This document shows, in pieces, positions 1 to 61,498 of a stretch of DNA of 61,498 nt. Below the pieces are notes generated by a model that saw only the letters and a list, made by a program, of their open reading frames with translations, was not told the DNA's origin and made no database searches. The DNA comes from a bacterium (GTDB taxonomy: Bacteria; SM23-81; DAOVCL01): assembly GCA_029932675.1 (NCBI GenBank), contig JAOZPP010000010.1:1-61498 (forward strand), written 5' to 3'. A program made the translations under genes and the position numbers. Every line of letters starts with the position of its first letter. Within the stretch, counting starts at the first letter, position 1.

Positions 1-664
1 TTTTATAACCCATTGTTATTCCAAAAGTTATAACTGCAACTGTCAAACTTGGGTTCTGAGGGTTTTTTCCAAAGAGAAGAATTGCTCCGTTTGTTAATTT
101 ATTTTCTGAAAGGAGCCCTAACTTTTTCAGAACAATCCTTGGCTCTTCATCAAGAGATATATTTGCAAGCCTTTTCTTTGCCACTGCAAGGCGAACAAAT
201 AGATTTACTGTCTCATCATCTATCTCATTGAGCGAAAAATCTCCTGTAATAGAGTCCCATGGCAAACTGCTGAGCATAAAGGCACGGAGCCTCTGCGGAC
301 TCATCCGGCGGGTAGTATTCCCCACCCGCTCATAATAATGCCCTTCGTAAGATACGGGATAACCAGAACGGTCAATTTTGAGGAGGATAACACGCTTTTT
401 ACCAATATCAATGGTCTTAACATCCGGGTAGAGGGAGAGTTTATTTACAATTCTATTTGTAAGGTTCTCTAAGAATTCGTTTGTGGGTTCAACCCCCTGA
501 ATATTCCCCTTTTTGTCAACACCGAGAAGGATTGCCCCGCCCCTTGTGTTGGCAAAAGCAGAGATTGTTTTATAAAAGGATTCACTTAGTGCTTCCTTGA
601 ATTCAACGCTTTCGGTTTCACCAGATGTTATTAGCTTTTCTAATTCCTCTTTATTCATCTCCAT
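1..664 (-). CDS. AlbA_2 (Schlafen-type) ATP-binding protein, 3' part beyond window edge
   Basis: Reading from ATG at 664 the minus strand stays open to the window edge, giving about 221 residues. The N-terminus carries the AlbA_2/AAA_4 pattern: 'ETESVEFKEAL', then 'ISAFANTRGGAILLGVD', then 'YERVGNTTRRMSPQRL'. Further on comes 'NGAILLFGKNPQ', typical of the long AlbA_2 proteins formerly annotated as transcriptional regulators or RecG-like helicases. These are usually soluble nucleotide-binding proteins of accessory regions, with no agreed single function. ATG at 658 is an alternative start. The gene begins 29 bp after the radC stop on the same strand, so the two may be cotranscribed. The C-terminal winged-helix part would lie outside the window. 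The domain is clear; the biological role is unknown. Confidence 0.75.
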   Translation of the reverse strand, partial: MEMNKEELEKLITSGETESVEFKEALSESFYKTISAFANTRGGAILLGVDKKGNIQGVEPTNEFLENLTNRIVNKLSLYPDVKTIDIGKKRVILLKIDRSGYPVSYEGHYYERVGNTTRRMSPQRLRAFMLSSLPWDSITGDFSLNEIDDETVNLFVRLAVAKKRLANISLDEEPRIVLKKLGLLSENKLTNGAILLFGKNPQNPSLTVAVITFGITMGYK

Positions 665-693
665 ATTTTCATTGGGCACGATGAATTGTGCCC

Positions 694-1604
694 TTACATT
701 ATCAATCCTTCTCTTTTGCCAATGATGATATGGTCTAAGACCTTTATCCCTATAAGGTTATAGGCCTGGGTGATGCAGTTCGTTATTTTAGTATCCTCTT
801 CTGAGGGCTCAGTCCTACCCGAGGGATGATTATGAACCAGTATAATTGAAGAGGCAGACCTTAATGTTGCCTCTTTTATAATCTCTTTGGGATCAACCGC
901 ACTTGCATTGATACTCCCCTTGCTTAGTTCTACATTATGAATTGGCTTGTTCTTTATATCCAGGAGAATAACACTAAAGAACTCTTTCTGCGCCTCCCTC
1001 AGATACGGACCATAATACTCGGCGACATAATTGATAACCTCTTCCGGCCTTTTAATCTTTTTATGCCTCTTGGCACTTTCTTGATAGAACCGTTTGCCAA
1101 GTTCCAGAGCTGCTTTAATCTGTGCCGCTTTAGCAATCCCTATCCCTTCTATTTCACAAATTTCAGAGATTGTTGCCAAACAATCCTTCTCAATGTCCCA
1201 AATTTATTTAACAGCCTCTTTGATAGCTCCTCGGCACTTGTTCCCTCCTTCCCAATGCGTAAAAGTATAGCCAGAAGTTTTGACAAAGGAAGAGACTCTG
1301 GGCCATACTCGATAAGCATCTCCCTTGGCCTCTCCTCCTTTATCCATCCCTTGATCGGACGACTTTCCCTCAGTGCTGCTCTGCGGTTCCTGATCTCATC
1401 CCTGATCTTTTCACAGTCCTTTTTGGTCTTGATTTTTAACTGCTCAATGATTGCTCTGGCTTTATCCTCAGTTAATAACCCCCTTTGGGGAGATTTAAAA
1501 AAGATCTTCCCTCTCTTGCTCGTCATTGGGTAGATTCCATTTGCCACAAGGAAATCCATTATCTCAATTGCGGAGTTCGGGTTATGCATTATGGATACAT
1601 CCAT
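694..1604 (-). pseudogene. radC: radC (UPF0758 DNA repair family), broken by a frameshift
   Basis: Two overlapping minus-strand frames make up one RadC. The upstream frame (1604-1149) ends with the RadC helix-hairpin-helix entry ('IKGWIKEERPREMLIEYG', 'LLAILLRIGKEGTSAEELS', 'KFGTLR') and then runs out of frame. The downstream frame (from about 1187 to 694) resumes with 'DCLATISEICEIEGIGIAKA' and the JAB/MPN metalloprotease-like domain with its HNHPSG motif (HxH...SxxD type). Inserting one A in the AGAAGG at about 1186-1191 restores a continuous protein. The upstream frame also has about 85 extra residues before the RadC domain. Either the gene is dead or the assembly has a one-base error. RadC proteins are common near mobile elements and, despite the name, have no proven repair function. 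Confidence 0.75.
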
Positions 1605-1609
1605 ATTAT

Positions 1610-1872
1610 CTATTCCCCCGCGCTGCTTTTATAGATGCACCGCCATAGCTCAGAAGTCCTACCTGTAAATCTGTCGTATTCCACAAAGCTGATGTTCACC
1701 CGGATGCGGAGGAGGTAATCTATCCGCCCCTGCGCCTCCGCCTTGGCCTTCCATCCACCACATCAATGCCCCTCTCCGTTTCCTCCCGTTTTATAAGGTC
1801 CTCTGTCCATCCACGGCGGTGAGGGAGGGGATCTATCAACTTTGCCCGGGTATCTGCCTCGCTCAGGGCCAT
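1610..1872 (-). pseudogene. N-terminal scrap of a type I restriction R subunit (hsdR)
   Basis: ATG at 1872 opens a frame reading 'LSEADTRAKLIDPLPHRRG' then 'WTEDLIKREETERGIDVVDG', the signature N-terminus of HsdR-type proteins. It stops at TAG after an arginine-rich stretch. In another frame the text continues as 'AQGRIDYLLRIRVN', again as in HsdR, and then about 25 unrelated residues run to a TAG at 1610-1612. About 70 of the usual 900-1100 residues remain, with at least one frameshift, so this is a relic. It starts 3 bp after the ftsK stop codon. It shows that a type I restriction locus once lay here. Confidence 0.7.
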
Positions 1873-1875
1873 GCT

Positions 1876-3999
1876 TCATCCCCCCTCTAAGAAGCTTTCA
1901 TCCACCAGAACCTCCCTCGATTTGCTTCCCTCATAGGGGCCCACTATTCCCGCTTTCTCCAACTGATCAATTAACCTCCCTGCCCGCGCGTATCCAATCC
2001 CCAACCTTCTTTGCAACAGGGAAACCGATCCTTGTTTGTGAATGATAACCAACCTTTTGGCCTCCTCAAATAGATCGTCGAGCTCCCCGTCAGCTTTCCC
2101 CTCCTCCTCCACCGCACCTTCTGTCTCTGCCAGCCTATACCTTTCGTGATGGGATACCTGTTCCTGGACAAACTTAACTATCCCCTCAATTTCTGAAGGG
2201 GTTATATAAGAACCGTGCAGTCTAAGGGGTTCAGAGCTTCCCGCGGGCAAGAACAGCATATCACCTCTGCCCAGGAGCTTCTCCGCTCCATTTGTATCGA
2301 GGATTGTTCTGGAGTCAACCTTAGAGGCCACCTGAAAGCCTATACGGACAGGGAAATTGGCTTTTATTACCCCAGTGATCACATCCACTGATGGCCTCTG
2401 GGTGGCCAAAATGAGATGGATGCCCACTGCTCTGGCCATCTGGGCTAACCTGGTCAGGGAGAGCTCTACCTCATTGGAGATGGTCGGATTCATCATCAGA
2501 TCGGCCAGTTCGTCTATAATGATAACGAGTTGGGGGAGGGTACTCCCACCCATCTCTTTAAGCTTCTGGTTGTAGGAGTCTATATCCCGCACCCCCAAGT
2601 GGGCGAACCTTTTATACCTTTCCTCCATTTCGGAAAGGGCTACCCTTAAGACCCTTATTGCCTCCTTGGGGTCGGTGATCGCCTTCTCGTAACCGGCGCA
2701 CATATGGGGGATACCGCTGTATCCGGTAAGCTCCAGCCGTTTGGGGTCGATCATTATAAAATTGACCTCAGAGGGGTCTGCGCGAAAGAGGATACCACAG
2801 ATGATGGAGTTTATACAGACGCTCTTTCCAGAGCCAGTAGCCCCAGCGATCAGCAGATGGGGCATAAGGCTTAAGTCCGCACAGAAAGGGTTACCTTGGG
2901 CCGTCTTCCCCAGGGCTAAGGTGAGTTTGGATTTAGCTTTCCTGAAGACATCAGAGCTGATTATCTCCTTGAGGTAGACGAACTGAATCTTGGGGTTGGG
3001 GACCTCTATGCCCACCACATCCTTACCGGGAATGGGAGCGACAACCCTAATCCGGGGGGCCTTCAACCCTAAGGCGAGATCATCGGAGAGGGCCGTTATG
3101 CGGTTAACTTTAACCCCGGGAGCAGGCCTGAACTCATAGCTGGTGATCACCGGCCCTTGGCTTACCCCTACTACCTCACCTTCTACACCGAAGTCGGAGA
3201 GCTTCTTGGCCAAAAGGGCAGCATTCCGGGAGAGTTCCTCCTTCATCTCCTTTTCCACACCTGCAGGGGGTGGATCCTGGAGGAGATCGAGGGGAGGGTG
3301 TCTGTAACCGCTCTCCTCTAAGGGAAGAGCTGTCTGGGTCTCCTCGGTTTCCTTCTTCCGGCGGTGAGCAGAAGGTTTGGTCCCCGGGCGGTTCTTCCTC
3401 CCTCCCAGTTCCCTCCTTCTCAGTTCCCGAGCCGCTTCCCTCTCCCTTCTCCTTCGCCTCCTCTCCTTCAGACCCCTGAATAGGGAGAATGGCCTGGTGA
3501 TCATCCAGCCCAAAAGGGGTATGATCTTGATGTTGGTTGTAAAGATGAGGAGAACTACGAAGAGGGTGAGGGTAATTACGTAGGAGCCTAAGCCACCGAA
3601 ATATTCGACCAGCCCCTGGGAGAGAAATCCCCCTAAGAGGCCGCCCAGCTTAAATCTAACCTCTTCCATTGGGATTAAACCGGGGAGGTAGACAAAACAG
3701 GAGAAGAGAATTCCTGTAATCCCCAAGAGCAGGGTGACCTTCAGGGGGAAGTTGGGCTCTGCCTTTAGAAGCCGATTAAACCCCCAGAGGATTAACAAGA
3801 AGGGGAGGAGGAAGGCTGGGTATCCAAAGGCTGACAACAAGTTTAAGGAGAGCCTTTCCCCGATGACTCCCCCCCAGTTGGTGAGATCACCCCTCACATA
3901 ACTGAGTAGGCTGAGGAAGGTCAAGACAGCCAGGGCCAAAAGCAAAAGCCCTAAGATTTCGTTCTTTCTTTCCGGTGGAAGCCTGGATAAAGTGCCCAA
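1876..3999 (-). CDS. ftsK: DNA translocase FtsK/SpoIIIE
   Basis: At 707 residues this is a compact FtsK. The N-terminus has four hydrophobic membrane segments within the first ~165 residues ('LLLLALAVLTFLSLLSYV' first). A basic linker rich in R, K and E follows. The motor domain has Walker A 'GATGSGKSVCIN', Walker B 'LVIIIDELADLM' and 'LILATQRPSVDVITG'. The C-terminal gamma winged-helix ('LVIIHKQGSVSLLQRRLGIG') reads polar sequences. It pumps chromosomal DNA through the closing division septum and helps dimer resolution at dif. The start is ATG at 3999. The gene sits alone, with a repeat-filled gap upstream and the hsdR scrap directly downstream. The linker is short compared with E. coli FtsK and resembles SpoIIIE. 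Confidence 0.95.
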   Translation of the reverse strand: MGTLSRLPPERKNEILGLLLLALAVLTFLSLLSYVRGDLTNWGGVIGERLSLNLLSAFGYPAFLLPFLLILWGFNRLLKAEPNFPLKVTLLLGITGILFSCFVYLPGLIPMEEVRFKLGGLLGGFLSQGLVEYFGGLGSYVITLTLFVVLLIFTTNIKIIPLLGWMITRPFSLFRGLKERRRRRREREAARELRRRELGGRKNRPGTKPSAHRRKKETEETQTALPLEESGYRHPPLDLLQDPPPAGVEKEMKEELSRNAALLAKKLSDFGVEGEVVGVSQGPVITSYEFRPAPGVKVNRITALSDDLALGLKAPRIRVVAPIPGKDVVGIEVPNPKIQFVYLKEIISSDVFRKAKSKLTLALGKTAQGNPFCADLSLMPHLLIAGATGSGKSVCINSIICGILFRADPSEVNFIMIDPKRLELTGYSGIPHMCAGYEKAITDPKEAIRVLRVALSEMEERYKRFAHLGVRDIDSYNQKLKEMGGSTLPQLVIIIDELADLMMNPTISNEVELSLTRLAQMARAVGIHLILATQRPSVDVITGVIKANFPVRIGFQVASKVDSRTILDTNGAEKLLGRGDMLFLPAGSSEPLRLHGSYITPSEIEGIVKFVQEQVSHHERYRLAETEGAVEEEGKADGELDDLFEEAKRLVIIHKQGSVSLLQRRLGIGYARAGRLIDQLEKAGIVGPYEGSKSREVLVDESFLEGG

Positions 4000-4018
4000 T
4001 TTTATCCTCCCTCCCTTT

Positions 4019-4154
4019 GAACTTAGCTCCCTTCGGTCGCTAACTTCCCAGAGGGCCTCACCGGCCCTATGGCGCTCCGCAATCCTCCGCCAGCTCGGAT
4101 TGCTCCGCTGTCACCCTTAAAGGGGGCATACCCCCTTTAAGGAACCCCCCACGT
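4019..4154. repeat. Interspersed repeat family A, copy 1 (inverted relative to copies 2 and 3)
   Basis: About 135 bp that recur in reverse complement at 12394-12501, and in shortened form at 12631-12688. Landmarks are 'CTTAGCTCCCTTCGGTCGCT', 'GGGCCTCACCGGCCCTATGG' and 'CCTTAAAGGGGGCATACCCC'. This copy has about 26 extra bases after 'ATGGCG' that are absent from copy 2. No protein is encoded. It fills the ftsK upstream gap. Confidence 0.8.
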
Positions 4155-4183
4155 TTCGGAATTCCTAAGAATTCCGAAACGTG
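4150..4183. repeat. Perfect 15-bp inverted repeat
   Basis: CACGTTTCGGAATTC (4150-4164), CTAA loop, then GAATTCCGAAACGTG (4169-4183): a perfect 15-bp stem at the edge of the family A repeat. It has no T-run, so a simple intrinsic terminator is unlikely. It may be the terminus of the repeat element or a protein-binding palindrome. The remaining bases to 4278 show nothing recognisable. Confidence 0.7.
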
Positions 4184-4278
4184 AACTTAGCTTGGCAGGC
4201 TGGCAGGGTTCTCCACCGGGGCTCCCCTGCGGCAACCCCGTAAGGAGGAAGACCAGTCACCAGTCCTTGTGGCGTTTT

Positions 4279-4770
4279 TCATTCGAGGCCTGTCTCGGTG
4301 GGAGGTTTATCCCTTGCAGCCAACAGGAGGTCTAAATCAATTTGATCCTGTTTCCGTTTCGAGGTTTCCTTGTTCTTTATGAGCTCATCTATCCCGATGA
4401 AATAAACCCTCTCCCTACCATAGGTTCCCAGTGCCCTGTTTACCCATACCTGACTAAAGGTGCATCCCGGTATGGAAGTTATGATATCCACCCTTACTGG
4501 TTCATATCCCAACTGTATTATCCTGCCCCTTTGGCTAAAATCTTTCTCAGAGAGGTTGAGGCTTGCAAATCCAAATTCATTCAGGGCATCGACGATTTTC
4601 CGCCCATTCTCAATACTCGGTTCGACTAAGATATCCATATCCTTTGTATACCGGGGCTTAGCATGAAAGGCAACGGCGTAGGCGCCGATGATACAGTATT
4701 TTACCCCGTGCTCATTGAACAATTTTAACAACTCTTCGTAATCCTTTTCCACTTTCATCCTTTTCTCCAC
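4279..4770 (-). CDS. Nucleotidyltransferase (AbiEii/MNT-like, DUF6036 type)
   Basis: 163 residues. A minimal nucleotidyltransferase fold is visible: 'YCIIGAYAVAFHAKPRYTKD' followed by DMDILVEPS supplies the G...DxD core, and 'VRVDIITSIPG' the third acidic position. Such proteins transfer nucleotides to RNA or protein targets, and many are the toxin half of two-gene systems. The upstream 67-residue gene overlaps it by 59 bp and is its likely partner. ATG at 4770 is listed; ATG at 4755 (second Met, 'MKVEKD') is equally possible. The strand matches ftsK but the gap is too large for a clear operon. The family is confident, the toxin role inferred. Confidence 0.75.
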   Translation of the reverse strand: MEKRMKVEKDYEELLKLFNEHGVKYCIIGAYAVAFHAKPRYTKDMDILVEPSIENGRKIVDALNEFGFASLNLSEKDFSQRGRIIQLGYEPVRVDIITSIPGCTFSQVWVNRALGTYGRERVYFIGIDELIKNKETSKRKQDQIDLDLLLAARDKPPTETGLE

Positions 4771-4915
4771 CCTTCATCTTGAAATACATCTCCCGCAGAA
4801 CCTGCATCGTCTCCAGCCTCTTCTTGCTTCCCATTGATAGATAATAATGGGCATCGAATCTGTTGGCTGCCTCAAATGTATCGACCTTTTTCACCCAGAT
4901 CTTTTTCAATGGCAT
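4712..4915 (-). CDS. Small hypothetical protein paired with nucleotidyltransferase
   Basis: 67 residues, beginning 'MPLKKIWVKKVDTFEAANRF' and continuing with 'DAHYYLSMGSKKRLETMQVL' and 'REMYFKMK'. The pattern (a tyrosine-rich start, then 'xxRLExxxxLRExYFK') recurs in small genes directly upstream of AbiEii-like nucleotidyltransferases. Such genes are thought to be antidotes or accessory subunits. It overlaps the next gene by 59 bp in another frame, so the two are coupled. The last ~15 residues lie within that overlap. No DNA-binding motif is evident. Confidence 0.55.
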   Translation of the reverse strand: MPLKKIWVKKVDTFEAANRFDAHYYLSMGSKKRLETMQVLREMYFKMKGGEKDESGKGLRRVVKIVQ

Positions 4916-5115
4916 ACCTCCCCTGAAAGGGGTAGTTTACCTGGACCCAAGGCCAGGAAAGTCTGCCGCGGAGAAGATAGGATAGGTATTGTTCTGGCGC
5001 TCAAAGTAAATGGAGGATAAGGGGACAGTAATGCTCAGGAGCCTATAGGATAAAGGTACTCAATCCCCCAATTATCACAAATCTAACCTCTAAATGGGGA
5101 ATTGTCAACCACAAA

Positions 5116-5868
5116 TCAAAATCCAGTAGGGAGCTCGATGAACTCGGTCTCCAGGCCAAATTTCCTCCTCAGGTGTTCGGCAAGGGCCTTGAGGCCAACC
5201 GTCTCAGTGAGGTAGTGGCCACCGTAGATAATGTTTACCCTATATTCCTGCGCGGGTCGAAAGGCCGAATGGCTGGGCTCTCCGGTGAAGTAGAGGTCAA
5301 GCCCCTTCCGACCGGCTTCATCCACCAAGGAACCAGCCCCTCCGGATACTATGCCCACCCTCTTTATTCTGGGGGGGCCAAAGTCCACTATCCTTAGCTT
5401 CCCTCCTAACCTCTCCTCGGCCATCTGGGCAAATTCCTCCAGAGGCAGCTCCTTCTTCAATTCTGCCTCCACCCCGATGGGGACGCCATGGTAGTCTCCA
5501 AAGGGGGCCTTTAGCCGAAGGCCAAGGAGTTTGGCTAGTTGCACATTGTTTCCCACCTTGGGGTGGAGATCGAGGGGAAGATGTACGGCATAGAGGGAGA
5601 GCGCGCTATCTAACAGTTGTTTTACCCTCTGCCGTTGAATCCCAATCAGGGGGGTAAACTCCCCCCAAAAGATTCCATGGTGGACGATGATCATCTGCGC
5701 TTTGGCTTCTCCAGCCCTTTGAAATGCCTCTAAGCAGCCATCTACGGCAAAACAGACCTTCTCTACCCTGTCAACCCCCTCCACCTGCAGGCCATTGCGG
5801 GATTCATCCTTGACCTCAGCTACCCGCAAGAATTCATTTAAGTATTTAACCAACTCGTCCCTTTTCAA
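5116..5868 (-). CDS. Nif3-like dinuclear metal centre protein (YbgI/NIF3 family)
   Basis: About 250 residues, the usual bacterial length. Diagnostic strings are 'NGLQVEG' near the N-terminus, the metal-binding 'IIVHHGIFWGE', 'YAVHLPLDLHPKVGNN' in the first half, 'VGIVSGGAGSLVDEA' and 'LYFTGEPSHSAF' in the middle, and 'NIIYGGHYLTETVGLKALAE' near the end. The family forms toroidal hexamers with a two-metal site. It was long called GTP cyclohydrolase I type 2, but the substrate is not settled. I prefer the TTG start at 5868 because AAAGGAGG lies 4 bp ahead and the protein then begins like YbgI. An in-frame ATG at 5886 would add six residues. It stands alone on the minus strand. Confidence 0.9.
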   Translation of the reverse strand: MKRDELVKYLNEFLRVAEVKDESRNGLQVEGVDRVEKVCFAVDGCLEAFQRAGEAKAQMIIVHHGIFWGEFTPLIGIQRQRVKQLLDSALSLYAVHLPLDLHPKVGNNVQLAKLLGLRLKAPFGDYHGVPIGVEAELKKELPLEEFAQMAEERLGGKLRIVDFGPPRIKRVGIVSGGAGSLVDEAGRKGLDLYFTGEPSHSAFRPAQEYRVNIIYGGHYLTETVGLKALAEHLRRKFGLETEFIELPTGF

Positions 5869-5977
5869 TGTCCCTCCTTTCCTCATCAGTTGACTTCAAA
5901 ATGAAAGGCAAGATGAGGCTAAATAGGGTGGAAACAAAAACGATTTTACCATTTGCGTTTTTCAATTTGAAGCTTCG

Positions 5978-7690
5978 CTACGGGTTTGCAGGGCCCAGAT
6001 AGGCGATCTTCACTACCTGGGAGAATCCCGGGGAGGAGAACCCACAGAGGTATATCCCCGGGGCTACCTTCTCCCCCCTCTGGTTTTCCCCCCTCCAGTG
6101 AGCAGCCAGATGGGGTGGACTATAATCACCTGCGCTTTTTAAGCCCAGATCCATCTCCCTCACCAGTTCCCCGGAGACGGTGAATATCTTGATCTTCACC
6201 GCACCATCTCTCCGCAAGGAGTAGCCTATATTGATTACCTGGCGAAAGGGATTGGGGTAGCACCAGAGGTAATTCTGGGGAGTGAATAAACCGCTTGCCT
6301 TGAGCACATTAGGTATGCCCCAACCCATTAGGGTATCGGGGGAGGAGGCCTGGCTGCCAGCCGAGCAGAGCCTATCCCTTATCTCCATAGGGGTGAGGGT
6401 AGGGTCTATCTGGAGCAGAAGGGCGGCTGCTCCGGCCACCAGGGGGGTGGAGAAGGAAGTCCCCCTTTTGTAAGTGTAGGAGGAGCGAATATCTGCAGAC
6501 CAGACCCCCACCCCCGGAGCCACCAGATCAGGCTTGATCCTCCCATCTGCTGTGGGACCCACCGAGCTGAATGGGGCTGGGTTACCTTCCATATCCACTG
6601 CCCCGACGGCGAGGACACTATCTCCATCTGCAGGGGTGACTATGTAATGCCAAGGCTTGTCCCTTTCGTTTCCCGCTGCGGTGACCACAACCATCCCCTT
6701 GGCCACGGCCAGATCGGCTGCCCTGGTGGTGCGCGCCGTATTCCCATCCAGATCCTGGTAGGTATAGCCGGTACCATCATCGAAGCGGGCATAGCCCAGG
6801 GAACTGCTCACCACATCTACCCCTAAGCTGTCTGCCCATTCCAGGCCAGCGATCCAGTAGTCCTCCTCGATGGGGGTTTCCGAGCCGATGTCCTCTGTCT
6901 TGGCCAGGGCATAGCTGGCCCCAAAGGCCGCACCGATGAGTTCCCCCTCCTGGAAACCAGCGATCACCGAGAGGGTTGATGTGCCATGATCCTGCTGACC
7001 CTCTGGGCCATCCTGAACATCCTCATCCCCGAAGATGAAATCCCAGGTGGCCACTACCTTGAGGGAGGCAAAACACTCGTGTCCCAGCCAGAAGCCGGTG
7101 TCCAAGAGGCAGACGAGGACCCCAGAGCCATCCCAGCCCAACTCGTGCAATTGAGGGATCTGCAGGAGGGAGAGTTGCGGGTAGGAGGGGCCGTAGTCGA
7201 ACCTGTATTCCCCTCCTTTGAACCTTGGTAACCTGATTTCCTCTGTTTCCATCTCCCTTCTCTTAAAGCCAATGACCAGGTCCATCCCCCTTACAAAGGG
7301 CAGTCTGGAGATCCTCTGGACTTCCTTGACACCTCCCTCCACGCTGATCCCATTCAACCACCTCGACCTGGCCCGTAGCCTTGCCCCGCATCTTATTACT
7401 TGAGCCACATACTCACCCCACAGGGGCAGATCGGTGAAGTCCACTAAGGGCCTCCCTCCCCTCGATTGTCTCCTTTTTAGGCATCTGGGGGAAAGCTTGG
7501 CTTGGTTGTTTAGGCCCTTGTCGGTAAAGAAGATCCAGACCTTCAATTCATCCCCGGGATGGGCCCTCCCCATCGCCTCGGCCAACCTAACGGAGAGGAC
7601 CTCTCTCCCTTCCCCCCCGGAAGCGGAAAAGGCCATTGCCACCAGGAGGATGGGCAAAACTGCTCCTCTGCGGGCCAACTTAGAGGTCAT
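5978..7690 (-). CDS. Secreted S8 (subtilisin-like) serine protease with FlgD/T9SS-type C-terminal domain
   Basis: 570 residues from ATG 7690. A signal peptide ('RRGAVLPILLVAMAFSASGG') and a propeptide-like region lead into the peptidase domain. Catalytic Asp is in 'VLVCLLDTGFWLGHE', His in 'QQDHGTSTLSVIAG', the oxyanion region in 'VVTAAGNE', and Ser in 'RGTSFSTPLVAGAAALLL'. The last ~85 residues ('CYPNPFRQVINIGYSLRRDG', 'IFTVSGELVREMDLG', 'PGIYLCGF') form a FlgD Ig-like sorting domain. The start overlaps the patatin stop by 11 bp, so the two genes are translationally coupled. A longer frame from 7738 would run back into the patatin gene and lacks a signal peptide at its front. It is expected outside the cell or on the outer surface. 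Confidence 0.88.
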   Translation of the reverse strand: MTSKLARRGAVLPILLVAMAFSASGGEGREVLSVRLAEAMGRAHPGDELKVWIFFTDKGLNNQAKLSPRCLKRRQSRGGRPLVDFTDLPLWGEYVAQVIRCGARLRARSRWLNGISVEGGVKEVQRISRLPFVRGMDLVIGFKRREMETEEIRLPRFKGGEYRFDYGPSYPQLSLLQIPQLHELGWDGSGVLVCLLDTGFWLGHECFASLKVVATWDFIFGDEDVQDGPEGQQDHGTSTLSVIAGFQEGELIGAAFGASYALAKTEDIGSETPIEEDYWIAGLEWADSLGVDVVSSSLGYARFDDGTGYTYQDLDGNTARTTRAADLAVAKGMVVVTAAGNERDKPWHYIVTPADGDSVLAVGAVDMEGNPAPFSSVGPTADGRIKPDLVAPGVGVWSADIRSSYTYKRGTSFSTPLVAGAAALLLQIDPTLTPMEIRDRLCSAGSQASSPDTLMGWGIPNVLKASGLFTPQNYLWCYPNPFRQVINIGYSLRRDGAVKIKIFTVSGELVREMDLGLKSAGDYSPPHLAAHWRGENQRGEKVAPGIYLCGFSSPGFSQVVKIAYLGPANP

Positions 7691-10271
7691 AGCCTGCTGA
7701 AAAGTAGAGCACCCCTTTCCCCTGATGGTGCCACCCATAGTCGAGCTCTATGGGGCCAAATGGGGTGGAGAGGGCAACCCCCAGCCCTCCACCAAAGAGG
7801 GGAGAGGTAAGCTTCAGATCCTCCCTCTCCTGCCAGTAATTTCCCAGTCCCATGGCGGCCTGAAGATATAGCCCGTAGGGGAGCTTAAACCGATAAGCGA
7901 GCCCTCCCTCCAGGAGGAAATTCCCCCGGAGTTCACCTTCCCGATAACCCCAGATGGACCCTTTCCCTCCTAACCTGAATTGTTCCTCAAAGGGGAGGCT
8001 GTGATCAGAGACCCCCAGGCGGAACTTGAGGGAGAGGGTGTTCCTCTTTTTCCAAGTTTTATATGTTCTTACGGCGATAACTGCCTTTCCATATGCGGTT
8101 TGGCCCCCCAACCAACTGGGAGAAAACTCAAAGTGGAGGAGGTGATACGACCCCTTCCGGGGGAAGGGATACCTATCTACTGAGTCATCGATTGACCTCA
8201 GGCTCAGGGTGTGCAGGGAGATGGTCCTCGGGGTATAGCCCGTTCCCCATATCCCCTCTGTCTCCACCCCCTCTATCCTTCCCTCCAAAGAGGCGGTGCC
8301 CAGCCTGCCTATCCCCTCCCCGAAGGAGAAGGAGATCCCCTTCCTCTTCACCCAAAATTCCCCTTTCCTCCCCCCCTGTAGTATCCTTTCCCTCTCCTTC
8401 CTCAGGTAAGCCTGGAGCCGATAGGTGAGGTATGACCTCCATATCCTATCGGCCTTGAACCCGAGGTCGGCGCCCTCTTTGCTTCTTCCCTTTCTTAAGC
8501 TTAAAGAGACCTCATTCCCTATACCGAAGATGTTGGAATCTGTAAGCTGGAGGAGGTATTCCTCCCCCCAGAGGTGATCATACCGCACCCCGAAGCCAAG
8601 CCTTACGCTCCCCTTTTCCTTGACATAGACGGTGAGGATGGGACCCTTGGGGGACCTTTTTACCCCTATATATACCAAGTCGAAGAGGCCAGTAGCGTAA
8701 GCGTTCTCTATTCCAGCTTGCACCAGGGAGGAGTTGAAGATATCACCGGCTTTGAGGGGGAAGTACCTCAACACTACCCACTTCTTTGTCCTCCTGTTCC
8801 CGCTTAGGAGAACCTTATAGAGCCTTCCCTCCTCAATCCTATAGATGAGAAGGCCTGATGTCGGGTCGAACTTCGTCGACTCCACCTCGGCCAAGATAAA
8901 CCCCCTGTGGTGGTAGATCTCCTCCAAGGAGTCAATGTCCTCCCTCATCCAATTGTAGTTGATTGGCTCCCCCTCCCGCGATCTTAAATGGCCTTTCAGC
9001 TCCTCCTCCCCGAAGATGGTATTCCCTAAGATCTTTACCCCCCGACAGAGGGGATTCGATTTCACCTGCAGCGAAAGGTTATATCCATTGCTCCCTTTTT
9101 TCAATAGGGCACTTGCTTGGGCTAAGTTGCCCAATGCCAGCAACTTAGCCAAGCCACGCTTTATCTCCGCGGTGGAAACCCTCGCTTTTGACTTAATAGG
9201 GAAGGCATCAAGGATCTCCTCCCCCTCCCCCTTTACCTCCTCTATTGGGTAGCTTTCCCCTCTTCCCTTTGGGGATGTCTGAAGGAGGCGGCGAATCTGG
9301 GGGATCTTGGCTTTAGCCGCTTTCTCACCCCTTCTGATCATAAACTTAACCTGATTATAATCGAGGGAGGAATGTCCCTCAAGCTCAGGCTTTATCACCA
9401 AATCCGCAGTCTGGAGGAGCTTTTCTCCCGCCTGGCGGAAGACTATGGTGGCAGATCTCGTCCCAATGGCCCAAGGATTTTTCAACATCTCCTTTGGGTC
9501 GAGCTTAGCGGTTACATCTACGGCTATGACTAGGTCTGCTCCCATCTTCCTTACCACATCCACTGGGACTATATCAACCAATCCTCCGTCGGCCAAAAGG
9601 AGGGAGCCAGCCTGCACCGGGGTGAAGATCAAGGGGATGGAGATGCTTGCCCTTAAGGCCAAGGCCAGGTCTCCCCCCCCTAAGACTATCTCCTGGCCAC
9701 TGATCAGATCAGTGGTTATGGCCCGGAAGGGGATGGGCAGCCGATCAAAATCTGAACGGGCACGGTAGTTGGCCCCCAAGGTAAGGGAGGTGAAGAGGCT
9801 GGTCAGCTTCTGTCCACCGGTCAGCGCCTGCGGTAGCCTTGGCCTCCATCCCGAGAAGCTAACCTGCAGGAGGGAGCCAGGAGGACCCTCCTTTTGGGTG
9901 GAAAAGAGCTGGGTGCGGGGGGGCTTATCCCGGAAGATCTCTTTCCAGTTTACCCTTAGGGCGATCTGCTCTAACCTCTGCGGGCTATATCCGGCGGCAT
10001 ATAGCCCTCCCACAATGGCCCCCATACTCGTTCCGGCAATATAGTCTATGGGGATTTTGGCCTCCTGCAACGCCTTTAGTACCCCGATATGAGCCAGGCC
10101 TCTGGCTCCCCCTCCGCTCAAAGCCAACCCCACTTTGGGGCGGGGGGAAGTAAGCGCCTCAACCCCATTCGGCGGGTATTTCATCTCGATGAGCAGGGAA
10201 TCCCCCTGAGAGGCCAAGGACTGAGTCGCCAAAAGGAGAGCAAACAAAAGGGGGAATAACCTATTTTTCAT
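7680..10271 (-). CDS. Patatin-like phospholipase with POTRA and BamA/Omp85 barrel (PlpD type)
   Basis: 863 residues with an N-terminal signal peptide. The patatin domain (about 45-250) has the oxyanion loop 'LSGGGARGLAHIGVL', the nucleophile motif 'GTSMG' and the catalytic Asp in 'LADGGLVDIVPVDVV'. A POTRA-like stretch follows (about 410-540, 'GVKILGNTIFGEEELKGHL'). The C-terminal ~300 residues are a surface-antigen barrel ending in the aromatic-rich 'GVLYFSAGYDL'. This is the layout of type Vd autotransporters, in which the lipase is carried outward by its own barrel. The downstream subtilase overlaps by 11 bp, suggesting a shared transcript and perhaps a joint extracellular degradative role. 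ATG 10271 directly precedes the signal peptide. Confidence 0.92.
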   Translation of the reverse strand: MKNRLFPLLFALLLATQSLASQGDSLLIEMKYPPNGVEALTSPRPKVGLALSGGGARGLAHIGVLKALQEAKIPIDYIAGTSMGAIVGGLYAAGYSPQRLEQIALRVNWKEIFRDKPPRTQLFSTQKEGPPGSLLQVSFSGWRPRLPQALTGGQKLTSLFTSLTLGANYRARSDFDRLPIPFRAITTDLISGQEIVLGGGDLALALRASISIPLIFTPVQAGSLLLADGGLVDIVPVDVVRKMGADLVIAVDVTAKLDPKEMLKNPWAIGTRSATIVFRQAGEKLLQTADLVIKPELEGHSSLDYNQVKFMIRRGEKAAKAKIPQIRRLLQTSPKGRGESYPIEEVKGEGEEILDAFPIKSKARVSTAEIKRGLAKLLALGNLAQASALLKKGSNGYNLSLQVKSNPLCRGVKILGNTIFGEEELKGHLRSREGEPINYNWMREDIDSLEEIYHHRGFILAEVESTKFDPTSGLLIYRIEEGRLYKVLLSGNRRTKKWVVLRYFPLKAGDIFNSSLVQAGIENAYATGLFDLVYIGVKRSPKGPILTVYVKEKGSVRLGFGVRYDHLWGEEYLLQLTDSNIFGIGNEVSLSLRKGRSKEGADLGFKADRIWRSYLTYRLQAYLRKERERILQGGRKGEFWVKRKGISFSFGEGIGRLGTASLEGRIEGVETEGIWGTGYTPRTISLHTLSLRSIDDSVDRYPFPRKGSYHLLHFEFSPSWLGGQTAYGKAVIAVRTYKTWKKRNTLSLKFRLGVSDHSLPFEEQFRLGGKGSIWGYREGELRGNFLLEGGLAYRFKLPYGLYLQAAMGLGNYWQEREDLKLTSPLFGGGLGVALSTPFGPIELDYGWHHQGKGVLYFSAGYDL

Positions 10272-10371
10272 CGATTACCCCAAGCATATTCCAATTTTAA
10301 CCCATAAGGGGGTAGAAAGCAAGCCCAAATTGGACAGTTTAAGAGACCCAAGTAACCTCTCAAAAATTTCC

Positions 10372-10400
10372 TTGACATAGCTTGCCAATGGGAGTATCCT
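10372..10400 (+). promoter_or_regulatory. Sigma70-type promoter candidate
   Basis: TTGACA (10372-10377), 17-bp spacer, TATCCT (10395-10400), about 145 bp ahead of the exported-protein gene at 10546. It lies in the divergent gap between the minus-strand patatin gene and that gene. No other good match was seen in the gap. Confidence 0.5.
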
Positions 10401-10545
10401 TTTCCCTCGGTCTTTAACCCCCCTCAGTGTGCTTGCTCTCCTAAGAAGGGGCTATTGGGGTTTGGTTTAAGGAGAAAGGAGGTGCAAATGCTGAATTAAT
10501 GCTGATTGCGGAGAATTCTTTGATCATCTTAGTGGAGGTGTTGAA

Positions 10546-11082
10546 ATGGATAAGGCAGTAGCAATTGTGTTAAGTATAGCGCTGATCTGTATAGCGAGCA
10601 GCGGCCTTGCAGCCGATCATGGCAATTTGGCAATCGGCTACGACGGTTACGATGGGGGGGTATCGCTGCGGATGTTTCCATCCCCTAATTTTGGTCTCGA
10701 AGGGATAGTGGGGATGAGCTTCGAGGGAAGGAACAAGGACCTTGGCGATGACAATGCGGATTTCGACTTCTATCTTGGTGGTAACCTGGTTATACCGTTC
10801 AAGAAAGCTGAGAAGGCCAACCTGAATTTCTTCGTTGGCGGGGCGCTGCAGCGGGTTGATTCCCATGCAAAGGACGTTGGAAGGACCAACATCTATGGGA
10901 ACATAGGGCTAGCTCCGGAGATATTCCTGCTGGAGAACCTCTCCGTTGAGACGAAGTGTGGGATGCGGATCTCCATCATGGGGAAATCCTTTAAGGGGGC
11001 CAAGGACAATCGCTTTCGGATCCAGACCTATGGGCAAGGGGTAAGTATAGTCAGCGGGGTGGCCTTCCACTGGTACTTTTAG
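10546..11082 (+). CDS. Exported outer-membrane beta-barrel-like protein
   Basis: 178 residues. A signal peptide ('AIVLSIALICIASSGLAADH') precedes alternating strands with glycine turns: 'GNLAIGYDGYDGGVSLRMF', 'GLEGIVGMSFEGRN', 'LNFFVGGALQRVDSH'. The C-terminus ends in a barrel-like strand finishing HWYF with an aromatic last residue. The build is that of small 8-stranded porin-like proteins. GGAGG lies 8 bp before ATG 10546. It follows its own promoter candidate and is followed 131 bp later by a second exported protein. No enzymatic motif is present, and the specific function is unknown. Confidence 0.65.
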   Translation: MDKAVAIVLSIALICIASSGLAADHGNLAIGYDGYDGGVSLRMFPSPNFGLEGIVGMSFEGRNKDLGDDNADFDFYLGGNLVIPFKKAEKANLNFFVGGALQRVDSHAKDVGRTNIYGNIGLAPEIFLLENLSVETKCGMRISIMGKSFKGAKDNRFRIQTYGQGVSIVSGVAFHWYF

Positions 11083-11176
11083 GGGGTAATTGAAAAGAAG
11101 ATAGGGGTTGATTTCAATGTTGCCTGATCAGCCCCTTCCCTTAGGAGGAAGGCAGTTTGCTATCTTCCCTAAACCT

Positions 11177-11202
11177 TTGATTTCCCCCCTTAGCGAAATC
11201 AA
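11177..11202 (+). promoter_or_regulatory. Hairpin just ahead of a ribosome binding site
   Basis: TTGATTTC (11177-11184) pairs with GAAATCAA (11195-11202). The loop contains a run of C that could alternatively pair with the GGGGG of the following ribosome binding site (11203-11207), ahead of ATG 11214. This suggests possible translational control of the secreted protein gene. It is inferred from pairing only. Confidence 0.3.
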
Positions 11203-11213
11203 GGGGGAGAACT

Positions 11214-12317
11214 ATGAAAAGCTCAAGTCTGTTTGGGATACTCCTTGGGGCAGCACTCCTTCTCCTTGGAGCCACCTCCCTGGCCCAGATCGAGATTAGC
11301 TGGGATGAGTATAAGCTGGATGTGGGCACCCTTTTCGAGCAGGAGACGGCAGGGGACACAGTGGAGGTTGATCTGGGTAGTCCAGGAGGGCCACAGGTAT
11401 GGGACTTCACCTCCCAGGTTACCCCTATAGCGATAGGGTTTGTGGTTGTCAGTCCGGAGAGCACCCCCTTTGCCGATGGGTTTTCCACGGCCAACTTCGT
11501 CTTGGAGAGCTTCATCCTCGATGGTCTGATCCAGTGGCAATATCATCAGGTTACGCCCACCTATAGCGAGTTTCAGGGTTGGGGGTACCGCTACCCGGAT
11601 ACCTCCTTCTACATCAAGTTCAGCCCTCCTCGGAAGATACCCTTGCCGCTGCACTATGGTCTATCCTGGTATTACAGGTGGGGTTGGGTGGATACGATTG
11701 AGGTCGGCCCACCCCTCTGGATTACCACCCACAGCTTTCGGGGCAGGCAGGCGGTTGATGGCTATGGGACAGTAAGGATCCCCTTGGGCGAGTATGAAAC
11801 CCTCCGCCTGTGCACATTTGACACCTGCACCACCATCTCGACGGTGGGCGGAGATACGCTCTCGGCCGACACGAGTACCCATATCAGCTACTCCTGGCTC
11901 TCGGAGGGTTTCGGTGAGGTGGTCAGCGTTGCCTCCTTCCCCGGGGAGCCAGACCCAAACTTTACCCAGGCACACTGCTTCAATAGGCTCAAATCCTTCA
12001 CTGGAGCCTTTGACGAAGGGCTAACCTCCTTCCATCCTCGGGGGTTCCAGCTTGGACAGAACTTCCCTAACCCCTTCAACTCCACAACGAGGATAGGGTA
12101 TGTGCTCCCCAAGGAAGGGTTAGTCGAACTGAGAGTCTACAATACCGCCGGCCAATTGGTGAAGACTCTCGTTGAGGGGATAAGGCCCCCCGGGGGCTAT
12201 TTCACGGTTTGGGATGGAAGGAGCGATCGTGGCTCTCCGGTTAGCTCCGGGGTTTACCTCTACAAGCTAACGGTAGGGGATGGGCAACTCACCAGAAAAA
12301 TGGTCATCTTGAAGTAG
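11214..12317 (+). CDS. Secreted protein with C-terminal FlgD/T9SS-type sorting domain
   Basis: 367 residues. A signal peptide ('LFGILLGAALLLLGATSLAQ') is followed by about 250 beta-rich residues I cannot assign. The C-terminal ~85 residues form a typical sorting domain: 'LGQNFPNPFNSTTRIGYVL', 'VELRVYNTAGQLVKTLVEG', 'SSGVYLYKLTVGDGQLTRKM'. Proteins with such tails in FCB-type bacteria are exported across the outer membrane or anchored to the surface. ATG 11214 has GGGGGAGAAC ahead of it. The gene closes with a stem-loop at 12340-12378. The body could be a binding or structural domain; it carries no catalytic triad or metal motif I recognise. Confidence 0.8.
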   Translation: MKSSSLFGILLGAALLLLGATSLAQIEISWDEYKLDVGTLFEQETAGDTVEVDLGSPGGPQVWDFTSQVTPIAIGFVVVSPESTPFADGFSTANFVLESFILDGLIQWQYHQVTPTYSEFQGWGYRYPDTSFYIKFSPPRKIPLPLHYGLSWYYRWGWVDTIEVGPPLWITTHSFRGRQAVDGYGTVRIPLGEYETLRLCTFDTCTTISTVGGDTLSADTSTHISYSWLSEGFGEVVSVASFPGEPDPNFTQAHCFNRLKSFTGAFDEGLTSFHPRGFQLGQNFPNPFNSTTRIGYVLPKEGLVELRVYNTAGQLVKTLVEGIRPPGGYFTVWDGRSDRGSPVSSGVYLYKLTVGDGQLTRKMVILK

Positions 12318-12339
12318 GGGGGAATCAGCGAGGAGCGTT

Positions 12340-12378
12340 AGAATCCCCACCTTTCACCAAAGGGAAGGTGGGGATTCT
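12340..12378 (+). terminator. 14-bp stem-loop after secreted-protein gene
   Basis: AGAATCCCCACCTT (12340-12353) pairs perfectly with AAGGTGGGGATTCT (12365-12378) around an 11-nt loop, 22 bp after the stop codon. It is followed by CTCTATATAATT rather than a clean U-run, so termination may be imperfect or bidirectional. Confidence 0.6.
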
Positions 12379-12393
12379 CTATATAATTGCCCT

Positions 12394-12501
12394 AACGTGG
12401 GGGGTTCTTAAAGGGGGTATGCCCCCTTTAAGGGTGACAGCGGAACGCCATAGGGCCGGTGAGGCCCTCTGGGAAGTTAGCGACCGAAGGGAGCTAAGTT
12501 C
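12394..12501. repeat. Interspersed repeat family A, copy 2
   Basis: Reverse complement of 4019-4154, nearly identical except that it lacks about 26 internal bases. It lies in the 385-bp gap between the secreted-protein gene and the COG3044 ATPase. The rest of that gap holds copy 3 and otherwise no recognisable gene. Confidence 0.8.
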
Positions 12502-12630
12502 GCTCAGGGTGGCTTATCCTTGACAGCTCAGGGCTGGTTTCTTATCTTTCCACGATAAGAATGGAGGGTTCTCTCCCCAGGGAGTGCGTCTATTTATAGC
12601 GGTTACTGCCCCCTGAAACTTGACTGGGGG

Positions 12631-12688
12631 CGCCAGAGGGCCGGTAAGGCCCTATGGAGAAGTTAGCGACCGTAAGGGAGCTAAGTTC
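12631..12688. repeat. Interspersed repeat family A, copy 3 (partial)
   Basis: Shares 'CGCCA.AGGGCCGGT.AGGCC' and 'AGTTAGCGACCG' ... 'AGGGAGCTAAGTTC' with copy 2, in the same orientation. It ends only 14 bp before the TTG start of the ATPase gene at 12703, directly against the ribosome binding site. Confidence 0.65.
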
Positions 12689-12702
12689 TTAAGGGGGATG
12701 AA

Positions 12703-14412
12703 TTGTTAGGAAAGGAGAGACTGCGAGAGATATTGCGGAGGATCGACGGGAGGGGATACAAGGCCTACAAGGATATTGAAGGGCACTACGACTTTGGGGA
12801 TTATCTTCTCCTCATCGACCATGTGCAGGGGGACCCATTTGCTGCCCCCAGCAGGCTGAGGGTAAAGGTCCCGCAGCGGATTGCCGGTTTCCCTCCGGAC
12901 ACCTATACGACCAGAAGCAGGAGGATTGCCCTGGGAGACTTCTTGACCAGGGTCTTCGGGGAGAAGTGCCGCCTATATTGCCGTGGGGGGAGGGGAACAG
13001 GTAAGAGCGGGTTGGTCGATATAGACCACCCTGGGCAACAGATACTGGAGAGGACCTCGGTTGTGGTCAACGAAAGCTGGGTTGAGGCCCGTTTCTTCGT
13101 GGGGCTCCCTGCCGCCGGGAGGAGGATATTGGGTCGGGAGGCCGCGGAGATCCTCTTCGGGGAGCTTCCCCAAGTGGTAACAAACTCCCTGATCTTTTCC
13201 CGCATCCCCAGGGAGGAGCTATACAACCACATAAGGTCGGCAGAGGACCAGGACATCCTGCGGGGAAGGTTGGATGAACTGGGGCTTGTCTGCTTCATCG
13301 CCGAGGGAAGCATCCTCCCCCGCGCCAGTGGGGTTGACGACCGTCCCCTGAGCAAAGGGAGGGTGGTGTATTTCCGCTCCCCCCCTTCCTTAAGCGTGGA
13401 GGTGGAGCTTCCCAATAGGGGTAGGGTAAGGGGGATGGGGATACCGAAGGGGGTCACCCTCATCGTGGGGGGCGGCTATCATGGAAAATCCACCCTGCTC
13501 AATGCCATTCAACTGGGTATCTACAACCACATCCCCGGGGATGGAAGGGAGCTTGTGGTTACCGATCCCCAGGCGATAAAGATCAGGGCCGAAGATGGGC
13601 GGAGGGTGGAGAAGGTAGATATTAGCCCATTTATAAACAACCTCCCCTTTGGGAAGAGGACCGAACACTTCTCCACCGACGATGCCAGTGGAAGCACCTC
13701 TCAGGCGGCCAACATTATGGAGGCATTGGAACTGGGAGCCAGGTTGCTGCTCATCGATGAGGACACTTCTGCCACCAACTTTATGATCAGGGATCACCGG
13801 ATGCAGGAATTGGTGGCTAAGGAGAAGGAGCCGATTACCCCCTTCATCGACAAGGTCGGCCAGCTCTTCTCAGAGCGGGGGGTCTCTACCATACTTGTTT
13901 TGGGTGGTTCAGGTGACTACTTCGATGTGGCCCATACGGTGGTGATGATGGAGGACTACCTCCCCCAGGATGTCAGCGAAAAGGCGAAGGAGATCGCCTC
14001 CAAGTACAGGGCAGAGAGGAAGCCCGAAGGGGGAACTTCCTTTGGCCAAGTGGCCCAGAGGGTTCCCCTCGCCGGCTCGATCAACCCCGCCAGGGGTAAG
14101 AGGGAGGTGAAGGTGGATGTGAAGGGGCTCAGGCATATCCTCTTTGGCCGCAGCCTCATCGACCTCTCCTCCTTGGAACAGCTTGTGGATCAATCCCAGA
14201 CCGTAGCCATAGCCGCCATCATCCTCTACTGCCGGAACAGACTAATGGATGGAAAGAGATCGCTGAGCCAGATCCTTGATCTGGTGGAGGAGGAGATCGA
14301 TGAGAAGGGGTTGGACATCCTTAGTCCCAGGCATCTGGGCAACTTCGCCCGGCCGCGGATGTTGGAGGTGGGGGGGGCGATAAACAGGTTGAGGAGTCTG
14401 GCTATAAAGTAG
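12703..14412 (+). CDS. Predicted ABC-class ATPase (COG3044 / ABC_ATPase family)
   Basis: 569 residues, about the family length. The N-terminal third ('RRIDGRGYKAYKDIEGHYDF', 'YTTRSRRIALGDFLTRVF') matches this lone ATPase family. Walker A is 'IVGGGYHGKSTLLNAIQLG' (about residue 256), the signature-like part is 'DASGSTSQAANIMEALELGA', and Walker B is 'LLLIDEDTSATNFMIRD'. Similar proteins occur singly in many bacteria and archaea. A role in nucleic acid or phosphoglycerate metabolism has been guessed, but the function is unknown. The start is TTG 12703, with AAGGGGG 8 bp upstream; a nearby ATG is in another frame. It heads a plus-strand run with rpmE and thyX. Confidence 0.85.
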   Translation: MLGKERLREILRRIDGRGYKAYKDIEGHYDFGDYLLLIDHVQGDPFAAPSRLRVKVPQRIAGFPPDTYTTRSRRIALGDFLTRVFGEKCRLYCRGGRGTGKSGLVDIDHPGQQILERTSVVVNESWVEARFFVGLPAAGRRILGREAAEILFGELPQVVTNSLIFSRIPREELYNHIRSAEDQDILRGRLDELGLVCFIAEGSILPRASGVDDRPLSKGRVVYFRSPPSLSVEVELPNRGRVRGMGIPKGVTLIVGGGYHGKSTLLNAIQLGIYNHIPGDGRELVVTDPQAIKIRAEDGRRVEKVDISPFINNLPFGKRTEHFSTDDASGSTSQAANIMEALELGARLLLIDEDTSATNFMIRDHRMQELVAKEKEPITPFIDKVGQLFSERGVSTILVLGGSGDYFDVAHTVVMMEDYLPQDVSEKAKEIASKYRAERKPEGGTSFGQVAQRVPLAGSINPARGKREVKVDVKGLRHILFGRSLIDLSSLEQLVDQSQTVAIAAIILYCRNRLMDGKRSLSQILDLVEEEIDEKGLDILSPRHLGNFARPRMLEVGGAINRLRSLAIK

Positions 14413-14485
14413 TTGCTCAGAAAAGGCTTGCCCACTGGGAGTGAAAGTATTATATTAACCGGAATGAACAATGAGGAGGATTTAA

Positions 14486-14692
14486 TTGAAAAAAGGGATA
14501 CATCCAGAATACTATGAGACGACCATTACCTGCGCCTGTGGGAATGTGATCCACACCCGCTCTACGGTGAAGGATATAAAGGTGGAGATCTGCTCCAAGT
14601 GCCATCCCTTCTTCACCGGGAAGCAGAAGCTGGTCGATACCGCGGGGAGGGTAGAGAGGTTTCGGAAGAAGTATGGCCTTAAGGAAAGTTGA
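14486..14692 (+). CDS. rpmE: 50S ribosomal protein L31
   Basis: 68 residues, full length. It begins '[20 protein letters not shown]', the usual L31 start. The zinc-binding form is indicated by CxC (C16, C18) and '[13 protein letters not shown]'. It occupies the large ribosomal subunit near the central protuberance and bridges to the small subunit. The TTG start (14486) has AGGAGGATTTAA directly ahead. The stop overlaps the thyX start (TTGA), so rpmE and thyX are coupled. Confidence 0.95.
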
Positions 14693-15402
14693 AGGTCAAG
14701 CTTCTCACCTATACCCCTCACCCCATAAAGGCGGTCTTTACCGCGGCGAGAAGCTGTTACTCTGCATCAGTCCCCACCCAGATCTGGAACGAGGATGAAC
14801 CGAAGGAGAGGATGCACTCCCTCATCGATAAGGTAATTGCGGCCGGCCACCAATCCGTCTTAGAACACATCAGTCTCACCTTCTCCATAGAGGGGATTTC
14901 CCGGTCTTGTTCCCATCAACTTGTGAGGCATCGTATCGCCAGCTTCAGCCAGCAGAGCCAAAGGCATGTAAGGGTTGAGGAGGGGGAATGGGTTGTCCCC
15001 CCCTCGATTGAGGCCAACCCTTCGGCCGAGGGGATATTCCAAGCCGCACTGGGCCAGATATATGTTGCTTACCGGGAGCTAATCGATTTGGGGGTTCACC
15101 CTGAGGATGCCCGCTACCTTCTCCCTAACGCCACTAAGACAAACCTGGTAATGACGATGAACCTGAGGGAGCTCTATACGGTTTCCGGAGTAAGGCTTTG
15201 TGCCCGGGCCCAATGGGAGATACGTCAGGTTTTTGAGGCGATAAGGGAGGAGCTGGTTAAGGTCGATGACCTGCGCGGCTTTGCCAGCCATCTCCAACCC
15301 ATATGCTCCCATCTTGGGTACTGTCCGGAGCAGAAATCGTGTGGCCTATTCCCGGTTAAGGGTAGCCCATCCCTCAGCGAGGAAGGGGAACCTTCGCCGT
15401 AG
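14689..15402 (+). CDS. thyX: FAD-dependent thymidylate synthase ThyX
   Basis: 237 residues, the usual ThyX length. The hallmark RHRxxxxxxxS motif reads '[11 protein letters not shown]'. '[20 protein letters not shown]' precedes it, and '[20 protein letters not shown]' and '[12 protein letters not shown]' follow. The enzyme makes dTMP from dUMP using methylene-tetrahydrofolate and NADPH through flavin, and it replaces ThyA. The TTG start at 14689 overlaps the rpmE stop by 4 bp. Its methylene-THF substrate is also the substrate of the MetF domain encoded at 47386-49191. Confidence 0.95.
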
Positions 15403-15491
15403 CTTGGTACCCAGGGATTGGGGGGACCGGAGGTTTCCCCATATAAGGACAGGTCTTCAGACCTGCCCAAGAAAGGCTTAAGGGTATTTTA

Positions 15492-16409
15492 ATGGAAAAG
15501 CGTAAGCCCGTAGGTGGGCAGGCGGTGATTGAGGGGGTGATGATGCGCTCCCCGGAGAGGATATCCACCGCGGTGCGGAGGAAGGACGGGGAGATCGTGG
15601 TGAAGAACGTGGATTACATCTCCTTGACCAAAAGATATAAGCCATTGGGCTGGCCTCTACTTCGGGGGGTAGTGACCTTCTTCGAGACCCTGATAATTGG
15701 GATAAAGACCCTCAACTTCTCCGCCGATATTGCCCTTCAGGAGGGGGAAAAGGATCCGCCCACCGGGGAGAAGAACAGGTCGAATACCTTTATCTTAGGG
15801 GGAACCGTTATCCTCGCCTTTGGCCTGGGGCTGGTCTTCTTCTTCTTTCTCCCCCTCTTTCTGGTTAGCCTGCTCAAAGTGGAAAAGGGGGCAATAGCCT
15901 TTAACCTCACCGTGGGCGTAATCCGAATCGGCTTTTTCGTGGGTTATGTCTGGTTCATCTCCCTATTTGGAGAACTGAGAAAGGTCTTCGAATATCATGG
16001 GGCCGAGCACAAGTCGATCTTCGCCTATGAGGCAGGGGAGGAACTAAGTAAGGAGAATGTGCGCAAATACAGCACCAAACACCCCCGTTGTGGGACGAGC
16101 TTCCTCTTCATTGTGGTCATCTTGGCCATATTGGTCTTTGTCTTTGCCGATACCCTCTTTGCCCACCTCCTTGGCCACCTTCCCACCCTCCCCCAGAGGC
16201 TGGTTTACCACCTACTCCTCCTTCCCTTCATCGCCGGGATCTCCTATGAGCTCCTCCGGTTTGCGGGAAGGAGCAGCAGCCCCGTGGTCAGGTTCCTCTC
16301 CGCTCCCGGCCTTTTGCTGCAAAGGATAACTACCAAGGAACCCAACTTAGAGCAGTTAGAGGTAGCCATAGTGGCCTTAAAGGAATCCCTATCGGTTGCC
16401 GATGATTGA
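15492..16409 (+). CDS. DUF1385 membrane protein (YqhQ-like)
   Basis: 305 residues. The N-terminus 'VGGQAVIEGVMMRSPERIST' is the family signature. The middle holds hydrophobic segments ('ILGGTVILAFGLGLVFFFFL', 'IGFFVGYVWFISLFG'), then 'EYHGAEHKSIFAYEAGEEL' and 'KHPRCGTSFLFIVVILAIL', a conserved possible metal-binding patch between membrane helices. The next gene, prfA, overlaps its end by 8 bp, the common yqhQ-prfA arrangement of Firmicutes and related bacteria. The function is unknown, despite old labels as a metal-dependent enzyme. Confidence 0.9.
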   Translation: MEKRKPVGGQAVIEGVMMRSPERISTAVRRKDGEIVVKNVDYISLTKRYKPLGWPLLRGVVTFFETLIIGIKTLNFSADIALQEGEKDPPTGEKNRSNTFILGGTVILAFGLGLVFFFFLPLFLVSLLKVEKGAIAFNLTVGVIRIGFFVGYVWFISLFGELRKVFEYHGAEHKSIFAYEAGEELSKENVRKYSTKHPRCGTSFLFIVVILAILVFVFADTLFAHLLGHLPTLPQRLVYHLLLLPFIAGISYELLRFAGRSSSPVVRFLSAPGLLLQRITTKEPNLEQLEVAIVALKESLSVADD

Positions 16410-17472
16410 GAAGATAAGAGAGCTAAAGAAGAGAGCAGAGGAGTTAGAAGGGCTCCTCTCCGACCCTCAGACCCTGAAGGATCAGGTCCGCTATCGTAAG
16501 TTGGCCAAGGAACATGGGGAGCTGGAAAAGGTCCTGAAGGTGGGGGAAGAATATGAGGAGGTGCTCAAGCTCATCAAGGATGATCAGGCCGTCTTGCAGA
16601 CCTCCACCGATGAGGAGCTCGTCCAACTCGCCAAGCAGGAACTCGCTGAGCTGACCCCGCAGGCCGAGGCCTTAGAGGAGAGGCTAAAGGAGCTCTTGAC
16701 CCCTACTGACCCATTGGACAGCAGGGATATAATAATGGAGATAAGGGCAGGGGTGGGTGGTGAAGAGGCCGGGCTCTTTGCTGCCGACCTCTACAAGATG
16801 TATTTCAAGTATGCGGAGAGGATGGGTTGGAGGGTTGAGCTAATGAATACAAGCCCTACGGAGATAGGCGGCTTTAAGGAGGTTATATTCTCCGTGGAAG
16901 GGGATGGGGTCTATGGGCAGTTGAAGTATGAGAGCGGAGTGCATCGGGTGCAGAGGGTTCCGGTCACCGAGTCCGGGGGGAGGGTGCACACCTCCGCGGC
17001 CTCTGTAGTTGTCCTCCCGGAGGCGGAGGAAGTGGAGGTCGAGATTAAGCCGGAGGAGTTGAGGATCGATGTCTTCCGTTCCTCCGGGCCAGGTGGTCAG
17101 AGCGTAAACACCACCGACTCGGCGGTGAGGGTAACCCATCTGCCCAGTGGGCTTGTCGTTACCTGTCAGGATGAGAAGTCCCAGCACAAGAACAAGGCCA
17201 AGGCTTTGCGAGTCCTGCGGGCACGGCTCTTAGATATGAAGCAGAGGGAGCAGCAAGAGGACATCTCCCAGAGGAGGAAGCTGCAGGTGGGGACAGGCGA
17301 CCGCTCAGCCAAGATAAGGACTTACAACTTTCCCCAGGGGAGGGTGACCGATCACCGCATAGGGGTGAGCTGGTATAAGTTGGAGGAGATCCTCACCGGC
17401 GATCTAAAGGAGGTCATTGAAACCCTGCGGGCCACCGACCTAAAGGAGAGGTTGGAATATGGGGGAAAATAA
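16402..17472 (+). CDS. prfA: Peptide chain release factor 1
   Basis: About 356 residues. The GGQ motif that triggers peptide release is in 'RSSGPGGQSVNTTDSAVRVT'. The codon-reading tripeptide region is 'VPVTESGGRVHTSA' (PVT, type 1, reading UAA and UAG). An N-terminal coiled region covers the first ~100 residues. The GGQ glutamine is normally methylated by PrmC, which is not in this window. I start at ATG 16402, overlapping the yqhQ-like stop; a TTG at 16396 would add two residues. The C-terminal 'QVGTGDRSAKIRTYNFPQGR' is also typical. Confidence 0.96.
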   Translation: MIEKIRELKKRAEELEGLLSDPQTLKDQVRYRKLAKEHGELEKVLKVGEEYEEVLKLIKDDQAVLQTSTDEELVQLAKQELAELTPQAEALEERLKELLTPTDPLDSRDIIMEIRAGVGGEEAGLFAADLYKMYFKYAERMGWRVELMNTSPTEIGGFKEVIFSVEGDGVYGQLKYESGVHRVQRVPVTESGGRVHTSAASVVVLPEAEEVEVEIKPEELRIDVFRSSGPGGQSVNTTDSAVRVTHLPSGLVVTCQDEKSQHKNKAKALRVLRARLLDMKQREQQEDISQRRKLQVGTGDRSAKIRTYNFPQGRVTDHRIGVSWYKLEEILTGDLKEVIETLRATDLKERLEYGGK

Positions 17473-17974
17473 ACAGACCTCCCCCGCGCCGATGAGCCTC
17501 CAGGCGAGGTGGGGGATTGGGTTCTACCTCTTAGTCCTTATGGCCGCCCTCCTCTACCTCCTGGTCACTACCTGGCCAGAAAAGGCCGGGGTTAGCGCCC
17601 TTATCCTCCTGGGACATCCCCTGGGCAAGGAGGGGAGAATCTTGTTGTTAGTGGCCCTGACCGGGGCCCTGGGGTCTTGTATCCATGGGGCTACATCCTT
17701 TATCTACTTTTGTGGCAAGGGGAGGCTCCACCGCTCTTGGGGGTGGTGGTATATATTTCGCCCCTTCATCGGGGCCAGCCTGGCAACCATCGTCTATGCT
17801 GCCCTTCGGGGCTCGATCCTCACCGCGCGGATATCCCCTGAGGAGATGAATATCTTTGGCATTGTAGCCATTGCCGGGTTGAGCGGGATGTTCTCCAAGC
17901 AGGCGGTGGAAAAGCTCCGTCAGATCTTCGATGTCCTCCTCACCAAGCTCTCCGAGGAGGAGGAAGGCGGTTGA
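17459..17974 (+). CDS. Small integral membrane protein of unknown function
   Basis: 171 residues with about four membrane spans: 'GIGFYLLVLMAALLYLLV' (20-37), 'ILLLVALTGALGSCIHGAT' (61-79), 'FIGASLATIVYAAL' (about 101-114) and 'FGIVAIAGLSGMFSKQAVE' (about 132-150). A charged tail predicted to be cytoplasmic ends in EEEEGG. ATG 17459 overlaps the prfA stop by 14 bp, so it is translated with prfA. No catalytic motif is seen. Similar small membrane proteins have been described in many phyla without a role. Confidence 0.6.
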   Translation: MGENKQTSPAPMSLQARWGIGFYLLVLMAALLYLLVTTWPEKAGVSALILLGHPLGKEGRILLLVALTGALGSCIHGATSFIYFCGKGRLHRSWGWWYIFRPFIGASLATIVYAALRGSILTARISPEEMNIFGIVAIAGLSGMFSKQAVEKLRQIFDVLLTKLSEEEEGG

Positions 17975-18100
17975 AGGGACTTTTAGGCCCTAATCCTAAT
18001 TCAGTTTCATAAGCCAACACCTCAAACCCGGATTATTCATAGATCTCCAATGGCTTTGTGCCCCAATTTTGTTTTGGATTGCTGGAAGCAGCTAAATTCT

Positions 18101-18118
18101 ACCGCACTTTAGTGCGGT
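18101..18118. repeat. ACCGCACT hairpin repeat (family B), copy 1
   Basis: ACCGCACTTTAGTGCGGT: an 8-bp perfect stem with a TT loop. The surrounding ~65 bp ('CCAATGGCTTTG', 'GCAGC.AA.TT.TA') match the reverse complement of the copy at 44117-44175. It lies in the gap between the prfA operon and the sigma54 activator gene. Confidence 0.75.
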
Positions 18119-18285
18119 TCAAGAAAATCAGGTAGAAGTGGAGAGGCCGTATTTATGCTCTATCTATTGGTGGCGTTTTGTCCATTCGCTCTGCCCCTGC
18201 AGGTCTCTTTCGCTCTACATTCGAAGCTTCGCTAACCCGGGAAGATCGCTGGTATGAATCGTTCTGGTTAAAATCACTTCCCTCA

Positions 18286-19866
18286 ATGTATCCTTCAAAC
18301 CTTTACGATAGACTGGAAGTCAACTCCCCCTTGCGGGTTCACCTCTTCGACAGGCTCCCCAGAGGCCAGGAGTATGAGAGTCGCCTCTTGGGGATTGGTC
18401 CAGAGGGGATCCGCATTGCCCTCCCTATGGTGGAGGGGAGGCCAATCCCCATACCGGTAGGCAGCCTCCTGACGATCAGTTTTGCCCAGGAGGAGGGGCT
18501 TTATCTCTTCGATTCAGAGGTTATCGGCTACCAGAAGGAGCCAACCCCTTTCCTCCTCCTCTCCAACCGGAGGTTGTTGATCAAGCGGATCCAGCGCCGG
18601 GACCATTTTCGCTTACGGACAAACCTCTTGGTCAAGGTTAAATCGGAGGGGGGGCTTAGGGTGGAAGAGGTCAAATGGACCAAGGACATAAGTGGAGAGG
18701 GGGCATTCCTCCTCGATTTCTCCCCTGAGGAGGTTAAGGTAGGGGATAAGCTTCGGCTCAAGATATTCCTCTCCCCGGACCGCCCCCCTCTAACGGTGAC
18801 CGGGGAGGTGGCTAGGTTGGCCCAGTTGGGAGGAGGTCGTTGGGGGGCAGGGGTGCGGTTTCTCTCCTTGCAGGGGGAGGATCAGGACACCCTGATCAGA
18901 TCCCTCTACGAGATAGATCAAATCCAGAGGGGCCTCCATCCCAATGCCCTGATCGGGGAGAGCCCGAAGATGAGGGAGCTTTTTGCGCTCATCGATGATG
19001 CGGCAAAGAGCGAGAGCACGGTGATGATCCAAGGGGAGAGCGGAACCGGAAAGGAGCTTGTGGCCAGGGCAATCCACTATTCCAGTCCCCGGAGGAGCAA
19101 CCCCTTCATTCCGGTAAACTGCGGTTCCATCGTGGAGAGCCTCTTGGAGTCGGAGCTTTTTGGCCATAAGAAGGGGGCCTTCACCGGAGCGGTGGCCGAT
19201 CATCAGGGCATATTCAAGGCTGCAGAAGGGGGGACTGTGTTCCTCGACGAAGTAGTGGAGATAAAACCAGCCCTTCAGGTAAAGCTTCTCCGCTCCATCC
19301 AGGAGAGGGAGATAAGGCCGGTGGGAAGCAGCAAGAAGGAGAAGATCGATGTAAGGATTGTGGCGGCAACCAACAGAAACCTGGAAAGGGCTGTTTTGGA
19401 TGGCTCCTTAAGGGAGGACCTCTTCTATAGGCTCTATGTCATCCCCATCACCGTCCCTCCCCTGCGGGAGAGGAAAGAGGACATCCCCCTTTTAGTCGAT
19501 CACTTCATCAAGGTGCTGAGCCATCGAGCCAAGAGGCGGGTCTGCGGGATAACTTCTCCGGCCTTAGAGCTTCTTATGGCCTATAACTGGCCCGGGAATG
19601 TGCGGGAACTGGAGAATACCATTGAACGGGCGATGGCCTTAGGCAAGGGGGAGATGATCGATGTGGAGGACCTCCCCCCGCAGCTTAGCAAGCAGAAGGG
19701 AAGGGCCGTTTTCATCCCCCAACTCCCCACCCTCAAGGAGAGCGAGAGGGAACTGATCAGAAAGGCGTTGGAGTATGCAAAGGGGAACAAATCCCAGGCG
19801 GCAAGGATACTGGATATAGACAGAAAGACCCTCTACCGAAAGATAAAGGAATACGGACTGGGATAA
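18286..19866 (+). CDS. PilZ-domain sigma54-dependent transcriptional activator
   Basis: About 526 residues. The N-terminus resembles the YcgR-type PilZ pair: 'RIQRRDHFRLRTNLLV' supplies the RxxxR c-di-GMP motif and 'TKDISGEGAFLLDF' the (D/N)xSxxG partner. The AAA+ domain follows, with Walker A 'GESGTGKELVARAIHYSSPR', the sigma54-contact loop 'GAFTGA', Walker B 'GGTVFLDEVVEI' and the arginine-finger region 'DLFYRLYVIPITVPPLRER'. A Fis-type HTH ends it ('GNKSQAARILDIDRKTLYRK'). It would couple c-di-GMP level to transcription from sigma54 promoters; no receiver domain is present. I prefer ATG 18286. The longer frame from 18178 carries text similar to a noncoding repeat near 5970. No strong ribosome binding site supports either start. 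Confidence 0.88.
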   Translation: MYPSNLYDRLEVNSPLRVHLFDRLPRGQEYESRLLGIGPEGIRIALPMVEGRPIPIPVGSLLTISFAQEEGLYLFDSEVIGYQKEPTPFLLLSNRRLLIKRIQRRDHFRLRTNLLVKVKSEGGLRVEEVKWTKDISGEGAFLLDFSPEEVKVGDKLRLKIFLSPDRPPLTVTGEVARLAQLGGGRWGAGVRFLSLQGEDQDTLIRSLYEIDQIQRGLHPNALIGESPKMRELFALIDDAAKSESTVMIQGESGTGKELVARAIHYSSPRRSNPFIPVNCGSIVESLLESELFGHKKGAFTGAVADHQGIFKAAEGGTVFLDEVVEIKPALQVKLLRSIQEREIRPVGSSKKEKIDVRIVAATNRNLERAVLDGSLREDLFYRLYVIPITVPPLRERKEDIPLLVDHFIKVLSHRAKRRVCGITSPALELLMAYNWPGNVRELENTIERAMALGKGEMIDVEDLPPQLSKQKGRAVFIPQLPTLKESERELIRKALEYAKGNKSQAARILDIDRKTLYRKIKEYGLG

Positions 19867-20132
19867 TTCCGCTGCCCATCGATCGTGCCGGGAAAACCGT
19901 AGCTTCAGCCCTCTAATGGACCTTTCTCTCCTGCTATCAATCAAACTCGAATTATGCTGTAAGGGACCACAAGATTTCACCAGAGGTTGAAAAGATCCGC
20001 AGTTGCTGGTCTACGCATATCTCCTGTTCAGCCTTTTCGTCATTGACCTCCCTCAATTCCTCATCCTCAATTGTTTCTCCCCTTGGCTTTGACCCTCTGG
20101 GGGGTGAGGGCATTCAGCAGAAGGGCAGGTAG

Positions 20133-20321
20133 ATGTGGGAAGATTTGAAGATAGCCCAATATAGTTTTACCTGTAGGGCCAAGGAAAAGATAAGGCTTCC
20201 CCCCTATAAGGGCTCGGCCCTGCGCGGAGGCTTGATAAAAGAAAGCGACTATAGCCTGAACGTGATCCCTTATGTTTTTCCGGAGGAAGGGATTGAGTAC
20301 CTGGCAAAATTAGGACTTTGA
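20133..20321 (+). pseudogene. cas6 N-terminal fragment, copy 1
   Basis: The first 33 codons ('MWEDLKIAQYSFTCRAKEKI', 'RLPPYKGSALRGG') match the start of CRISPR Cas6 RAMP endonucleases, whose N-terminus reads 'LPPYKGSALRGGFGHAF'. After 'RGG' the text switches to 29 unrelated residues and a stop. A second, slightly longer copy is at 22791-22943. Cas6 normally has about 250-300 residues and cuts CRISPR precursor RNA. Here only the front survives, so no activity is expected. The 266-bp gap upstream of this relic shows nothing else. Confidence 0.6.
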
Positions 20322-20351
20322 GTCCTAATAATTAGGCTTTAAAATCCTAAG

Positions 20352-20945
20352 ATGAGGATAGGACCGGAAAACCTTAACAAGATCTTCTCCGCCCTTGACC
20401 GCCAACTTGGAGTTTATGGTGGGGCTCCTATAAATCTCGTGGTATGTGGGGGCACAGCCCTTGCTGCCCTGGGACTTGTTAGTCGAACCACAAAGGACGT
20501 GGACGTTTTGGCACAAGCAGAAGAAACAGAAGAGGGAATTAAGGTTCTTAAAATTGATGAATTTCCCCGGTGGCTAAAGGAAGCAGCAGAGACCGTAGGG
20601 AGGGATTTTGGGCTACCTGAGGATTGGCTAAACCTTGGACCCGCCTCGCAGTTGGAGTCAGGGCTTCCCAATGGGTTTGAAAAGCGACTTGTAAAGAAAA
20701 GATATGGGAAATATCTGACGGTTTACTTTATCGGCAGGACAGATCAGATATTTTTCAAACTTTATGCAGCAGTTGACCGCAATGATTATCACGTGCAGGA
20801 TCTTTTCACACTGAAGCCAGCGGAGAAAGAGATGGAAGCGGCGGCAAAGTGGGTTCTAACTCAAGATGTCTCAGAAGGGTTCTACTTAGCCCTTAAAGAC
20901 TTCTTAGAAAGGTATGGATATGGAGACATCGCTAAAGGAATTTAA
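20352..20945 (+). CDS. Nucleotidyltransferase (DUF6036-like)
   Basis: 197 residues. The fold is shown by 'INLVVCGGTALAALGLVSRT' followed by TKDVDVLAQA (the GG...DxD core), and a later 'LTVYFIGRTDQIFFKLYAAV' with an acidic 'DRNDYHVQDL'. Such enzymes are close to AbiEii-type toxins. Its C-terminus overlaps the next gene by 32 bp, and the two form a tight pair. A small hairpin (AGGACTTTGAGTCCT) lies just ahead of it. This is a second nucleotidyltransferase pair, distinct from the one at 4279-4915 and the one at 28643. Confidence 0.7.
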   Translation: MRIGPENLNKIFSALDRQLGVYGGAPINLVVCGGTALAALGLVSRTTKDVDVLAQAEETEEGIKVLKIDEFPRWLKEAAETVGRDFGLPEDWLNLGPASQLESGLPNGFEKRLVKKRYGKYLTVYFIGRTDQIFFKLYAAVDRNDYHVQDLFTLKPAEKEMEAAAKWVLTQDVSEGFYLALKDFLERYGYGDIAKGI

Positions 20946-21939
20946 GGAAAGATTTTCTGAAGGGCTCTTCGAAATTCACTGGAAGCAATGGTCTGCCTTG
21001 GGTGTAGCCTCTCATGTTGAGCCGGAGATGAACTGGTTTATAGACCTTGAGGCATTGGTATTATCCACTCTCGTCCTGGGCTTAAAAGACGCCCGCCTTT
21101 TAAATGCCTCTATTGAGTGGTTAATCAAAAATGGCGAGTGGCTAAATCGCCTACGTCTTAAAAGGATCGCAAAGCTCTTTATGAGACCTCCAGCGAAATC
21201 AAGCTCGCAGTTTGGTCCCTTGCTCGATTCTGTGGCTTTCAAGCTGTTGGACAAAACCCTTCGGGAAAAATACGACCAAGAAGCACTGAGTGTGGGGGGA
21301 TTACGTAGTCAAGAAGCGGAGACATCGGACTATGAGGTTTTATTTAACAAGTTTCAGATTAGAGGCATTGTCACCCAACCAGTACTTCAAAGTCCTTCAC
21401 TGTTGCAGCTTAGACTTCGGTGGGTATTTGGCGTGGGCGCAAGAGTTGAAGTCATCACCTACCTTCTAAGTCACAAAAATGGCAACTCCAACGCCATGGC
21501 AAAAGAGGTCTTTTATGATCAAAAGAGCATATACCGAATTCTTGAAAAATGGCATAAGGCGGGGCTGCTGACAAAAGTCAAGGGACCAAAGATCGGAGCC
21601 TTTACCCTGGAAAGAAAAGAGGAGTGGCTCAATACCCTTGGCTTAAAAGGGATGCCGATTTATTTGAATTGGGTCAGTGTATTCCATCTGCTTAACCAGG
21701 TATTAAGAGCATTATCTCTTCGGCCATGGTCTGAGGATGAATATATGCTTTCGTCCTTTTTCAAGGATATCTTAGAAGAGGCGCAAGGTTTGGGGAGGTC
21801 TCTGGGGATCTCCTTCCCTGAACCCCACCAATACCCAGGCGCGGATTACTTTTCACCCTTTACATTAAAGGTCTTGGAGATAATCGAATACTTAAAGAAA
21901 GGGCAGGAAGGCCTTTCTCAATCCAACCCACCAAAGTAG
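20914..21939 (+). CDS. Winged-helix protein, partner of nucleotidyltransferase
   Basis: 341 mostly helical residues. A winged-helix segment is visible at about residues 185-245: 'GARVEVITYLLSHKNGNSNA', then 'FYDQKSIYRILEKWHKAGLL' and 'KGPKIGAFTLERKEEW'. The rest resembles no enzyme I know. ATG 20914 lies within the end of the nucleotidyltransferase gene, so the two are cotranslated. By position it may be an antitoxin or DNA-binding autoregulator of the pair. This is a context guess. Confidence 0.55.
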   Translation: MDMETSLKEFKERFSEGLFEIHWKQWSALGVASHVEPEMNWFIDLEALVLSTLVLGLKDARLLNASIEWLIKNGEWLNRLRLKRIAKLFMRPPAKSSSQFGPLLDSVAFKLLDKTLREKYDQEALSVGGLRSQEAETSDYEVLFNKFQIRGIVTQPVLQSPSLLQLRLRWVFGVGARVEVITYLLSHKNGNSNAMAKEVFYDQKSIYRILEKWHKAGLLTKVKGPKIGAFTLERKEEWLNTLGLKGMPIYLNWVSVFHLLNQVLRALSLRPWSEDEYMLSSFFKDILEEAQGLGRSLGISFPEPHQYPGADYFSPFTLKVLEIIEYLKKGQEGLSQSNPPK

Positions 21940-22120
21940 TCAAAAGAGAAATTGTGGTTAAGAAGATGATGTGCAGGAATGGAAGGGGCTTTTGAGGACT
22001 GATGACGAGGTGAAGGGACTTGAAGGCAAGATCGAGGATTATCCAAAGGGGCTTGCCTATGAGTATGGATACTGAGATTAAAAAATCATTGGGAACCCCC
22101 AGGCCATTGTTCCTGTAGAA

Positions 22121-22381
22121 TTGATTGAGAAGAAGATCCATTTAATCCGTGGACATAAGGTCATGCTTGATAGCGATCTCGCAGAACTTTATGGGGTTGA
22201 GACGAGGGTATTATTACAGAGCGTAAAACGTAATATAACCCGTTTCCCGCTAATCCAAAAGGGGATTCCGCCAAGGCATATCCTTTACCTTCCCCTGGAC
22301 TTCTTCACCTCAAGGAGGGAACTTCGCAACGCCGTGACCTACTTCCTTGACCTCACTGGGGAGAGGCCGATCAGGGGATAA
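22121..22381 (+). pseudogene. ORF6N-domain start fused to an AAA_14 ATPase piece
   Basis: The first ~43 residues ('[20 protein letters not shown]' followed by '[19 protein letters not shown]') are the front of an ORF6N DNA-binding domain, a module of phage-like accessory genes. Directly after 'RFP' the text becomes '[20 protein letters not shown]' plus '[14 protein letters not shown]', the early part of an AAA_14/DUF4143 ATPase, and then stops. The join suggests a recombination or deletion that spliced two unrelated genes. The start is TTG 22121. Confidence 0.65.
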
Positions 22382-22398
22382 CTCAACGGGCAATTGTT

Positions 22399-22725
22399 AT
22401 GTGTAGCGGTTCCAGTGCGTTCAAAATCAAGGGGAAGGGAGAACTTCTGCCTGGCAGGGGACTGGAGGGCAACGAGTGTCATTTTAAACCGCTAACCTTC
22501 CGGGAGTTTCTCTTGCAGACGGCGGAATACATCGGAAAATTTGCCCCCTCTGAGGGGTTCCCCCAAAGGCTCAGCAGCCTGAGGTCAGTCCTCCCCAAAT
22601 GCCATATAGACCTCGAGGCAAAACTGGAGGTATAGCCGAGATTATACCCTACAAGAAAGAAGTCCAATATCTCTTCAGAATTTATCTCATTTGTCCACAG
22701 GTTCCAAATCTGGGGAGGTTGAGGT
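22399..22725 (+). pseudogene. AAA_14/DUF4143 ATPase remnant
   Basis: After the stop at 22381 a new frame continues the same ATPase: 'CSGSSAFKIKGKGELLPGRG' plus 'LEGNECHFKPLTFREFLLQT' (the sensor and arginine-rich region usually written TGSSA..K...ELLPGR). A further frameshift leads to 'EIIPYKKEVQYLFRIYL' near 22640-22690. Walker A and B are missing. Together with 22121-22381 it is the wreck of one ATPase of about 400-450 residues. Confidence 0.6.
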
Positions 22726-22790
22726 GACAACGAGATCTGCTTCAGCTTTTCTGAAAGTGTATAGTATCTTCCAGAGGGTAGGCTGGCAAG

Positions 22791-22943
22791 ATGTGGGAAG
22801 ATTTGAAGATAGCCCAATATAGCTTTACCTGTAGGGCCAAGGAAAAGATAAGGCTTCCCCCCTATAAGGGTTCAGCCCTGCGCGGAGGCTTTGGCCACGC
22901 CTTTCGCCAAGTGGCCTGCGTGGTGAAGGGGGGGAGTGGGTGA
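22791..22943 (+). pseudogene. cas6 N-terminal fragment, copy 2
   Basis: 50 codons starting 'MWEDLKIAQYSFTCRAKEKI', then 'RLPPYKGSALRGGFGHAFRQ' and 'VACVVKGGSG', then TGA. The first ~100 bp differ from copy 1 (20133) at only a few positions. This copy retains the next conserved Cas6 piece, 'GFGHAF'. The remaining ~200 residues of a Cas6 are gone. The direct repeat brackets 20232-22790 and lies immediately upstream of the BREX-like operon promoter. Confidence 0.65.
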
Positions 22944-22977
22944 AATTTTTATGTTGAAACCAGCTGTTCAAAATTCC

Positions 22978-23006
22978 TTGCTTCAGGATGAGTGAAAACG
23001 TATAAT
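22978..23006 (+). promoter_or_regulatory. Promoter candidate for the BREX-like operon
   Basis: TTGCTT (22978-22983), 17-bp spacer, perfect TATAAT (23001-23006). It starts 34 bp after the cas6 relic and about 240 bp ahead of the brxA-like gene. Transcription would give a leader of roughly 230 nt that includes the small frame at 23051-23212. Confidence 0.5.
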
Positions 23007-23050
23007 TAAAGATAGGAAGCGCCTAAGGAGACCTTGATACAAATTGTAAG

Positions 23051-23212
23051 ATGGTTCGGTGGTTGTCGAAAAGAAATGAAACGATGAAGGGTGTGTTTTA
23101 TAGATTCATATTAAAAGCTACAGGACTATCCAGTATTTGGGACAAAAAATATTTGGTCGATTTACTATTTTTACCAAGTCGTCTTCGACAGAAATACGAT
23201 TTAGGCTACTAA
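23051..23212 (+). CDS. Possible small protein in the BREX-like leader
   Basis: 53 codons: 'MVRWLSKRNETMKGVFYRFI' continuing to 'LFLPSRLRQKYDLGY', stop TAA. It is basic, with a short hydrophobic stretch. The ribosome binding site is weak (GTAAG before ATG 23051), and ATG 23084 is an alternative. It lies between the promoter candidate and brxA-like, so it would be the first frame on the transcript. It could be a real small protein, a leader peptide or chance. I recognise no family. Confidence 0.3.
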   Translation: MVRWLSKRNETMKGVFYRFILKATGLSSIWDKKYLVDLLFLPSRLRQKYDLGY

Positions 23213-23246
23213 CTTAAAAAAAGCAAGTGTTTAAGGGTAAGAAATT

Positions 23247-23987
23247 ATGGGAACTGATGAGCCATTGATCTTCCAGCGGCTTTTATGGCAGGAAAGCATC
23301 CAAGCGATAAAAGACAGCATAAGATTCAATAATTTTCAAAGCTTCCGCGCTTATTTGAGAGAAAGTCTCCCCCAAAATTCCAGCTATGTGCGTGTAAGGT
23401 ATACTAGATCTGTAATCCGCTGGTTTTTCCCTAATTATTCATTGGATGTTCTTCCAGCCAAGGTGTGGCGCAGTTATCACGATGACTCCCTACTGCAAGA
23501 TATTATGCGCTATTGTTATCTCGCTCAGGAACCGGTAGTAGCAGAATTCGTTACTGAGCATCTTCTTCCCCTTGCACCAGGTACTCTTGTGGATTCAGGT
23601 TACTTTAAGAATTTCTTGAGGGATAAATACGGGGTAGTCAAAAAGGATCCATTAAGATGTCTTAGGACTGCGGTTCGTGATTTAGGGTTTATCCACCGCA
23701 ATAAGAAAGATGCAATTGTCCAGAATATCCGCCTACCCAAAACAGCTCTGCTAATTCTTACACATCATATTTTCACTTCCTCTCCTCAAACGGTGAGCCT
23801 AAAAGAGATCATTTCGCATCGATTCTGGAAGTTCTTGGGTATCAAAGAGCCAGAGGAGGTTTGCAAAATTTTGAAGGAGGCAAATGCAAAGGGAGCAATT
23901 ACTAAATATATAATCGCCGATCAACTGGAACAGATAACCACTAAATATAGTTTAGATGAGCTTTTGCGAAGGAGAATTAGGCTGTGA
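23247..23987 (+). CDS. BrxA-like protein (DUF1819)
   Basis: 246 residues, a fit for BrxA (about 200-250). The pattern resembles BrxA of BREX defence: 'RVRYTRSVIRWFFPNY' early, 'VWRSYHDDSLLQDIMRYCYL' and 'QEPVVAEFVTEHLLPL' in the middle, and 'LGFIHRNKKDAIVQNI' with 'LPKTALLILTHHIFTSS' later. BrxA is a small DNA-binding protein needed for defence in some BREX systems. Its gene normally opens the operon, as here. GTGA overlaps the next start. The similarity is pattern-level; the position makes it more likely. Confidence 0.65.
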   Translation: MGTDEPLIFQRLLWQESIQAIKDSIRFNNFQSFRAYLRESLPQNSSYVRVRYTRSVIRWFFPNYSLDVLPAKVWRSYHDDSLLQDIMRYCYLAQEPVVAEFVTEHLLPLAPGTLVDSGYFKNFLRDKYGVVKKDPLRCLRTAVRDLGFIHRNKKDAIVQNIRLPKTALLILTHHIFTSSPQTVSLKEIISHRFWKFLGIKEPEEVCKILKEANAKGAITKYIIADQLEQITTKYSLDELLRRRIRL

Positions 23988-24469
23988 CAAGTGCAGATTT
24001 TATGAACATAGTCGCACGGTTTCAGGAACGTCCTGTTCCGGGCCGTAAGGTTTATGTTTGGCATGGTTCTCAGGTAAGATTATGGCAATGTCTGCCAGCA
24101 AATATCGTCCAAGAGATGGATCTCGTGAAAATAATTCCTGAAGATATAGGATTAGATGCGGATGAGATTCGAAGAAAAATGAGGAAGGCGATAGCTACCG
24201 AATTAGAAAAGTGCATCTCAGGGTTGAAAGGTCAGCAGATTTTAGTAGTTTCCAATGCCTATCTTTTAGCTCGTTACAGAATCCCATTAAGTGTTTTTTA
24301 TGCGGCCTACCTTAGCGATAGAACAATGCTTGTATTCCTGGTTCCGAAACAAAAAGTAGTAACAGAACTTCCTAAATACGCTGTCTTCATCCAAGATGCT
24401 ACATTGAAATACATTCAGGAATTACTCCCTAATGAACATCGAGATAACATCATCAAGGAGGCAGAATAA
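23984..24469 (+). CDS. Small protein in the brxB position
   Basis: 161 residues, starting GTG 23984 inside the stop of the previous gene and ending TAATG over the next start. BrxB (DUF1788) is the usual gene between brxA and brxC. The core here ('QQILVVSNAYLLARYRIPLS', 'VFYAAYLSDRTMLVFLVP') has the hydrophobic beta-strand layout seen in that family but is not a clear match. No P-loop is present, so it is not BrxF. I call it BrxB-like by position only. Confidence 0.45.
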   Translation: MTSADFMNIVARFQERPVPGRKVYVWHGSQVRLWQCLPANIVQEMDLVKIIPEDIGLDADEIRRKMRKAIATELEKCISGLKGQQILVVSNAYLLARYRIPLSVFYAAYLSDRTMLVFLVPKQKVVTELPKYAVFIQDATLKYIQELLPNEHRDNIIKEAE

Positions 24470-27400
24470 TGGATCGTGTCCCTATTCAAGAACTTATTGA
24501 AGTAGCCTTAGAGAAACCTGAAACAACTATCTCCTTGCTACAGGCGATTAAACAACCGGTAAAGACTGTAAGGACTTATCGTTTTACCTCCGATATTCGC
24601 CAATATTTCGAGGGGATTCTGGAAAAGGTTTCTACCGGCTGGGGGGGTGGCTACTGGGTTCAAGCGGAATACGGCGCAGGCAAGAGACACTTTTTGGCTA
24701 CGCTAACCTGCCTTTTGACCGATACATCTGAAGAGTTATGGTCAAATGTGCAAAATGAGGAAGTGAGAAAATATCAGCACAGATTGGAGGGTGTAAGACT
24801 CTTCCCGGTGGTCTTCACATTGAAAGGGCGTGCGGGAGTGGATGAAGGTGACAATCTTTTAAGAGTTATCGAAGAAGTCATTCAGGAAACTTTAGACGAG
24901 CAGGGGGATATAGAGGAAATTTCCATCACTACTGAAGATGAGATGATTCAATGGTACAAAACATGTCAACATAGCCTGAAGGTCCCCATTGATGACTTTA
25001 TCCGTGAAAAAGCCTATATCGATCCCTCTGAGCTAACAAGGGGAAAATTGGCGCGATTGATTACTGAATACTGCCAGAATAATAAAATACGTCCTGCAAT
25101 AACCATCTCTACGAAGGATAGAATCTCTCATATTTATCACCAGATCAAAGATCAGGGCTACCAAGGTCTTTTATTCGTGATTGATGAGTTTGAGGCCTGG
25201 CAGAGAAGGCATCCCATAGATTCGCCTGCCTATGCTTATGATGAAGAGGTGTTAGAAACCCTTTCTTGGATTCTCCCCAGGGATTTGGGTCTGGGAATCT
25301 TTACAATTGTCGCCTCTCAAATGGCTGCCCCAGCTAAACTGAGGGGAGAGGAGAAGGATCGATTTACCAATGTCGTATTGCTCAGAGAGGAGAAAGATTA
25401 CGATGTGATTGTCGCCAGCCGAGTCCGTGAATTAATCGGAGAAAAACTACCCGAAATCGCCCAATACTATGAATATTACTACAGCGAGTTCAAATTCTTA
25501 AAGACTGTTTCCAAGGATTACTTTTATTCTGTCTTCCCCTTTCAACCTCGTACTTTTGAAGTCATCCGTAAGATCACAGCCCGGGAGCTCCCCACCGCTC
25601 GATTGGGCATTAGTGTCATCTATGATGTGATCAGCAATTCTGGCATACTATCTCGCAATTCCCTGGTGACTGCTGGCGATCTGATGGTTTCAAAAGACTT
25701 CTTGGAGGCGATGGAGACCACTCCCTACCGCGATAGCTATAGAGCATATCAGGCGGCAATAGAAGGTTTAGATGACTTTGAATTGGATGAAGAAGACAAA
25801 GACCTCGCGGTCAGGATAATAAAAACCCTCTTTCTCTGGCACATCGCCTATTTGGATACACCAAAACCCATTTCAGTTCACGACCTCACTGAGGCAACCT
25901 TAACCTTTGGGGATGTGGTCTCAGGTGAGGATAATGTCCTCAGGGTTCTAAACAATATCCGTGATTTACCACAGGTCGATTATACCAAAGAGAAGGGAGT
26001 CATTTTCAAGGTTACTGAAAGAGAAATAAGGCCGGCCCGGATCTTTGGCATAATAAAGAAGAAGGTCAAAGACAAGTATGAGATCAAGACCAAATGGGAA
26101 AAGGGGCTGATCCTCAGTTTACAGGAAACCGAAGGGATAGGGGAAGGACTGTTCAGCGGATTTGATTTTGACGTCAGGAAAACTGTGTCGGTGGAATGTC
26201 AAAGACTGGAATACCCCGGAGAGGTCATCTTGGCCAGGAACTGGCGTGAGGAATATGGCTCTAAACTCGATGGACTTCACTTTAGAGTTGTGTTTCTCAC
26301 CAAACCCATAGATTTTGATCCCCAAGGTTTAGAAGACCCCCGGATTGCCGTTTGTGTTCCTTCGCCCTTGACTAATCCGGTCTTTGAGGCGGCATGGGAT
26401 CATCTGGCGATAACCAATATGGAAGAGATTTACGCCTCACAAACAGGAAGTGAGGCAGAGGGAGTAAAGGAATGGATTAAGTCGAAGAAAAGAGAGATCA
26501 TTAGCAGTTTTTTGAGTAAGCAAATCGGACTGTATAGAGATGGCAGGATATTTACTAAGCGGGAAATAGGTATAGAGTCCAAAGAAATCTTCTCGGTGAA
26601 AAAGGTGGATGGAATACTGGAAGGGCTTATCCCGCCCATACTATCCAACACCTATTCCCCGCCGCTTATCGGCACTGACAGCTTTCGGAAGAAGTTTACA
26701 GCCAGTGAGGCAAGGAAACTCTTTGAGGGCCTCTTCAAAGGGAACAAAAGCTCCAGTGCTACCAGTGCTTGCACTAACTTCGCGGCAGGACTAAAACTTG
26801 CCAGACCAGATAACCCGATGGAATTCAATCCAGAAGGAAACAAAGTATTCGAGATTCTTAGAGAGAAACTGGCCCAGGACAATGAAATCCACCTCTGGAA
26901 GTTGTATCGAGAGCTTCAAAATCTGGGATTGACCAAGGAAATCGTCACCCTTAATCTTTTAGCTTTTGTTTACCACAGGAAGCCCCCGGTAGAGATCGCA
27001 CTCAAACCGATGAACCGTCTTTCCATCCCTGGCAATAAGATAAACTCATTCAATCTCCGTCAAGTTGAATGGAAAGCTAGGTTTGAGGAGGATTTCGATA
27101 CCCTTGCGCCTAGCGGGGAGATCGCTTGGGAAGAGGTACTTCCCCTGGTTCGGATTATAAATCCCAATTTGAGAGTAGTTAGCAGGGCAGAGGAGATAAA
27201 ACAGCAGGAACAACAGTTGCTCCGTTCCTGCCAGGAGATCAAAGAACGAATCCCCCAGGTAAAAGAGAACCTGAGGATCCTTAGTGAGAAATTCGGTCAG
27301 CCCATAGCAGAGGGAAACTTTAAGATACTTGAAAATATTGAGAGATTAATCAGCATCAATGCCTACCCCGATTTTTACCTGCTCTTCAAAGATTTGTATG

Positions 27401-28302
27401 AAGATGAAGAGGGGTTTAAATCCGATTACGCAGCCTTCCAAAAGATGAAGACCTTGGCAGAACAAAGCACAGAATTACTCTCCATCAAATCCTACTTGGA
27501 TGGTGTTTCTCTGGGAGAACAGGAAAGGCTTTTTATGGACAAGGTTACTTTAGAAGAGCGGATATCGATTCCAGCCTTGTTGAACAATCCCTCGCTTCTG
27601 GGAAGCATTAAAGATCAGTTTGAGAAGTTCAGAAATTCCTATCAAATCCGTTATCAGCAATTCCATCGAGATTATTTTGAGGAGATTGCCAGACTGAAAA
27701 AGGACCTTGAATCAGCTCAGTCTAAAGTAAAGGCTATCAACCGACTGGGTAAGATTTCCGAATTACAATTTCCCAAAGAAGAGGGGCTTTCCGCAAAATA
27801 TGAAAATTTGCTGAGAGAAATCCAACCGTGCTCTAATGAGGACCCTGTAGCGGTGGAAACAAGTCCTGTTTGTCCAACTTGTGGTTTGAAATTAACCCAG
27901 GCTCTACCGACAAAAGAGATAAAAGAGTTGCTCTCTCATATTGACCGGGTCTTAGAGGCGAGGTGTAGGCAACTGGCACAAGCGTTGACCGAGCAGATCC
28001 TTAAAGAGGATAAGGAGAGAAAGCTGGACCAGTTGGTGAAAGTGGCCAATATCAGTGACTTGACCAAGTTAGCCACTATCCTTGATGACAACCTGGTAAG
28101 TTTAATAGCAGATGTTCTCAAAAAGGCAAATGTGAGAATGGAAGCCTATCCGGTGCTGGAGAACATAGGGAAAAGATACGGTCTGATCGAGGAGGAAAGG
28201 GTAGAAGAGGTGGTAAGTGCCTTTCGCCAAGAGTTGAAGAAAGCTTTCGAGGAGGCGAAGAAAAAGTATGCCGGGAAAAGGGTGAGGATAAGGTTGAGAT
28301 GA
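24469..28302 (+). CDS. BrxC-like giant ATPase (DUF6079/PglY-like)
   Basis: 1277 residues, the size of BrxC/PglY. The N-terminal P-loop region reads 'GGYWVQAEYGAGKRHFLATL', where residue 73 is Arg instead of Ser/Thr (codon AGA at 24685-24687). Walker B is 'QGLLFVIDEFEAW' and a sensor-like segment is 'LGIFTIVASQMAAP'. A long helical middle and a coiled-coil-rich C-terminal third (about 910-1230) follow, with 'VCPTCGLKL' as a zinc-knuckle-like CxxC. BrxC is an essential ATPase of BREX, thought to act with PglX and PglZ on phage DNA. It is coupled to both neighbours (TAATG upstream, ATGA downstream). The altered P-loop may weaken ATP use, or be an error. Confidence 0.75.
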   Translation: MDRVPIQELIEVALEKPETTISLLQAIKQPVKTVRTYRFTSDIRQYFEGILEKVSTGWGGGYWVQAEYGAGKRHFLATLTCLLTDTSEELWSNVQNEEVRKYQHRLEGVRLFPVVFTLKGRAGVDEGDNLLRVIEEVIQETLDEQGDIEEISITTEDEMIQWYKTCQHSLKVPIDDFIREKAYIDPSELTRGKLARLITEYCQNNKIRPAITISTKDRISHIYHQIKDQGYQGLLFVIDEFEAWQRRHPIDSPAYAYDEEVLETLSWILPRDLGLGIFTIVASQMAAPAKLRGEEKDRFTNVVLLREEKDYDVIVASRVRELIGEKLPEIAQYYEYYYSEFKFLKTVSKDYFYSVFPFQPRTFEVIRKITARELPTARLGISVIYDVISNSGILSRNSLVTAGDLMVSKDFLEAMETTPYRDSYRAYQAAIEGLDDFELDEEDKDLAVRIIKTLFLWHIAYLDTPKPISVHDLTEATLTFGDVVSGEDNVLRVLNNIRDLPQVDYTKEKGVIFKVTEREIRPARIFGIIKKKVKDKYEIKTKWEKGLILSLQETEGIGEGLFSGFDFDVRKTVSVECQRLEYPGEVILARNWREEYGSKLDGLHFRVVFLTKPIDFDPQGLEDPRIAVCVPSPLTNPVFEAAWDHLAITNMEEIYASQTGSEAEGVKEWIKSKKREIISSFLSKQIGLYRDGRIFTKREIGIESKEIFSVKKVDGILEGLIPPILSNTYSPPLIGTDSFRKKFTASEARKLFEGLFKGNKSSSATSACTNFAAGLKLARPDNPMEFNPEGNKVFEILREKLAQDNEIHLWKLYRELQNLGLTKEIVTLNLLAFVYHRKPPVEIALKPMNRLSIPGNKINSFNLRQVEWKARFEEDFDTLAPSGEIAWEEVLPLVRIINPNLRVVSRAEEIKQQEQQLLRSCQEIKERIPQVKENLRILSEKFGQPIAEGNFKILENIERLISINAYPDFYLLFKDLYEDEEGFKSDYAAFQKMKTLAEQSTELLSIKSYLDGVSLGEQERLFMDKVTLEERISIPALLNNPSLLGSIKDQFEKFRNSYQIRYQQFHRDYFEEIARLKKDLESAQSKVKAINRLGKISELQFPKEEGLSAKYENLLREIQPCSNEDPVAVETSPVCPTCGLKLTQALPTKEIKELLSHIDRVLEARCRQLAQALTEQILKEDKERKLDQLVKVANISDLTKLATILDDNLVSLIADVLKKANVRMEAYPVLENIGKRYGLIEEERVEEVVSAFRQELKKAFEEAKKKYAGKRVRIRLR

Positions 28303-28646
28303 AACCAGAGGGACACAAAGCAAAAGCTAACGAGATAAAGGATAGTCTGCAGGAATTGCTTCCCGACCCCGAAGGTAGACATGTGGTAGCGGTTGTGGAA
28401 CTGACCTACGGAATTGTGCAACATCTAATTGCCTACGGTATGGAAATCAAATACAACAAGCATTCGGATACCCACGTGGGGCTGCCACGACTTCTTCGTA
28501 ACTTTAATGAGGACAAAGTCGCTGCCCTTTTTGAACGTCTCGATTCCCTCAGACAGGGAAGATGGTATGGAAGCAGAGCAAATGGTGATGTAGTGAAAGA
28601 ATGCTTGGAGATCATAAAACAGATTGAGGGGTGGTGTGCACCGTGA
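28299..28646 (+). CDS. HEPN-like helical protein, partner of MNT
   Basis: 115 residues, helical, starting ATG 28299 over the BrxC stop (ATGA). It contains 'GIVQHLIAYGMEIKYNKH', 'HVGLPRLLRNFNEDKVAALF' and 'LRQGRWYGSRANGDVV'. The size and the immediate nucleotidyltransferase neighbour match HEPN-MNT toxin-antitoxin pairs, where HEPN is an RNase. The classic RxxxxxH motif is not obvious, so the HEPN label is provisional. Its stop overlaps the GTG of the MNT gene. Confidence 0.5.
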   Translation: MKPEGHKAKANEIKDSLQELLPDPEGRHVVAVVELTYGIVQHLIAYGMEIKYNKHSDTHVGLPRLLRNFNEDKVAALFERLDSLRQGRWYGSRANGDVVKECLEIIKQIEGWCAP

Positions 28647-29281
28647 TACCTGAAAATTTGATGATGCCTTTAATGGAATTTATTCGGAGAGCGCATGAGA
28701 TTCCGAATTTAGAAGGAGCAATCCTTTTTGGGTCGGCGGTAAAAGGCGAGCTGACAAAGAAAAGCGATATTGACGTTCTTCTCCTTTTTGATACCGACCA
28801 CAATCCGGAACTGGGAAAAGAAATGGATGGTGCCTTAAAACTCTCCTCTGATATCGCTAAAAAATATGATTTACCCTATTCCTTCTCTTTTGTGGTCAAG
28901 AATATAAATGATCCTGGCGATGTTGACCCCGATTTCCTCTGGAATGTTGCCCAAGAGGGGATACTCATCTGGGGGAAGCCAGACCTAAAGATTCTAAGGG
29001 AGCCTCACCCCTCCTTAGAGGCGATGATGCTAATTAGTTACTCCACTAAAGGCTTGAAGCCAGGCCAAAAGAGCGCGATTCAAAGAGGGCTTTTTGGTTA
29101 TAAATATAAGCTCTCTATTGGGCAGAAGCGATATCAGGGAGATAAAAGGGGATTGGTTAAAAAAAGTGGATGTCGACTGGGAGCAGGGGTTTTCCTTGTA
29201 CCAGCAAAGGACGCCAAAGCGGTGATCGAAATGCTACAGAAAAACGGAGCTAAGTATAAGGTTATCAAGCTCTGGAGATGA
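28643..29281 (+). CDS. MNT-type nucleotidyltransferase with C-terminal extension
   Basis: 212 residues from GTG 28643 (GTGA overlap with the HEPN-like gene); a GTG at 28631 is possible. The core motif 'LFGSAVKGELTKKSDIDVLL' is the GSxxxG...SDIDxL of minimal nucleotidyltransferases, and 'LPYSFSFVVKNINDP' is the third strand. About 90 C-terminal residues ('GLKPGQKSAIQRGLFGYKYK', 'GCRLGAGVFLVPAKDAKAVI') are additional. MNT partners AMPylate HEPN RNases to silence them. Its place inside a BREX-like operon makes a guard or abortive role plausible but unproven. Confidence 0.7.
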   Translation: MIPENLMMPLMEFIRRAHEIPNLEGAILFGSAVKGELTKKSDIDVLLLFDTDHNPELGKEMDGALKLSSDIAKKYDLPYSFSFVVKNINDPGDVDPDFLWNVAQEGILIWGKPDLKILREPHPSLEAMMLISYSTKGLKPGQKSAIQRGLFGYKYKLSIGQKRYQGDKRGLVKKSGCRLGAGVFLVPAKDAKAVIEMLQKNGAKYKVIKLWR

Positions 29282-29285
29282 ATTC

Positions 29286-29344
29286 GCATTCTTGGTGGCA
29301 AAATTACTCTTTATTCCACCTTTTTGCATTCTTGGTGGCAAAAT
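29286..29344 (+). repeat. Direct repeat GCATTCTTGGTGGCAAAAT x2, 40-bp period
   Basis: The 19-bp sequence occurs at 29286-29304 and 29326-29344, exactly 40 bp apart, filling the only sizeable gap (83 bp) between two tightly packed parts of the operon. It lies just ahead of the methyltransferase start. It may be a double operator or a duplication scar. No good promoter hexamers were seen within it. Confidence 0.8.
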
Positions 29345-29364
29345 AAACCTTTCCCATAGAGAAG

Positions 29365-31722
29365 ATGAGTGATCTAACTGAATTCATAAAAAAATACGGC
29401 AAGCCATACGATCCCGAGACGGACGATTACGACGTGCCGCCGTTTCAGAAGAATATAGATAACGCCTCCAAATCTTCCAAGATCTACAATATGCATATGT
29501 ATTGGACCAAACAAGACCCTTATGTGGTGAGGCAATACATAGAGCATTACACAAAACCTGGAGACATTGTCTTGGATGCCTTCTGTGGCACTGGGATGAC
29601 CGGAGTGGCGGCGATGATGTGCGGCCGGCACGCCATACTTTTGGAGATCTCACCAGCCTGTATACATATCGCCAGAAATTATACGACACCCATAGACCCC
29701 AATGTCCTGTATAAAGCGTATCAGGAGCTGAAGGCTAAGGTAGAGCCTGAGATAAAGCCGCTCTATAAGACGAAATGCCACAATTGCGGGAATTCCAATG
29801 CCCAGATCGCCAATACTATTCTTTCGGACGTTTACAAATGCCCTCGCTGTGGCGTGGATGTGCTCTATGCCGGGGATGGACGCTGGGAGAGGATGAAGAA
29901 AGGGGAGAAGTTAAGGAGGATTCGGTGTGGAAACTGTGGCTACGAGTTTAGTAAAGCGAAGGCGGAATTCGTGCGAGTTGAACCGATCGAAATAAGGGTG
30001 GATTGTTCCGTTTGTAAAACGAAGGGGCAAAAGAAGGCAAAACCTTTGGATGAAGAAGATTGGAAGAGATACATTGAGATAGAAGGTGGCGAGCGGTTCA
30101 TAAATGAATTGGGAAGTGAGGCTCTGGAGGAGATGAAAGAGGAAAAAGGGTTAGACAAACTCTCGCCTAAAGAGCCGCCCTATTGGTATCCCAAGGATGT
30201 GAAGTTTTTTGGCGATGAACCAAAAAGGAATTACAAGCGCGGCATCACCCATCCCTACCAGATGTTCTCCAGGCGGAATTTGATTGCACTGTCTATTTTG
30301 TGGCACTATATCGGTCAGATTGAAAGTGATCAGGTTGCGGATAAAATGCGATTACTATTCACTGCAACACTTTATAACGTAAGTTCGATGTACATGTGGC
30401 GAATGACTGGCAAAGGCGGTTTACGGAAAGGCACTCTCTATATTCCTTCTTTGATTCAGGACATGAATGTATTTAAGACTTTTCAGGATAAATCGGGTGA
30501 TCTCTTTAGGGCCGCAATTGAGATGGGATCCTTTAAGCCTGTTCTGTCATTGGGAGCTAAGAGTGATGCAAGGAGGTTAGAGTCTATACCCGATAATTCG
30601 ATTGACTTTGCTTATTATGACCCACCTTATGGCAAGAATATCAACTATAGTGAACTAAATATCATGTGGGAAGCGTGGCTGGATGAGTTTACTGATATAC
30701 ACAAAGAGATTCTTGAAAATGAATTTCAGGGGAAAAGCAGAGAAACTTATGAAGCAATGATGCTGAGTGCACTGAAAGAAGCTTATAGGGTTCTTAAGCC
30801 CGAGAGACGGCTTACAATGGTGTATAGTTATAGTGATCCCTCAATGTACCGCACCATCCAGAATATTGCGCATAAAGCTGGATTTATAGATGAGGGAGAA
30901 GTGTTACACGTAAACTCAACCATGAAAACTGTAGCCCAAATGGATTCGGATGTGACCCAACAACGCTTCCTGGTTTTTAACTTCAAAAAGCCAAGGGAAA
31001 TACAAAAGGAAAAGGCCATCAGAATAAGCGAGGATATTCAATATGAAGTGATCAAAGTAGTGCAGGAGTTTCTCATCAAGCATCCAGGTCAAACCCGCGA
31101 TTATATCTACGATCAGGTTATAAAAAGGTTGTTTACCTCCGTGCGGATTCAAAAGTTTGACCTCGATGAAATCTTGAAAAACTTCTTTCGCAAGGTGGGC
31201 AACGAGTGGTATGCACCAGGAACGCTGCTTACCCGGAAAGAAGAAGAGAAACCGCAAACAGAGTTATTCACCCCCCGATTACTTGAGCATCCGGAGAAGG
31301 AAGTTGTGCTCCGATTGCAGGAGTTTCTGGAAAAGTACGGGAAGGTCCCCTACAGCGAGCTGCGGGAGTTCTTTCTACGTAAGATCAACATTCCTATAGA
31401 CGGACACTTTGACCAACTGGTGAAAGAAAACTTCATTATAGAAGAAGGGAAGGTACGGCTGCCAACCTTGCAGGAACAGCGGAGAATGCAGGACATAACC
31501 ATTCGCTACCAAACCAGGATGATTAAGCGCTTTCTCGAAGGCAAATTTGACAAGAGGGTATCCGATACAGAACTCTGTGAATGGATGGAATTTTGCTATA
31601 AGAACGGGTTATACAGGGAAGGTGTAAGGCTTTTTGCCTTGATAAACCAAGAGGGGATGGACCAGGAGACGTTCAGAAAGATAAAGAAGATAGCCGAGGT
31701 ATGTAGGATAAAGTCTGAGTAA
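29365..31722 (+). CDS. DNA methyltransferase with zinc ribbons (BREX modification candidate)
   Basis: 785 residues. The SAM-binding motif I is 'VLDAFCGTGMTG' (69-80). Two zinc ribbons follow: 'CHNCGNSN' with 'CPRCGVD', then 'CGNCGYEF' with 'CSVCKTKG' (about 136-222). The catalytic motif is 'DPPYG' (from 419), typical of amino-methyltransferases of N6-adenine or N4-cytosine. The order motif I, inserted domain, DPPY fits the alpha or Zn-ribbon COG1743-like class. The last 200 residues are helical or winged-helix-like, and the final 50 match the next gene's C-terminus. It stands where PglX stands in BREX, but is much shorter than PglX (over 1100 residues). Confidence 0.85.
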   Translation: MSDLTEFIKKYGKPYDPETDDYDVPPFQKNIDNASKSSKIYNMHMYWTKQDPYVVRQYIEHYTKPGDIVLDAFCGTGMTGVAAMMCGRHAILLEISPACIHIARNYTTPIDPNVLYKAYQELKAKVEPEIKPLYKTKCHNCGNSNAQIANTILSDVYKCPRCGVDVLYAGDGRWERMKKGEKLRRIRCGNCGYEFSKAKAEFVRVEPIEIRVDCSVCKTKGQKKAKPLDEEDWKRYIEIEGGERFINELGSEALEEMKEEKGLDKLSPKEPPYWYPKDVKFFGDEPKRNYKRGITHPYQMFSRRNLIALSILWHYIGQIESDQVADKMRLLFTATLYNVSSMYMWRMTGKGGLRKGTLYIPSLIQDMNVFKTFQDKSGDLFRAAIEMGSFKPVLSLGAKSDARRLESIPDNSIDFAYYDPPYGKNINYSELNIMWEAWLDEFTDIHKEILENEFQGKSRETYEAMMLSALKEAYRVLKPERRLTMVYSYSDPSMYRTIQNIAHKAGFIDEGEVLHVNSTMKTVAQMDSDVTQQRFLVFNFKKPREIQKEKAIRISEDIQYEVIKVVQEFLIKHPGQTRDYIYDQVIKRLFTSVRIQKFDLDEILKNFFRKVGNEWYAPGTLLTRKEEEKPQTELFTPRLLEHPEKEVVLRLQEFLEKYGKVPYSELREFFLRKINIPIDGHFDQLVKENFIIEEGKVRLPTLQEQRRMQDITIRYQTRMIKRFLEGKFDKRVSDTELCEWMEFCYKNGLYREGVRLFALINQEGMDQETFRKIKKIAEVCRIKSE

Positions 31723-31749
31723 TATCACTTTAATAAGGGGGGAACCAAG

Positions 31750-32502
31750 GTGAATGAAAATCTGATTACACCGCAAAAGGCATTTGAAATACCTATCTTA
31801 AAGATCTTGATAGAACTAGGAGGAAGTGCTCCGACTCGAACTGTTTATGACCATTTGGAAAAGGAAATGAATCTGACATCAGGTGATTTACAAACAATGC
31901 ATGATGGTAGGGAAATTAAGTGGCAAAATAATGCCGCTTGGGCAAGAGCCAGACTTGTTAGAAATGGTGAGATAGATAATTCCATAAGAGGGGTTTGGAG
32001 AATAACTGAAGAAGGGAGAAAGCGCTACGAAGCTGAGGGACCTCTATATAAGCAATCGGACTATCCACCTATTCCGGCGAGAGCTTACCGGCCGAGAAAA
32101 AAGGGAAAGGAAAAGCTGGTTCACCCTACCGTAGCCACTCCAGAGTTTTTGCAGAGATGGGGAGTTAATCAAGGATTAAATCTGTTTGAACTGGGATTAG
32201 AAGACGTGCGGCAAAAATATTGGGAGCATTACCACAGGAAAGCGGAGGTGGATGATGCCTATTTGCTCAAGAAAGTCAAAAGTTTCGTCAAAGAGATCAG
32301 AGCATTCTTGAGGGGAGCTTCAAAGGTCGGTTTAGGGGATGAGAGACTATGCTTTTGGGTTTGGTTCTGTTATGAATTCGAGCTTTACAGAGAAGGTGCG
32401 CTTGTTTTTCGGAGGATAGACAGAGATTCGGTTTCCCCTGAGTCCTACAATTTGATCAAGAAAATTGGGTTGGCTTGTGAGCAAAGGGCAGAAGGCATTT
32501 AG
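31750..32502 (+). CDS. Mrr_N winged-helix protein with BREX-associated C-terminal domain
   Basis: 250 residues, GTG start with AAGG ahead. Residues 10-95 ('IPILKILIELGGSAPTRTVY', 'AWARARLVRNGEIDNSIRGV', 'WRITEEGRKRYE') match the N-terminal winged-helix of Mrr restriction enzymes. No Mrr catalytic domain follows. Instead residues 197-246 ('LCFWVWFCYEFELYREG', 'LIKKIGLAC') resemble the methyltransferase C-terminus (734-783). A basic linker, 'YRPRKKGKEKLVHP', joins the two. It lies 27 bp after the methyltransferase gene and 1 bp before pglZ. It may be a DNA-recognition subunit; this is inferred. Confidence 0.7.
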   Translation: MNENLITPQKAFEIPILKILIELGGSAPTRTVYDHLEKEMNLTSGDLQTMHDGREIKWQNNAAWARARLVRNGEIDNSIRGVWRITEEGRKRYEAEGPLYKQSDYPPIPARAYRPRKKGKEKLVHPTVATPEFLQRWGVNQGLNLFELGLEDVRQKYWEHYHRKAEVDDAYLLKKVKSFVKEIRAFLRGASKVGLGDERLCFWVWFCYEFELYREGALVFRRIDRDSVSPESYNLIKKIGLACEQRAEGI

Positions 32503-32503
32503 G

Positions 32504-35131
32504 ATGACCGGTAAAGTGCCACAAAATTTGACGGAATATTTTGAAGCTCAATTAAGTCAACTCTCTTCAGCTACTACTTTAGTAGTGCTCGATCCCATCG
32601 GCTACCTGAATTTGCCGAGAGAGTACAGGGGGCCTACGGGTAAGGATTGGAAGGTCTATCATTATTGGGAAAACGACCTTGAGTTCAAAATGGAGTATTC
32701 ACAACGGCCCTCTGATCCAAACTTCTCCTGTATTATCTGGGTAACTTTACCTCCTGGCAAGAGCGAAGTGAACTTGAGTTTTATCCCCGATATTTTAGCC
32801 AAGGCAGACAAGATAATTGACTTAGGTGTAGAAGGAGTGCTAAATCACTTCGTTCCCAATGAGACTTGGCCCAAGATCATCTTTGAATATCAAGAGGAGA
32901 TAAGCTATAACTTGTCTGGTTTTTACAGGGCTTATCAAGATCTACGAGAGAAGATCAGGCCGCCTCTTCGACTAAACAAAAACCACATTATCGCAATAAT
33001 ATTGTCCTGTCGTAACCCAGAACTAAGTGTGGATGAGTTACTCTTTGAAGAGCTGGATGCTGTAGATCTCCTCAAACATTATCTGAAAATAGTCTGGGCA
33101 CAGCGGTTAAGAATAGAAGATGTAAGACTTCTAAAGACATTGATCTTAGAGAGTAGCAGGGTAGGCGCTGGTCAAATTTTCCCCTGGCTTAGGGAAAGAC
33201 ATGACGAAGTAGCTGTGTTCCTTTATTCATTGGCTATTCTCAAAGGATACAAGATAAGTAACCCTGTGACACTTTTGAGAGGAATGGGCATTTTGGGATT
33301 TAATCCAGAAGAGATAGCAGATCAAGTCGATAAGCTTTTATCCTCAATAAAAAAGAGTAGCTCGCTCCGGGAGAGTCTTGTCAGAACTGCCGAGAAAAGT
33401 CTCAGCTTAGAGGATATGGACAGGATTGTCCAGAGTCTGGCTCTTAAGGAACCTGCTGTGATCGCCAAGGCTATCTTGAAGGAAGGTTCACCCCTTTTTG
33501 TTTTTAGTCTTACTCTGTGTTTTCTAAGAAAGATGGTTAGTGACAAGTTATTAGAGAAGGCGAATCTTTCGTGGATAAAAAGGTTAGATAGCCATCCCAT
33601 CTTGCAGGATGCTGGGCCGATAACTAAATTCACTTTTGCTGCGAAAGAAGCGCTTTCTTTTCTGAGGGAAATAGGCTTTATCAAGACGACAATAGATGAA
33701 CCCTTTCAGGAGAAGACGGAATTTGCCTCATTGATCGATTGGTACGACCAAACCCAAGCTTATCGTTTACAGTTTGCCTTAGCAAAGGCTAATCGATGCT
33801 TGAGGGCTATAGATAATCAAGATTTTAGAAAAACGCTCGCTAGTTACCTTGAGGTTCTTCGAAAAAGAGTCAGTGAATTCCTCGATAGAGTTGATATGAA
33901 TTTAGCTGAACTAATAGAGAAAGACCCGGAGAGTTATTTTTCTCATCCACGCCTCTCTGTAAATGTTCTAAGAGATCATATTCTAAAAAAAGGGATTAAG
34001 CCTACTGACCGGTCTCGACTATGGGTTCTTGTCTTTGATGGTATGCGATTGGATACCTGGAAGGAGATAGTCAAGCCCCTAATCTCTTCCAAATTTGAAA
34101 TAAGTGAAGAAAAGCTTTATTTGTGCCCTTTACCTTCTTGTACCGATATAGCACGCATCTCTTTGTTAGCTGGAAAACTTCCCCCTCATTGGAAGGATTA
34201 CCATGGATACCAGACTACTGACCATAACATCTTAGCTTCTAGGCTCTTCGGCCTTTCTCGGGAAGGCGGGAAAAGGGATTTGCGTATCGTAGTGGCAAGT
34301 GAGACCGATTATGGCCAAAGGAAGCTTGATTTAGAGGTGAGGCCTTACAACGTCTTAATCTATAACCTGAGTGACGATTGGATCCACGATTTCAGAGACG
34401 ATGTCTGGGAATTAAATCAGACCATCAAAGGGAAATTAGAGAGAAGTATATTGCAGGATTTAGAGGGTCGCATTGGTGAGGATGATTATATTATCATCAC
34501 CAGTGACCACGGATTTATTGAACTGGGAAAAAACAAGGAAATCAAGATCGACGAACCAGAGCAAAGTGCCATCAGTTATCGGTACTTAGACAACATAGAG
34601 CGACCGGAAGGGGTGAAGATCCAATATGAAGATGGTTTTTTTACTGTTGTTAAAGGGAGAAACTGGTTTGGGAGACTGAAAGGACGATTCAATCGTTATT
34701 CCCATGGAGGAATTTCTCTGGATGAGATGGTGGTTCCTGGAGTGACATTGAAAAAATTGGTACGACCAGCTATTAAAATAAAGATGAGGTTTCCTAAAGA
34801 AACTATTGAGGTTAACGAGGATGAACTAAGCAAGATAAATTTAGTGATAGAAAATACAGGCAATAAATTAGCAAGGTTTACTCTGCTCATGCAATTGGAT
34901 TCAGGCGAAGAGAAAAGATACGATGAAGAGCTTATTCCTCAAAAGTGCAAAGAATGTTTTCTCGATTTCATGCCCTCTCTAAGGACTAGGAATCTTCAGC
35001 TATTTTTAACCTATAAAGATGAAATGGGAAGAGAGATAAGGGAATCGAGGAGGCTGAATATTAAAGTAGTGGAGAGAAAAGACAAGATAAAGATAGACAC
35101 CAGCGCTTTGGATAGATTGGAGGAACTATAG
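32504..35131 (+). CDS. pglZ: PglZ phosphatase-domain protein of BREX
   Basis: 875 residues from ATG 32504, with AGAAGG 8 bp ahead; an upstream TTG frame overlaps the previous gene and is less likely. The PglZ alkaline-phosphatase-like domain is clear: 'VLVFDGMRLDTW' (about 510), 'LPSCTDIARISLLAG' (nucleophile region), 'IITSDHGFIELG' (about 665) and 'YSHGGISLDEMVVPGVTL' (about 730). A beta-rich tail follows (about 750-875). PglZ is the one gene common to all BREX types and is needed for exclusion of phage; its substrate is unsettled. The N-terminal half is helical and without known motifs. Confidence 0.92.
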   Translation: MTGKVPQNLTEYFEAQLSQLSSATTLVVLDPIGYLNLPREYRGPTGKDWKVYHYWENDLEFKMEYSQRPSDPNFSCIIWVTLPPGKSEVNLSFIPDILAKADKIIDLGVEGVLNHFVPNETWPKIIFEYQEEISYNLSGFYRAYQDLREKIRPPLRLNKNHIIAIILSCRNPELSVDELLFEELDAVDLLKHYLKIVWAQRLRIEDVRLLKTLILESSRVGAGQIFPWLRERHDEVAVFLYSLAILKGYKISNPVTLLRGMGILGFNPEEIADQVDKLLSSIKKSSSLRESLVRTAEKSLSLEDMDRIVQSLALKEPAVIAKAILKEGSPLFVFSLTLCFLRKMVSDKLLEKANLSWIKRLDSHPILQDAGPITKFTFAAKEALSFLREIGFIKTTIDEPFQEKTEFASLIDWYDQTQAYRLQFALAKANRCLRAIDNQDFRKTLASYLEVLRKRVSEFLDRVDMNLAELIEKDPESYFSHPRLSVNVLRDHILKKGIKPTDRSRLWVLVFDGMRLDTWKEIVKPLISSKFEISEEKLYLCPLPSCTDIARISLLAGKLPPHWKDYHGYQTTDHNILASRLFGLSREGGKRDLRIVVASETDYGQRKLDLEVRPYNVLIYNLSDDWIHDFRDDVWELNQTIKGKLERSILQDLEGRIGEDDYIIITSDHGFIELGKNKEIKIDEPEQSAISYRYLDNIERPEGVKIQYEDGFFTVVKGRNWFGRLKGRFNRYSHGGISLDEMVVPGVTLKKLVRPAIKIKMRFPKETIEVNEDELSKINLVIENTGNKLARFTLLMQLDSGEEKRYDEELIPQKCKECFLDFMPSLRTRNLQLFLTYKDEMGREIRESRRLNIKVVERKDKIKIDTSALDRLEEL

Positions 35132-35147
35132 TGTGTGGAGGCAATCA

Positions 35148-36581
35148 ATGGATTTCAACGAAAAGATTTTACACTACTTAAAGGATCGAGTAGTGCTCAA
35201 GCCCTTGACTCGATGGAACGAAGCCTATAAAGAGTTTCCACGATATGTGATGGAGTATCTGGTAGCAAGATATGTAGATCCGGACAATCCAGTAATGGGG
35301 CAACAGAAGATAGATCGAATCTTAAATGAGCGCTATGTAGAAAGTGGTGCAAAAGAGCTGATAAAGAGCAGAATTAAAGAAAAAGGGGAATACACCCTGC
35401 TGGGGCAACTTCAGGTTCGTCTTGATGCTGGCCGTGACCATTATTGGGCAGAGGTCCCTGCATTGGCCGATAATTTTGTGCGAGTTGGCCGAAGAGTGTT
35501 AAATGAATATGGTGACGTTCTACTCGCTGGTGGTGCCTGGGGCACAATGGTGATTGAGTACGACCCCCAATATGAACTCAAGGGACGACTTTATCCCTTC
35601 TATATCCGTGAATTCACTCCTTTCCAGATCACCCGTATATCTTTGGGTGATTATATAGAAAAGCGGCAGCTTTTCAATACCGAAGAGTGGATCGATCTAC
35701 TTATTCAAAGCATAGGCTTTAACCCTCGAAGGATTAGCAGGCGCGAGAAGATGTTGATGCTGCTTAGATTAGTTCCTTTTGTTGAGGCCAATTACAACCT
35801 CATTGAATTAGGCCCAAGGGAGACGGGCAAAACCTATACCTATCGCAACACCTCCAGCCGATCTTTCGTAATTTCAGGGGGTAAAACTACTCCGGCTGTT
35901 CTTTTCTATCATAGAGGTACAAAAAAGATAGGTATTTTAGGACAGAAGGATGTAGTTTTTTTCGATGAGATTGCTAACACATCCTTTACTGAGCCGGATG
36001 CCACAGTTAGTATACTGAAGGATTATATGCAGACTGGGAAGTTCTCCCGTGGGGATATGGAATTTTCGGCTCAAGCCAGCATCGTATTAGCTGGGAATAT
36101 CGACACGGATATGGAAAGAAAACGACCAGCTGATCATTATAAGCATCTGTTCGTAGTTCTACCAGCGGAATTAGGTGAAGATTGTGCTTTCTTGGATCGA
36201 CTGCATGCGTTTCTCCCTGGTTGGGACATACCGAAAATAAGGCCGGAAAATTATGCTCAGGGCTATGGTTTTGTGACCGATTATTTGGCTGAGATATTCA
36301 CCCGATTGCGACGGAAGAACTATCAGACCATTGTTAATGCTCATGTCGAATTCGGCCAAATGACTGGCAGAAATCAGACTTCCATAAAGAAAACAACTGC
36401 TGGCCTTCTTAAACTCATCTTTCCGCATCGGAAACCACAGGACATTTTGACCGAAGAATTCAAGATGTGTTTAGATTTAGCAATAGAAGCAAGACAAATG
36501 GTCATCGATCAGTTGTCAATTCTCGCTCCGAAGGAGTTTAAAAACATAGACCTAGATAGATCAATAAAATGTCTCTTTTGA
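35148..36581 (+). CDS. brxL: BrxL-like AAA+ protein, short form without Lon domain
   Basis: 477 residues from ATG 35148, with GGAGG 6 bp ahead. The family text is plain: 'EWIDLLIQSIGFNP', 'LLRLVPFVEANYNLIELGPR' with P-loop 'GPRETGKTY' (about 222-230), 'FVISGGKTTPAVLFY', Walker B 'VVFFDEIAN', 'AQASIVLAGNIDTDM', 'FLDRLHAFLPGWDIPKIRPE' and 'YGFVTDYLAEIF'. BrxL assembles into rings around DNA and is needed for phage defence. Longer BrxL proteins (about 670) add a Lon-like protease region; this one ends near 'APKEFKNIDLDRS' and lacks it. It closes the operon, 16 bp after pglZ. Confidence 0.9.
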   Translation: MDFNEKILHYLKDRVVLKPLTRWNEAYKEFPRYVMEYLVARYVDPDNPVMGQQKIDRILNERYVESGAKELIKSRIKEKGEYTLLGQLQVRLDAGRDHYWAEVPALADNFVRVGRRVLNEYGDVLLAGGAWGTMVIEYDPQYELKGRLYPFYIREFTPFQITRISLGDYIEKRQLFNTEEWIDLLIQSIGFNPRRISRREKMLMLLRLVPFVEANYNLIELGPRETGKTYTYRNTSSRSFVISGGKTTPAVLFYHRGTKKIGILGQKDVVFFDEIANTSFTEPDATVSILKDYMQTGKFSRGDMEFSAQASIVLAGNIDTDMERKRPADHYKHLFVVLPAELGEDCAFLDRLHAFLPGWDIPKIRPENYAQGYGFVTDYLAEIFTRLRRKNYQTIVNAHVEFGQMTGRNQTSIKKTTAGLLKLIFPHRKPQDILTEEFKMCLDLAIEARQMVIDQLSILAPKEFKNIDLDRSIKCLF

Positions 36582-36862
36582 TCTAACAAATAGGGTATAT
36601 TTGTGGTCACCTATGAAAAGTTGCCCCTCACCTGGGTGTTATGGTAGTGTTTTTTGCTGTAAGATTTTCTCTCCTATAGAAGGGACTATGAAAAATAGGG
36701 GCACTTCTTTTTTGTGGGGTGTTGAGATATGTGGATTCATCTTTTTGACAGGATGAACGGGGTAAGAAAACCTGGTTTATTAAACAGTGCAAATCACCGA
36801 GTTACAGCGGAAAAGCTCTACGCAACCTAAAGGTTGCGGCTACCCTTTCAGTGGGAAAATAG
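36582..36862. other. Gap after the BREX-like operon with degenerate repeats
   Basis: No gene seen. It holds a degenerate copy of the AAAATAGG hairpin (about 36692-36714), one TGACAGGATGAAC repeat (36747-36760), and 'GCAACCTAAAGGTTGCGG' (about 36820-36840), which recurs in reverse near 43012. No clear intrinsic terminator follows brxL. Confidence 0.5.
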
Positions 36863-37120
36863 AAAATAGGGACACTTCCTATTTTTTAACCGCCAAAAAC
36901 CAAAGCTTGAGGTCAACCTCAGAAAATAGGCTTTGACCTTTTGGGGTTAGTGGTTCTATTTTGTTTGGGTAAGCAGAGGGTAGCTCGTGGGTTATGGGGT
37001 AAGGGATTGGGGTTTACTGGTGATGACTGGTGGTTTTTGGGGGTGAAGGGGTAGGGAAGGGATACGAGCGACGGATAACGAGTTACGATCAACGACAGTG
37101 CCCCATTCAAAGGGGATTGC
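36863..37120. repeat. Module-spacer repeat (family D), copy 1
   Basis: Begins with the AAAATAGG / CCTATTTT hairpin (36863-36885) and continues with 'ACCGCCAAAAACCAAAGCTT', 'GGTTAGTGGTTCTATT.TGTT', 'GGTGATGA.TGGTGGTTTTTG' and 'CGAGC.ACGGATAACGA'. The same text recurs at 37209-37345 (partial), 37845-38042 and 39306-39548, in front of three different gene modules. It is noncoding. Confidence 0.8.
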
Positions 37121-37208
37121 GACTTAGGGATGGTTTCAATATCAAAAGCTACGGGTATCATAACCATTGGAAGGATTGACCCCATTCAAAGGGGATTGGG
37201 TGAGGGGT

Positions 37209-37345
37209 CGTAGCTCGTGGTTCGTAGATCGTGGGTTAGGGGGTGAGGGATGGGGGTTACTGGTGATGATTGGTGGTTTTGGGGGGTAAAGGGGTAGGGA
37301 TACGAGCAACGGATAACGAAACTACCCCATTCAAACCAATCTAAG
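37209..37345. repeat. Module-spacer repeat (family D), copy 2, partial
   Basis: Right-hand part of the family D repeat only ('GTAGATCGTGGGTTAGGGGG', 'CGAGCAACGGATAACGAAAC', 'TACCCCATTCAAACC'). It follows copy 1 after about 90 bp and precedes the 31-bp hairpin repeats and the Fic fragment. Confidence 0.75.
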
Positions 37346-37375
37346 GGCCAATATGGGTGGTGTGACATTTTGGAG

Positions 37376-37520
37376 AATGACCCAGCAGGGAGGGTGGAGG
37401 TGGAATGTTGAAATCCGTTAATAAGGCACTTGCTTATTGCAGGATTTGTTAATAAGGACGATTGTTATTGCAGGATTTTACTGAAAAATGCAATAAGATT
37501 TTTGCTATTGCAGTATCCAG
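37376..37520. repeat. Hairpin tandem repeat block (family E), copy 1
   Basis: Starts 'AATGACCCAGCAGGGAGG', then two 31-bp units (37417-37447 and 37448-37478), each reading GTTAATAAG...TTATTGCAGGATTT with a 5-6 bp stem, then a third degenerate hairpin. The same block recurs at 40189-40345, so the two copies bracket the Fic fragment, DUF1016 nuclease and hicBA. Confidence 0.75.
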
Positions 37521-37540
37521 CAATAAAAGGAGAAGACATT

Positions 37541-37843
37541 TTGAATCCAAAAGACTTTAAAGATTCCTCAGCGGGTAAATGTATAAAGACACTAAGGGGA
37601 TACTGGGCTTTTATACCTAACCCTCTGCCTCCCTCTATCGATTATGATAAAAGCGTTATACGCCTTCTTTCTGATGCAGACAGATTGCTGGGAGAATTAT
37701 CAGGGACAGGAAGATTATTGCCTAACCCATATCTTTTGATTGCACCTTACGTAAGACGTGAAGCAGTATCAAGTTCTCGGATTGAAGGGACTCAAGCTTC
37801 ACTTGGCGATTTATTCTTCTTTGAAGCAGCAGTAAAAAAATAG
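37541..37843 (+). pseudogene. Fic-family protein, N-terminal fragment
   Basis: 100 codons from TTG 37541 (AAAGGAG ahead): 'NPKDFKDSSAGKCIKTLRGY', 'WAFIPNPLPPSIDYDKSVIR', 'LPNPYLLIAPYVRREAVSSS', 'RIEGTQASLGDLFFFEAA'. This is the Fic_N domain with the conserved 'SSRIEGT' (the inhibitory S/TxxxE[G/N] helix of AMPylating Fic proteins). The catalytic HPFxxGNG half is absent; the frame ends where a family D repeat begins (37845). The protein normally has about 360 residues. It was probably cut by the repeat insertion or by recombination. Confidence 0.7.
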
Positions 37844-37844
37844 G

Positions 37845-38042
37845 AAAAAAATAGGGACACTTCCTATTTTTTTAACCGCCAAAAACCAAAGCTTGAGGTC
37901 AGCCTCAGGAAGTGGGTTTTGACCTTTTAGGGTTAGTGGTTCTATTCTGTTTGGGTAAGCAGGGGGTAGATCGTAGCTCGTGGGTTATGGGGTGAGGGAT
38001 GGGGGCTTATTGCTGATGATTGGTGGTTTTTGGGAGGATAAA
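37845..38042. repeat. Module-spacer repeat (family D), copy 3
   Basis: The hairpin AAAATAGG / CCTATTTT (about 37847-37870) is followed by about 170 bp nearly identical to copies 1 and 4. It begins within 2 bp of the truncated Fic stop and ends about 45 bp before the DUF1016 start. Confidence 0.8.
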
Positions 38043-38085
38043 GTATCATGTGGGTGCAGATGTGATATTACAGCAAAGAGTGAAA

Positions 38086-39240
38086 ATGAAGAATAACAGA
38101 GAAATAGCGACAAGAACCTATGGCAATCTGCTTGAAAGGATCGCAGAAATACTTAATCAAGCAAAGACCAGGGTAATTAGAGAAATAAACAGAGCTCAAG
38201 TTTTAGCTTACTGGGCAATAGGTCGAGAGATTGTAGAATTTGAGCAAAAAGGAAAGAAACGTGCAGAGTATGGTGAGAAATTACTGATAAAGCTTTCTGC
38301 AGACCTGTCTGCGAAATTTGGTAGGGGTTTTTCGGCTGAAAATCTGAGATTGATGAGGAAGTTTTACATTACTTACCAGAGATCCAAGACACTGTCTTGG
38401 AAATCCGAAGATGAAAAATCCAAGACATTGTCTTGGAAATCTTTTGAAGGCCCCAAATCCGAGACAGCATCTCCTAAATCTTTAATCCCTCAGACACCGT
38501 CTGACCGATTTGAACCTCAGTTGTCTTGGTCCCATTATTGCGAGTTATTGAAGGTAGAAGAAGCACTTGCTCGCTCTTTCTATGAACAGGAAGCAATTCA
38601 GAATAATTGGTCTGTGAGAGAGCTAAAAAGGCAGATCAATTCTATGCTTTTTGAACGGCTAGCTTTAAGCAAAGACACCAAGGCAGTAATGAAGATGGCA
38701 AAGGAAGGGCAAATCATAGAAAAACCAGAAGATGCCATCAAAGATCCTTATATCCTTGAGTTTCTTAATCTTAAAGAAGAAACATCCTATACTGAAAGTC
38801 AGTTGGAACAGGCAATTATTGATAAACTGCAGTATTTCCTATTGGAGATGGGTAAAGGATTTAGTTTTGTAGCCCGTCAGAAGAGAATAACCATTGCCAA
38901 TCGACATCATTATATTGATATGGTTTTTTATAATCGCATTTTAAGGTGTTTTGTGTTGATAGATTTAAAGACTGGTGAACTTGACCATTCCGATATAGGC
39001 CAAATGAACTTTTATCTGAATTATTTTAAAGAAAATGAAAAGACCGACGAGGAAAATGATCCTATTGGTCTTATACTCTGCGCGCGGAAGGACGATATTT
39101 TTGCCAAATATGTCCTGGGAGGCTTGAATAATAAGGTTTTTGCTTCAAAGTATAGATTAGCATTACCATCAGAGAAAGAACTGAGAGCAAAACTAAAATC
39201 ACTTTCTTTGTTGGAAGGTAAAAATGGAAAGGAAAAGTGA
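38086..39240 (+). CDS. DUF1016 (YhcG-type) PD-(D/E)xK nuclease-like protein
   Basis: 384 residues from ATG 38086; a longer frame reaches back into the repeat and is unlikely. The N-terminal domain 'AQVLAYWAIGREIVEFEQKG', 'GRGFSAENLRLMRKFYITY' and 'LSWSHYCELLKV', together with the C-terminal 'HYIDMVFYNRILRCFVLIDL' followed by KTGEL (the D...DxK core), identifies the family. Members are thought to be DNA-cutting or recombination proteins in defence and mobile regions. The linker holds peptide repeats 'SKTLSWKS' (twice) and 'SETASPKS', encoded by palindromic DNA. It stands alone between family D repeats. Confidence 0.85.
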   Translation: MKNNREIATRTYGNLLERIAEILNQAKTRVIREINRAQVLAYWAIGREIVEFEQKGKKRAEYGEKLLIKLSADLSAKFGRGFSAENLRLMRKFYITYQRSKTLSWKSEDEKSKTLSWKSFEGPKSETASPKSLIPQTPSDRFEPQLSWSHYCELLKVEEALARSFYEQEAIQNNWSVRELKRQINSMLFERLALSKDTKAVMKMAKEGQIIEKPEDAIKDPYILEFLNLKEETSYTESQLEQAIIDKLQYFLLEMGKGFSFVARQKRITIANRHHYIDMVFYNRILRCFVLIDLKTGELDHSDIGQMNFYLNYFKENEKTDEENDPIGLILCARKDDIFAKYVLGGLNNKVFASKYRLALPSEKELRAKLKSLSLLEGKNGKEK

Positions 39241-39305
39241 TTAAGGAGTTGAAAGTAAATATGACGTCCCAGAATAGGCTTTAAATGAAAGTATTTCTCA
39301 GAAGG

Positions 39306-39548
39306 AAAAATAGGGACACTTCCTATTTTTAATCGTCAAACCAAAGCTTGAAGTCAGCCTTAGGAAGTAGGTTTTGACCTTTTAGGGTTAGTGGTTCTAT
39401 TCTGTTTGGGTAAGCAGAGGGGAACTCGTAGATCGTGGATTATGGGGTGAGGGATTGGGGGTTACTGGTGATGATTGGTGGTTTTTGGGGGTTAAAGGGA
39501 TAGGGTTACGAGCAACGGATAACGAAACTACCCCAATCAAACCAATTT
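39306..39548. repeat. Module-spacer repeat (family D), copy 4
   Basis: Full-length copy: hairpin AAAATAGG / CCTATTTT at about 39307-39329, then 'GGTTAGTGGTTCTATTCTGT', 'GGTGATGATTGGTGGTTTTT' and 'ACGAGCAACGGATAACGAAA'. It ends 17 bp before the hicB start and so supplies its whole upstream region. Confidence 0.8.
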
Positions 39549-39565
39549 AACTATTGGAGGGAGCT

Positions 39566-39832
39566 ATGATACCTATCGATTATGATGTCATTATCTTCAA
39601 AGAGGATAAGGTTTATGTGGCTTATTGTCCTGAGCTTGATGTCTCCAGTTGTGGGAATACTGTTGAACAGGCGAAAGCAATGCTAAAGACGGCTGTTCGA
39701 TTATTTATTGAGGAAGCAGAAAGGATGGGGACTCTCGAGGACATACTGGAAGAGTCAAAATATAAGAAAGATGCCAGTGGGCGATGGTTACCACCTAAGC
39801 TTGTTGCCACCGAATTGGTAAGCATCTCATAA
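39566..39832 (+). CDS. hicB: HicB-family antitoxin
   Basis: 88 residues from ATG 39566 (TTGGAGGGAGCT ahead). The HicB partial RNase H fold is seen in 'DYDVIIFKEDKVYVAYCPEL' and 'VSSCGNTVEQAKAMLKTAVR'. It neutralises the HicA RNase encoded directly downstream and usually represses the operon. The DNA-binding C-terminus is short here. The antitoxin-first order is the less common hicBA arrangement. Only 1 bp separates the two genes. Confidence 0.85.
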   Translation: MIPIDYDVIIFKEDKVYVAYCPELDVSSCGNTVEQAKAMLKTAVRLFIEEAERMGTLEDILEESKYKKDASGRWLPPKLVATELVSIS

Positions 39833-39833
39833 A

Positions 39834-40070
39834 ATGTCTAAAATCGTTCCTATACCTGCCAGTAAGCTGCGAAAGGTATTTGAAAAAGCAGGGTTTAGCT
39901 GTGTTAGAATTGAAGGTGACCATTTTGTATATACGAAAGATGGAGTTCTAAGACCTGTGGTGATTCCTGATTGGAAGGAAGTTCCCGTATTCATTATCAA
40001 AAACAATTTGAGAACGGCTGGGATAACGAGGGAGGAGTATTTCTCCCTCCTGGAGGAGATAAAATCCTAA
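39834..40070 (+). CDS. hicA: HicA-family mRNA interferase toxin
   Basis: 78 residues. 'KLRKVFEKAGFSCVRIEGDH' followed by 'FVYTKDGVLRPVVIP' has the double-stranded RNA-binding-like fold with the catalytic His in 'GDHFVY'. The C-terminus 'IIKNNLRTAGITREEYFSLL' is typical. It cleaves mRNA when HicB is lost. It starts 1 bp after the hicB stop. Confidence 0.88.
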   Translation: MSKIVPIPASKLRKVFEKAGFSCVRIEGDHFVYTKDGVLRPVVIPDWKEVPVFIIKNNLRTAGITREEYFSLLEEIKS

Positions 40071-40875
40071 TTTAGTTTAGCTGGTTTTGGATCAACAAAA
40101 AGACTGGGCTTATGGTCTAAATTATTCATAAAGACCTGCACGTAGCTGCAAAATGCCAATAGCTGAGCGGTCAGATCTCCTGATCTGAAATGACCCAGCA
40201 GGGAGGGTGAAAGTGCACTGGTGAAATCCGTTAATGTTCTTATTATCGGATTTACTGCTATCCGTTAATAAGGCACTTGCTTATTGCAGGATTTGTTAAT
40301 AAGATGCTTGCTTATTGCAGGATTTTGTTAAAAACTGCAATAGCTGGTGTCGGTAGTGGGCCATTTTTGTTGAGGTGTCCGAGGTATATAGACTCAACTT
40401 TTAGACGGGATTGACAGGATGAACAGGATAAAGAGCCTCGTTTATTAAACACCGAATAATTCTTCAGTGGTTTCGGTGTCATTCAGCATTTCCTTGTGCA
40501 GTTGTGGGTAAAGTTCCTGTAAATCCAGTTCATCCTTCAGATAAGTATCTACAGAGTGGCTCTGATTCTGGGGCAGGGGAGTGGCATACGCGGGCAATTG
40601 GTCCCTCCTCCCCCTTTGGTCTTTGGGCAGTTGGTACGTGGAGGGCAGTGCGCGGTGGATTGCGGTCAGATAATTAATGGGGGGTTAAAGGGACCTCAAA
40701 CAAGGCTTGCTTTTCGGGAAAGAAATGTTTATCTTTGGACCAGCCCGGGGAGTATGAAGTCATTGGAAGATGGTTATTCCGGTTTGCCCAGTTACGGCTC
40801 GCCCCTCTGTGCTTTCTTCTAAGCGGTAGGAACCGGGATGATCGGGGATAAAATCTACTTTACCTGAAGGAGGAA
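40071..40875. other. 805-bp gap with repeat block and gene scraps
   Basis: Holds the second family E repeat block (40189-40345), a TGACAGGATGAACAGGAT repeat (40415-40432) and, on the minus strand at 40445-40559, about 37 open codons ending in a stop ('DLQELYPQLHKEMLNDTETT', 'EELFGV'), perhaps the tail of a lost gene. The plus-strand frame at 40556-40822 looks random. An AAGGAGG site precedes the next gene. Confidence 0.5.
40189..40345. repeat. Hairpin tandem repeat block (family E), copy 2
   Basis: Starts with the same 21-bp sequence as 37376 and has two 31-bp units at 40264-40294 and 40295-40325 plus degenerate flanking units. It marks the right-hand edge of the Fic/DUF1016/hicBA cluster. 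Confidence 0.75.
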
Positions 40876-41781
40876 ATGATGAGGTGGTTTACGGCTCTAT
40901 TGGCTCTGCTTTTGCTCTCCCCCCCACTCCTATCCCAAGCCCATCCCAACGCGGGGACCTCTGGGCTGGACTTCCTCAAGTTTGGGGTGGGGGCAAGGCC
41001 AGTGGCGATGGGGGAGGCATTTGTTGGCCTCTCCGACGGTGTTGAGGCCCTTTACTGGAACCCCAGTGGCCTGAGGAGGGTTAAGGGGACCGAGGTAACT
41101 TTTATGCACAACAAGCGGTTTCAAGATATAACCTATGAGTTCTTTGGGGCAGGAAGGAGTTTTGGTTCCTATAGCCTGGGAATAAGCCTCGCCCTGAACA
41201 CCGTCGGGGATATCCTCTACTATGAGGAGAGACCAACGGAGGAGCCCTTGGGGACCTTCTCCTCCCATGACTTCTTCTTCGGGTTGACCTATGCGAGGAC
41301 CATCCGTCAAGGGTTTGACCTGGGGCTTACCTGGAAATGGCTCTATGAGAAGATCTATACCAATACCGCGCGGGGCTGGGCAGTTGATATGGGGGGGATC
41401 TATGGGCTCACCGATTGGTTGAGCCTGGGGATGGCTCTCCAGAACCTGGGCCCAAAACTGAAGTTTATCTCCCAGCCATTTCCTCTTCCCACCACCCTGC
41501 GGATAGGCCTCAGCTATTTGCCACCTTGGCTTTCTCCCTCAGTGCTCACCCTTGATCTGGTCAAACCAAGGGACAGCGGCTACCACCTTCACTTAGGTGG
41601 GGAATATAGCTTACTGGATGCCCTCTCCTTGAGGGCTGGCTATCAGACGGGCTATGGCGAGAGGAGCTTTACCACCGGATTTGGCCTCAAATATCGCAAC
41701 TATGGGATAGACTATGGCTGGGTTTCCTATGGATCGGATTTAGGGGATACCCACCGGGTATCCCTGGGGATAAGCTTCTGA
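40876..41781 (+). CDS. PorV/PorQ-family outer-membrane protein
   Basis: 301 residues with a signal peptide ('LLALLLLSPPLLSQAH'). 'NAGTSGLDFLKFGVGARPVA' plus 'MGEAFVGLSDGVEALYWNPS' and 'GLRR' is the hallmark start of the PorV/UPF0164 family. A beta-barrel of the FadL type ends in 'GDTHRVSLGISF'. In Bacteroidota, PorV shuttles type IX cargo to the attachment complex; in other FCB bacteria the role is inferred. The C-terminal sorting domains on three proteins in this window fit such a job. AGGAGG lies 6-7 bp ahead. It is followed 12 bp later by a dehydrogenase gene. Confidence 0.85.
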   Translation: MMRWFTALLALLLLSPPLLSQAHPNAGTSGLDFLKFGVGARPVAMGEAFVGLSDGVEALYWNPSGLRRVKGTEVTFMHNKRFQDITYEFFGAGRSFGSYSLGISLALNTVGDILYYEERPTEEPLGTFSSHDFFFGLTYARTIRQGFDLGLTWKWLYEKIYTNTARGWAVDMGGIYGLTDWLSLGMALQNLGPKLKFISQPFPLPTTLRIGLSYLPPWLSPSVLTLDLVKPRDSGYHLHLGGEYSLLDALSLRAGYQTGYGERSFTTGFGLKYRNYGIDYGWVSYGSDLGDTHRVSLGISF

Positions 41782-41793
41782 AAGAGGGGAGAA

Positions 41794-42915
41794 ATGGCCA
41801 AATATAGGATAGCCTGGTTGCCTGGGGATGGGGTGGGAAATGATGTGATGGAGGCAGCACGTATAGTTCTGGATGAGATTGGGTTGGATGCCGAATATGT
41901 TCCTGGAGATGTGGGATGGGAGTTCTGGAAGAAGGAGGGCAACCCCCTTCCGGAGCGGACCATTGAGGTCTTGAAAAATACCGACTGCTGCCTCTTTGGG
42001 GCGATTACCTCCAAGCCAAAGGAGGAGGCGGCAAGGGAGCTCTCCCCAGAGCTTCAGGGCAAGGGCCTGGTCTACTTCAGTCCCATAGTGAGGATAAGGC
42101 AGGAGTTCAACCTGCGGACGAACATGAGGCCCTGCAGGGCATATAAGGGGAACCCCCTCAATTATAGGGATGACATCGATCTGGTCGTCTTTCGGGAGAA
42201 CACCGAGGGGCTCTATAGCGGGGTGGAGTTCCATCCAGTGCCCAAGGGGTTAAAGGAGCTCCTCTTAGATCAACACCCCAAGATGGCCCGGTTTCGGGAC
42301 ATCCGGGAGGGCGACTTAGCCCTCTCCTGCCGAATCTTCACCCGGCAAGCATGCCAGAACATTGTCCGGGATGCCTTTGACTATGCCCAAAAATACGGGC
42401 GCAAGTCGGTGACCGTTGTGGAGAAGCCAAACGTGATCCGGGAGACATCGGGGTTGATGGTCAGGGAGGCCAGGAAGATCGCCGCCGAATATCCGGATAT
42501 CGAACTCTGGGAGACAAATGTTGATGCTATGTGTATGTGGTTGTTGAAGAACCCACAGGATTATAGCGTCCTCGTCTCCTCGAATATGTTTGGTGATATA
42601 ATCTCGGACTTGGCCGCGCAACTGGTGGGGGGGCTTGGGTTTGCCTCCAGTGCCAACATAGGTGATGGGTACGCCCTCTTTGAGCCCACCCATGGATCTG
42701 CCCCCAAATATGCCGGGAAATACAAGGTAAACCCGATGGCCATGCTTTTGGCGGTGAAGCTAATGCTCAATTGGCTGGAGGAGACGGAGAAGGCCCAAAG
42801 GCTGGAGGATTCCATAGCCCGGGTGATCAGGGAAGGGAAGGTGAGGACCTACGATATGGGGGGAAACTCCTCCACCTTAGATGTGGCTGAGGAAGTGGCC
42901 AGGAGGATGGGGTAA
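41794..42915 (+). CDS. Isocitrate/isopropylmalate dehydrogenase-family enzyme
   Basis: 373 residues. 'IAWLPGDGVGNDVMEAARIV' opens the fold. Substrate-binding arginines are in 'SPIVRIRQEFNLRTNMRPCR', the catalytic Tyr in 'VVFRENTEGLYSGVEF', Lys in 'VTVVEKPNVIRET', the metal aspartates in 'NMFGDIISDLAAQLVGG', and 'FEPTHGSAPKYAGK' closes the NAD(P) site. It decarboxylates a 2-hydroxy acid (isocitrate, 3-isopropylmalate or homoisocitrate); sequence alone does not decide which. No leu genes are adjacent. It may be cotranscribed with the PorV-like gene by spacing, though the functions differ. Confidence 0.9.
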   Translation: MAKYRIAWLPGDGVGNDVMEAARIVLDEIGLDAEYVPGDVGWEFWKKEGNPLPERTIEVLKNTDCCLFGAITSKPKEEAARELSPELQGKGLVYFSPIVRIRQEFNLRTNMRPCRAYKGNPLNYRDDIDLVVFRENTEGLYSGVEFHPVPKGLKELLLDQHPKMARFRDIREGDLALSCRIFTRQACQNIVRDAFDYAQKYGRKSVTVVEKPNVIRETSGLMVREARKIAAEYPDIELWETNVDAMCMWLLKNPQDYSVLVSSNMFGDIISDLAAQLVGGLGFASSANIGDGYALFEPTHGSAPKYAGKYKVNPMAMLLAVKLMLNWLEETEKAQRLEDSIARVIREGKVRTYDMGGNSSTLDVAEEVARRMG

Positions 42916-43009
42916 AGAGGGGGCGACAGACCAGGGGGGCCGTCCTCCCAGTTTCTTGATGAATAAATCTGACTGAGCCTTTATGGCTCTACTGCAAAAA
43001 GGTTGAAAA

Positions 43010-43145
43010 TTAGGTAGCCGCAACCTTTAGGTCTTATGGTCGCCTCTCCATAGAGGGGAACGGACAGACATAAATGTCTATCCCTAATAGACCCGCACTA
43101 AGGTGCGGTATAAGTTGGCTGCGGCTGCCGATCCTATAGTTTTAT
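43010..43145. repeat. Cluster of small hairpins including family B copy 2
   Basis: In the gap between two converging genes: 'CCGCAACCTTTAGGTC' (also near 36825), 'CCTCTCCATAGAGGGG', 'GACATAAATGTC' and the family B hairpin 'CCCGCACTAAGGTGCGG' (43092-43108) followed by 'TATAAGTTGGCTGCGGCTGC'. It may terminate transcription from both sides. Confidence 0.6.
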
Positions 43146-44000
43146 CTATTCCTCCCCCCTGGAGAGGAAGCGGAAAAGCTTTTCCGCTAAGTGGGGATCG
43201 ATTGCTTGCAGGGAGAAATACTCCTGCATAGCCCTCTCCCGGAGGCCCAGCATAAGAAAGGTTAAGGCCAGACTATAGTGGGCATCACCGTTTAGGGGAT
43301 CGACCCTTATTGCCTCCGCAAACTCCTGGCTGGCCTCCCAGTAAAGCTTCCGATTGAAGAGGGAGAATCCCCTTCTGAGATGGGGATTTTTAGCCCTTAC
43401 CATTCCGCCCTTAAATCTAAGGTAGAGATAGCCCACTGCCGCACCACCTAAATGGGCAAAGTGCCCGATTCCATCAGGAGTATGCGCCCAACTGGCCATA
43501 ATCTCCAAACCCAAGAGGATAGCCAAGAGATATTTTACCTTTATGGGGAAGAGGAAGTAGACCAGGAAGACCCGATCTGGGAACCTCAGCGCATAGGCCA
43601 CCAAAAGGCCGAAGATGGCCCCAGAGGCGCCTACAGTAGGGATGGGGGTACGATAGGAGAAGAGGCAGGTAATCAGCCCGGCCCCCACGCCGGTAAGGAA
43701 GTAGTAGCGGAGAAACTCTTTCTCCCCCATTCCCCTCTCCAGGTCAGGCCCCAATACCCAGAGGGCCCACATATTAAAAAGAAGGTGCCATAATCCCCCG
43801 TGGAGGAACATATAGGTGACCAGTTGGTAGATCATCCCCTTGCCCAGGGCCAAGGAGGGGATGAGGCCGAAGGTCATAAAGCTGGCCCGGTATCCGAGAA
43901 GGGAGGAGAGGAAGAAAAAGAAGATATTTGCCCCTATGAGGTATTTGACCATTGTGGTCATCCTCAGTGAGAGGGTAGACCTATATCTAAAGCCGTTCAA
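43146..44000 (-). CDS. Rhomboid-family intramembrane serine protease with C-terminal TPR-like repeats
   Basis: 284 residues. Six or more membrane helices lie within about residues 15-200. Catalytic Ser is in 'TVGASGAIFGLLVAYAL' and His in 'GIGHFAHLGGAAVGYLYLRF'; 'LHGGLWHLLFNMWALWVLG' holds the conserved first-loop histidine. After about residue 215 come TPR-like helices ('AIRVDPLNGDAHYSLALTFL') that could bind partners. It cleaves membrane proteins within the bilayer. The TTG start at 44000 has AAAGGAG 10 bp ahead; ATG 43952 is a weaker alternative. It points towards the dehydrogenase and away from the methyltransferase gap. Confidence 0.9.
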   Translation of the reverse strand: MNGFRYRSTLSLRMTTMVKYLIGANIFFFFLSSLLGYRASFMTFGLIPSLALGKGMIYQLVTYMFLHGGLWHLLFNMWALWVLGPDLERGMGEKEFLRYYFLTGVGAGLITCLFSYRTPIPTVGASGAIFGLLVAYALRFPDRVFLVYFLFPIKVKYLLAILLGLEIMASWAHTPDGIGHFAHLGGAAVGYLYLRFKGGMVRAKNPHLRRGFSLFNRKLYWEASQEFAEAIRVDPLNGDAHYSLALTFLMLGLRERAMQEYFSLQAIDPHLAEKLFRFLSRGEE

Positions 44001-44116
44001 TTGCCTATTCTCCTTTCTTTTGGACGCAGACAGCTCAGATTGTCATAAACCGCGCAACGCCGTGAATCGTCATTTCAACCCTGTTCAGGGATCGGGATGA
44101 TAGGTGGTTCCCCCTA

Positions 44117-44175
44117 TAGACCCGCACTAAAGTGCGATAAAAGTTGGCTGCTGCAAGCAACCCAAAGCCATTGGA
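44117..44175. repeat. Family B repeat, copy 3
   Basis: 'TAGACCCGCACTAAAGTGCG' (44117-44136) followed by 'AAGTTGGCTGCTGCAAGCAA' and 'CCAAAGCCATTGG'. It is the reverse complement of the region around 18050-18120. Confidence 0.7.
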
Positions 44176-44178
44176 AAC

Positions 44179-44895
44179 TTATTTCAGAACCTTTACCTTC
44201 AAGGCTAAGAAGGCGCCAAAGGGGGAGCCTAGTTCGGTCAAGAACCTATCCAGCGGCTTGCACCAACCCTTTGCCCAGAGGGGGAAAGCGAAGAGGGTGC
44301 TCCTCCAGGTAAGGTCCACCCTCACCCCTGGGGGGAGGGCCTTATGCAAAATCCTCTTCAAATCCCATAGGCTGAGGAACCTCACCCGGCGGAAGACAGA
44401 CCTGCAGAACTGGGCCTTCGTCCTCCGCACAAGGGCGGAGAGGCTTAGCCTGTTTAATACGGCAAGGAATACCTCTCCCCTTCCCACCCTAAGGGCCTCC
44501 TTCAATCCGGCGACTGGGTCGGCCATCAGCTCCAAGGAGGTGATCATGGTAACCTGGGAGAAGGAACTGGCTCGGAAGGGAAGGGATTCACCTCGGGCCA
44601 GGAACAACCTCCCCTTCGCTCCCAATTTCCCTTGGGCTATCCTCAACATATCCCAGGAGACATCTACCCCATAGACCTTAGCCCCGTGGGAGGAGAAGAG
44701 AAGCATCTGGTTAGCTGTCCCACAGCCGACATCCAATATAGTCTCCCCAGGTGAGTCCCTAACGAGTTGACTAATCAGTTCGTTCTCTAAGCTTTCGGCA
44801 TACCTCCCTTGGGTGGTCTTGAACCACTCGTCATACCTCTCGGCCACCTCTCCCCGGAAGGCCAGCTCACCGGGATAGCTTCGACTGGACAGCAT
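44179..44895 (-). CDS. Class I SAM-dependent methyltransferase
   Basis: 238 residues. Motif I is '[20 protein letters not shown]', motif II '[17 protein letters not shown]', and '[20 protein letters not shown]' is the post-motif region, as in UbiE or BioC-like small-molecule methyltransferases. The substrate cannot be told. The start ATG 44895 lies 29 bp inside the end of the thiamine-binding gene, so they are coupled. Confidence 0.88.
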
Positions 44896-45172
44896 CCACC
44901 TTCCCCTTCATCGTCAACTCCTTGTCCCGGCGCTCATCTACCTTGAGGCTGGTAACCACCCTCTGGGCCCCGGAGGCAAAAGGGACACGGTGCATCTTGA
45001 GGACTGCCTCGAAGATTCGTTCAACCTCCCCCTCGATGACCGTGGACATCGGGGTGAGCTGGTATTTCAAGTCCGGGTAGCCTTCCAAGACCTTCAGGCA
45101 GGAGGCCACATAGGAGCTGACGCTGGGGCTTTGGGTGCCCAAAGGAACAACTTCCACAGAACAGACTGCCAT
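44867..45172 (-). CDS. MTH1187/YkoF-type thiamine-binding protein
   Basis: 101 residues, family length. '[20 protein letters not shown]' and '[20 protein letters not shown]' are the conserved ferredoxin-like halves of the MTH1187 (DUF77) family, which binds thiamine or its hydroxymethylpyrimidine part and forms tetramers. No TPP riboswitch elements (CTGAGA / ACCTGA in context) were found upstream. The coupled methyltransferase gives no clear hint. Confidence 0.85.
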
Positions 45173-45240
45173 CTCAGCCCTCCTTTCTGACTTTGTCAGG
45201 AAATTGGAATGTGCCCGCTTGCCCCCAGAAGGGGGCTTCA

Positions 45241-45269
45241 GCTTCTACCGCACTTTAGTGCGGGTCCTC
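45241..45269. repeat. Family B repeat, copy 4
   Basis: 'CTACCGCACTTTAGTGCGGG' within 45245-45265, oriented like copy 1. It lies between the MetE-like genes and the thiamine-binding gene, near another hairpin (GCCCCC-AGAA-GGGGGC, 45222-45238). Confidence 0.75.
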
Positions 45270-45316
45270 AGGTAAAGAGCCAAAGGGGCTGCCCGCTGTG
45301 CTCACATGCGGACCAT

Positions 45317-46285
45317 CTAAGCCCCTGCCAGTTCTTCCCTTACCTCTCTGGTTGCCTCCACCATAACCTGGAGCTTGGCCTTGGACTCCTCCCAGGTCCT
45401 GGTCTTCAGGCCACAGTCCGGGTCAACGGTTATCTGTTGGGGGGAGAGGACCTCTAAGGCCCTCTTAATCCCCCTTTTTACCTCCTCCTTGGTCTCTATC
45501 AGGTGGTTGTGGACATCAATAACCCCCAGCCCTATCTCCTTGGTAAACCGATGACGGCGGAAGAGCTCCAAGAGGTCATAGTTGCTGTTGGCCATCTCCA
45601 AGTCGATCTGGTCCACGGGGAGCTCCAAGAGCTTGGGGTAGATCCTCTCGAACTCCCCATAGCAGATGTGAGTGACGGTCTTGACCTGGAGATCAGCCGT
45701 TACCACCCCCAGGGCCTTGATGGCCAGGTCTATCTCCTCCGGACGGGTGGAGACAGCCGGCTCATCTATCTGGATCCACTTCGCTCCCACCCTTTCCAAC
45801 TCCACTGCCTCCACGCGTATCGCCTGGGCCAGATCGAGCACCAGTTCTTCCTTGCTCCCATAGTATTCGTTGAAGGACCACTCAGCCATAGTATAGGGCC
45901 CGGTGAGCATCCCCTTCACCGGCTTAGAGGTCAAGCCCTGGGCAAAGCTAAAGTAGCTTATGGTAATGGGCTTTGACCTCTTCACCCTTCCGACAACAAT
46001 GGGCTTGCGGTAGTAGCGGTTTCCATAGGAGCGCACCAATCCGCTTATCCGGAAGCCTTCCATATTCTCGGCAAAGAAGGTGACCATATCCCCCCGGTAC
46101 ATCTCCCCATCCACCAGGATGTCCAACCCGACCTCCTCCTGGAGTCGGATCACCTCCTGGGTGGCTCTCCTCTCCAGCGCCAAAAGGTCCTCTTTGCCCA
46201 GTTCCCCCCGGGCGTATCTGCTTCTCGCCTTGAGTAGATAGGTGGGTTTAGGAAAGCTTCCCACGGTCGTGGTGGGCAGTATCAT
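45317..46285 (-). CDS. Core cobalamin-independent methionine synthase (MetE C-terminal-like)
   Basis: 322 residues from ATG 46285 (GAGGAGGTGATCAA ahead), matching only the catalytic half of MetE. The zinc site is intact: H206 and C208 in 'KTVTHICYGEFERIYPKL', E230 in 'IDLEMANSN', C291 in 'DPDCGLKTRTWEE'. 'WIQIDEPAVS' binds homocysteine. It transfers a methyl group to homocysteine; short core forms of this kind in archaea and bacteria use methyl-corrinoid or unknown donors rather than methyl-THF-polyglutamate. ATGA overlap with the upstream MetE-like gene shows coupling. The upstream text from 46375 belongs to that other gene. Confidence 0.85.
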   Translation of the reverse strand: MILPTTTVGSFPKPTYLLKARSRYARGELGKEDLLALERRATQEVIRLQEEVGLDILVDGEMYRGDMVTFFAENMEGFRISGLVRSYGNRYYRKPIVVGRVKRSKPITISYFSFAQGLTSKPVKGMLTGPYTMAEWSFNEYYGSKEELVLDLAQAIRVEAVELERVGAKWIQIDEPAVSTRPEEIDLAIKALGVVTADLQVKTVTHICYGEFERIYPKLLELPVDQIDLEMANSNYDLLELFRRHRFTKEIGLGVIDVHNHLIETKEEVKRGIKRALEVLSPQQITVDPDCGLKTRTWEESKAKLQVMVEATREVREELAGA

Positions 46286-47256
46286 TTGATCACCTCCTCG
46301 GCCCGCCTGGTGGCTTTGGCCACCAGGACAAGTTTCTGGTAGGCTATCTCCCGGGGGAGGTACTCTAAGCCACAACTGGGGTTGATGTGCAGCCCCTCCG
46401 GAGGGACTAATCGAGCCATCCTTTTGATTAGATCGACCAAGTCCCTCTCCTCTTCCAACTTTGTATTGCGGGCATCAACAATGCCCAACCCCAACCCCTT
46501 TCCCTCCGGCACCTCCTCGATCAGCTCAAGGCTCTTCCGCCCCCTCACCAGGTCCAGTCCGAAGAGATCGAAGGGAAGGCTGAAAAGCTGAGGATAGATG
46601 CCCTCAATGTCTCCAAACCAGGTGTAGAGGGAGGTCTTTGGCTTGAGCCCAGAGGTGAGGGCTTCCATCGCCTCGGCGAAGAGGGGAAAATCCTCCTTGT
46701 GCCTGAGGATGGCCGGTTCATCAAACTGTATCCAGGGAGGGTCTGCCTCCTCGAGGGAGAGGGCCTCCTGGTTAAGGGCGGCGGCTAAGTCCATAACCAG
46801 GTCCGCAAAGCTCTGCTCGCCTGGGTTCTGGGAGAGCCTTGCCAGGGTATAGGGCCCGGTGATCACCGGCTTTACCGGCCTTTCCCCCCTGGTTTGGGCA
46901 AACTTATAGTCCCGCAGACCAATCGGTTCCCTCCACCTTATCCTTCCCTCCACCACCGGCTGCCGATAGTAGGTGTTGGTGTCAAAATACCTGATCAGGC
47001 CATCGATGGAGAACCCATCCAGCCGCCGGGCAAAATAGGTCTGTCCATCCTCCCATCTGATCTGCCCATCGGTCAAGAGGTCGAGGCCAGCCTTGACCTC
47101 TTCGGCAAGGACCTCCTCGGTGACCTCATCCTCAACCCTCCGCAGGTCCTCCTCGCTTATCTCCCCCCTCTCGAACCTCGCTATAGCCCTCCTCAGCTTG
47201 GGCTCACCAGGGGGGGTGGGTATCTTCGGGTAGTTTCCCACTGCAGTGGCAATCAT
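46282..47256 (-). CDS. MetE-like paralogue without the HxC zinc ligands
   Basis: 324 residues with the MetE fold ('TAVGNYPKIPTPPGEPKLRR', 'VITGPYTLARLSQNPGEQSF', 'WIQFDEPAILRHKEDF'). Where the catalytic copy has H-I-C, this one has Y211-T-W213 ('KTSLYTWFGDIEGIYPQL'), and the Glu ligand is replaced in 'GLDLVRG'; only the last Cys ('NPSCGLEYLP') remains. It therefore resembles the non-catalytic N-terminal half of full MetE, here as a separate gene. It is coupled by ATGA to the catalytic gene. It may be a binding or structural subunit for methyl donor or corrinoid delivery. ATG 47256 follows AAGGA. Confidence 0.8.
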   Translation of the reverse strand: MIATAVGNYPKIPTPPGEPKLRRAIARFERGEISEEDLRRVEDEVTEEVLAEEVKAGLDLLTDGQIRWEDGQTYFARRLDGFSIDGLIRYFDTNTYYRQPVVEGRIRWREPIGLRDYKFAQTRGERPVKPVITGPYTLARLSQNPGEQSFADLVMDLAAALNQEALSLEEADPPWIQFDEPAILRHKEDFPLFAEAMEALTSGLKPKTSLYTWFGDIEGIYPQLFSLPFDLFGLDLVRGRKSLELIEEVPEGKGLGLGIVDARNTKLEEERDLVDLIKRMARLVPPEGLHINPSCGLEYLPREIAYQKLVLVAKATRRAEEVIK

Positions 47257-47385
47257 CTTTGGCTTCCTTTCTTACTTATGTCGGAGCCCTCGAGCGCATA
47301 AATGGCAACCCCACATTCTACTAAGCATTGGCCCCTCCGTGGGTTAGGTAGATGAGGTGATTCCCCTCTGGTAATTGACCATTGA

Positions 47386-49191
47386 TCATTTCTTACTTGC
47401 CTCCGCCTCCAGGATCCTTTCGGCCATCTCATACTTGTGGAATGGGGGCATAATGCAGACCCCGGCCGCACCCCCCCTCAACTCCTGGAGAAGCTCTAAG
47501 GCGATCTCCACCCCCTCCTCGCCTTTTCCTATCCTCCCCATAATCGATTCCGGGACCCTGATCCCGGGGACCTCGTTCTGGAGGAATTCGGCATGCCGTA
47601 GGCTATAAAGGGGAAGGAGGCCAACGATTACCGGAAGATCGAGGTGGGCGGTTCTTTCCAAGAAGAGCTCCCATGGTCTGGGGTCAAAGAGGGGTTGGGT
47701 GAGGATGAAATCGGCCCCCGCGGCGGCCTTCTCCTCAATCTTTTCCACCTCCTGCCCCAGATCCTCTGCCCCTGGATTTGCGGCTACCCCCACGCAGAAG
47801 GTTGTCCGCTGGCTCAAGGGGTTGCCGGCTAGGTCTTTCCCCTGGTTTAGTGAGCTGATTATCCGCAAGAGGCCTGTCGAGGTTACCTCAAATACGGCTA
47901 CCGCATAGGGATAGTCTCCCACGCTCGGGGGGTCACCGGTGAGGGCAAGTATGTTTTCAATCCCTAATGCGTAGGCCCCTAAAAGATCTGACTGTAAGCC
48001 AAGGATGTTCCGGTCCCGACAAGTAAAATGGAGGATGACCTCCATCCCCACTTCAGAGAGCACCCTGTGGGAGAGGGCAAGGGGGCTCATCCTTACCCTG
48101 GCCATCGGGCTGTCGGAGATGGTTATCCCATCCACCCCCTTGGCCTTGAGCCTCTTGGCAACCTCCAGCTCCTTGGACATATCGGCCCCCCGCGGAGGGT
48201 CCATCTCCACTAAGTAGAGGAACTCCCTTCCCAGCTTCCCCCGCAGGGAGGAGAGCGGCTTAGCCTCCCCAGGCCTCTCGCTTGGCCTCACCGAGAGGTG
48301 CACCCTCCGTTTAGGCCGCAGCTTTGGTTTTAAACCCCTTATGGCTTGGGAGATCGCCCTGATGTGGGCAGGGGTGGAGCCACAGCACCCCCCGATGATC
48401 CTTGCCCCAGCCTCCAGATATCTGAGAGCATAGGTGGCGAAATAGTCCGGGCTTGATGGGTAGAGGAACCTCCCCCCTACGAATTTGGGGAGGCCGGCAT
48501 TGGGGAAGGCGGAGAGAATCCCCTCAAAACGGCTGCCCATCCTCTCTATGGCCTCCAGCACCCCCTGTGCCCCTATCCCGCAGTTGCTCCCTAAAACCTT
48601 TGCCCCTAAGCCAGCCATCTCCTGGGCAGCCTCCTCCGGTGGGAGCCCGGTGAGGGTCTTCCCATCCTCTAAGAAGGAGAAGTGGCAGACGACGGGAAGA
48701 TCTCCCACCCGGCGACAGGCACGCAGGGCCCCTTTGGCCTCCTCAATATCTGAGAAGGTGTCCAGGAAGATGAGGTCTACACCCCCCTCGGCCAAGGCTT
48801 GAACCTGCTCGTAGAAGAGCTCCTCTATCTCAGAAGGCTTCTTTAGGGATTCATAGGGCCTGCTCAGCGGTCCTACACACCCAGCCACCAGGCTATCCCC
48901 AGCCACCTGTCTGGCGATCTTCGCCCCCTGATAGTTGATCTCCTTCAGCTTATCGCCAAGCCCATAGAAATCGAGGATGGCCCGGTTGGCGCCGAAGGTG
49001 TTGGTCTCTATGATTTGGGCCCCCGCCCCGATGTAGGCGGAGTGGATCTCCTTAACGAGCTCCGGCTTGAGGATATTTAGCTCATCAAAGCATTGGCCCT
49101 TGGCTACCCCCTGGGAGTAGATCATCGTCCCCATCCCCCCATCCCCTACTAAGACCTCCTCCCCAATCCTTTCCCAGAACGTTTGGCCCAT
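47386..49191 (-). CDS. Bifunctional homocysteine S-methyltransferase / methylenetetrahydrofolate reductase
   Basis: 601 residues. The N-terminal half is the MetH homocysteine domain: 'VLVGDGGMGTMIYSQGV', 'ETNTFGANRAILDFYGL', zinc Cys in 'LGSNCGIGAQG' and 'IIGGCCGSTPAHIRAI'. The C-terminal half (about 310-600) is MetF: 'YLVEMDPPRGADMSKELEVA', 'ILALTGDPPSVGDYPYAVAV', 'ADFILTQPLFDPRPWELFLE' and 'LLPLYSLRHAEFLQ', the FAD barrel that makes methyl-THF. YitJ of Bacillus has the same fusion. It could feed methyl groups to the core MetE downstream. ATG 49191 (GGAGG 8 bp ahead) is preferred over GTG 49194; it touches the DUF5683 stop. Confidence 0.92.
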   Translation of the reverse strand: MGQTFWERIGEEVLVGDGGMGTMIYSQGVAKGQCFDELNILKPELVKEIHSAYIGAGAQIIETNTFGANRAILDFYGLGDKLKEINYQGAKIARQVAGDSLVAGCVGPLSRPYESLKKPSEIEELFYEQVQALAEGGVDLIFLDTFSDIEEAKGALRACRRVGDLPVVCHFSFLEDGKTLTGLPPEEAAQEMAGLGAKVLGSNCGIGAQGVLEAIERMGSRFEGILSAFPNAGLPKFVGGRFLYPSSPDYFATYALRYLEAGARIIGGCCGSTPAHIRAISQAIRGLKPKLRPKRRVHLSVRPSERPGEAKPLSSLRGKLGREFLYLVEMDPPRGADMSKELEVAKRLKAKGVDGITISDSPMARVRMSPLALSHRVLSEVGMEVILHFTCRDRNILGLQSDLLGAYALGIENILALTGDPPSVGDYPYAVAVFEVTSTGLLRIISSLNQGKDLAGNPLSQRTTFCVGVAANPGAEDLGQEVEKIEEKAAAGADFILTQPLFDPRPWELFLERTAHLDLPVIVGLLPLYSLRHAEFLQNEVPGIRVPESIMGRIGKGEEGVEIALELLQELRGGAAGVCIMPPFHKYEMAERILEAEASKK

Positions 49192-49670
49192 CACTTAAAC
49201 CTCCACTGCAGCTTAACCCGGCACTGGGGGTCCAACTGCAAGGTAAGGCCCTCCCCGAAGTCCTTCTTGAAACCGTAGAGGTAAGCGTCCACATAGGCAT
49301 CAAGGGCGGAGAGGATGACAAACCCAGATGTCCACCAGAGATAAGCATTTCTCCTGGCCTCCGCGCTCAAATACCTATCCTGGTAGATCTGCCTTTGCTC
49401 TGAACCAGGGGGATAATCCAACGACTCCTTCCAGAACCTGTTGGCCGTCCGCCATCTCTGCACAAGCTCGATGATCAAGGCCGACTCGATGAGCATAACT
49501 CCTATCCCCTTTACATACTTGTGGTTATAAAATTGACCCCAGCCGGGGAGGAGGAAAGCCCTGAGGAGCGCTCCCCGGGGGGAGGGCCTCCACTCACCTT
49601 CCTTAGCCAAGCTGGGGCAGGATAAAAGCAGAATTAGGACAGAAATAGTTAGACAGGTCCTTCTCTTCAT
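49191..49670 (-). CDS. DUF5683-family exported/membrane protein
   Basis: 159 residues. A signal peptide ('LTISVLILLLSCPSLAKEGE') is followed by 'GALLRAFLLPGWGQFYNHKY' and 'VKGIGVMLIESALIIEL', the LPGxGQxYN motif of DUF5683, a membrane protein common in Bacteroidota and other FCB bacteria. A second hydrophobic helix is near 'WWTSGFVILSALDAYVDAYL'. Function unknown. Its stop overlaps the start of the MetH/MetF gene, which may be chance packing. Confidence 0.8.
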   Translation of the reverse strand: MKRRTCLTISVLILLLSCPSLAKEGEWRPSPRGALLRAFLLPGWGQFYNHKYVKGIGVMLIESALIIELVQRWRTANRFWKESLDYPPGSEQRQIYQDRYLSAEARRNAYLWWTSGFVILSALDAYVDAYLYGFKKDFGEGLTLQLDPQCRVKLQWRFK

Positions 49671-49704
49671 CTCCTTAAGTTAGCCGCCTTTGGGGGGACT
49701 TTTC

Positions 49705-49938
49705 TGACAGGATGAACAGGATTATTACTCATCTTGTCCACTCCCTCATTGGGATTGCAACATTTAAATCGGTAGTCAAAGGCACATTTGAATTGTAAGG
49801 GCTAAGGGTGTTCAACTGAGTTCCCTACAACTCGATCATCGGCATCAGGGGAGGTCTCCCGGGCTCGCATAGAGGTACTCTATGCAGGGGGGAGGTACGG
49901 GCGAATGAGCCTTATTTATCCTGATCCTCCTGTCAATC
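49705..49938. repeat. Inverted pair of TGACAGGATGAACAGGAT-type repeats (family F)
   Basis: 'TGACAGGATGAACAGGATTA' at 49705-49724 and, inverted, 'TTTATCCTGATCCTCCTGTCA' within 49915-49935. It fills the 288-bp gap between DUF5683 and ridA. Between the two ends there is no gene. Related copies are near 36747, 40415 and 59995-60107. Confidence 0.6.
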
Positions 49939-49958
49939 ATGTCTAAAAATGGCTCAAG

Positions 49959-50345
49959 CTAATGTTCCGAACTTAGGGCAATGACCTCAATCTCCACCTT
50001 AGCCCCCTTGGGAAGTCGCGCCACCTCTACTGTGGCACGAGCTGGGGGATCTTTGGGGAAGTAATTTTCATAGACTTGGTTAAAGGGGAGGAAGTCGTCG
50101 AGATCGGTGAGGTATACGGTGGATTTGACTACCCAATCGAGGTCACTCCCCCCCTCCTTGAGGATAGCCCTTATATTTTCCAAGACCTGCGCGGTTTGGA
50201 CCTCAATCTCCGGAGAGGGAATCTCCCCCGTCTTTGGATCCAGGCCTATCTGCCCAGAGACGAAGATAAAGCCATTGGCTATTATCCCCTGGCTGTAAGG
50301 CCCAATTGCCTGGGGTGCCTCTTTGGTTCTGATCACTTCCTTCAT
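49959..50345 (-). CDS. ridA: RidA-family deaminase (reactive intermediate/imine deaminase)
   Basis: 128 residues from ATG 50345 (GTGGAG ahead), full length. 'APQAIGPYSQGIIANGFIFV' and 'SGQIGLDPKTGEI' are the family start; the substrate arginine is in 'PPARATVEVARLPKGAKVEI'. It hydrolyses reactive enamines and imines released by PLP enzymes. It begins 2 bp after the glmS stop, so it is cotranscribed. A longer frame from 50399 overlaps glmS and is unlikely. Confidence 0.93.
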   Translation of the reverse strand: MKEVIRTKEAPQAIGPYSQGIIANGFIFVSGQIGLDPKTGEIPSPEIEVQTAQVLENIRAILKEGGSDLDWVVKSTVYLTDLDDFLPFNQVYENYFPKDPPARATVEVARLPKGAKVEIEVIALSSEH

Positions 50346-50347
50346 CT

Positions 50348-52174
50348 TCACTCCACGGTTACAGACTTGGCTAAGTTCCGGGGTTGATCTACATGACAAC
50401 CCCGGAGAACAGCGATATGATAAGCCAAAAGTTGTAGGGGGATTACGGTCAAAAGCGGGGTAAGGAACTCCAATGTCTTCGGAACATAGAAGATGTGGTC
50501 AACCATCCCCTTAATCCTCCTATCCCCCTCGGTGGCAATGGCAATTACCATCCCCTTACGAGCCTTCACCTCCTCTATATTGTTGAGCACCTTGTCATAG
50601 AGGGAGTCCCTGATCGCAATGACCACCACAGGCATATTCTCGTCGATGAGAGCAATGGGACCGTGTTTCATCTCCGCTGCCGGATAACCCTCGGCATGGA
50701 CATAGGAGATCTCCTTCAGCTTTAGTGCCCCCTCTAAGGCAACGGGGAAGTTATAGCTGCGTCCCAAGTAGAGGAAGTTATTGGACTGGGCAAAGGTGGA
50801 GGCGATCTTCTTTATCTCCTTCTCCCTGCTCAGGATCGCCTCCACCTGATCTGGTATTCGGTTTATGGCCTCCACCATCTCCCTTCCCTGTTCGGCGGAT
50901 AGATCCCTCATCCTCCCCAACATCAGGGCGATCAGGGCAAGCACCATAAGCTGGGAGGTAAACGCCTTGGTTGAGGCCACCCCTATCTCGGGGCCAGCGT
51001 GGATATATACGCCGGCATCTGTCTCCCTGGCGATTGTGGAACCAACTACATTGCAGATCCCTAATGTAGTGGCCCCCTTGCGCTTTGCCTCCCTCATGGC
51101 GGCTAAGGTGTCTGCTGTCTCCCCGGATTGACTGATGACGAAGACGACGGTTCCCTCATCGATTAAGGGTCCTCGATACCTGAACTCAGAGGCATATTCC
51201 ACCTCCACGGGGATATGGGCCAGATCCTCGATCATATACTCCCCAGCCAGGGCGGCATGCCAGGAGGTGCCACAGGCGGTGAAGATAATTCTCTTGATAT
51301 GAGGTAGATCATCATAATACAGCCGGAGGCCGTTTAACCTTGCCGTCCCCTCCTCCTCGTTCAGCCTTCCCCGCACTGCATTCCGCAGAGTAGTTGGTTG
51401 TTCGAATATCTCCTTGAGCATAAAATGGGGGAAGCCGCTCTTTTCGATCATATCGAGGCTCCAGGAGATCTCCTGGAATTTTGGAGGCACTTTCACCTTC
51501 TCCGTAGTGGAGATGGTAAAGTCATCCTTAGTAATTACGGCCAACTCCCCATCCTCCAGGTAGACAACCTGATTGGTGTATCTAATCAAGGCAGCAACAT
51601 CTGACGCTACTATATGCTCCCCTTGCCCCTTCCCGATCACCAGGGGGCTCCCCTTGCGGGCGGCCACAATCTGACCGGGATTGTGTAGGCAGAGCACGGC
51701 GATGCCGTAGGTCCCCTCTACCTGGGTAAGGGCCATCCTGGTGGCCTCGGTGAGGTCTCCTTGGTAATACTCCTCAATGAGATGGGCGAGGACCTCTGTG
51801 TCCGTCTCGGTCCTGAACTGGTGTCCCTTGCGTTCTAAGAGTTCCCTTAGGGCCATATAATTCTCTATTATCCCATTGTGTACAACGGCAATCTCACCCT
51901 TGCAGTCGATATGGGGATGGGCATTGAAGTCGGATGGCTCTCCATGGGTTGCCCACCTGGTATGGGCAATCCCCATGGTGGAGGAGAACCTCCTCTTACC
52001 TAACAGAACCTCTAAGTCAGTGATCTTTCCCACTGTTTTCTCACAGATGAGCCCTTCCTTCTCGATCACGGCTAGCCCTGCCGAGTCGTAACCCCGATAC
52101 TCCATCCGCTTCAGACCCTCGACGAGGATGGGCACTGCCTCCTTCTCTCCGATATATCCGATGATTCCACACAT
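50348..52174 (-). CDS. glmS: Glutamine-fructose-6-phosphate aminotransferase (isomerizing)
   Basis: 608 residues from ATG 52174, CAGGAG 5 bp ahead, the usual GlmS length. The N-terminal Cys2 nucleophile is in 'MCGIIGYIGEKEAVPIL', with 'HTRWATHGEPSDFNAHPH' from the glutaminase domain. Two SIS domains follow ('TACGTSWHAALAGEYMIED', 'VFVISQSGETADTLAAM', 'YLGRSYNFPVALEGALKLKE'), and the C-terminus is 'LAKSVTVE'. It makes glucosamine-6-phosphate, the first step to UDP-GlcNAc for cell wall and LPS. A longer frame upstream (to 52336) runs through hairpin DNA and is not used. No glmS ribozyme core was recognised. Confidence 0.96.
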   Translation of the reverse strand: MCGIIGYIGEKEAVPILVEGLKRMEYRGYDSAGLAVIEKEGLICEKTVGKITDLEVLLGKRRFSSTMGIAHTRWATHGEPSDFNAHPHIDCKGEIAVVHNGIIENYMALRELLERKGHQFRTETDTEVLAHLIEEYYQGDLTEATRMALTQVEGTYGIAVLCLHNPGQIVAARKGSPLVIGKGQGEHIVASDVAALIRYTNQVVYLEDGELAVITKDDFTISTTEKVKVPPKFQEISWSLDMIEKSGFPHFMLKEIFEQPTTLRNAVRGRLNEEEGTARLNGLRLYYDDLPHIKRIIFTACGTSWHAALAGEYMIEDLAHIPVEVEYASEFRYRGPLIDEGTVVFVISQSGETADTLAAMREAKRKGATTLGICNVVGSTIARETDAGVYIHAGPEIGVASTKAFTSQLMVLALIALMLGRMRDLSAEQGREMVEAINRIPDQVEAILSREKEIKKIASTFAQSNNFLYLGRSYNFPVALEGALKLKEISYVHAEGYPAAEMKHGPIALIDENMPVVVIAIRDSLYDKVLNNIEEVKARKGMVIAIATEGDRRIKGMVDHIFYVPKTLEFLTPLLTVIPLQLLAYHIAVLRGCHVDQPRNLAKSVTVE

Positions 52175-52273
52175 AGGTGCTCCTGAAAATGTTTCTCCAA
52201 ATATAATCACTCTGGACCGAAAAGGCCACAAAAAACTTTCCCCATTCTCAGAAGGGGGATTTTTCAAAAGCAA

Positions 52274-52334
52274 GCCGTCAGAACCCCGATTCTGACGGCA
52301 AGGGATGAGGTGGCAGAACCCAGATTCTGCCACC
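52274..52334 (-). promoter_or_regulatory. Twin hairpins upstream of glmS
   Basis: Two perfect 10-bp stems with 6-nt loops: GCCGTCAGAA / TTCTGACGGC (52274-52299) and GGTGGCAGAA / TTCTGCCACC (52309-52334). Both share the inner pattern CAGAACCCxGATTCTG. They lie 100-160 bp upstream of the glmS start, so on its likely leader. A third, smaller stem (CCCGTC-CT-GACGGG) follows near 52379-52392. They could be regulatory or just repeat elements. Confidence 0.55.
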
Positions 52335-52452
52335 ATCAGAACATTGTACCCTCAGGAGTTGCCTCTTCGGCCAGGAATCCCGTCCTGACGGGAAAGGCTC
52401 TCTGCCCCAAACCATTAGTCCGTAAATGGTCACTTACTTAGGGGAAACAGGG

Positions 52453-52475
52453 AAAATAGGAAGTGTCCCTATTTA
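52453..52475. repeat. AAAATAGG hairpin (family C), inverted copy
   Basis: AAAATAGG, GAAGTGTCCC in inverse order, then TATTT: reverse complement of the hairpin that opens the family D spacers. It is solitary, in the 630-bp gap between glmS and the PEP-CTERM gene. The rest of that gap (52480-52800) is AT-rich with no gene seen; it probably holds the PEP-CTERM promoter. Confidence 0.7.
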
Positions 52476-52804
52476 CCCTGTTATTTTTTGTTTAGTTTAC
52501 AAAAGTGGCCGATAAAATGTTTCATTTCATCTCTCGAGCCATAAAAGCTGTAAAAAGATTTAACAATCATTATTTCCTTGCAAAACAACGAATTACCAGA
52601 CCAACCTTTCAAAAATTGTCGAATCAACTTACATTTTGAGGCTCTACCTAAGTTTCTGAAAAGTCGATTCTCCCCCATATCTCTTTAAATCCCATTGGCT
52701 TACGTTTTTCCTTACAAGTTGGTACGAAATTTGCACTTTTAATTTTGTTTTTCCCTTGAGATTTCTAATCGTTCCTAAAATTAACGAAAGGGGGTGAAAA
52801 GGGA

Positions 52805-53395
52805 ATGAAGAAGGTAGCTTTGCTCGCGGTGGGCCTCCTCCTGTTCCTTCCGGCAACAAGCTTTGGCACCTTGTTGAGCACAGCACCTGGTTATGGAATG
52901 GTCTCCTTCTGGGATAGTCCTGACCAACGGTTAGGCACAGACATATATAGCAATGACGGCCTCACTTTTGGCCCATTTATCGTTGGTCAGACCTCACCTA
53001 TAACCATTGACTTAACCGTGGACTATTTCTTTGGTGATGGCACTGATGAATGGTTTTCCCTCTGGATAGACTGGGACCAGAGTATGACCTTTGATCCTGA
53101 TGAACGTTGGCTTTACAATGATTCACCTGTAAACTGGTTTGACAACGGCACCTATAGTCTTGTTGCTTCAGTGACTCCAACACCTGATGCGGTTCTGGGG
53201 GATACCTGGATGAGAGCAATGATCAGCCCAGATGGGCCTTTTGATCCCTTCGGTGATTATGACAATGGTGAGGTAGAGGATTATCTTGTCAGTGTAGCTC
53301 CGATTCCGGAACCGAGCACTATCCTGTTATTGGGAACAGGGCTATTGGGGTTAGGGGGTTTTGGGTATAGGCGGAAGAGGAAGGAGAAGAAGTAA
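52805..53395 (+). CDS. PEP-CTERM surface protein with GEVED domain
   Basis: 196 residues. The signal peptide is 'VALLAVGLLLFLPATSFG'. The body has 'SLWIDWDQSMTFDPDERWLY' and 'DPFGDYDNGEVEDYLVSV', the end of a GEVED domain seen in many secreted proteins. The tail 'IPEPSTILLLGTGLLGLGGF' plus GYRRKRKEKK is a textbook PEP-CTERM sorting signal: the PEP motif, a hydrophobic helix, then a basic end. Exosortase would cut and transfer it to the cell surface or matrix. AAAGGGGGTGAAAAGGGA precedes ATG 52805. No exosortase gene is in the window. Confidence 0.88.
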   Translation: MKKVALLAVGLLLFLPATSFGTLLSTAPGYGMVSFWDSPDQRLGTDIYSNDGLTFGPFIVGQTSPITIDLTVDYFFGDGTDEWFSLWIDWDQSMTFDPDERWLYNDSPVNWFDNGTYSLVASVTPTPDAVLGDTWMRAMISPDGPFDPFGDYDNGEVEDYLVSVAPIPEPSTILLLGTGLLGLGGFGYRRKRKEKK

Positions 53396-53406
53396 TTTAG
53401 CGTCTG

Positions 53407-53432
53407 AATTCCCCCCAAAAAGGGGAATTTTC
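53407..53432 (+). terminator. Intrinsic terminator after the PEP-CTERM gene
   Basis: AATTCCCC (53407-53414) pairs with GGGGAATT (53422-53429) around a 7-nt loop, followed by TTCTCC. It starts 11 bp after the stop. The strong promoter at 53436 follows within a few bases. Confidence 0.7.
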
Positions 53433-53435
53433 TCC

Positions 53436-53464
53436 TTGACAGGGGAAGTGTAATCTGCTACTAT
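53436..53464 (+). promoter_or_regulatory. Strong sigma70-type promoter candidate
   Basis: TTGACA (53436-53441), 17-bp spacer, TACTAT (53459-53464). It sits immediately after the terminator and drives the leader and C25 protease gene. Predicted start near 53471. Confidence 0.65.
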
Positions 53465-53522
53465 GGTGAGTAGTATAGGCCTGTAGTAGCTAAATATTGA
53501 TTGAATAAAAGGGCGATTTAAG

Positions 53523-53631
53523 CCTGTCCATAAGTATGGAGGAAAGAATGATGCTTAGTCCTTATAGGGGCGGGGCTAAGGGGATTATATTTTTCTTTTA
53601 TTCTCCAGCTTTGTGGACAGGTTTTTCTTTT
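53523..53631 (+). ncRNA. Structured leader RNA with poly-U end (attenuator or riboswitch candidate)
   Basis: CCTGTCCA (53523-53530) pairs with TGGACAGG (53614-53621), closing about 85 nt; an internal stem is possible between CTTAGTCC and GGGGCTAAG. TTTTTCTTTT follows the closing stem (53622-53631). This is the shape of a long terminator or attenuator roughly 50 nt downstream of the promoter and 140 nt ahead of the protease start. I matched it to no riboswitch class by eye, and its features do not look like a GEMM or TPP core. Confidence 0.45.
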
Positions 53632-53769
53632 GTCCGATTTCTTTACGACCCACGTGCTAGCCCTGGTTAAGGGATGAGCAGGTGGGTTTTTGGAGTTGAG
53701 AGTGTGAAAGCAAAGCGGCTATTTGTCCCGAGTAGAAAGTATTGTAAACCGCAGTTAACGGAGGGGGTC

Positions 53770-56700
53770 ATGAAAACTTTCTTTAATACATTAAGTTCGA
53801 GATTCAGGGGGCTTGCTATTTCTATTGGGATATTATTGCTACTCCCGGTGAGTTCCTACGTCAGTGCTGCCACCTGTTTGGAGCGACCTTCTCAGCCTGA
53901 CGGTCCCGCTCATTCTGGATTACTTACTCAACTCAAAAAAGGTAATCCTTTTATCTCTAAAAAGGGCGTTTCCAAAGCTTCCATAAAGGTTTTGATTGTT
54001 ACAAGCGGGTGGGGGCCGCTTACAGGTATTAGTCCCACAGAGGAGAAGGACTACTGGTTGAGTATATTAGATGGTGGCAACTACGATGTTGACTGGTTGG
54101 ATGTAGCATCTGGTTCGTTGACCTATAGCCAAATGAGTTCCTATGACTTAGTCATCTACGACGCTGGAGGATACTGGTATCCTTTCAGTGGAAACACCGG
54201 CGCATTGAGCCAGTACCATTCCAGTGGTAAGCCTCTCCTTTTGGTAGCCCCAGATGTCAATTACGACTGGCATATTAATGGCCTAGGAAGCTTCCCAGAG
54301 CAAGTATTACACGTTGACGGTGTACTTGGGATTATGCCCGAAGTATCCTTTGAGATAATCGCTAACACTGGCCATCCTATTATCCAGTCAATTCCTACCA
54401 ACCAGCATGTTCCCGTGGTAAACCAGTCGAGTTGGCCTGATTGCTTTGATCCGGCTACTGATGCTTCTGGGGTTTTAACCCAGGGATATATCCCAGAGAC
54501 CGAGTTTGGAGTCGGCAGTTGTTCTGATCTTCCAAGTTACTCTCCTTATGATCCAGAAGGAAATCTATTCGGTGTTATCGCCTATGCTGGTTCCGAATCA
54601 GAAGGTAGAGTTGTACTATATGGTTTTCCTGTGACGGCGATTCAACAGGGTGCAATTTTGAATGAACTTGCGGCAAGCACTGTACAGTGGCTCTTAGAAG
54701 AGGCTGTGGTTCAAGTAGAATTCACTTTAGTTGCTGAGGATGCTCCTGATGGGATAGTAGTCAGAAAAGGCAAAGGAGATATTGTTGATTTCGTGGCAAA
54801 AATAGAAAACTGCGAAGAAGAAGATTTAACTGGACTGGTCGCTGAAATTAGCATTCCTTCAGACCGACTCGGGGATCCCACCAAGGCATATACCCGGACT
54901 GATGAATCGGAAGGAGACGGCACTGAGAGAACTTGGACCGAGGATCCGACGGGTACTTACAAGGTGGAGCTACCCATACTTGAGGCAGGTGGTTCAATAC
55001 AGGTGGGCTGGCGTTTTCAGATACCTTCTACCCTTTTTCCTATCAATATTGGAGCTTCTGGAGCAGTTCGCCATAATAGCGTGGCTATCCAGGCAGACAA
55101 TGCTGGTATCGCGGTTGTTGCCAACACGGAAGGGATCATTGTAACAAACAGAAAACTGCTTTATGACAAGTACGGAACTACTCCTACTAATAAGAAGAAA
55201 GTGACTGAACTTCTGAACTATATTTACCAAATTTCAGATGGAAACGGCACCAATGAAGTGACAAACGTAGTCTATTACCTTGACCGCGAAAATGAGACTG
55301 TTAGGGACTGGGACCAATATGCTCTTGATTACTCTAATCCGAATTCCGTGAACAACTGTGCCAATATTGTCCGCTCGATGATCCAGACAAGATGTAATAG
55401 GTTCTCCCCTAAGCCAAAATACTTGACGATTGTAGGCGGAGACGAGGTTATCCCGTTTTTTCGGATCGATGACTCGAACTTTGGAAACGCGGAAGGCCGC
55501 CATCCTTATTCTGGAAAGGATCCTCTCCTCTTAGCATTCAACAACAATAGGTTCATTGTTGATGCACCATACGCTGATCTCACTGGCAATGACTGGGACG
55601 AAGGAGACGTTGAACTGGCCGCGGGGAGGGTGGTAGGGCCATCGGCAGCGGATATGTTATCCCTTGTTCAGCGATGCATAGCGAGGCCATCAACTCAAAC
55701 AGACCATGCTATTGTTGCCTCAAGTGACGGCTATAACTCTGATGGAATAGCTAATAGATGTAAGGGTGTTAACTTCAACGTTCGCAATGATACGGAAGAT
55801 CCACGAACCGTCAATAGTAATTCATGGACAGCTAGTGATTTGCGCTCGTTGTTAGGCAGCGGATTCCGACTCGCATTTTCTGGGGGTCACGCAAACTATG
55901 GGCTGATTCCTGGTGGAGTTAGCACCTCCTTTCTGCCGGACATGACCAGTTCCGGGGGATTCCTCTACGCAGGTGGATGTCGAACAGGTGTACCCACAGA
56001 TGAAGATTTTTCAGAGTCTCCCTCGCCTAATACATGGTCTCCCTATTATGACGACAATAACGTATGGGCTGCGACGCACAAAGGTGCACGAGGATTTATA
56101 GGTACAGGAGGGTTGCAGTGGGCTGTGCTTGACCAAGACTATAAGGTTACATCGTGTGGAGAGAACTACTGCAGAGATTTCTTCCGTGAGTTATTACCAC
56201 TATCAGGCACACTCTCAAAGCCGGTAGGCATTGCCCTGAAGAACACGTCTAGAGACTTTAATCCTTGCGGGTGGTTGGGATGTGATGATAAAGAAAAGAA
56301 AACCTCCTGTGAGTACATCCTTTACGGTCTACCTTGGATGCAGATCGATATTCCCTCCGCTCCTCTGATAGCTGCAGCAGGAGGTGTTCTGCCAGGTATT
56401 GGAGAGAATACATCTGTTAGGTCTCCTCAGATCCTTGTGCATCCGATGAAGCATATTGGGAAAGGGACATACGCAGTTGATGTAGAATTTGTCGCCGAGT
56501 CATACTCTGTTGAACAAGTTGATGGCTATGATTTACTTATAATACCCGGAACTGAACTGAAAGGCTTGGATCATAAACCGGGTTTGCCGATTTTTGAAAC
56601 GGAAGTTGTCTTGCCTCCTGATGCTTCAATCCTCTCTGGGGAGATAATTAATAGCCATAACCTTGCACTGGGTAGTTTGAACATTCCAGCACCTGTTTCA

Positions 56701-58194
56701 TGTGCCATGCCTCCTTGCCCACCGCCATTTTCGTCTGACTTTGATGTTACTGGGGTATTCCCTCCAAGCCGCGTTGGATATTACCAAGATGTGGAGGGGG
56801 GTGCTTCAACAGTCAGCCTTAATGTATTTGCCGCTACCTATGATGTAGGCACTCACGAAACCATTTTGTATGATACTACTGTGGTTCGCATTATGTTCAC
56901 TAGCGATGCTCCCATACTAATTAGCAGCTTTGCTACTGGGGTCTACTGGAGTAGCGGTCAGCCAAATGTACGTACAGATGTGAGCATTAAGAATGTTAGT
57001 AGTCTTACCGTATCAAGCTTAACAGCCCGCATGGAAGTAGCTGATCAGTTTGGCAATCCTGTTGGGGAGGTAGAAAAAACCGGCCTTACAGTTGGGCCAC
57101 AAGGAACAATAGAGGTACCCTTAGTTCTATCTGGGAACCTCGCCAACGGCAGGTATTTGTGTAATGTGTTTGTTCTTGATGCTGCGGGCATGCCTCTTGC
57201 GCAAGTTTCTGATTACGTTTGGATCTCTGCTGGCGAACTACTTGATTTTCATTGTCCTGATATAGTTACCGTAGGAGAGGACATGATCTTCTCTGCAACC
57301 TTTCGAAATAATGGAACAGTACCTATGTCGGCAGAGGAACTGGTTAACGTTTACGATGAAGGCGGGATACAGTTTGCAAGCCTTCCCGGGCCACAAACTG
57401 ATGTTCAACCAGGAGAGACAGTAACGCTAAGTGTGCAGTGGAATACGCTGGGGAAACCGTTTGGCACTTACCAGGCATTCGGCTCTGTATCCGCGGAGGG
57501 GCAGCAATACGGCCCGTTATCCCAAAGTTTTAGTATAGTTCCAGTCACAATTAAGGTTTTAATCCTCCCCAACACTTGGTATCTCACCTGGCTTGATATT
57601 CACCGAGGGACGGTCAGGGCTTATATCGGCGATCTCACTGAGGGTTACGATATTAGCGATATTGACCCCCAGTCAATAACCTTGAATGATGACTTGGGAA
57701 TCTACGGCGGCAGATTCAGGATAAGGTCCAGCTTCCGCGGATTTACAGGACCTGTTTTGGAGGTTGCCTTTGATAGATACGAGGCCCTCTCAAATCTTGG
57801 TGAAGTCGTAGCCGGTGAGAGGTATCCGGTTACCATTTCTGGTATGCTCACTGATGGTACCTCCTTCTCGGGGGTGGATACAATCACAGTTGAAGCGAGT
57901 CCTTACTTAAAGCCGGGTTCCCAGATTCCCGAAGCCTTTACCTTGACTCAAAACTACCCCAACCCCTTTAACCCGGTTACAACTATCAAATATGGCTTGC
58001 CTGAGGATGCTTATGTAAGGGTGGCAATCTACAATGTTGCTGGGCAGAAGGTTTGCACTTTGGTGGATGGGGAGCAGCAGGCTGGTTACTACGAGGTAAA
58101 CTGGGATGGGAAGGGGATAGCCTCAGGCATCTACTTCTATCGGATTGAGGCTGGGCAGTTCACCCAGACCAGGAAGATGATCTTGTTGAAGTAG
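53770..58194 (+). CDS. Gingipain-family (C25) cysteine protease with FlgD/T9SS-type C-terminal domain
   Basis: 1474 residues from ATG 53770 (GGAGGGGGTC ahead); the frame continues upstream to 53674 but the signal peptide ('[20 protein letters not shown]') fixes the start. An N-terminal GATase-like domain ('[15 protein letters not shown]', '[15 protein letters not shown]') precedes a C25 peptidase core ('[18 protein letters not shown]', His in '[14 protein letters not shown]', Cys in '[16 protein letters not shown]'). Ig-like and beta repeats follow (about 900-1380). The end is the sorting domain '[20 protein letters not shown]', '[14 protein letters not shown]', '[20 protein letters not shown]'. 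It is an extracellular protease. The 58254 terminator follows. Confidence 0.9.
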
Positions 58195-58215
58195 ACAGCC
58201 GTAGATGGGAAAATT

Positions 58216-58290
58216 TGTCAGGGCAGGAGCCCTGACAGCACTGATGTAGAGAGGGAAGCCACTGGAAGTATTCCAGTGGCTTCCTTTTTA
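58216..58290 (+). terminator. Hairpin plus strong intrinsic terminator after the C25 protease
   Basis: First TGTCAGGGC-AGGA-GCCCTGACA (58216-58237). Then GGAAGCCACTGGAA-GTA-TTCCAGTGGCTTCC (58254-58284), a perfect 14-bp stem followed by TTTTTA. This ends the protease transcript. The remaining ~230 bp to 58521 show no gene. Confidence 0.9.
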
Positions 58291-58521
58291 TGATGCCCAC
58301 ATCTGGGCCAATCAGGAATCAGTTGTCGGTTATCAGAGTGAAGATTTTTGCCGACTCCTGGAAACTGTTAGAGGAGTTCTTGGTTGAGATTCGTGTACAT
58401 CCTCAAACTTATAAATTTCAAAAGGTTGTGCAGATTCCCTATTAGTTTAAGTATCGATCGGATTATGGACATTCCGAATAAAAAGCTTGTTTTTTAAAAT
58501 CTGAGGTGTTATTTTTATACC

Positions 58522-58836
58522 ATGACCGAATTAAGGATAGGACAAATCAGGAAGGCCATAAGAGAAAATAAATACCTTATCAAAAGTCACGCTAAACAGC
58601 GAATGGGGCAAAGGAATATCCGTGATGCAGACATTATTTCTGTAATTCTTAATGGAGAGATAATAGAACAAACACCACAAGCAAAGCCATTCCCTAAATG
58701 TTTAATAATGGGATTCGTAAGAGAGAATGAGCCTCTGTATGTATCTTGTGCTTTTGACGGAAAATATGTACACATTATAACTGTCCACTGGTTTGATCCA
58801 GAGAAATGGATTGATCCTTGGACCAGAAGGAGGTGA
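58522..58836 (+). CDS. DUF4258 (RelE-like) toxin candidate
   Basis: 104 residues. 'YLIKSHAKQRMGQRNIRDAD' with 'IISVILNGEIIEQTPQAKPF' and 'HIITVHWFDPEKWIDPWTRR' are the DUF4258 pattern, a RelE-like fold that occurs next to YgiT-type zinc-finger antitoxins. The next gene begins 4 bp later. It probably acts as a ribosome-dependent or free RNase toxin, but this is inferred from the family. Confidence 0.75.
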   Translation: MTELRIGQIRKAIRENKYLIKSHAKQRMGQRNIRDADIISVILNGEIIEQTPQAKPFPKCLIMGFVRENEPLYVSCAFDGKYVHIITVHWFDPEKWIDPWTRRR

Positions 58837-58840
58837 AATT

Positions 58841-59080
58841 ATGCAGTGTGCGGAATGTGGGGGGAATTTAGAGAAGAAAATAATAATTTATAACCAGCCC
58901 TGGGGGGAAGGGAAACTTTATCAGTTTGAGAATGTTCCTGCCTTAGTTTGCTCTCAATGTGGGGCAATTTATTTGGAGAGCAAAGTATCACAGACGATTG
59001 ATAAGATAATCCAAAGCCGACAAAAGCCAATAAGGTATAAGCGAGTGCCTATTTACTCTTTGGAAAAACCCTTGGTGTAA
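58841..59080 (+). CDS. YgiT-type zinc-finger antitoxin (MqsA-like N-terminal domain)
   Basis: 79 residues from ATG 58841, with AGAAGGAGGTGAAATT ahead. Two CxxC pairs ('MQCAECGGNLEKKIIIYNQP', 'VPALVCSQCGAIYLESKV') bind zinc, as in MqsA/YgiT. It lacks the HTH half of MqsA, as is usual for DUF4258 partners. It forms a pair with the gene 4 bp upstream. An upstream frame start at 58793 overlaps that gene and is not needed. Confidence 0.85.
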   Translation: MQCAECGGNLEKKIIIYNQPWGEGKLYQFENVPALVCSQCGAIYLESKVSQTIDKIIQSRQKPIRYKRVPIYSLEKPLV

Positions 59081-59087
59081 ACGGGGG

Positions 59088-59275
59088 GAATAGGAAAACT
59101 TCCTCTTTTTTAGGCTATTTTCTTAGACTGCCACCTGGTTCGGTCTGGTTCTTCTCTTGCAGTTTCCACCAACAAGATTCTTATAGATCCATCTCCGTAA
59201 GATGCCTTTCCTTTAAGGGCTCTTCCGAACCTGCACAAAGGGGATACCAAGGGGAAATAGGAAGTGTCCCCATTT
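59088..59275. mobile_element. MITE-like element with AAAATAGG-type inverted ends, copy 1
   Basis: About 188 bp. The left end is a degenerate hairpin (GGAATAGG ... CCTCTTTTTT, 59088-59111); the right end is AAATAGGAAGTGTCCCCATTT in inverse orientation (59255-59275). The interior ('CTGCCACCTGGTT.GGT', 'CTCTTCCGAACCTGCACAA', 'GGGGATACCAAGGG') is the same as in 60127-60325. It lies directly upstream of the vapBC-like pair. No transposase is encoded. Confidence 0.7.
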
Positions 59276-59312
59276 GCTAAGGTTGATTTTACCATATTTA
59301 GGAGGGGATGTT

Positions 59313-59573
59313 ATGCAAACTAAGAGATTAGGGGTTGTATTTAAGCAACCAGAATTTGAGATACTCAAGGAGAAAGCGAAGGAGGAAAGAAAATCAGTGG
59401 CTGAGCTCATCCGCACTGCGGTAGAAGAGAGATATCTCCTCTCCAGCAAAAGGGAGAGAATGAAGGCTTTAAATCGCCTATTTTCACCGGATAGGGAGAT
59501 TCACTTTCCCCCTTGGGGAGAATTAAAGAAGGAACTCGACGAGGAGGTTAATAGAGAAGTTGAAACTCATTGA
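59313..59573 (+). CDS. Ribbon-helix-helix type antitoxin, VapB-like
   Basis: 86 residues from ATG 59313 (GGAGGGGATGTT ahead). 'RLGVVFKQPEFEILKEKAKE' and 'ERKSVAELIRTAVEERYLL' are the strand-helix-helix of CopG-like antitoxins; the C-terminal half ('LFSPDREIHFPPWGELKKEL') would clasp the toxin. The stop overlaps the PIN gene by 14 bp. It likely represses its own promoter. Confidence 0.75.
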   Translation: MQTKRLGVVFKQPEFEILKEKAKEERKSVAELIRTAVEERYLLSSKRERMKALNRLFSPDREIHFPPWGELKKELDEEVNREVETH

Positions 59574-59975
59574 CACGAATATCATCATATATTCTATCGG
59601 CAAACCACATCCCTTAAGGGGAAAATGTAGGGGTATAATGGAAAAAGCAGCAGAGTCAGTGATCGCTGTCAATATTGATGTCGAGGTTCTCCAAGAATGC
59701 TTTATGTGTATAGCTCAAGGGGAGAGAGGGAAAAGGGGTTGCTTACTGTCGGGGACATATTAGTCCTTTTCCCTAATCTAGTCGCCATAACCAAAGAGGA
59801 AATTCTTAAGGCAAAGGAGTTGATGGCCAATTATGACTTTTTAGTCCCCAGAGACGCTATACACGCCGCGGCAGTCTTAACCAATGGGTTTGAGGGTCTT
59901 ATTAGCACAGATAAGGTGTTCGATGAAATTCGTGAAATCAAGAGGTTTGAACCAGAGTCTGACCTCTTTGGGTAA
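59560..59975 (+). pseudogene. PIN-domain (VapC-like) toxin, broken by a frameshift
   Basis: The first frame from TTG 59560 gives 'KLIDTNIIIYSIGKPHPLRG' and 'VIAVNIDVEVLQE', then loses the pattern. The second frame from about 59697 resumes 'LYVYSSRGEREKGLL' and ends with 'FLVPRDAIHAAAVLTNGFEG' and 'LISTDKVFDEI'. Together they make one PIN RNase with the acidic residues D4, E (VLQE), D (PRDAIHAA) and D (STDKVFD). One added A near 59691-59696 (AGAATG) repairs the frame. So this toxin is either inactive or hit by an assembly indel. Confidence 0.75.
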
Positions 59976-60126
59976 TTTGCTGGTCCTTGGACGGAATTGA
60001 CGGGATGACCAGGATGGATAAAACTTCTCCACCTCGTAGGCTGCCCATAAAGCTGATTAGGACGGGTGAATATAAATCCAGTAGATCCTGTTTATCCTGT
60101 CAAATCTGCAGGCAGGTAAATCAGGT
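59976..60126. repeat. Inverted family F repeats near yifB
   Basis: 'TTGACGGGATGACCAGGATG' at about 59997-60016 and inverted 'ATCCTGTTTATCCTGTCAA' at 60085-60103 bracket about 70 bp of unassigned sequence. This is the same kind of pair as at 49705-49938. Confidence 0.55.
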
Positions 60127-60325
60127 AAAAATAGGGACACTTCCTATTTTTTAAGCTATCCTCCTTAAACTGCCACCTGGTTAGGTCCCATTCTTCTTTG
60201 TGCAGTCTTTACCAACAGGATTCTCCCACATTCATCTTCCCGTAAGAGGCCTTCCCTTTGAAAAAGGCTCTTCCGAACCTGCACAAGAGGGGATACCAAG
60301 GGAAAATAGGAAGTGTCCCTATTTT
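60127..60325. mobile_element. MITE-like element with AAAATAGG-type inverted ends, copy 2
   Basis: About 199 bp with perfect ends: the AAAATAGG / CCTATTTT hairpin at 60128-60151 and its inverse at 60303-60325. The interior is closely similar to 59112-59250. Downstream, 'CCCTATTTTCCCCTATTTTC' shows two extra short duplications of the end. No transposase is encoded. Confidence 0.75.
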
Positions 60326-60401
60326 CCCTATTTTCCCCTATTTTCCCAATCCGCTATTAGTTTATGAATAATTCGGGTAGAGAGGGAGATCCACAAAAGA
60401 C

Positions 60402-60429
60402 TTGACATCGGATTCCTTGTCCTTATAAT
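60402..60429 (+). promoter_or_regulatory. Near-consensus promoter for yifB
   Basis: TTGACA (60402-60407), 16-bp spacer, TATAAT (60424-60429), both perfect hexamers. The predicted start (about 60436) is within roughly 5 nt of the yifB ATG at 60441, and no Shine-Dalgarno sequence lies between. Confidence 0.8.
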
Positions 60430-60440
60430 AACCTTGCCGG

Positions 60441-61498
60441 ATGATTGCTAAGGTTTTAAGCAGTGCTGTTCTGGGCATAGATGCCTATATCGTAGAGGTG
60501 GAGGCAGACATCTCCTCCCATCTCCCCTCCTTTTCCACCGTGGGCCTACCTGAGGGGGCGGTTAAGGAGAGCAAGGAGAGGGTCACCGCGGCCATCAAGA
60601 ACAGCGGCCTCTATTTTCCTTCCAAGAGGGTAACCATAAACCTTGCCCCAGCGGACATCAAGAAGGAAGGGGCGGGTTTCGATCTGCCTATTGCAGTAGG
60701 CATCTTGGCAGCTACTGGCCAAGTGAAGGCAGACAAATTGGTTAAGAACGTGATTGCAGGGGAGCTCTCCCTTGATGGGGGATTGCGTCCGATAAGGGGG
60801 GCACTCTCTATGGCGGTAGAGGCCAAAGGGAAGGGGATGGAGGGGATAATCCTTCCTCCGGAGAATGCTCAGGAGGCAGCAATGGCCCAGGGGTTGAATG
60901 TTTACCCAGTTGGCTCCCTGCGGGAGGCTGTCGACTTTCTCAATGGGGAGAGGGAGGTAGAATCCTTTTCCGTGGATATCGATGAGGTCTTTAAAAGGGC
61001 ATTAGAGTATCCAGTTGACTTTACCGATGTCAAGGGTCAGGAGCATGCGAAGAGGGCCTTGGAGGTTGCCGCCGCTGGAGGCCACAACATCCTGATGATC
61101 GGCCCGCCAGGTTCTGGAAAGACCATGTTGGCCCGTAGGCTCCCCACCATCCTGCCTAACCTCACCTTAGAGGAAGCCATTGAGACCACAAAGATACACT
61201 CGGTGAGTGGGCTCCTCCCCCCGCACACCCCCCTTATTGCCACCCGTCCATTTCGTTCCCCCCACCATACCATCTCCGACGCTGGCCTCATTGGGGGGGG
61301 CCAGCACCCAAAGCCAGGTGAGGTGAGCTTAGCCCATCATGGGGTCCTCTTCTTAGATGAGCTTCCTGAGTTTAGGAGGAATGTCTTAGAGGTGATGAGG
61401 CAACCAATGGAGGATGGTAGGGTGACCATCTCCCGGGCCACGGTATCCATAACCTATCCCTCTAATTTTATGTTGGCGGCAGCGATGAACCCCTGCCC
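60441..61498 (+). CDS. YifB/ComM-family Mg-chelatase-like AAA+ ATPase, 3' end beyond window
   Basis: About 352 residues visible of the usual ~510. The N-terminal Lon-like domain reads '[20 protein letters not shown]', '[20 protein letters not shown]', '[20 protein letters not shown]'. The AAA+ part has Walker A '[20 protein letters not shown]', '[19 protein letters not shown]', Walker B '[11 protein letters not shown]' and '[10 protein letters not shown]'. ComM promotes branch migration during natural transformation in several bacteria; in others the role is unknown. The ATG follows a strong promoter almost directly, so the mRNA may be leaderless. Confidence 0.93.

Follow-up and report, generated by a model that had tools for sequence, protein, structure and literature searches.

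A BREX-family locus with type-1 gene order, type-3-like BrxC and methyltransferase, and BrxL: probably an undescribed variant

The window analysed here, a 61,498-nucleotide stretch of bacterial DNA, contains BREX-like genes whose combination raises the question of whether they fall into a named BREX type or make up a variant of their own. An ORF check of the window gave nine ORFs at 23247-36581, all on the + strand, which form one tight operon. The intergenic gaps are at most 83 nt, the largest (83 nt) separating the MNT gene from the methyltransferase gene, and several genes overlap shortly at their ends. None of the nine reading frames is interrupted or truncated. The genes are as follows.

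23247..23987 (+), brxA-like gene, 246 aa; phmmer 2e-7 to a Halorarius halobius protein annotated 'BrxA family protein'
23984..24469 (+), BrxF/BrxB-position gene, 161 aa; AAA+-like predicted fold without Walker A motif
24469..28302 (+), brxC-like ATPase, 1277 aa; PADLOC BrxC 1.5e-11, full-length homologs
28299..28646 (+), HEPN-like small helical protein, 115 aa; accessory cassette, weak HEPN fold match
28631..29281 (+), MNT minimal nucleotidyltransferase, 216 aa; accessory cassette, Polbeta 3e-10
29365..31722 (+), PglXI/BrxXI-type N6/N4 DNA methyltransferase, 785 aa; PADLOC PglXI 4.7e-105, N6_N4_Mtase 4.3e-19
31750..32502 (+), adaptor-slot gene with Mrr_N winged-helix head and tail, 250 aa; Mrr_N 2.9e-17
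32504..35131 (+), pglZ, 875 aa; PF08665 33.4 bits
35133..36581 (+), brxL, 482 aa; TIGR02688 471.8 bits, BrxL_ATPase 1.6e-114

The G+C content is 0.39-0.46 at 20-40 kb and 0.50-0.58 in the flanks (2-20 and 40-52 kb). Because it lies below the adjoining stretches, the 20-40 kb region looks like a low-GC island. The region also carries a DUF6036/AbiEii-like nucleotidyltransferase with a partner gene, a Fic_N fragment and a YhcG nuclease.

The profile matches of BrxL, PglZ, PglXI and Mrr_N bear out the BREX-like operon reported in a preliminary description of this DNA. PglZ, which exceeds the Pfam cut-off of 25 bits, is encoded in one operon with BrxC, the combination by which a BREX locus is recognised. 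Its best NCBIfam BREX PglZ model is BREX_PglZ_3 (8.9e-17, below the cut-off of that model). The phosphatase/nuclease metal-site residues of PglZ are intact and a C-terminal extension is present. The most likely start of pglZ is ATG 32504, immediately after the stop codon of the Mrr_N gene, in preference to TTG 32465 (888 aa). BrxL lies well above the TIGR02688 cut-off of 329.3 bits and matches 8EMC with 5.7e-93. It is composed of an N-terminal domain and an MCM-like AAA+ domain with intact Walker motifs, and ends without a Lon or HKD C-terminal domain.

At present, profile libraries overlook the BrxA, the BrxF-position protein and the BrxC of this lineage or score them too low. The brxA-like protein has no match in the family libraries; profile-profile comparison gives 90.6% to type-3 BrxA and 47% to type-1 BrxA, and the members of the clade described below share 35-45% identity. 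For the small second gene, the AlphaFold2 model (pLDDT 86) predicts an AAA+-like fold, and the best Foldseek match is NSF (E 6e-4), followed by p97 and Orc2. No family match was found in the profile libraries, including DUF1788 and BrxF. Since the profile-profile comparisons are not significant (0.7% to type-3 BrxF, 0.03% to type-1 BrxB), the label BrxF is used here for its place and fold only. BrxB and BrxF have been described as inactive STAND proteins (PMC12839542, PMC10164562), and a predicted AAA+-like fold without Walker A would fit this description; a fold kinship to BrxB (DUF1788) is possible. Homologs of the small gene occupy the equivalent place in the related loci L076, L079, L125, L136, L207 and L208.

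The BrxC protein matches the Pfam model below threshold (E = 0.015), and its alignment with BrxC-like proteins from related loci spans the full length at 31-39% identity. Its profile gives 100% to type-3 BrxC, with 2e-56 to type 3 versus 5e-27 to type 1. It contains the Walker A motif EYGAGKRH, an intact Walker B motif IDEF and a zinc-hook-like CPTC. The residue that follows the Walker A Lys is Arg in the window BrxC but Thr/Ser in 18/18 other BrxC inspected, and this Arg could impair ATP use in the window copy. The identities of BrxA and BrxC are confirmed by a plasmid locus of Halorarius halobius with the order MTase-BrxA-small gene-BrxC-PglZ. Among the gene names given earlier, brxA, brxC, MNT, Mrr_N, pglZ and brxL are thus upheld by matches, whereas the HEPN name meets a fold match of E = 0.59 and brxB lacks a DUF1788 match. 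The type-1 likeness drawn from brxA+B+C+pglZ+brxL holds for gene order, but not for BrxC, which is nearer type 3, nor for a DUF1788 BrxB. The methyltransferase, described as a short Zn-ribbon enzyme of type 3 style, agrees in style through its PglXI match and zinc-ribbon insert, but with 785 aa is not especially short.

Related loci were collected by scanning 84,980 species genomes with an alignment of the methyltransferase, and every ORF of the best 80 loci was compared with two sets, the proteins of the window and reference proteins of type 3. Of those 80 loci whose neighbours can be seen, most are ordinary type 3 without BrxL, and many of these encode BrxHII. Within the same 80, the window-type BrxL query matched clade loci only and gave no match in the ordinary, BrxHII-bearing type 3 loci. 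The string brxA-brxF-brxC-methyltransferase-adaptor-pglZ-brxL is contiguous in L076 from an archaeon and in L079, L125 and L136 (Chloroflexota). In a Thermoflexus MAG the set is split, with brxC on L168 and methyltransferase-adaptor-pglZ-brxL on L077. In addition, a BrxL search (E <= 1e-120) of 327 genomes of the class of genome G390 yielded eight genomes with BrxL 70-75% identical, adding L207, L208 (in window order, its brxA cut by the contig end) and the partial loci L204, L205, L206 and L209. The seven genes are contiguous in six loci including the window, the other five belonging to four Chloroflexota and one archaeon.

Nearly all relatives are MAG contigs, two of them with in-frame stops or frameshifts. 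L076 has one in-frame TAG each in methyltransferase and PglZ, and the methyltransferase of L136 is broken, so these two copies may be damaged or misread; the archaeal MAG gave no pyrrolysine synthetase match over the cut-off. Scans of viral contigs with BrxC and with the methyltransferase returned no relatives, plasmid tblastn with BrxC matched Halorarius solely, and the 325 genomes of the archaeal phylum contained nothing beyond the locus already found. Two kinds of matches were set aside as not BREX. The PglZ-search matches in relatives were mainly proteins of ~520 aa, taken as PorX-like regulators, and several Chloroflexota BrxC matches were a standalone C-terminal relative, several of them adjoining an NAD-dependent DNA ligase.

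In trees compared with sampled type 1, 3 and 4 sequences, the backbone proteins of these loci form clades of their own. The BrxC proteins are one group (support 100) outside types 1, 3 and 4, positioned on the type 3 side and not with type 1 (91), and adjoining the BrxC of Halorarius and of Chloroflexota locus L178 (99). The Halorarius plasmid NZ_CP101162 (L062) shares the methyltransferase, BrxA, small gene, BrxC and PglZ with the window; no BrxL and no adaptor were found in L062 or L178, and the contig of L178 has no methyltransferase. The PglZ proteins form one group (SH-aLRT 99) that lies outside type 3 and sits with type 1 at 88 support, and the BrxL proteins one group (100/100) nearer type 1 than type 4. 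A search for BrxHII at E <= 10 gave no match in the window or in the other loci of the clade, whereas the positive controls scored ~1e-171 or better. BrxHII has been reported in 77% of type 3 taxa. A survey of ~21,500 assemblies, which discarded a small unassigned fraction as incomplete, found BrxL entirely absent from types 2 and 3 (PMC12839542), and BrxL was likewise stated to be limited to types 1 and 4 (PMC10164562).

Because the seven-gene order recurs, the backbone proteins form separate clades, and no description of such a set was found in the main texts of the open-access BREX literature, we regard the unnamed variant suggested earlier as supported. The locus is probably a phage-exclusion system of the BREX family and represents an apparently undescribed variant, in which type-1 gene order is combined with type-3-like BrxC and methyltransferase, and BrxL replaces the type-3 helicase BrxHII. 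Two papers treat the helicases of other types as replacement for BrxL, and a type-3-like core with BrxL tests this swap directly.

Type 3 (brxF, brxC, pglXI, brxHII, pglZ, brxA) shares with the window the BrxXI/PglXI-type methyltransferase with its zinc-finger insert, BrxA, the small BrxF-position gene, and BrxC relatives with a CxxC hook. The locus could accordingly be read as an ordinary type 3 system that lost BrxHII and acquired a nearby brxL by chance, without being a separate lineage, given that type 3 is the named type to which its methyltransferase and BrxC come closest and that BREX_PglZ_3 is its best PglZ model. We consider this improbable, as BrxL stands with the same neighbours in several phyla and forms a single clade, while BrxC and PglZ fall outside the type 3 clade and PglZ carries a C-terminal extension that is reported missing in type 3. 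The window also differs from type 3 in its adaptor gene and type-1-like order. Type 1 (brxA, brxB, brxC, pglX, pglZ, brxL) corresponds to the window position by position, apart from the accessory genes, and shares the PglZ extension after the HGG motif. A divergent type 1 system in which a type-3-style methyltransferase replaced PglX would account for this order, for the place of BrxL nearer type 1 than type 4 and for the grouping of PglZ; it seems unlikely to us in view of the position and profile scores of BrxC on the type 3 side and of the small gene, which lacks a DUF1788 match. Further differences from type 1 are the window BrxL, which has no Lon or HKD C-terminal domain, and the methyltransferase, which is not PglX-type.

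The short BrxL without C-terminal domain is shared with type 4 (brxP, brxC, pglZ, brxL). The window, however, encodes a methyltransferase instead of phosphorothioation enzymes, with no PAPS reductase (brxP) match among its nine proteins in the profile libraries, and its BrxL, BrxC and PglZ lie outside the type 4 clades. A type 3/type 4 hybrid is ruled out by the BrxL tree, and a chance neighbourhood by the recurrence across phyla. The BR-3 system (DUF499 ATPase, methyltransferase, BrxHII-like helicase, PglZ and iSTAND; PMC12839542) has a related methyltransferase, PglZ and a small iSTAND-like protein in common with the window, whereas the window ATPase has no DUF499 match, the helicase is missing, PglZ is not a standalone domain and BrxL is present. 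Contig C19 of the same genome carries DUF499.

The methyltransferase possesses a zinc-ribbon target-recognition insert, whose four cysteines are invariant with type 3 in the alignment, and PglXI is the sole BREX methyltransferase model among the best 25 PADLOC matches, far ahead of the rest. Its C-terminus forms a helical tail that is shared with the adaptor; within the window the two tails are 35% identical (E 7.8e-9). The adaptor ends in a conserved stretch of ~75 residues with homology to the methyltransferase end, and its head varies, being Mrr_N in the window, L077, L079, L207 and L208, HARE-HTH in L125 and in one copy of L136, and an HrcA-type winged helix in L076. The slot is occupied, sometimes by two copies, in 10/11 loci with a visible stretch upstream of pglZ; the exception is L080, where the space between methyltransferase and pglZ lacks an adaptor. 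One L204 sequence is an adaptor by its tail, not a methyltransferase. The Mrr_N gene belongs to the system, as an adaptor slot with a variable DNA-binding head. In the type 4 locus L046, an Mrr_N gene lies beside brxL.

The tail tree places the adaptor tails in one group (95/94), apart from the tails that the methyltransferases of these loci carry; a tree in which the latter form a clade is not rejected (p = 0.30). This arrangement points to an old duplication as the probable origin of the two tails. In the catalytic-core tree, the methyltransferases of the clade do not stay together, and a topology that unites them is rejected (AU p = 0.00016). The window core is sister to the Thermoplasmata methyltransferase L075, whose frame stops before the tail region and on whose contig no BREX genes were recognised. 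What remains of the methyltransferase in L207 is an ORF of 122 codons that comprises the tail and lacks the catalytic domain. By these trees, BrxC, PglZ and BrxL travel together as a backbone inherited as a unit, while catalytic domains for marking are exchanged between loci and the tail family is kept.

The tail may serve as a docking module for a shared partner. Tentatively, the adaptor could be a second exchangeable recognition subunit, with a tail duplicated from the methyltransferase, so that both would bind the same site of the BREX complex and settle whether DNA is marked or restricted; the tails would be kept while catalytic or head domains are swapped between loci. We hold this to be possible, though not the likelier case; if true, BREX recognition would be modular, in a plug-in fashion that is hitherto undescribed. 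The conserved tail offers a concrete starting point for learning how BREX comes to mark or to restrict DNA.

The way in which the locus would act can be sketched from known components. In type 1, BrxB, BrxC and PglZ form a core complex, and ATP governs how BrxC assembles and binds DNA (PMC13326643). PglZ acts as a nuclease that requires metal (PMC12205998). Several systems need BrxL, an AAA+ protein that binds DNA, in order to restrict (PMC10164562, PMC12839542). Considering this type 1 biochemistry together with the intact motifs of PglZ, BrxC (Walker B) and BrxL, the PglXI-type enzyme would most likely mark a specific site of host DNA through its zinc-ribbon insert, and the core with BrxL and PglZ would restrict unmarked DNA. 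BrxC, PglZ and the AAA+-like BrxF-position protein, with BrxA, would form the core complex on DNA in the manner of type 1 BrxB:BrxC:PglZ. Unmarked incoming DNA would switch the complex to restriction, for which BrxL may provide the DNA motor and PglZ may nick the DNA. The adaptor would be a second subunit that binds DNA, with a head open to exchange and a tail that presumably docks on the same partner as the homologous tail of the methyltransferase. A defence function of the locus is thus the expected one. That this genome holds a decayed or non-functional remnant, as the Walker A Arg of BrxC and the nearby Fic gene fragment might suggest, is very unlikely in our view, given nine open, full-length frames and the other catalytic motifs examined, which are intact.

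The remaining two genes, HEPN and MNT, lie inside the operon, among overlapping genes. In the preliminary description they were counted, together with Mrr_N, as three extra genes built into a nine-gene set. The HEPN-like protein has no convincing family match in the profile libraries, its best PDB fold match is a HEPN protein with prob 0.77, and the canonical RX4-6H motif, a criterion of type VII HEPN-MNT, is absent by eye from the 115-aa sequence; the label HEPN-like is therefore tentative. MNT scores 35.4 bits with the MntA antitoxin family, below the cut-off of 60. Among the clade loci with a visible brxC-methyltransferase junction, the pair is found in the window only. The junction is empty in L076, L079, L125 and L136, is occupied in L208 by an ORF of 134 aa that weakly matches VbhA antitoxin, and in L080 contains ParE toxin, aspartyl-protease-like and PIN genes. 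Downstream of brxC on L168 is an 835-aa protein with GIFT/DUF4350 matches. A standalone pair occurs on contig C11 of the same genome (56% identity) and in another genome (67%).

Because the junction in relatives is empty or otherwise filled and the pair exists without BREX, HEPN and MNT are a passenger cassette, not part of the system. The nine-gene set accordingly gives way to seven genes. In the conservation test with pglZ, which had been named as the one to refute the proposal, seven genes hold up but HEPN and MNT do not. Of the supposedly built-in genes, Mrr_N keeps its slot, albeit with the head replaced in several relatives, and the other two form a separate cassette elsewhere. HEPN and HEPN-MNT have been reported as backup effectors in BREX loci (PMC12839542), which together with the overlapping genes would suit a design in which all three genes are built in and, for example, MNT silences a HEPN RNase that is released upon BREX inhibition. 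With the pair missing from every other visible junction, standing alone on other contigs and lacking the canonical motif, such a design is hardly to be expected. As a passenger cassette, the pair possibly acts as a backup toxin-antitoxin-like module. The type 1 locus L185 has a DUF262 gene at the corresponding place.

The Walker A motif of the window BrxC (24667-24693) reads EYGAGKRHF, where all relatives inspected carry GKT or GKS. The C-terminal half of BrxC has relatives encoded as standalone proteins of roughly 380-670 residues (loci L173, L175, L177, L172, and L040), which represent non-BREX relatives of BrxC. In three Chloroflexota genomes (L173, L175, and L177), the standalone gene adjoins ligA, encoding the NAD-dependent DNA ligase. 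BrxL is found in a different setting, on Meiothermus and Thermus plasmids (L181:7489-16056 and L186:11132-15608, respectively), and neither BrxC nor PglZ is present among the annotated genes of these two stretches. The Meiothermus BrxL is accompanied by vWA and tubulin-like genes, and the Thermus one is preceded by two uncharacterised genes.

In one clade member, the Chloroflexota locus L125, the methyltransferase and adaptor genes are separated by an IS200/REP-type transposase-like gene with a weak Y1_Tnp match (L125:9120-9824). In the related locus L207, which is otherwise complete, the ORF between brxC and the adaptor gene (L207:7080-7445) encodes the methyltransferase tail alone, lacking the catalytic domain. 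The archaeal clade locus L076 contains one in-frame TAG each in the methyltransferase gene and pglZ (10763-10765 and 14116-14118), which may reflect pyrrolysine decoding or decay; no PylS was found over the cut-off in this 1.2 Mb MAG. In the type 4 BREX locus L046, an Mrr_N gene (L046:489-1121) adjoins brxL. Its Mrr_N head resembles that of the window adaptor, but is not followed by the common tail.

The genome containing the window harbors another BREX-related locus on contig C19, which is of the BR type 1/Hma-like kind:

L073: 7710-19044, genes for a NOV_C-domain helicase, a DUF1156 methyltransferase, and a DUF499 ATPase

Upstream of the window BREX operon, two further genes are located:

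20352-21939, DUF6036/AbiEii-like nucleotidyltransferase gene and an overlapping gene of 341 residues

The 341-residue protein has a weak TrmB-like winged helix, and the two genes probably constitute a toxin-antitoxin-like pair.
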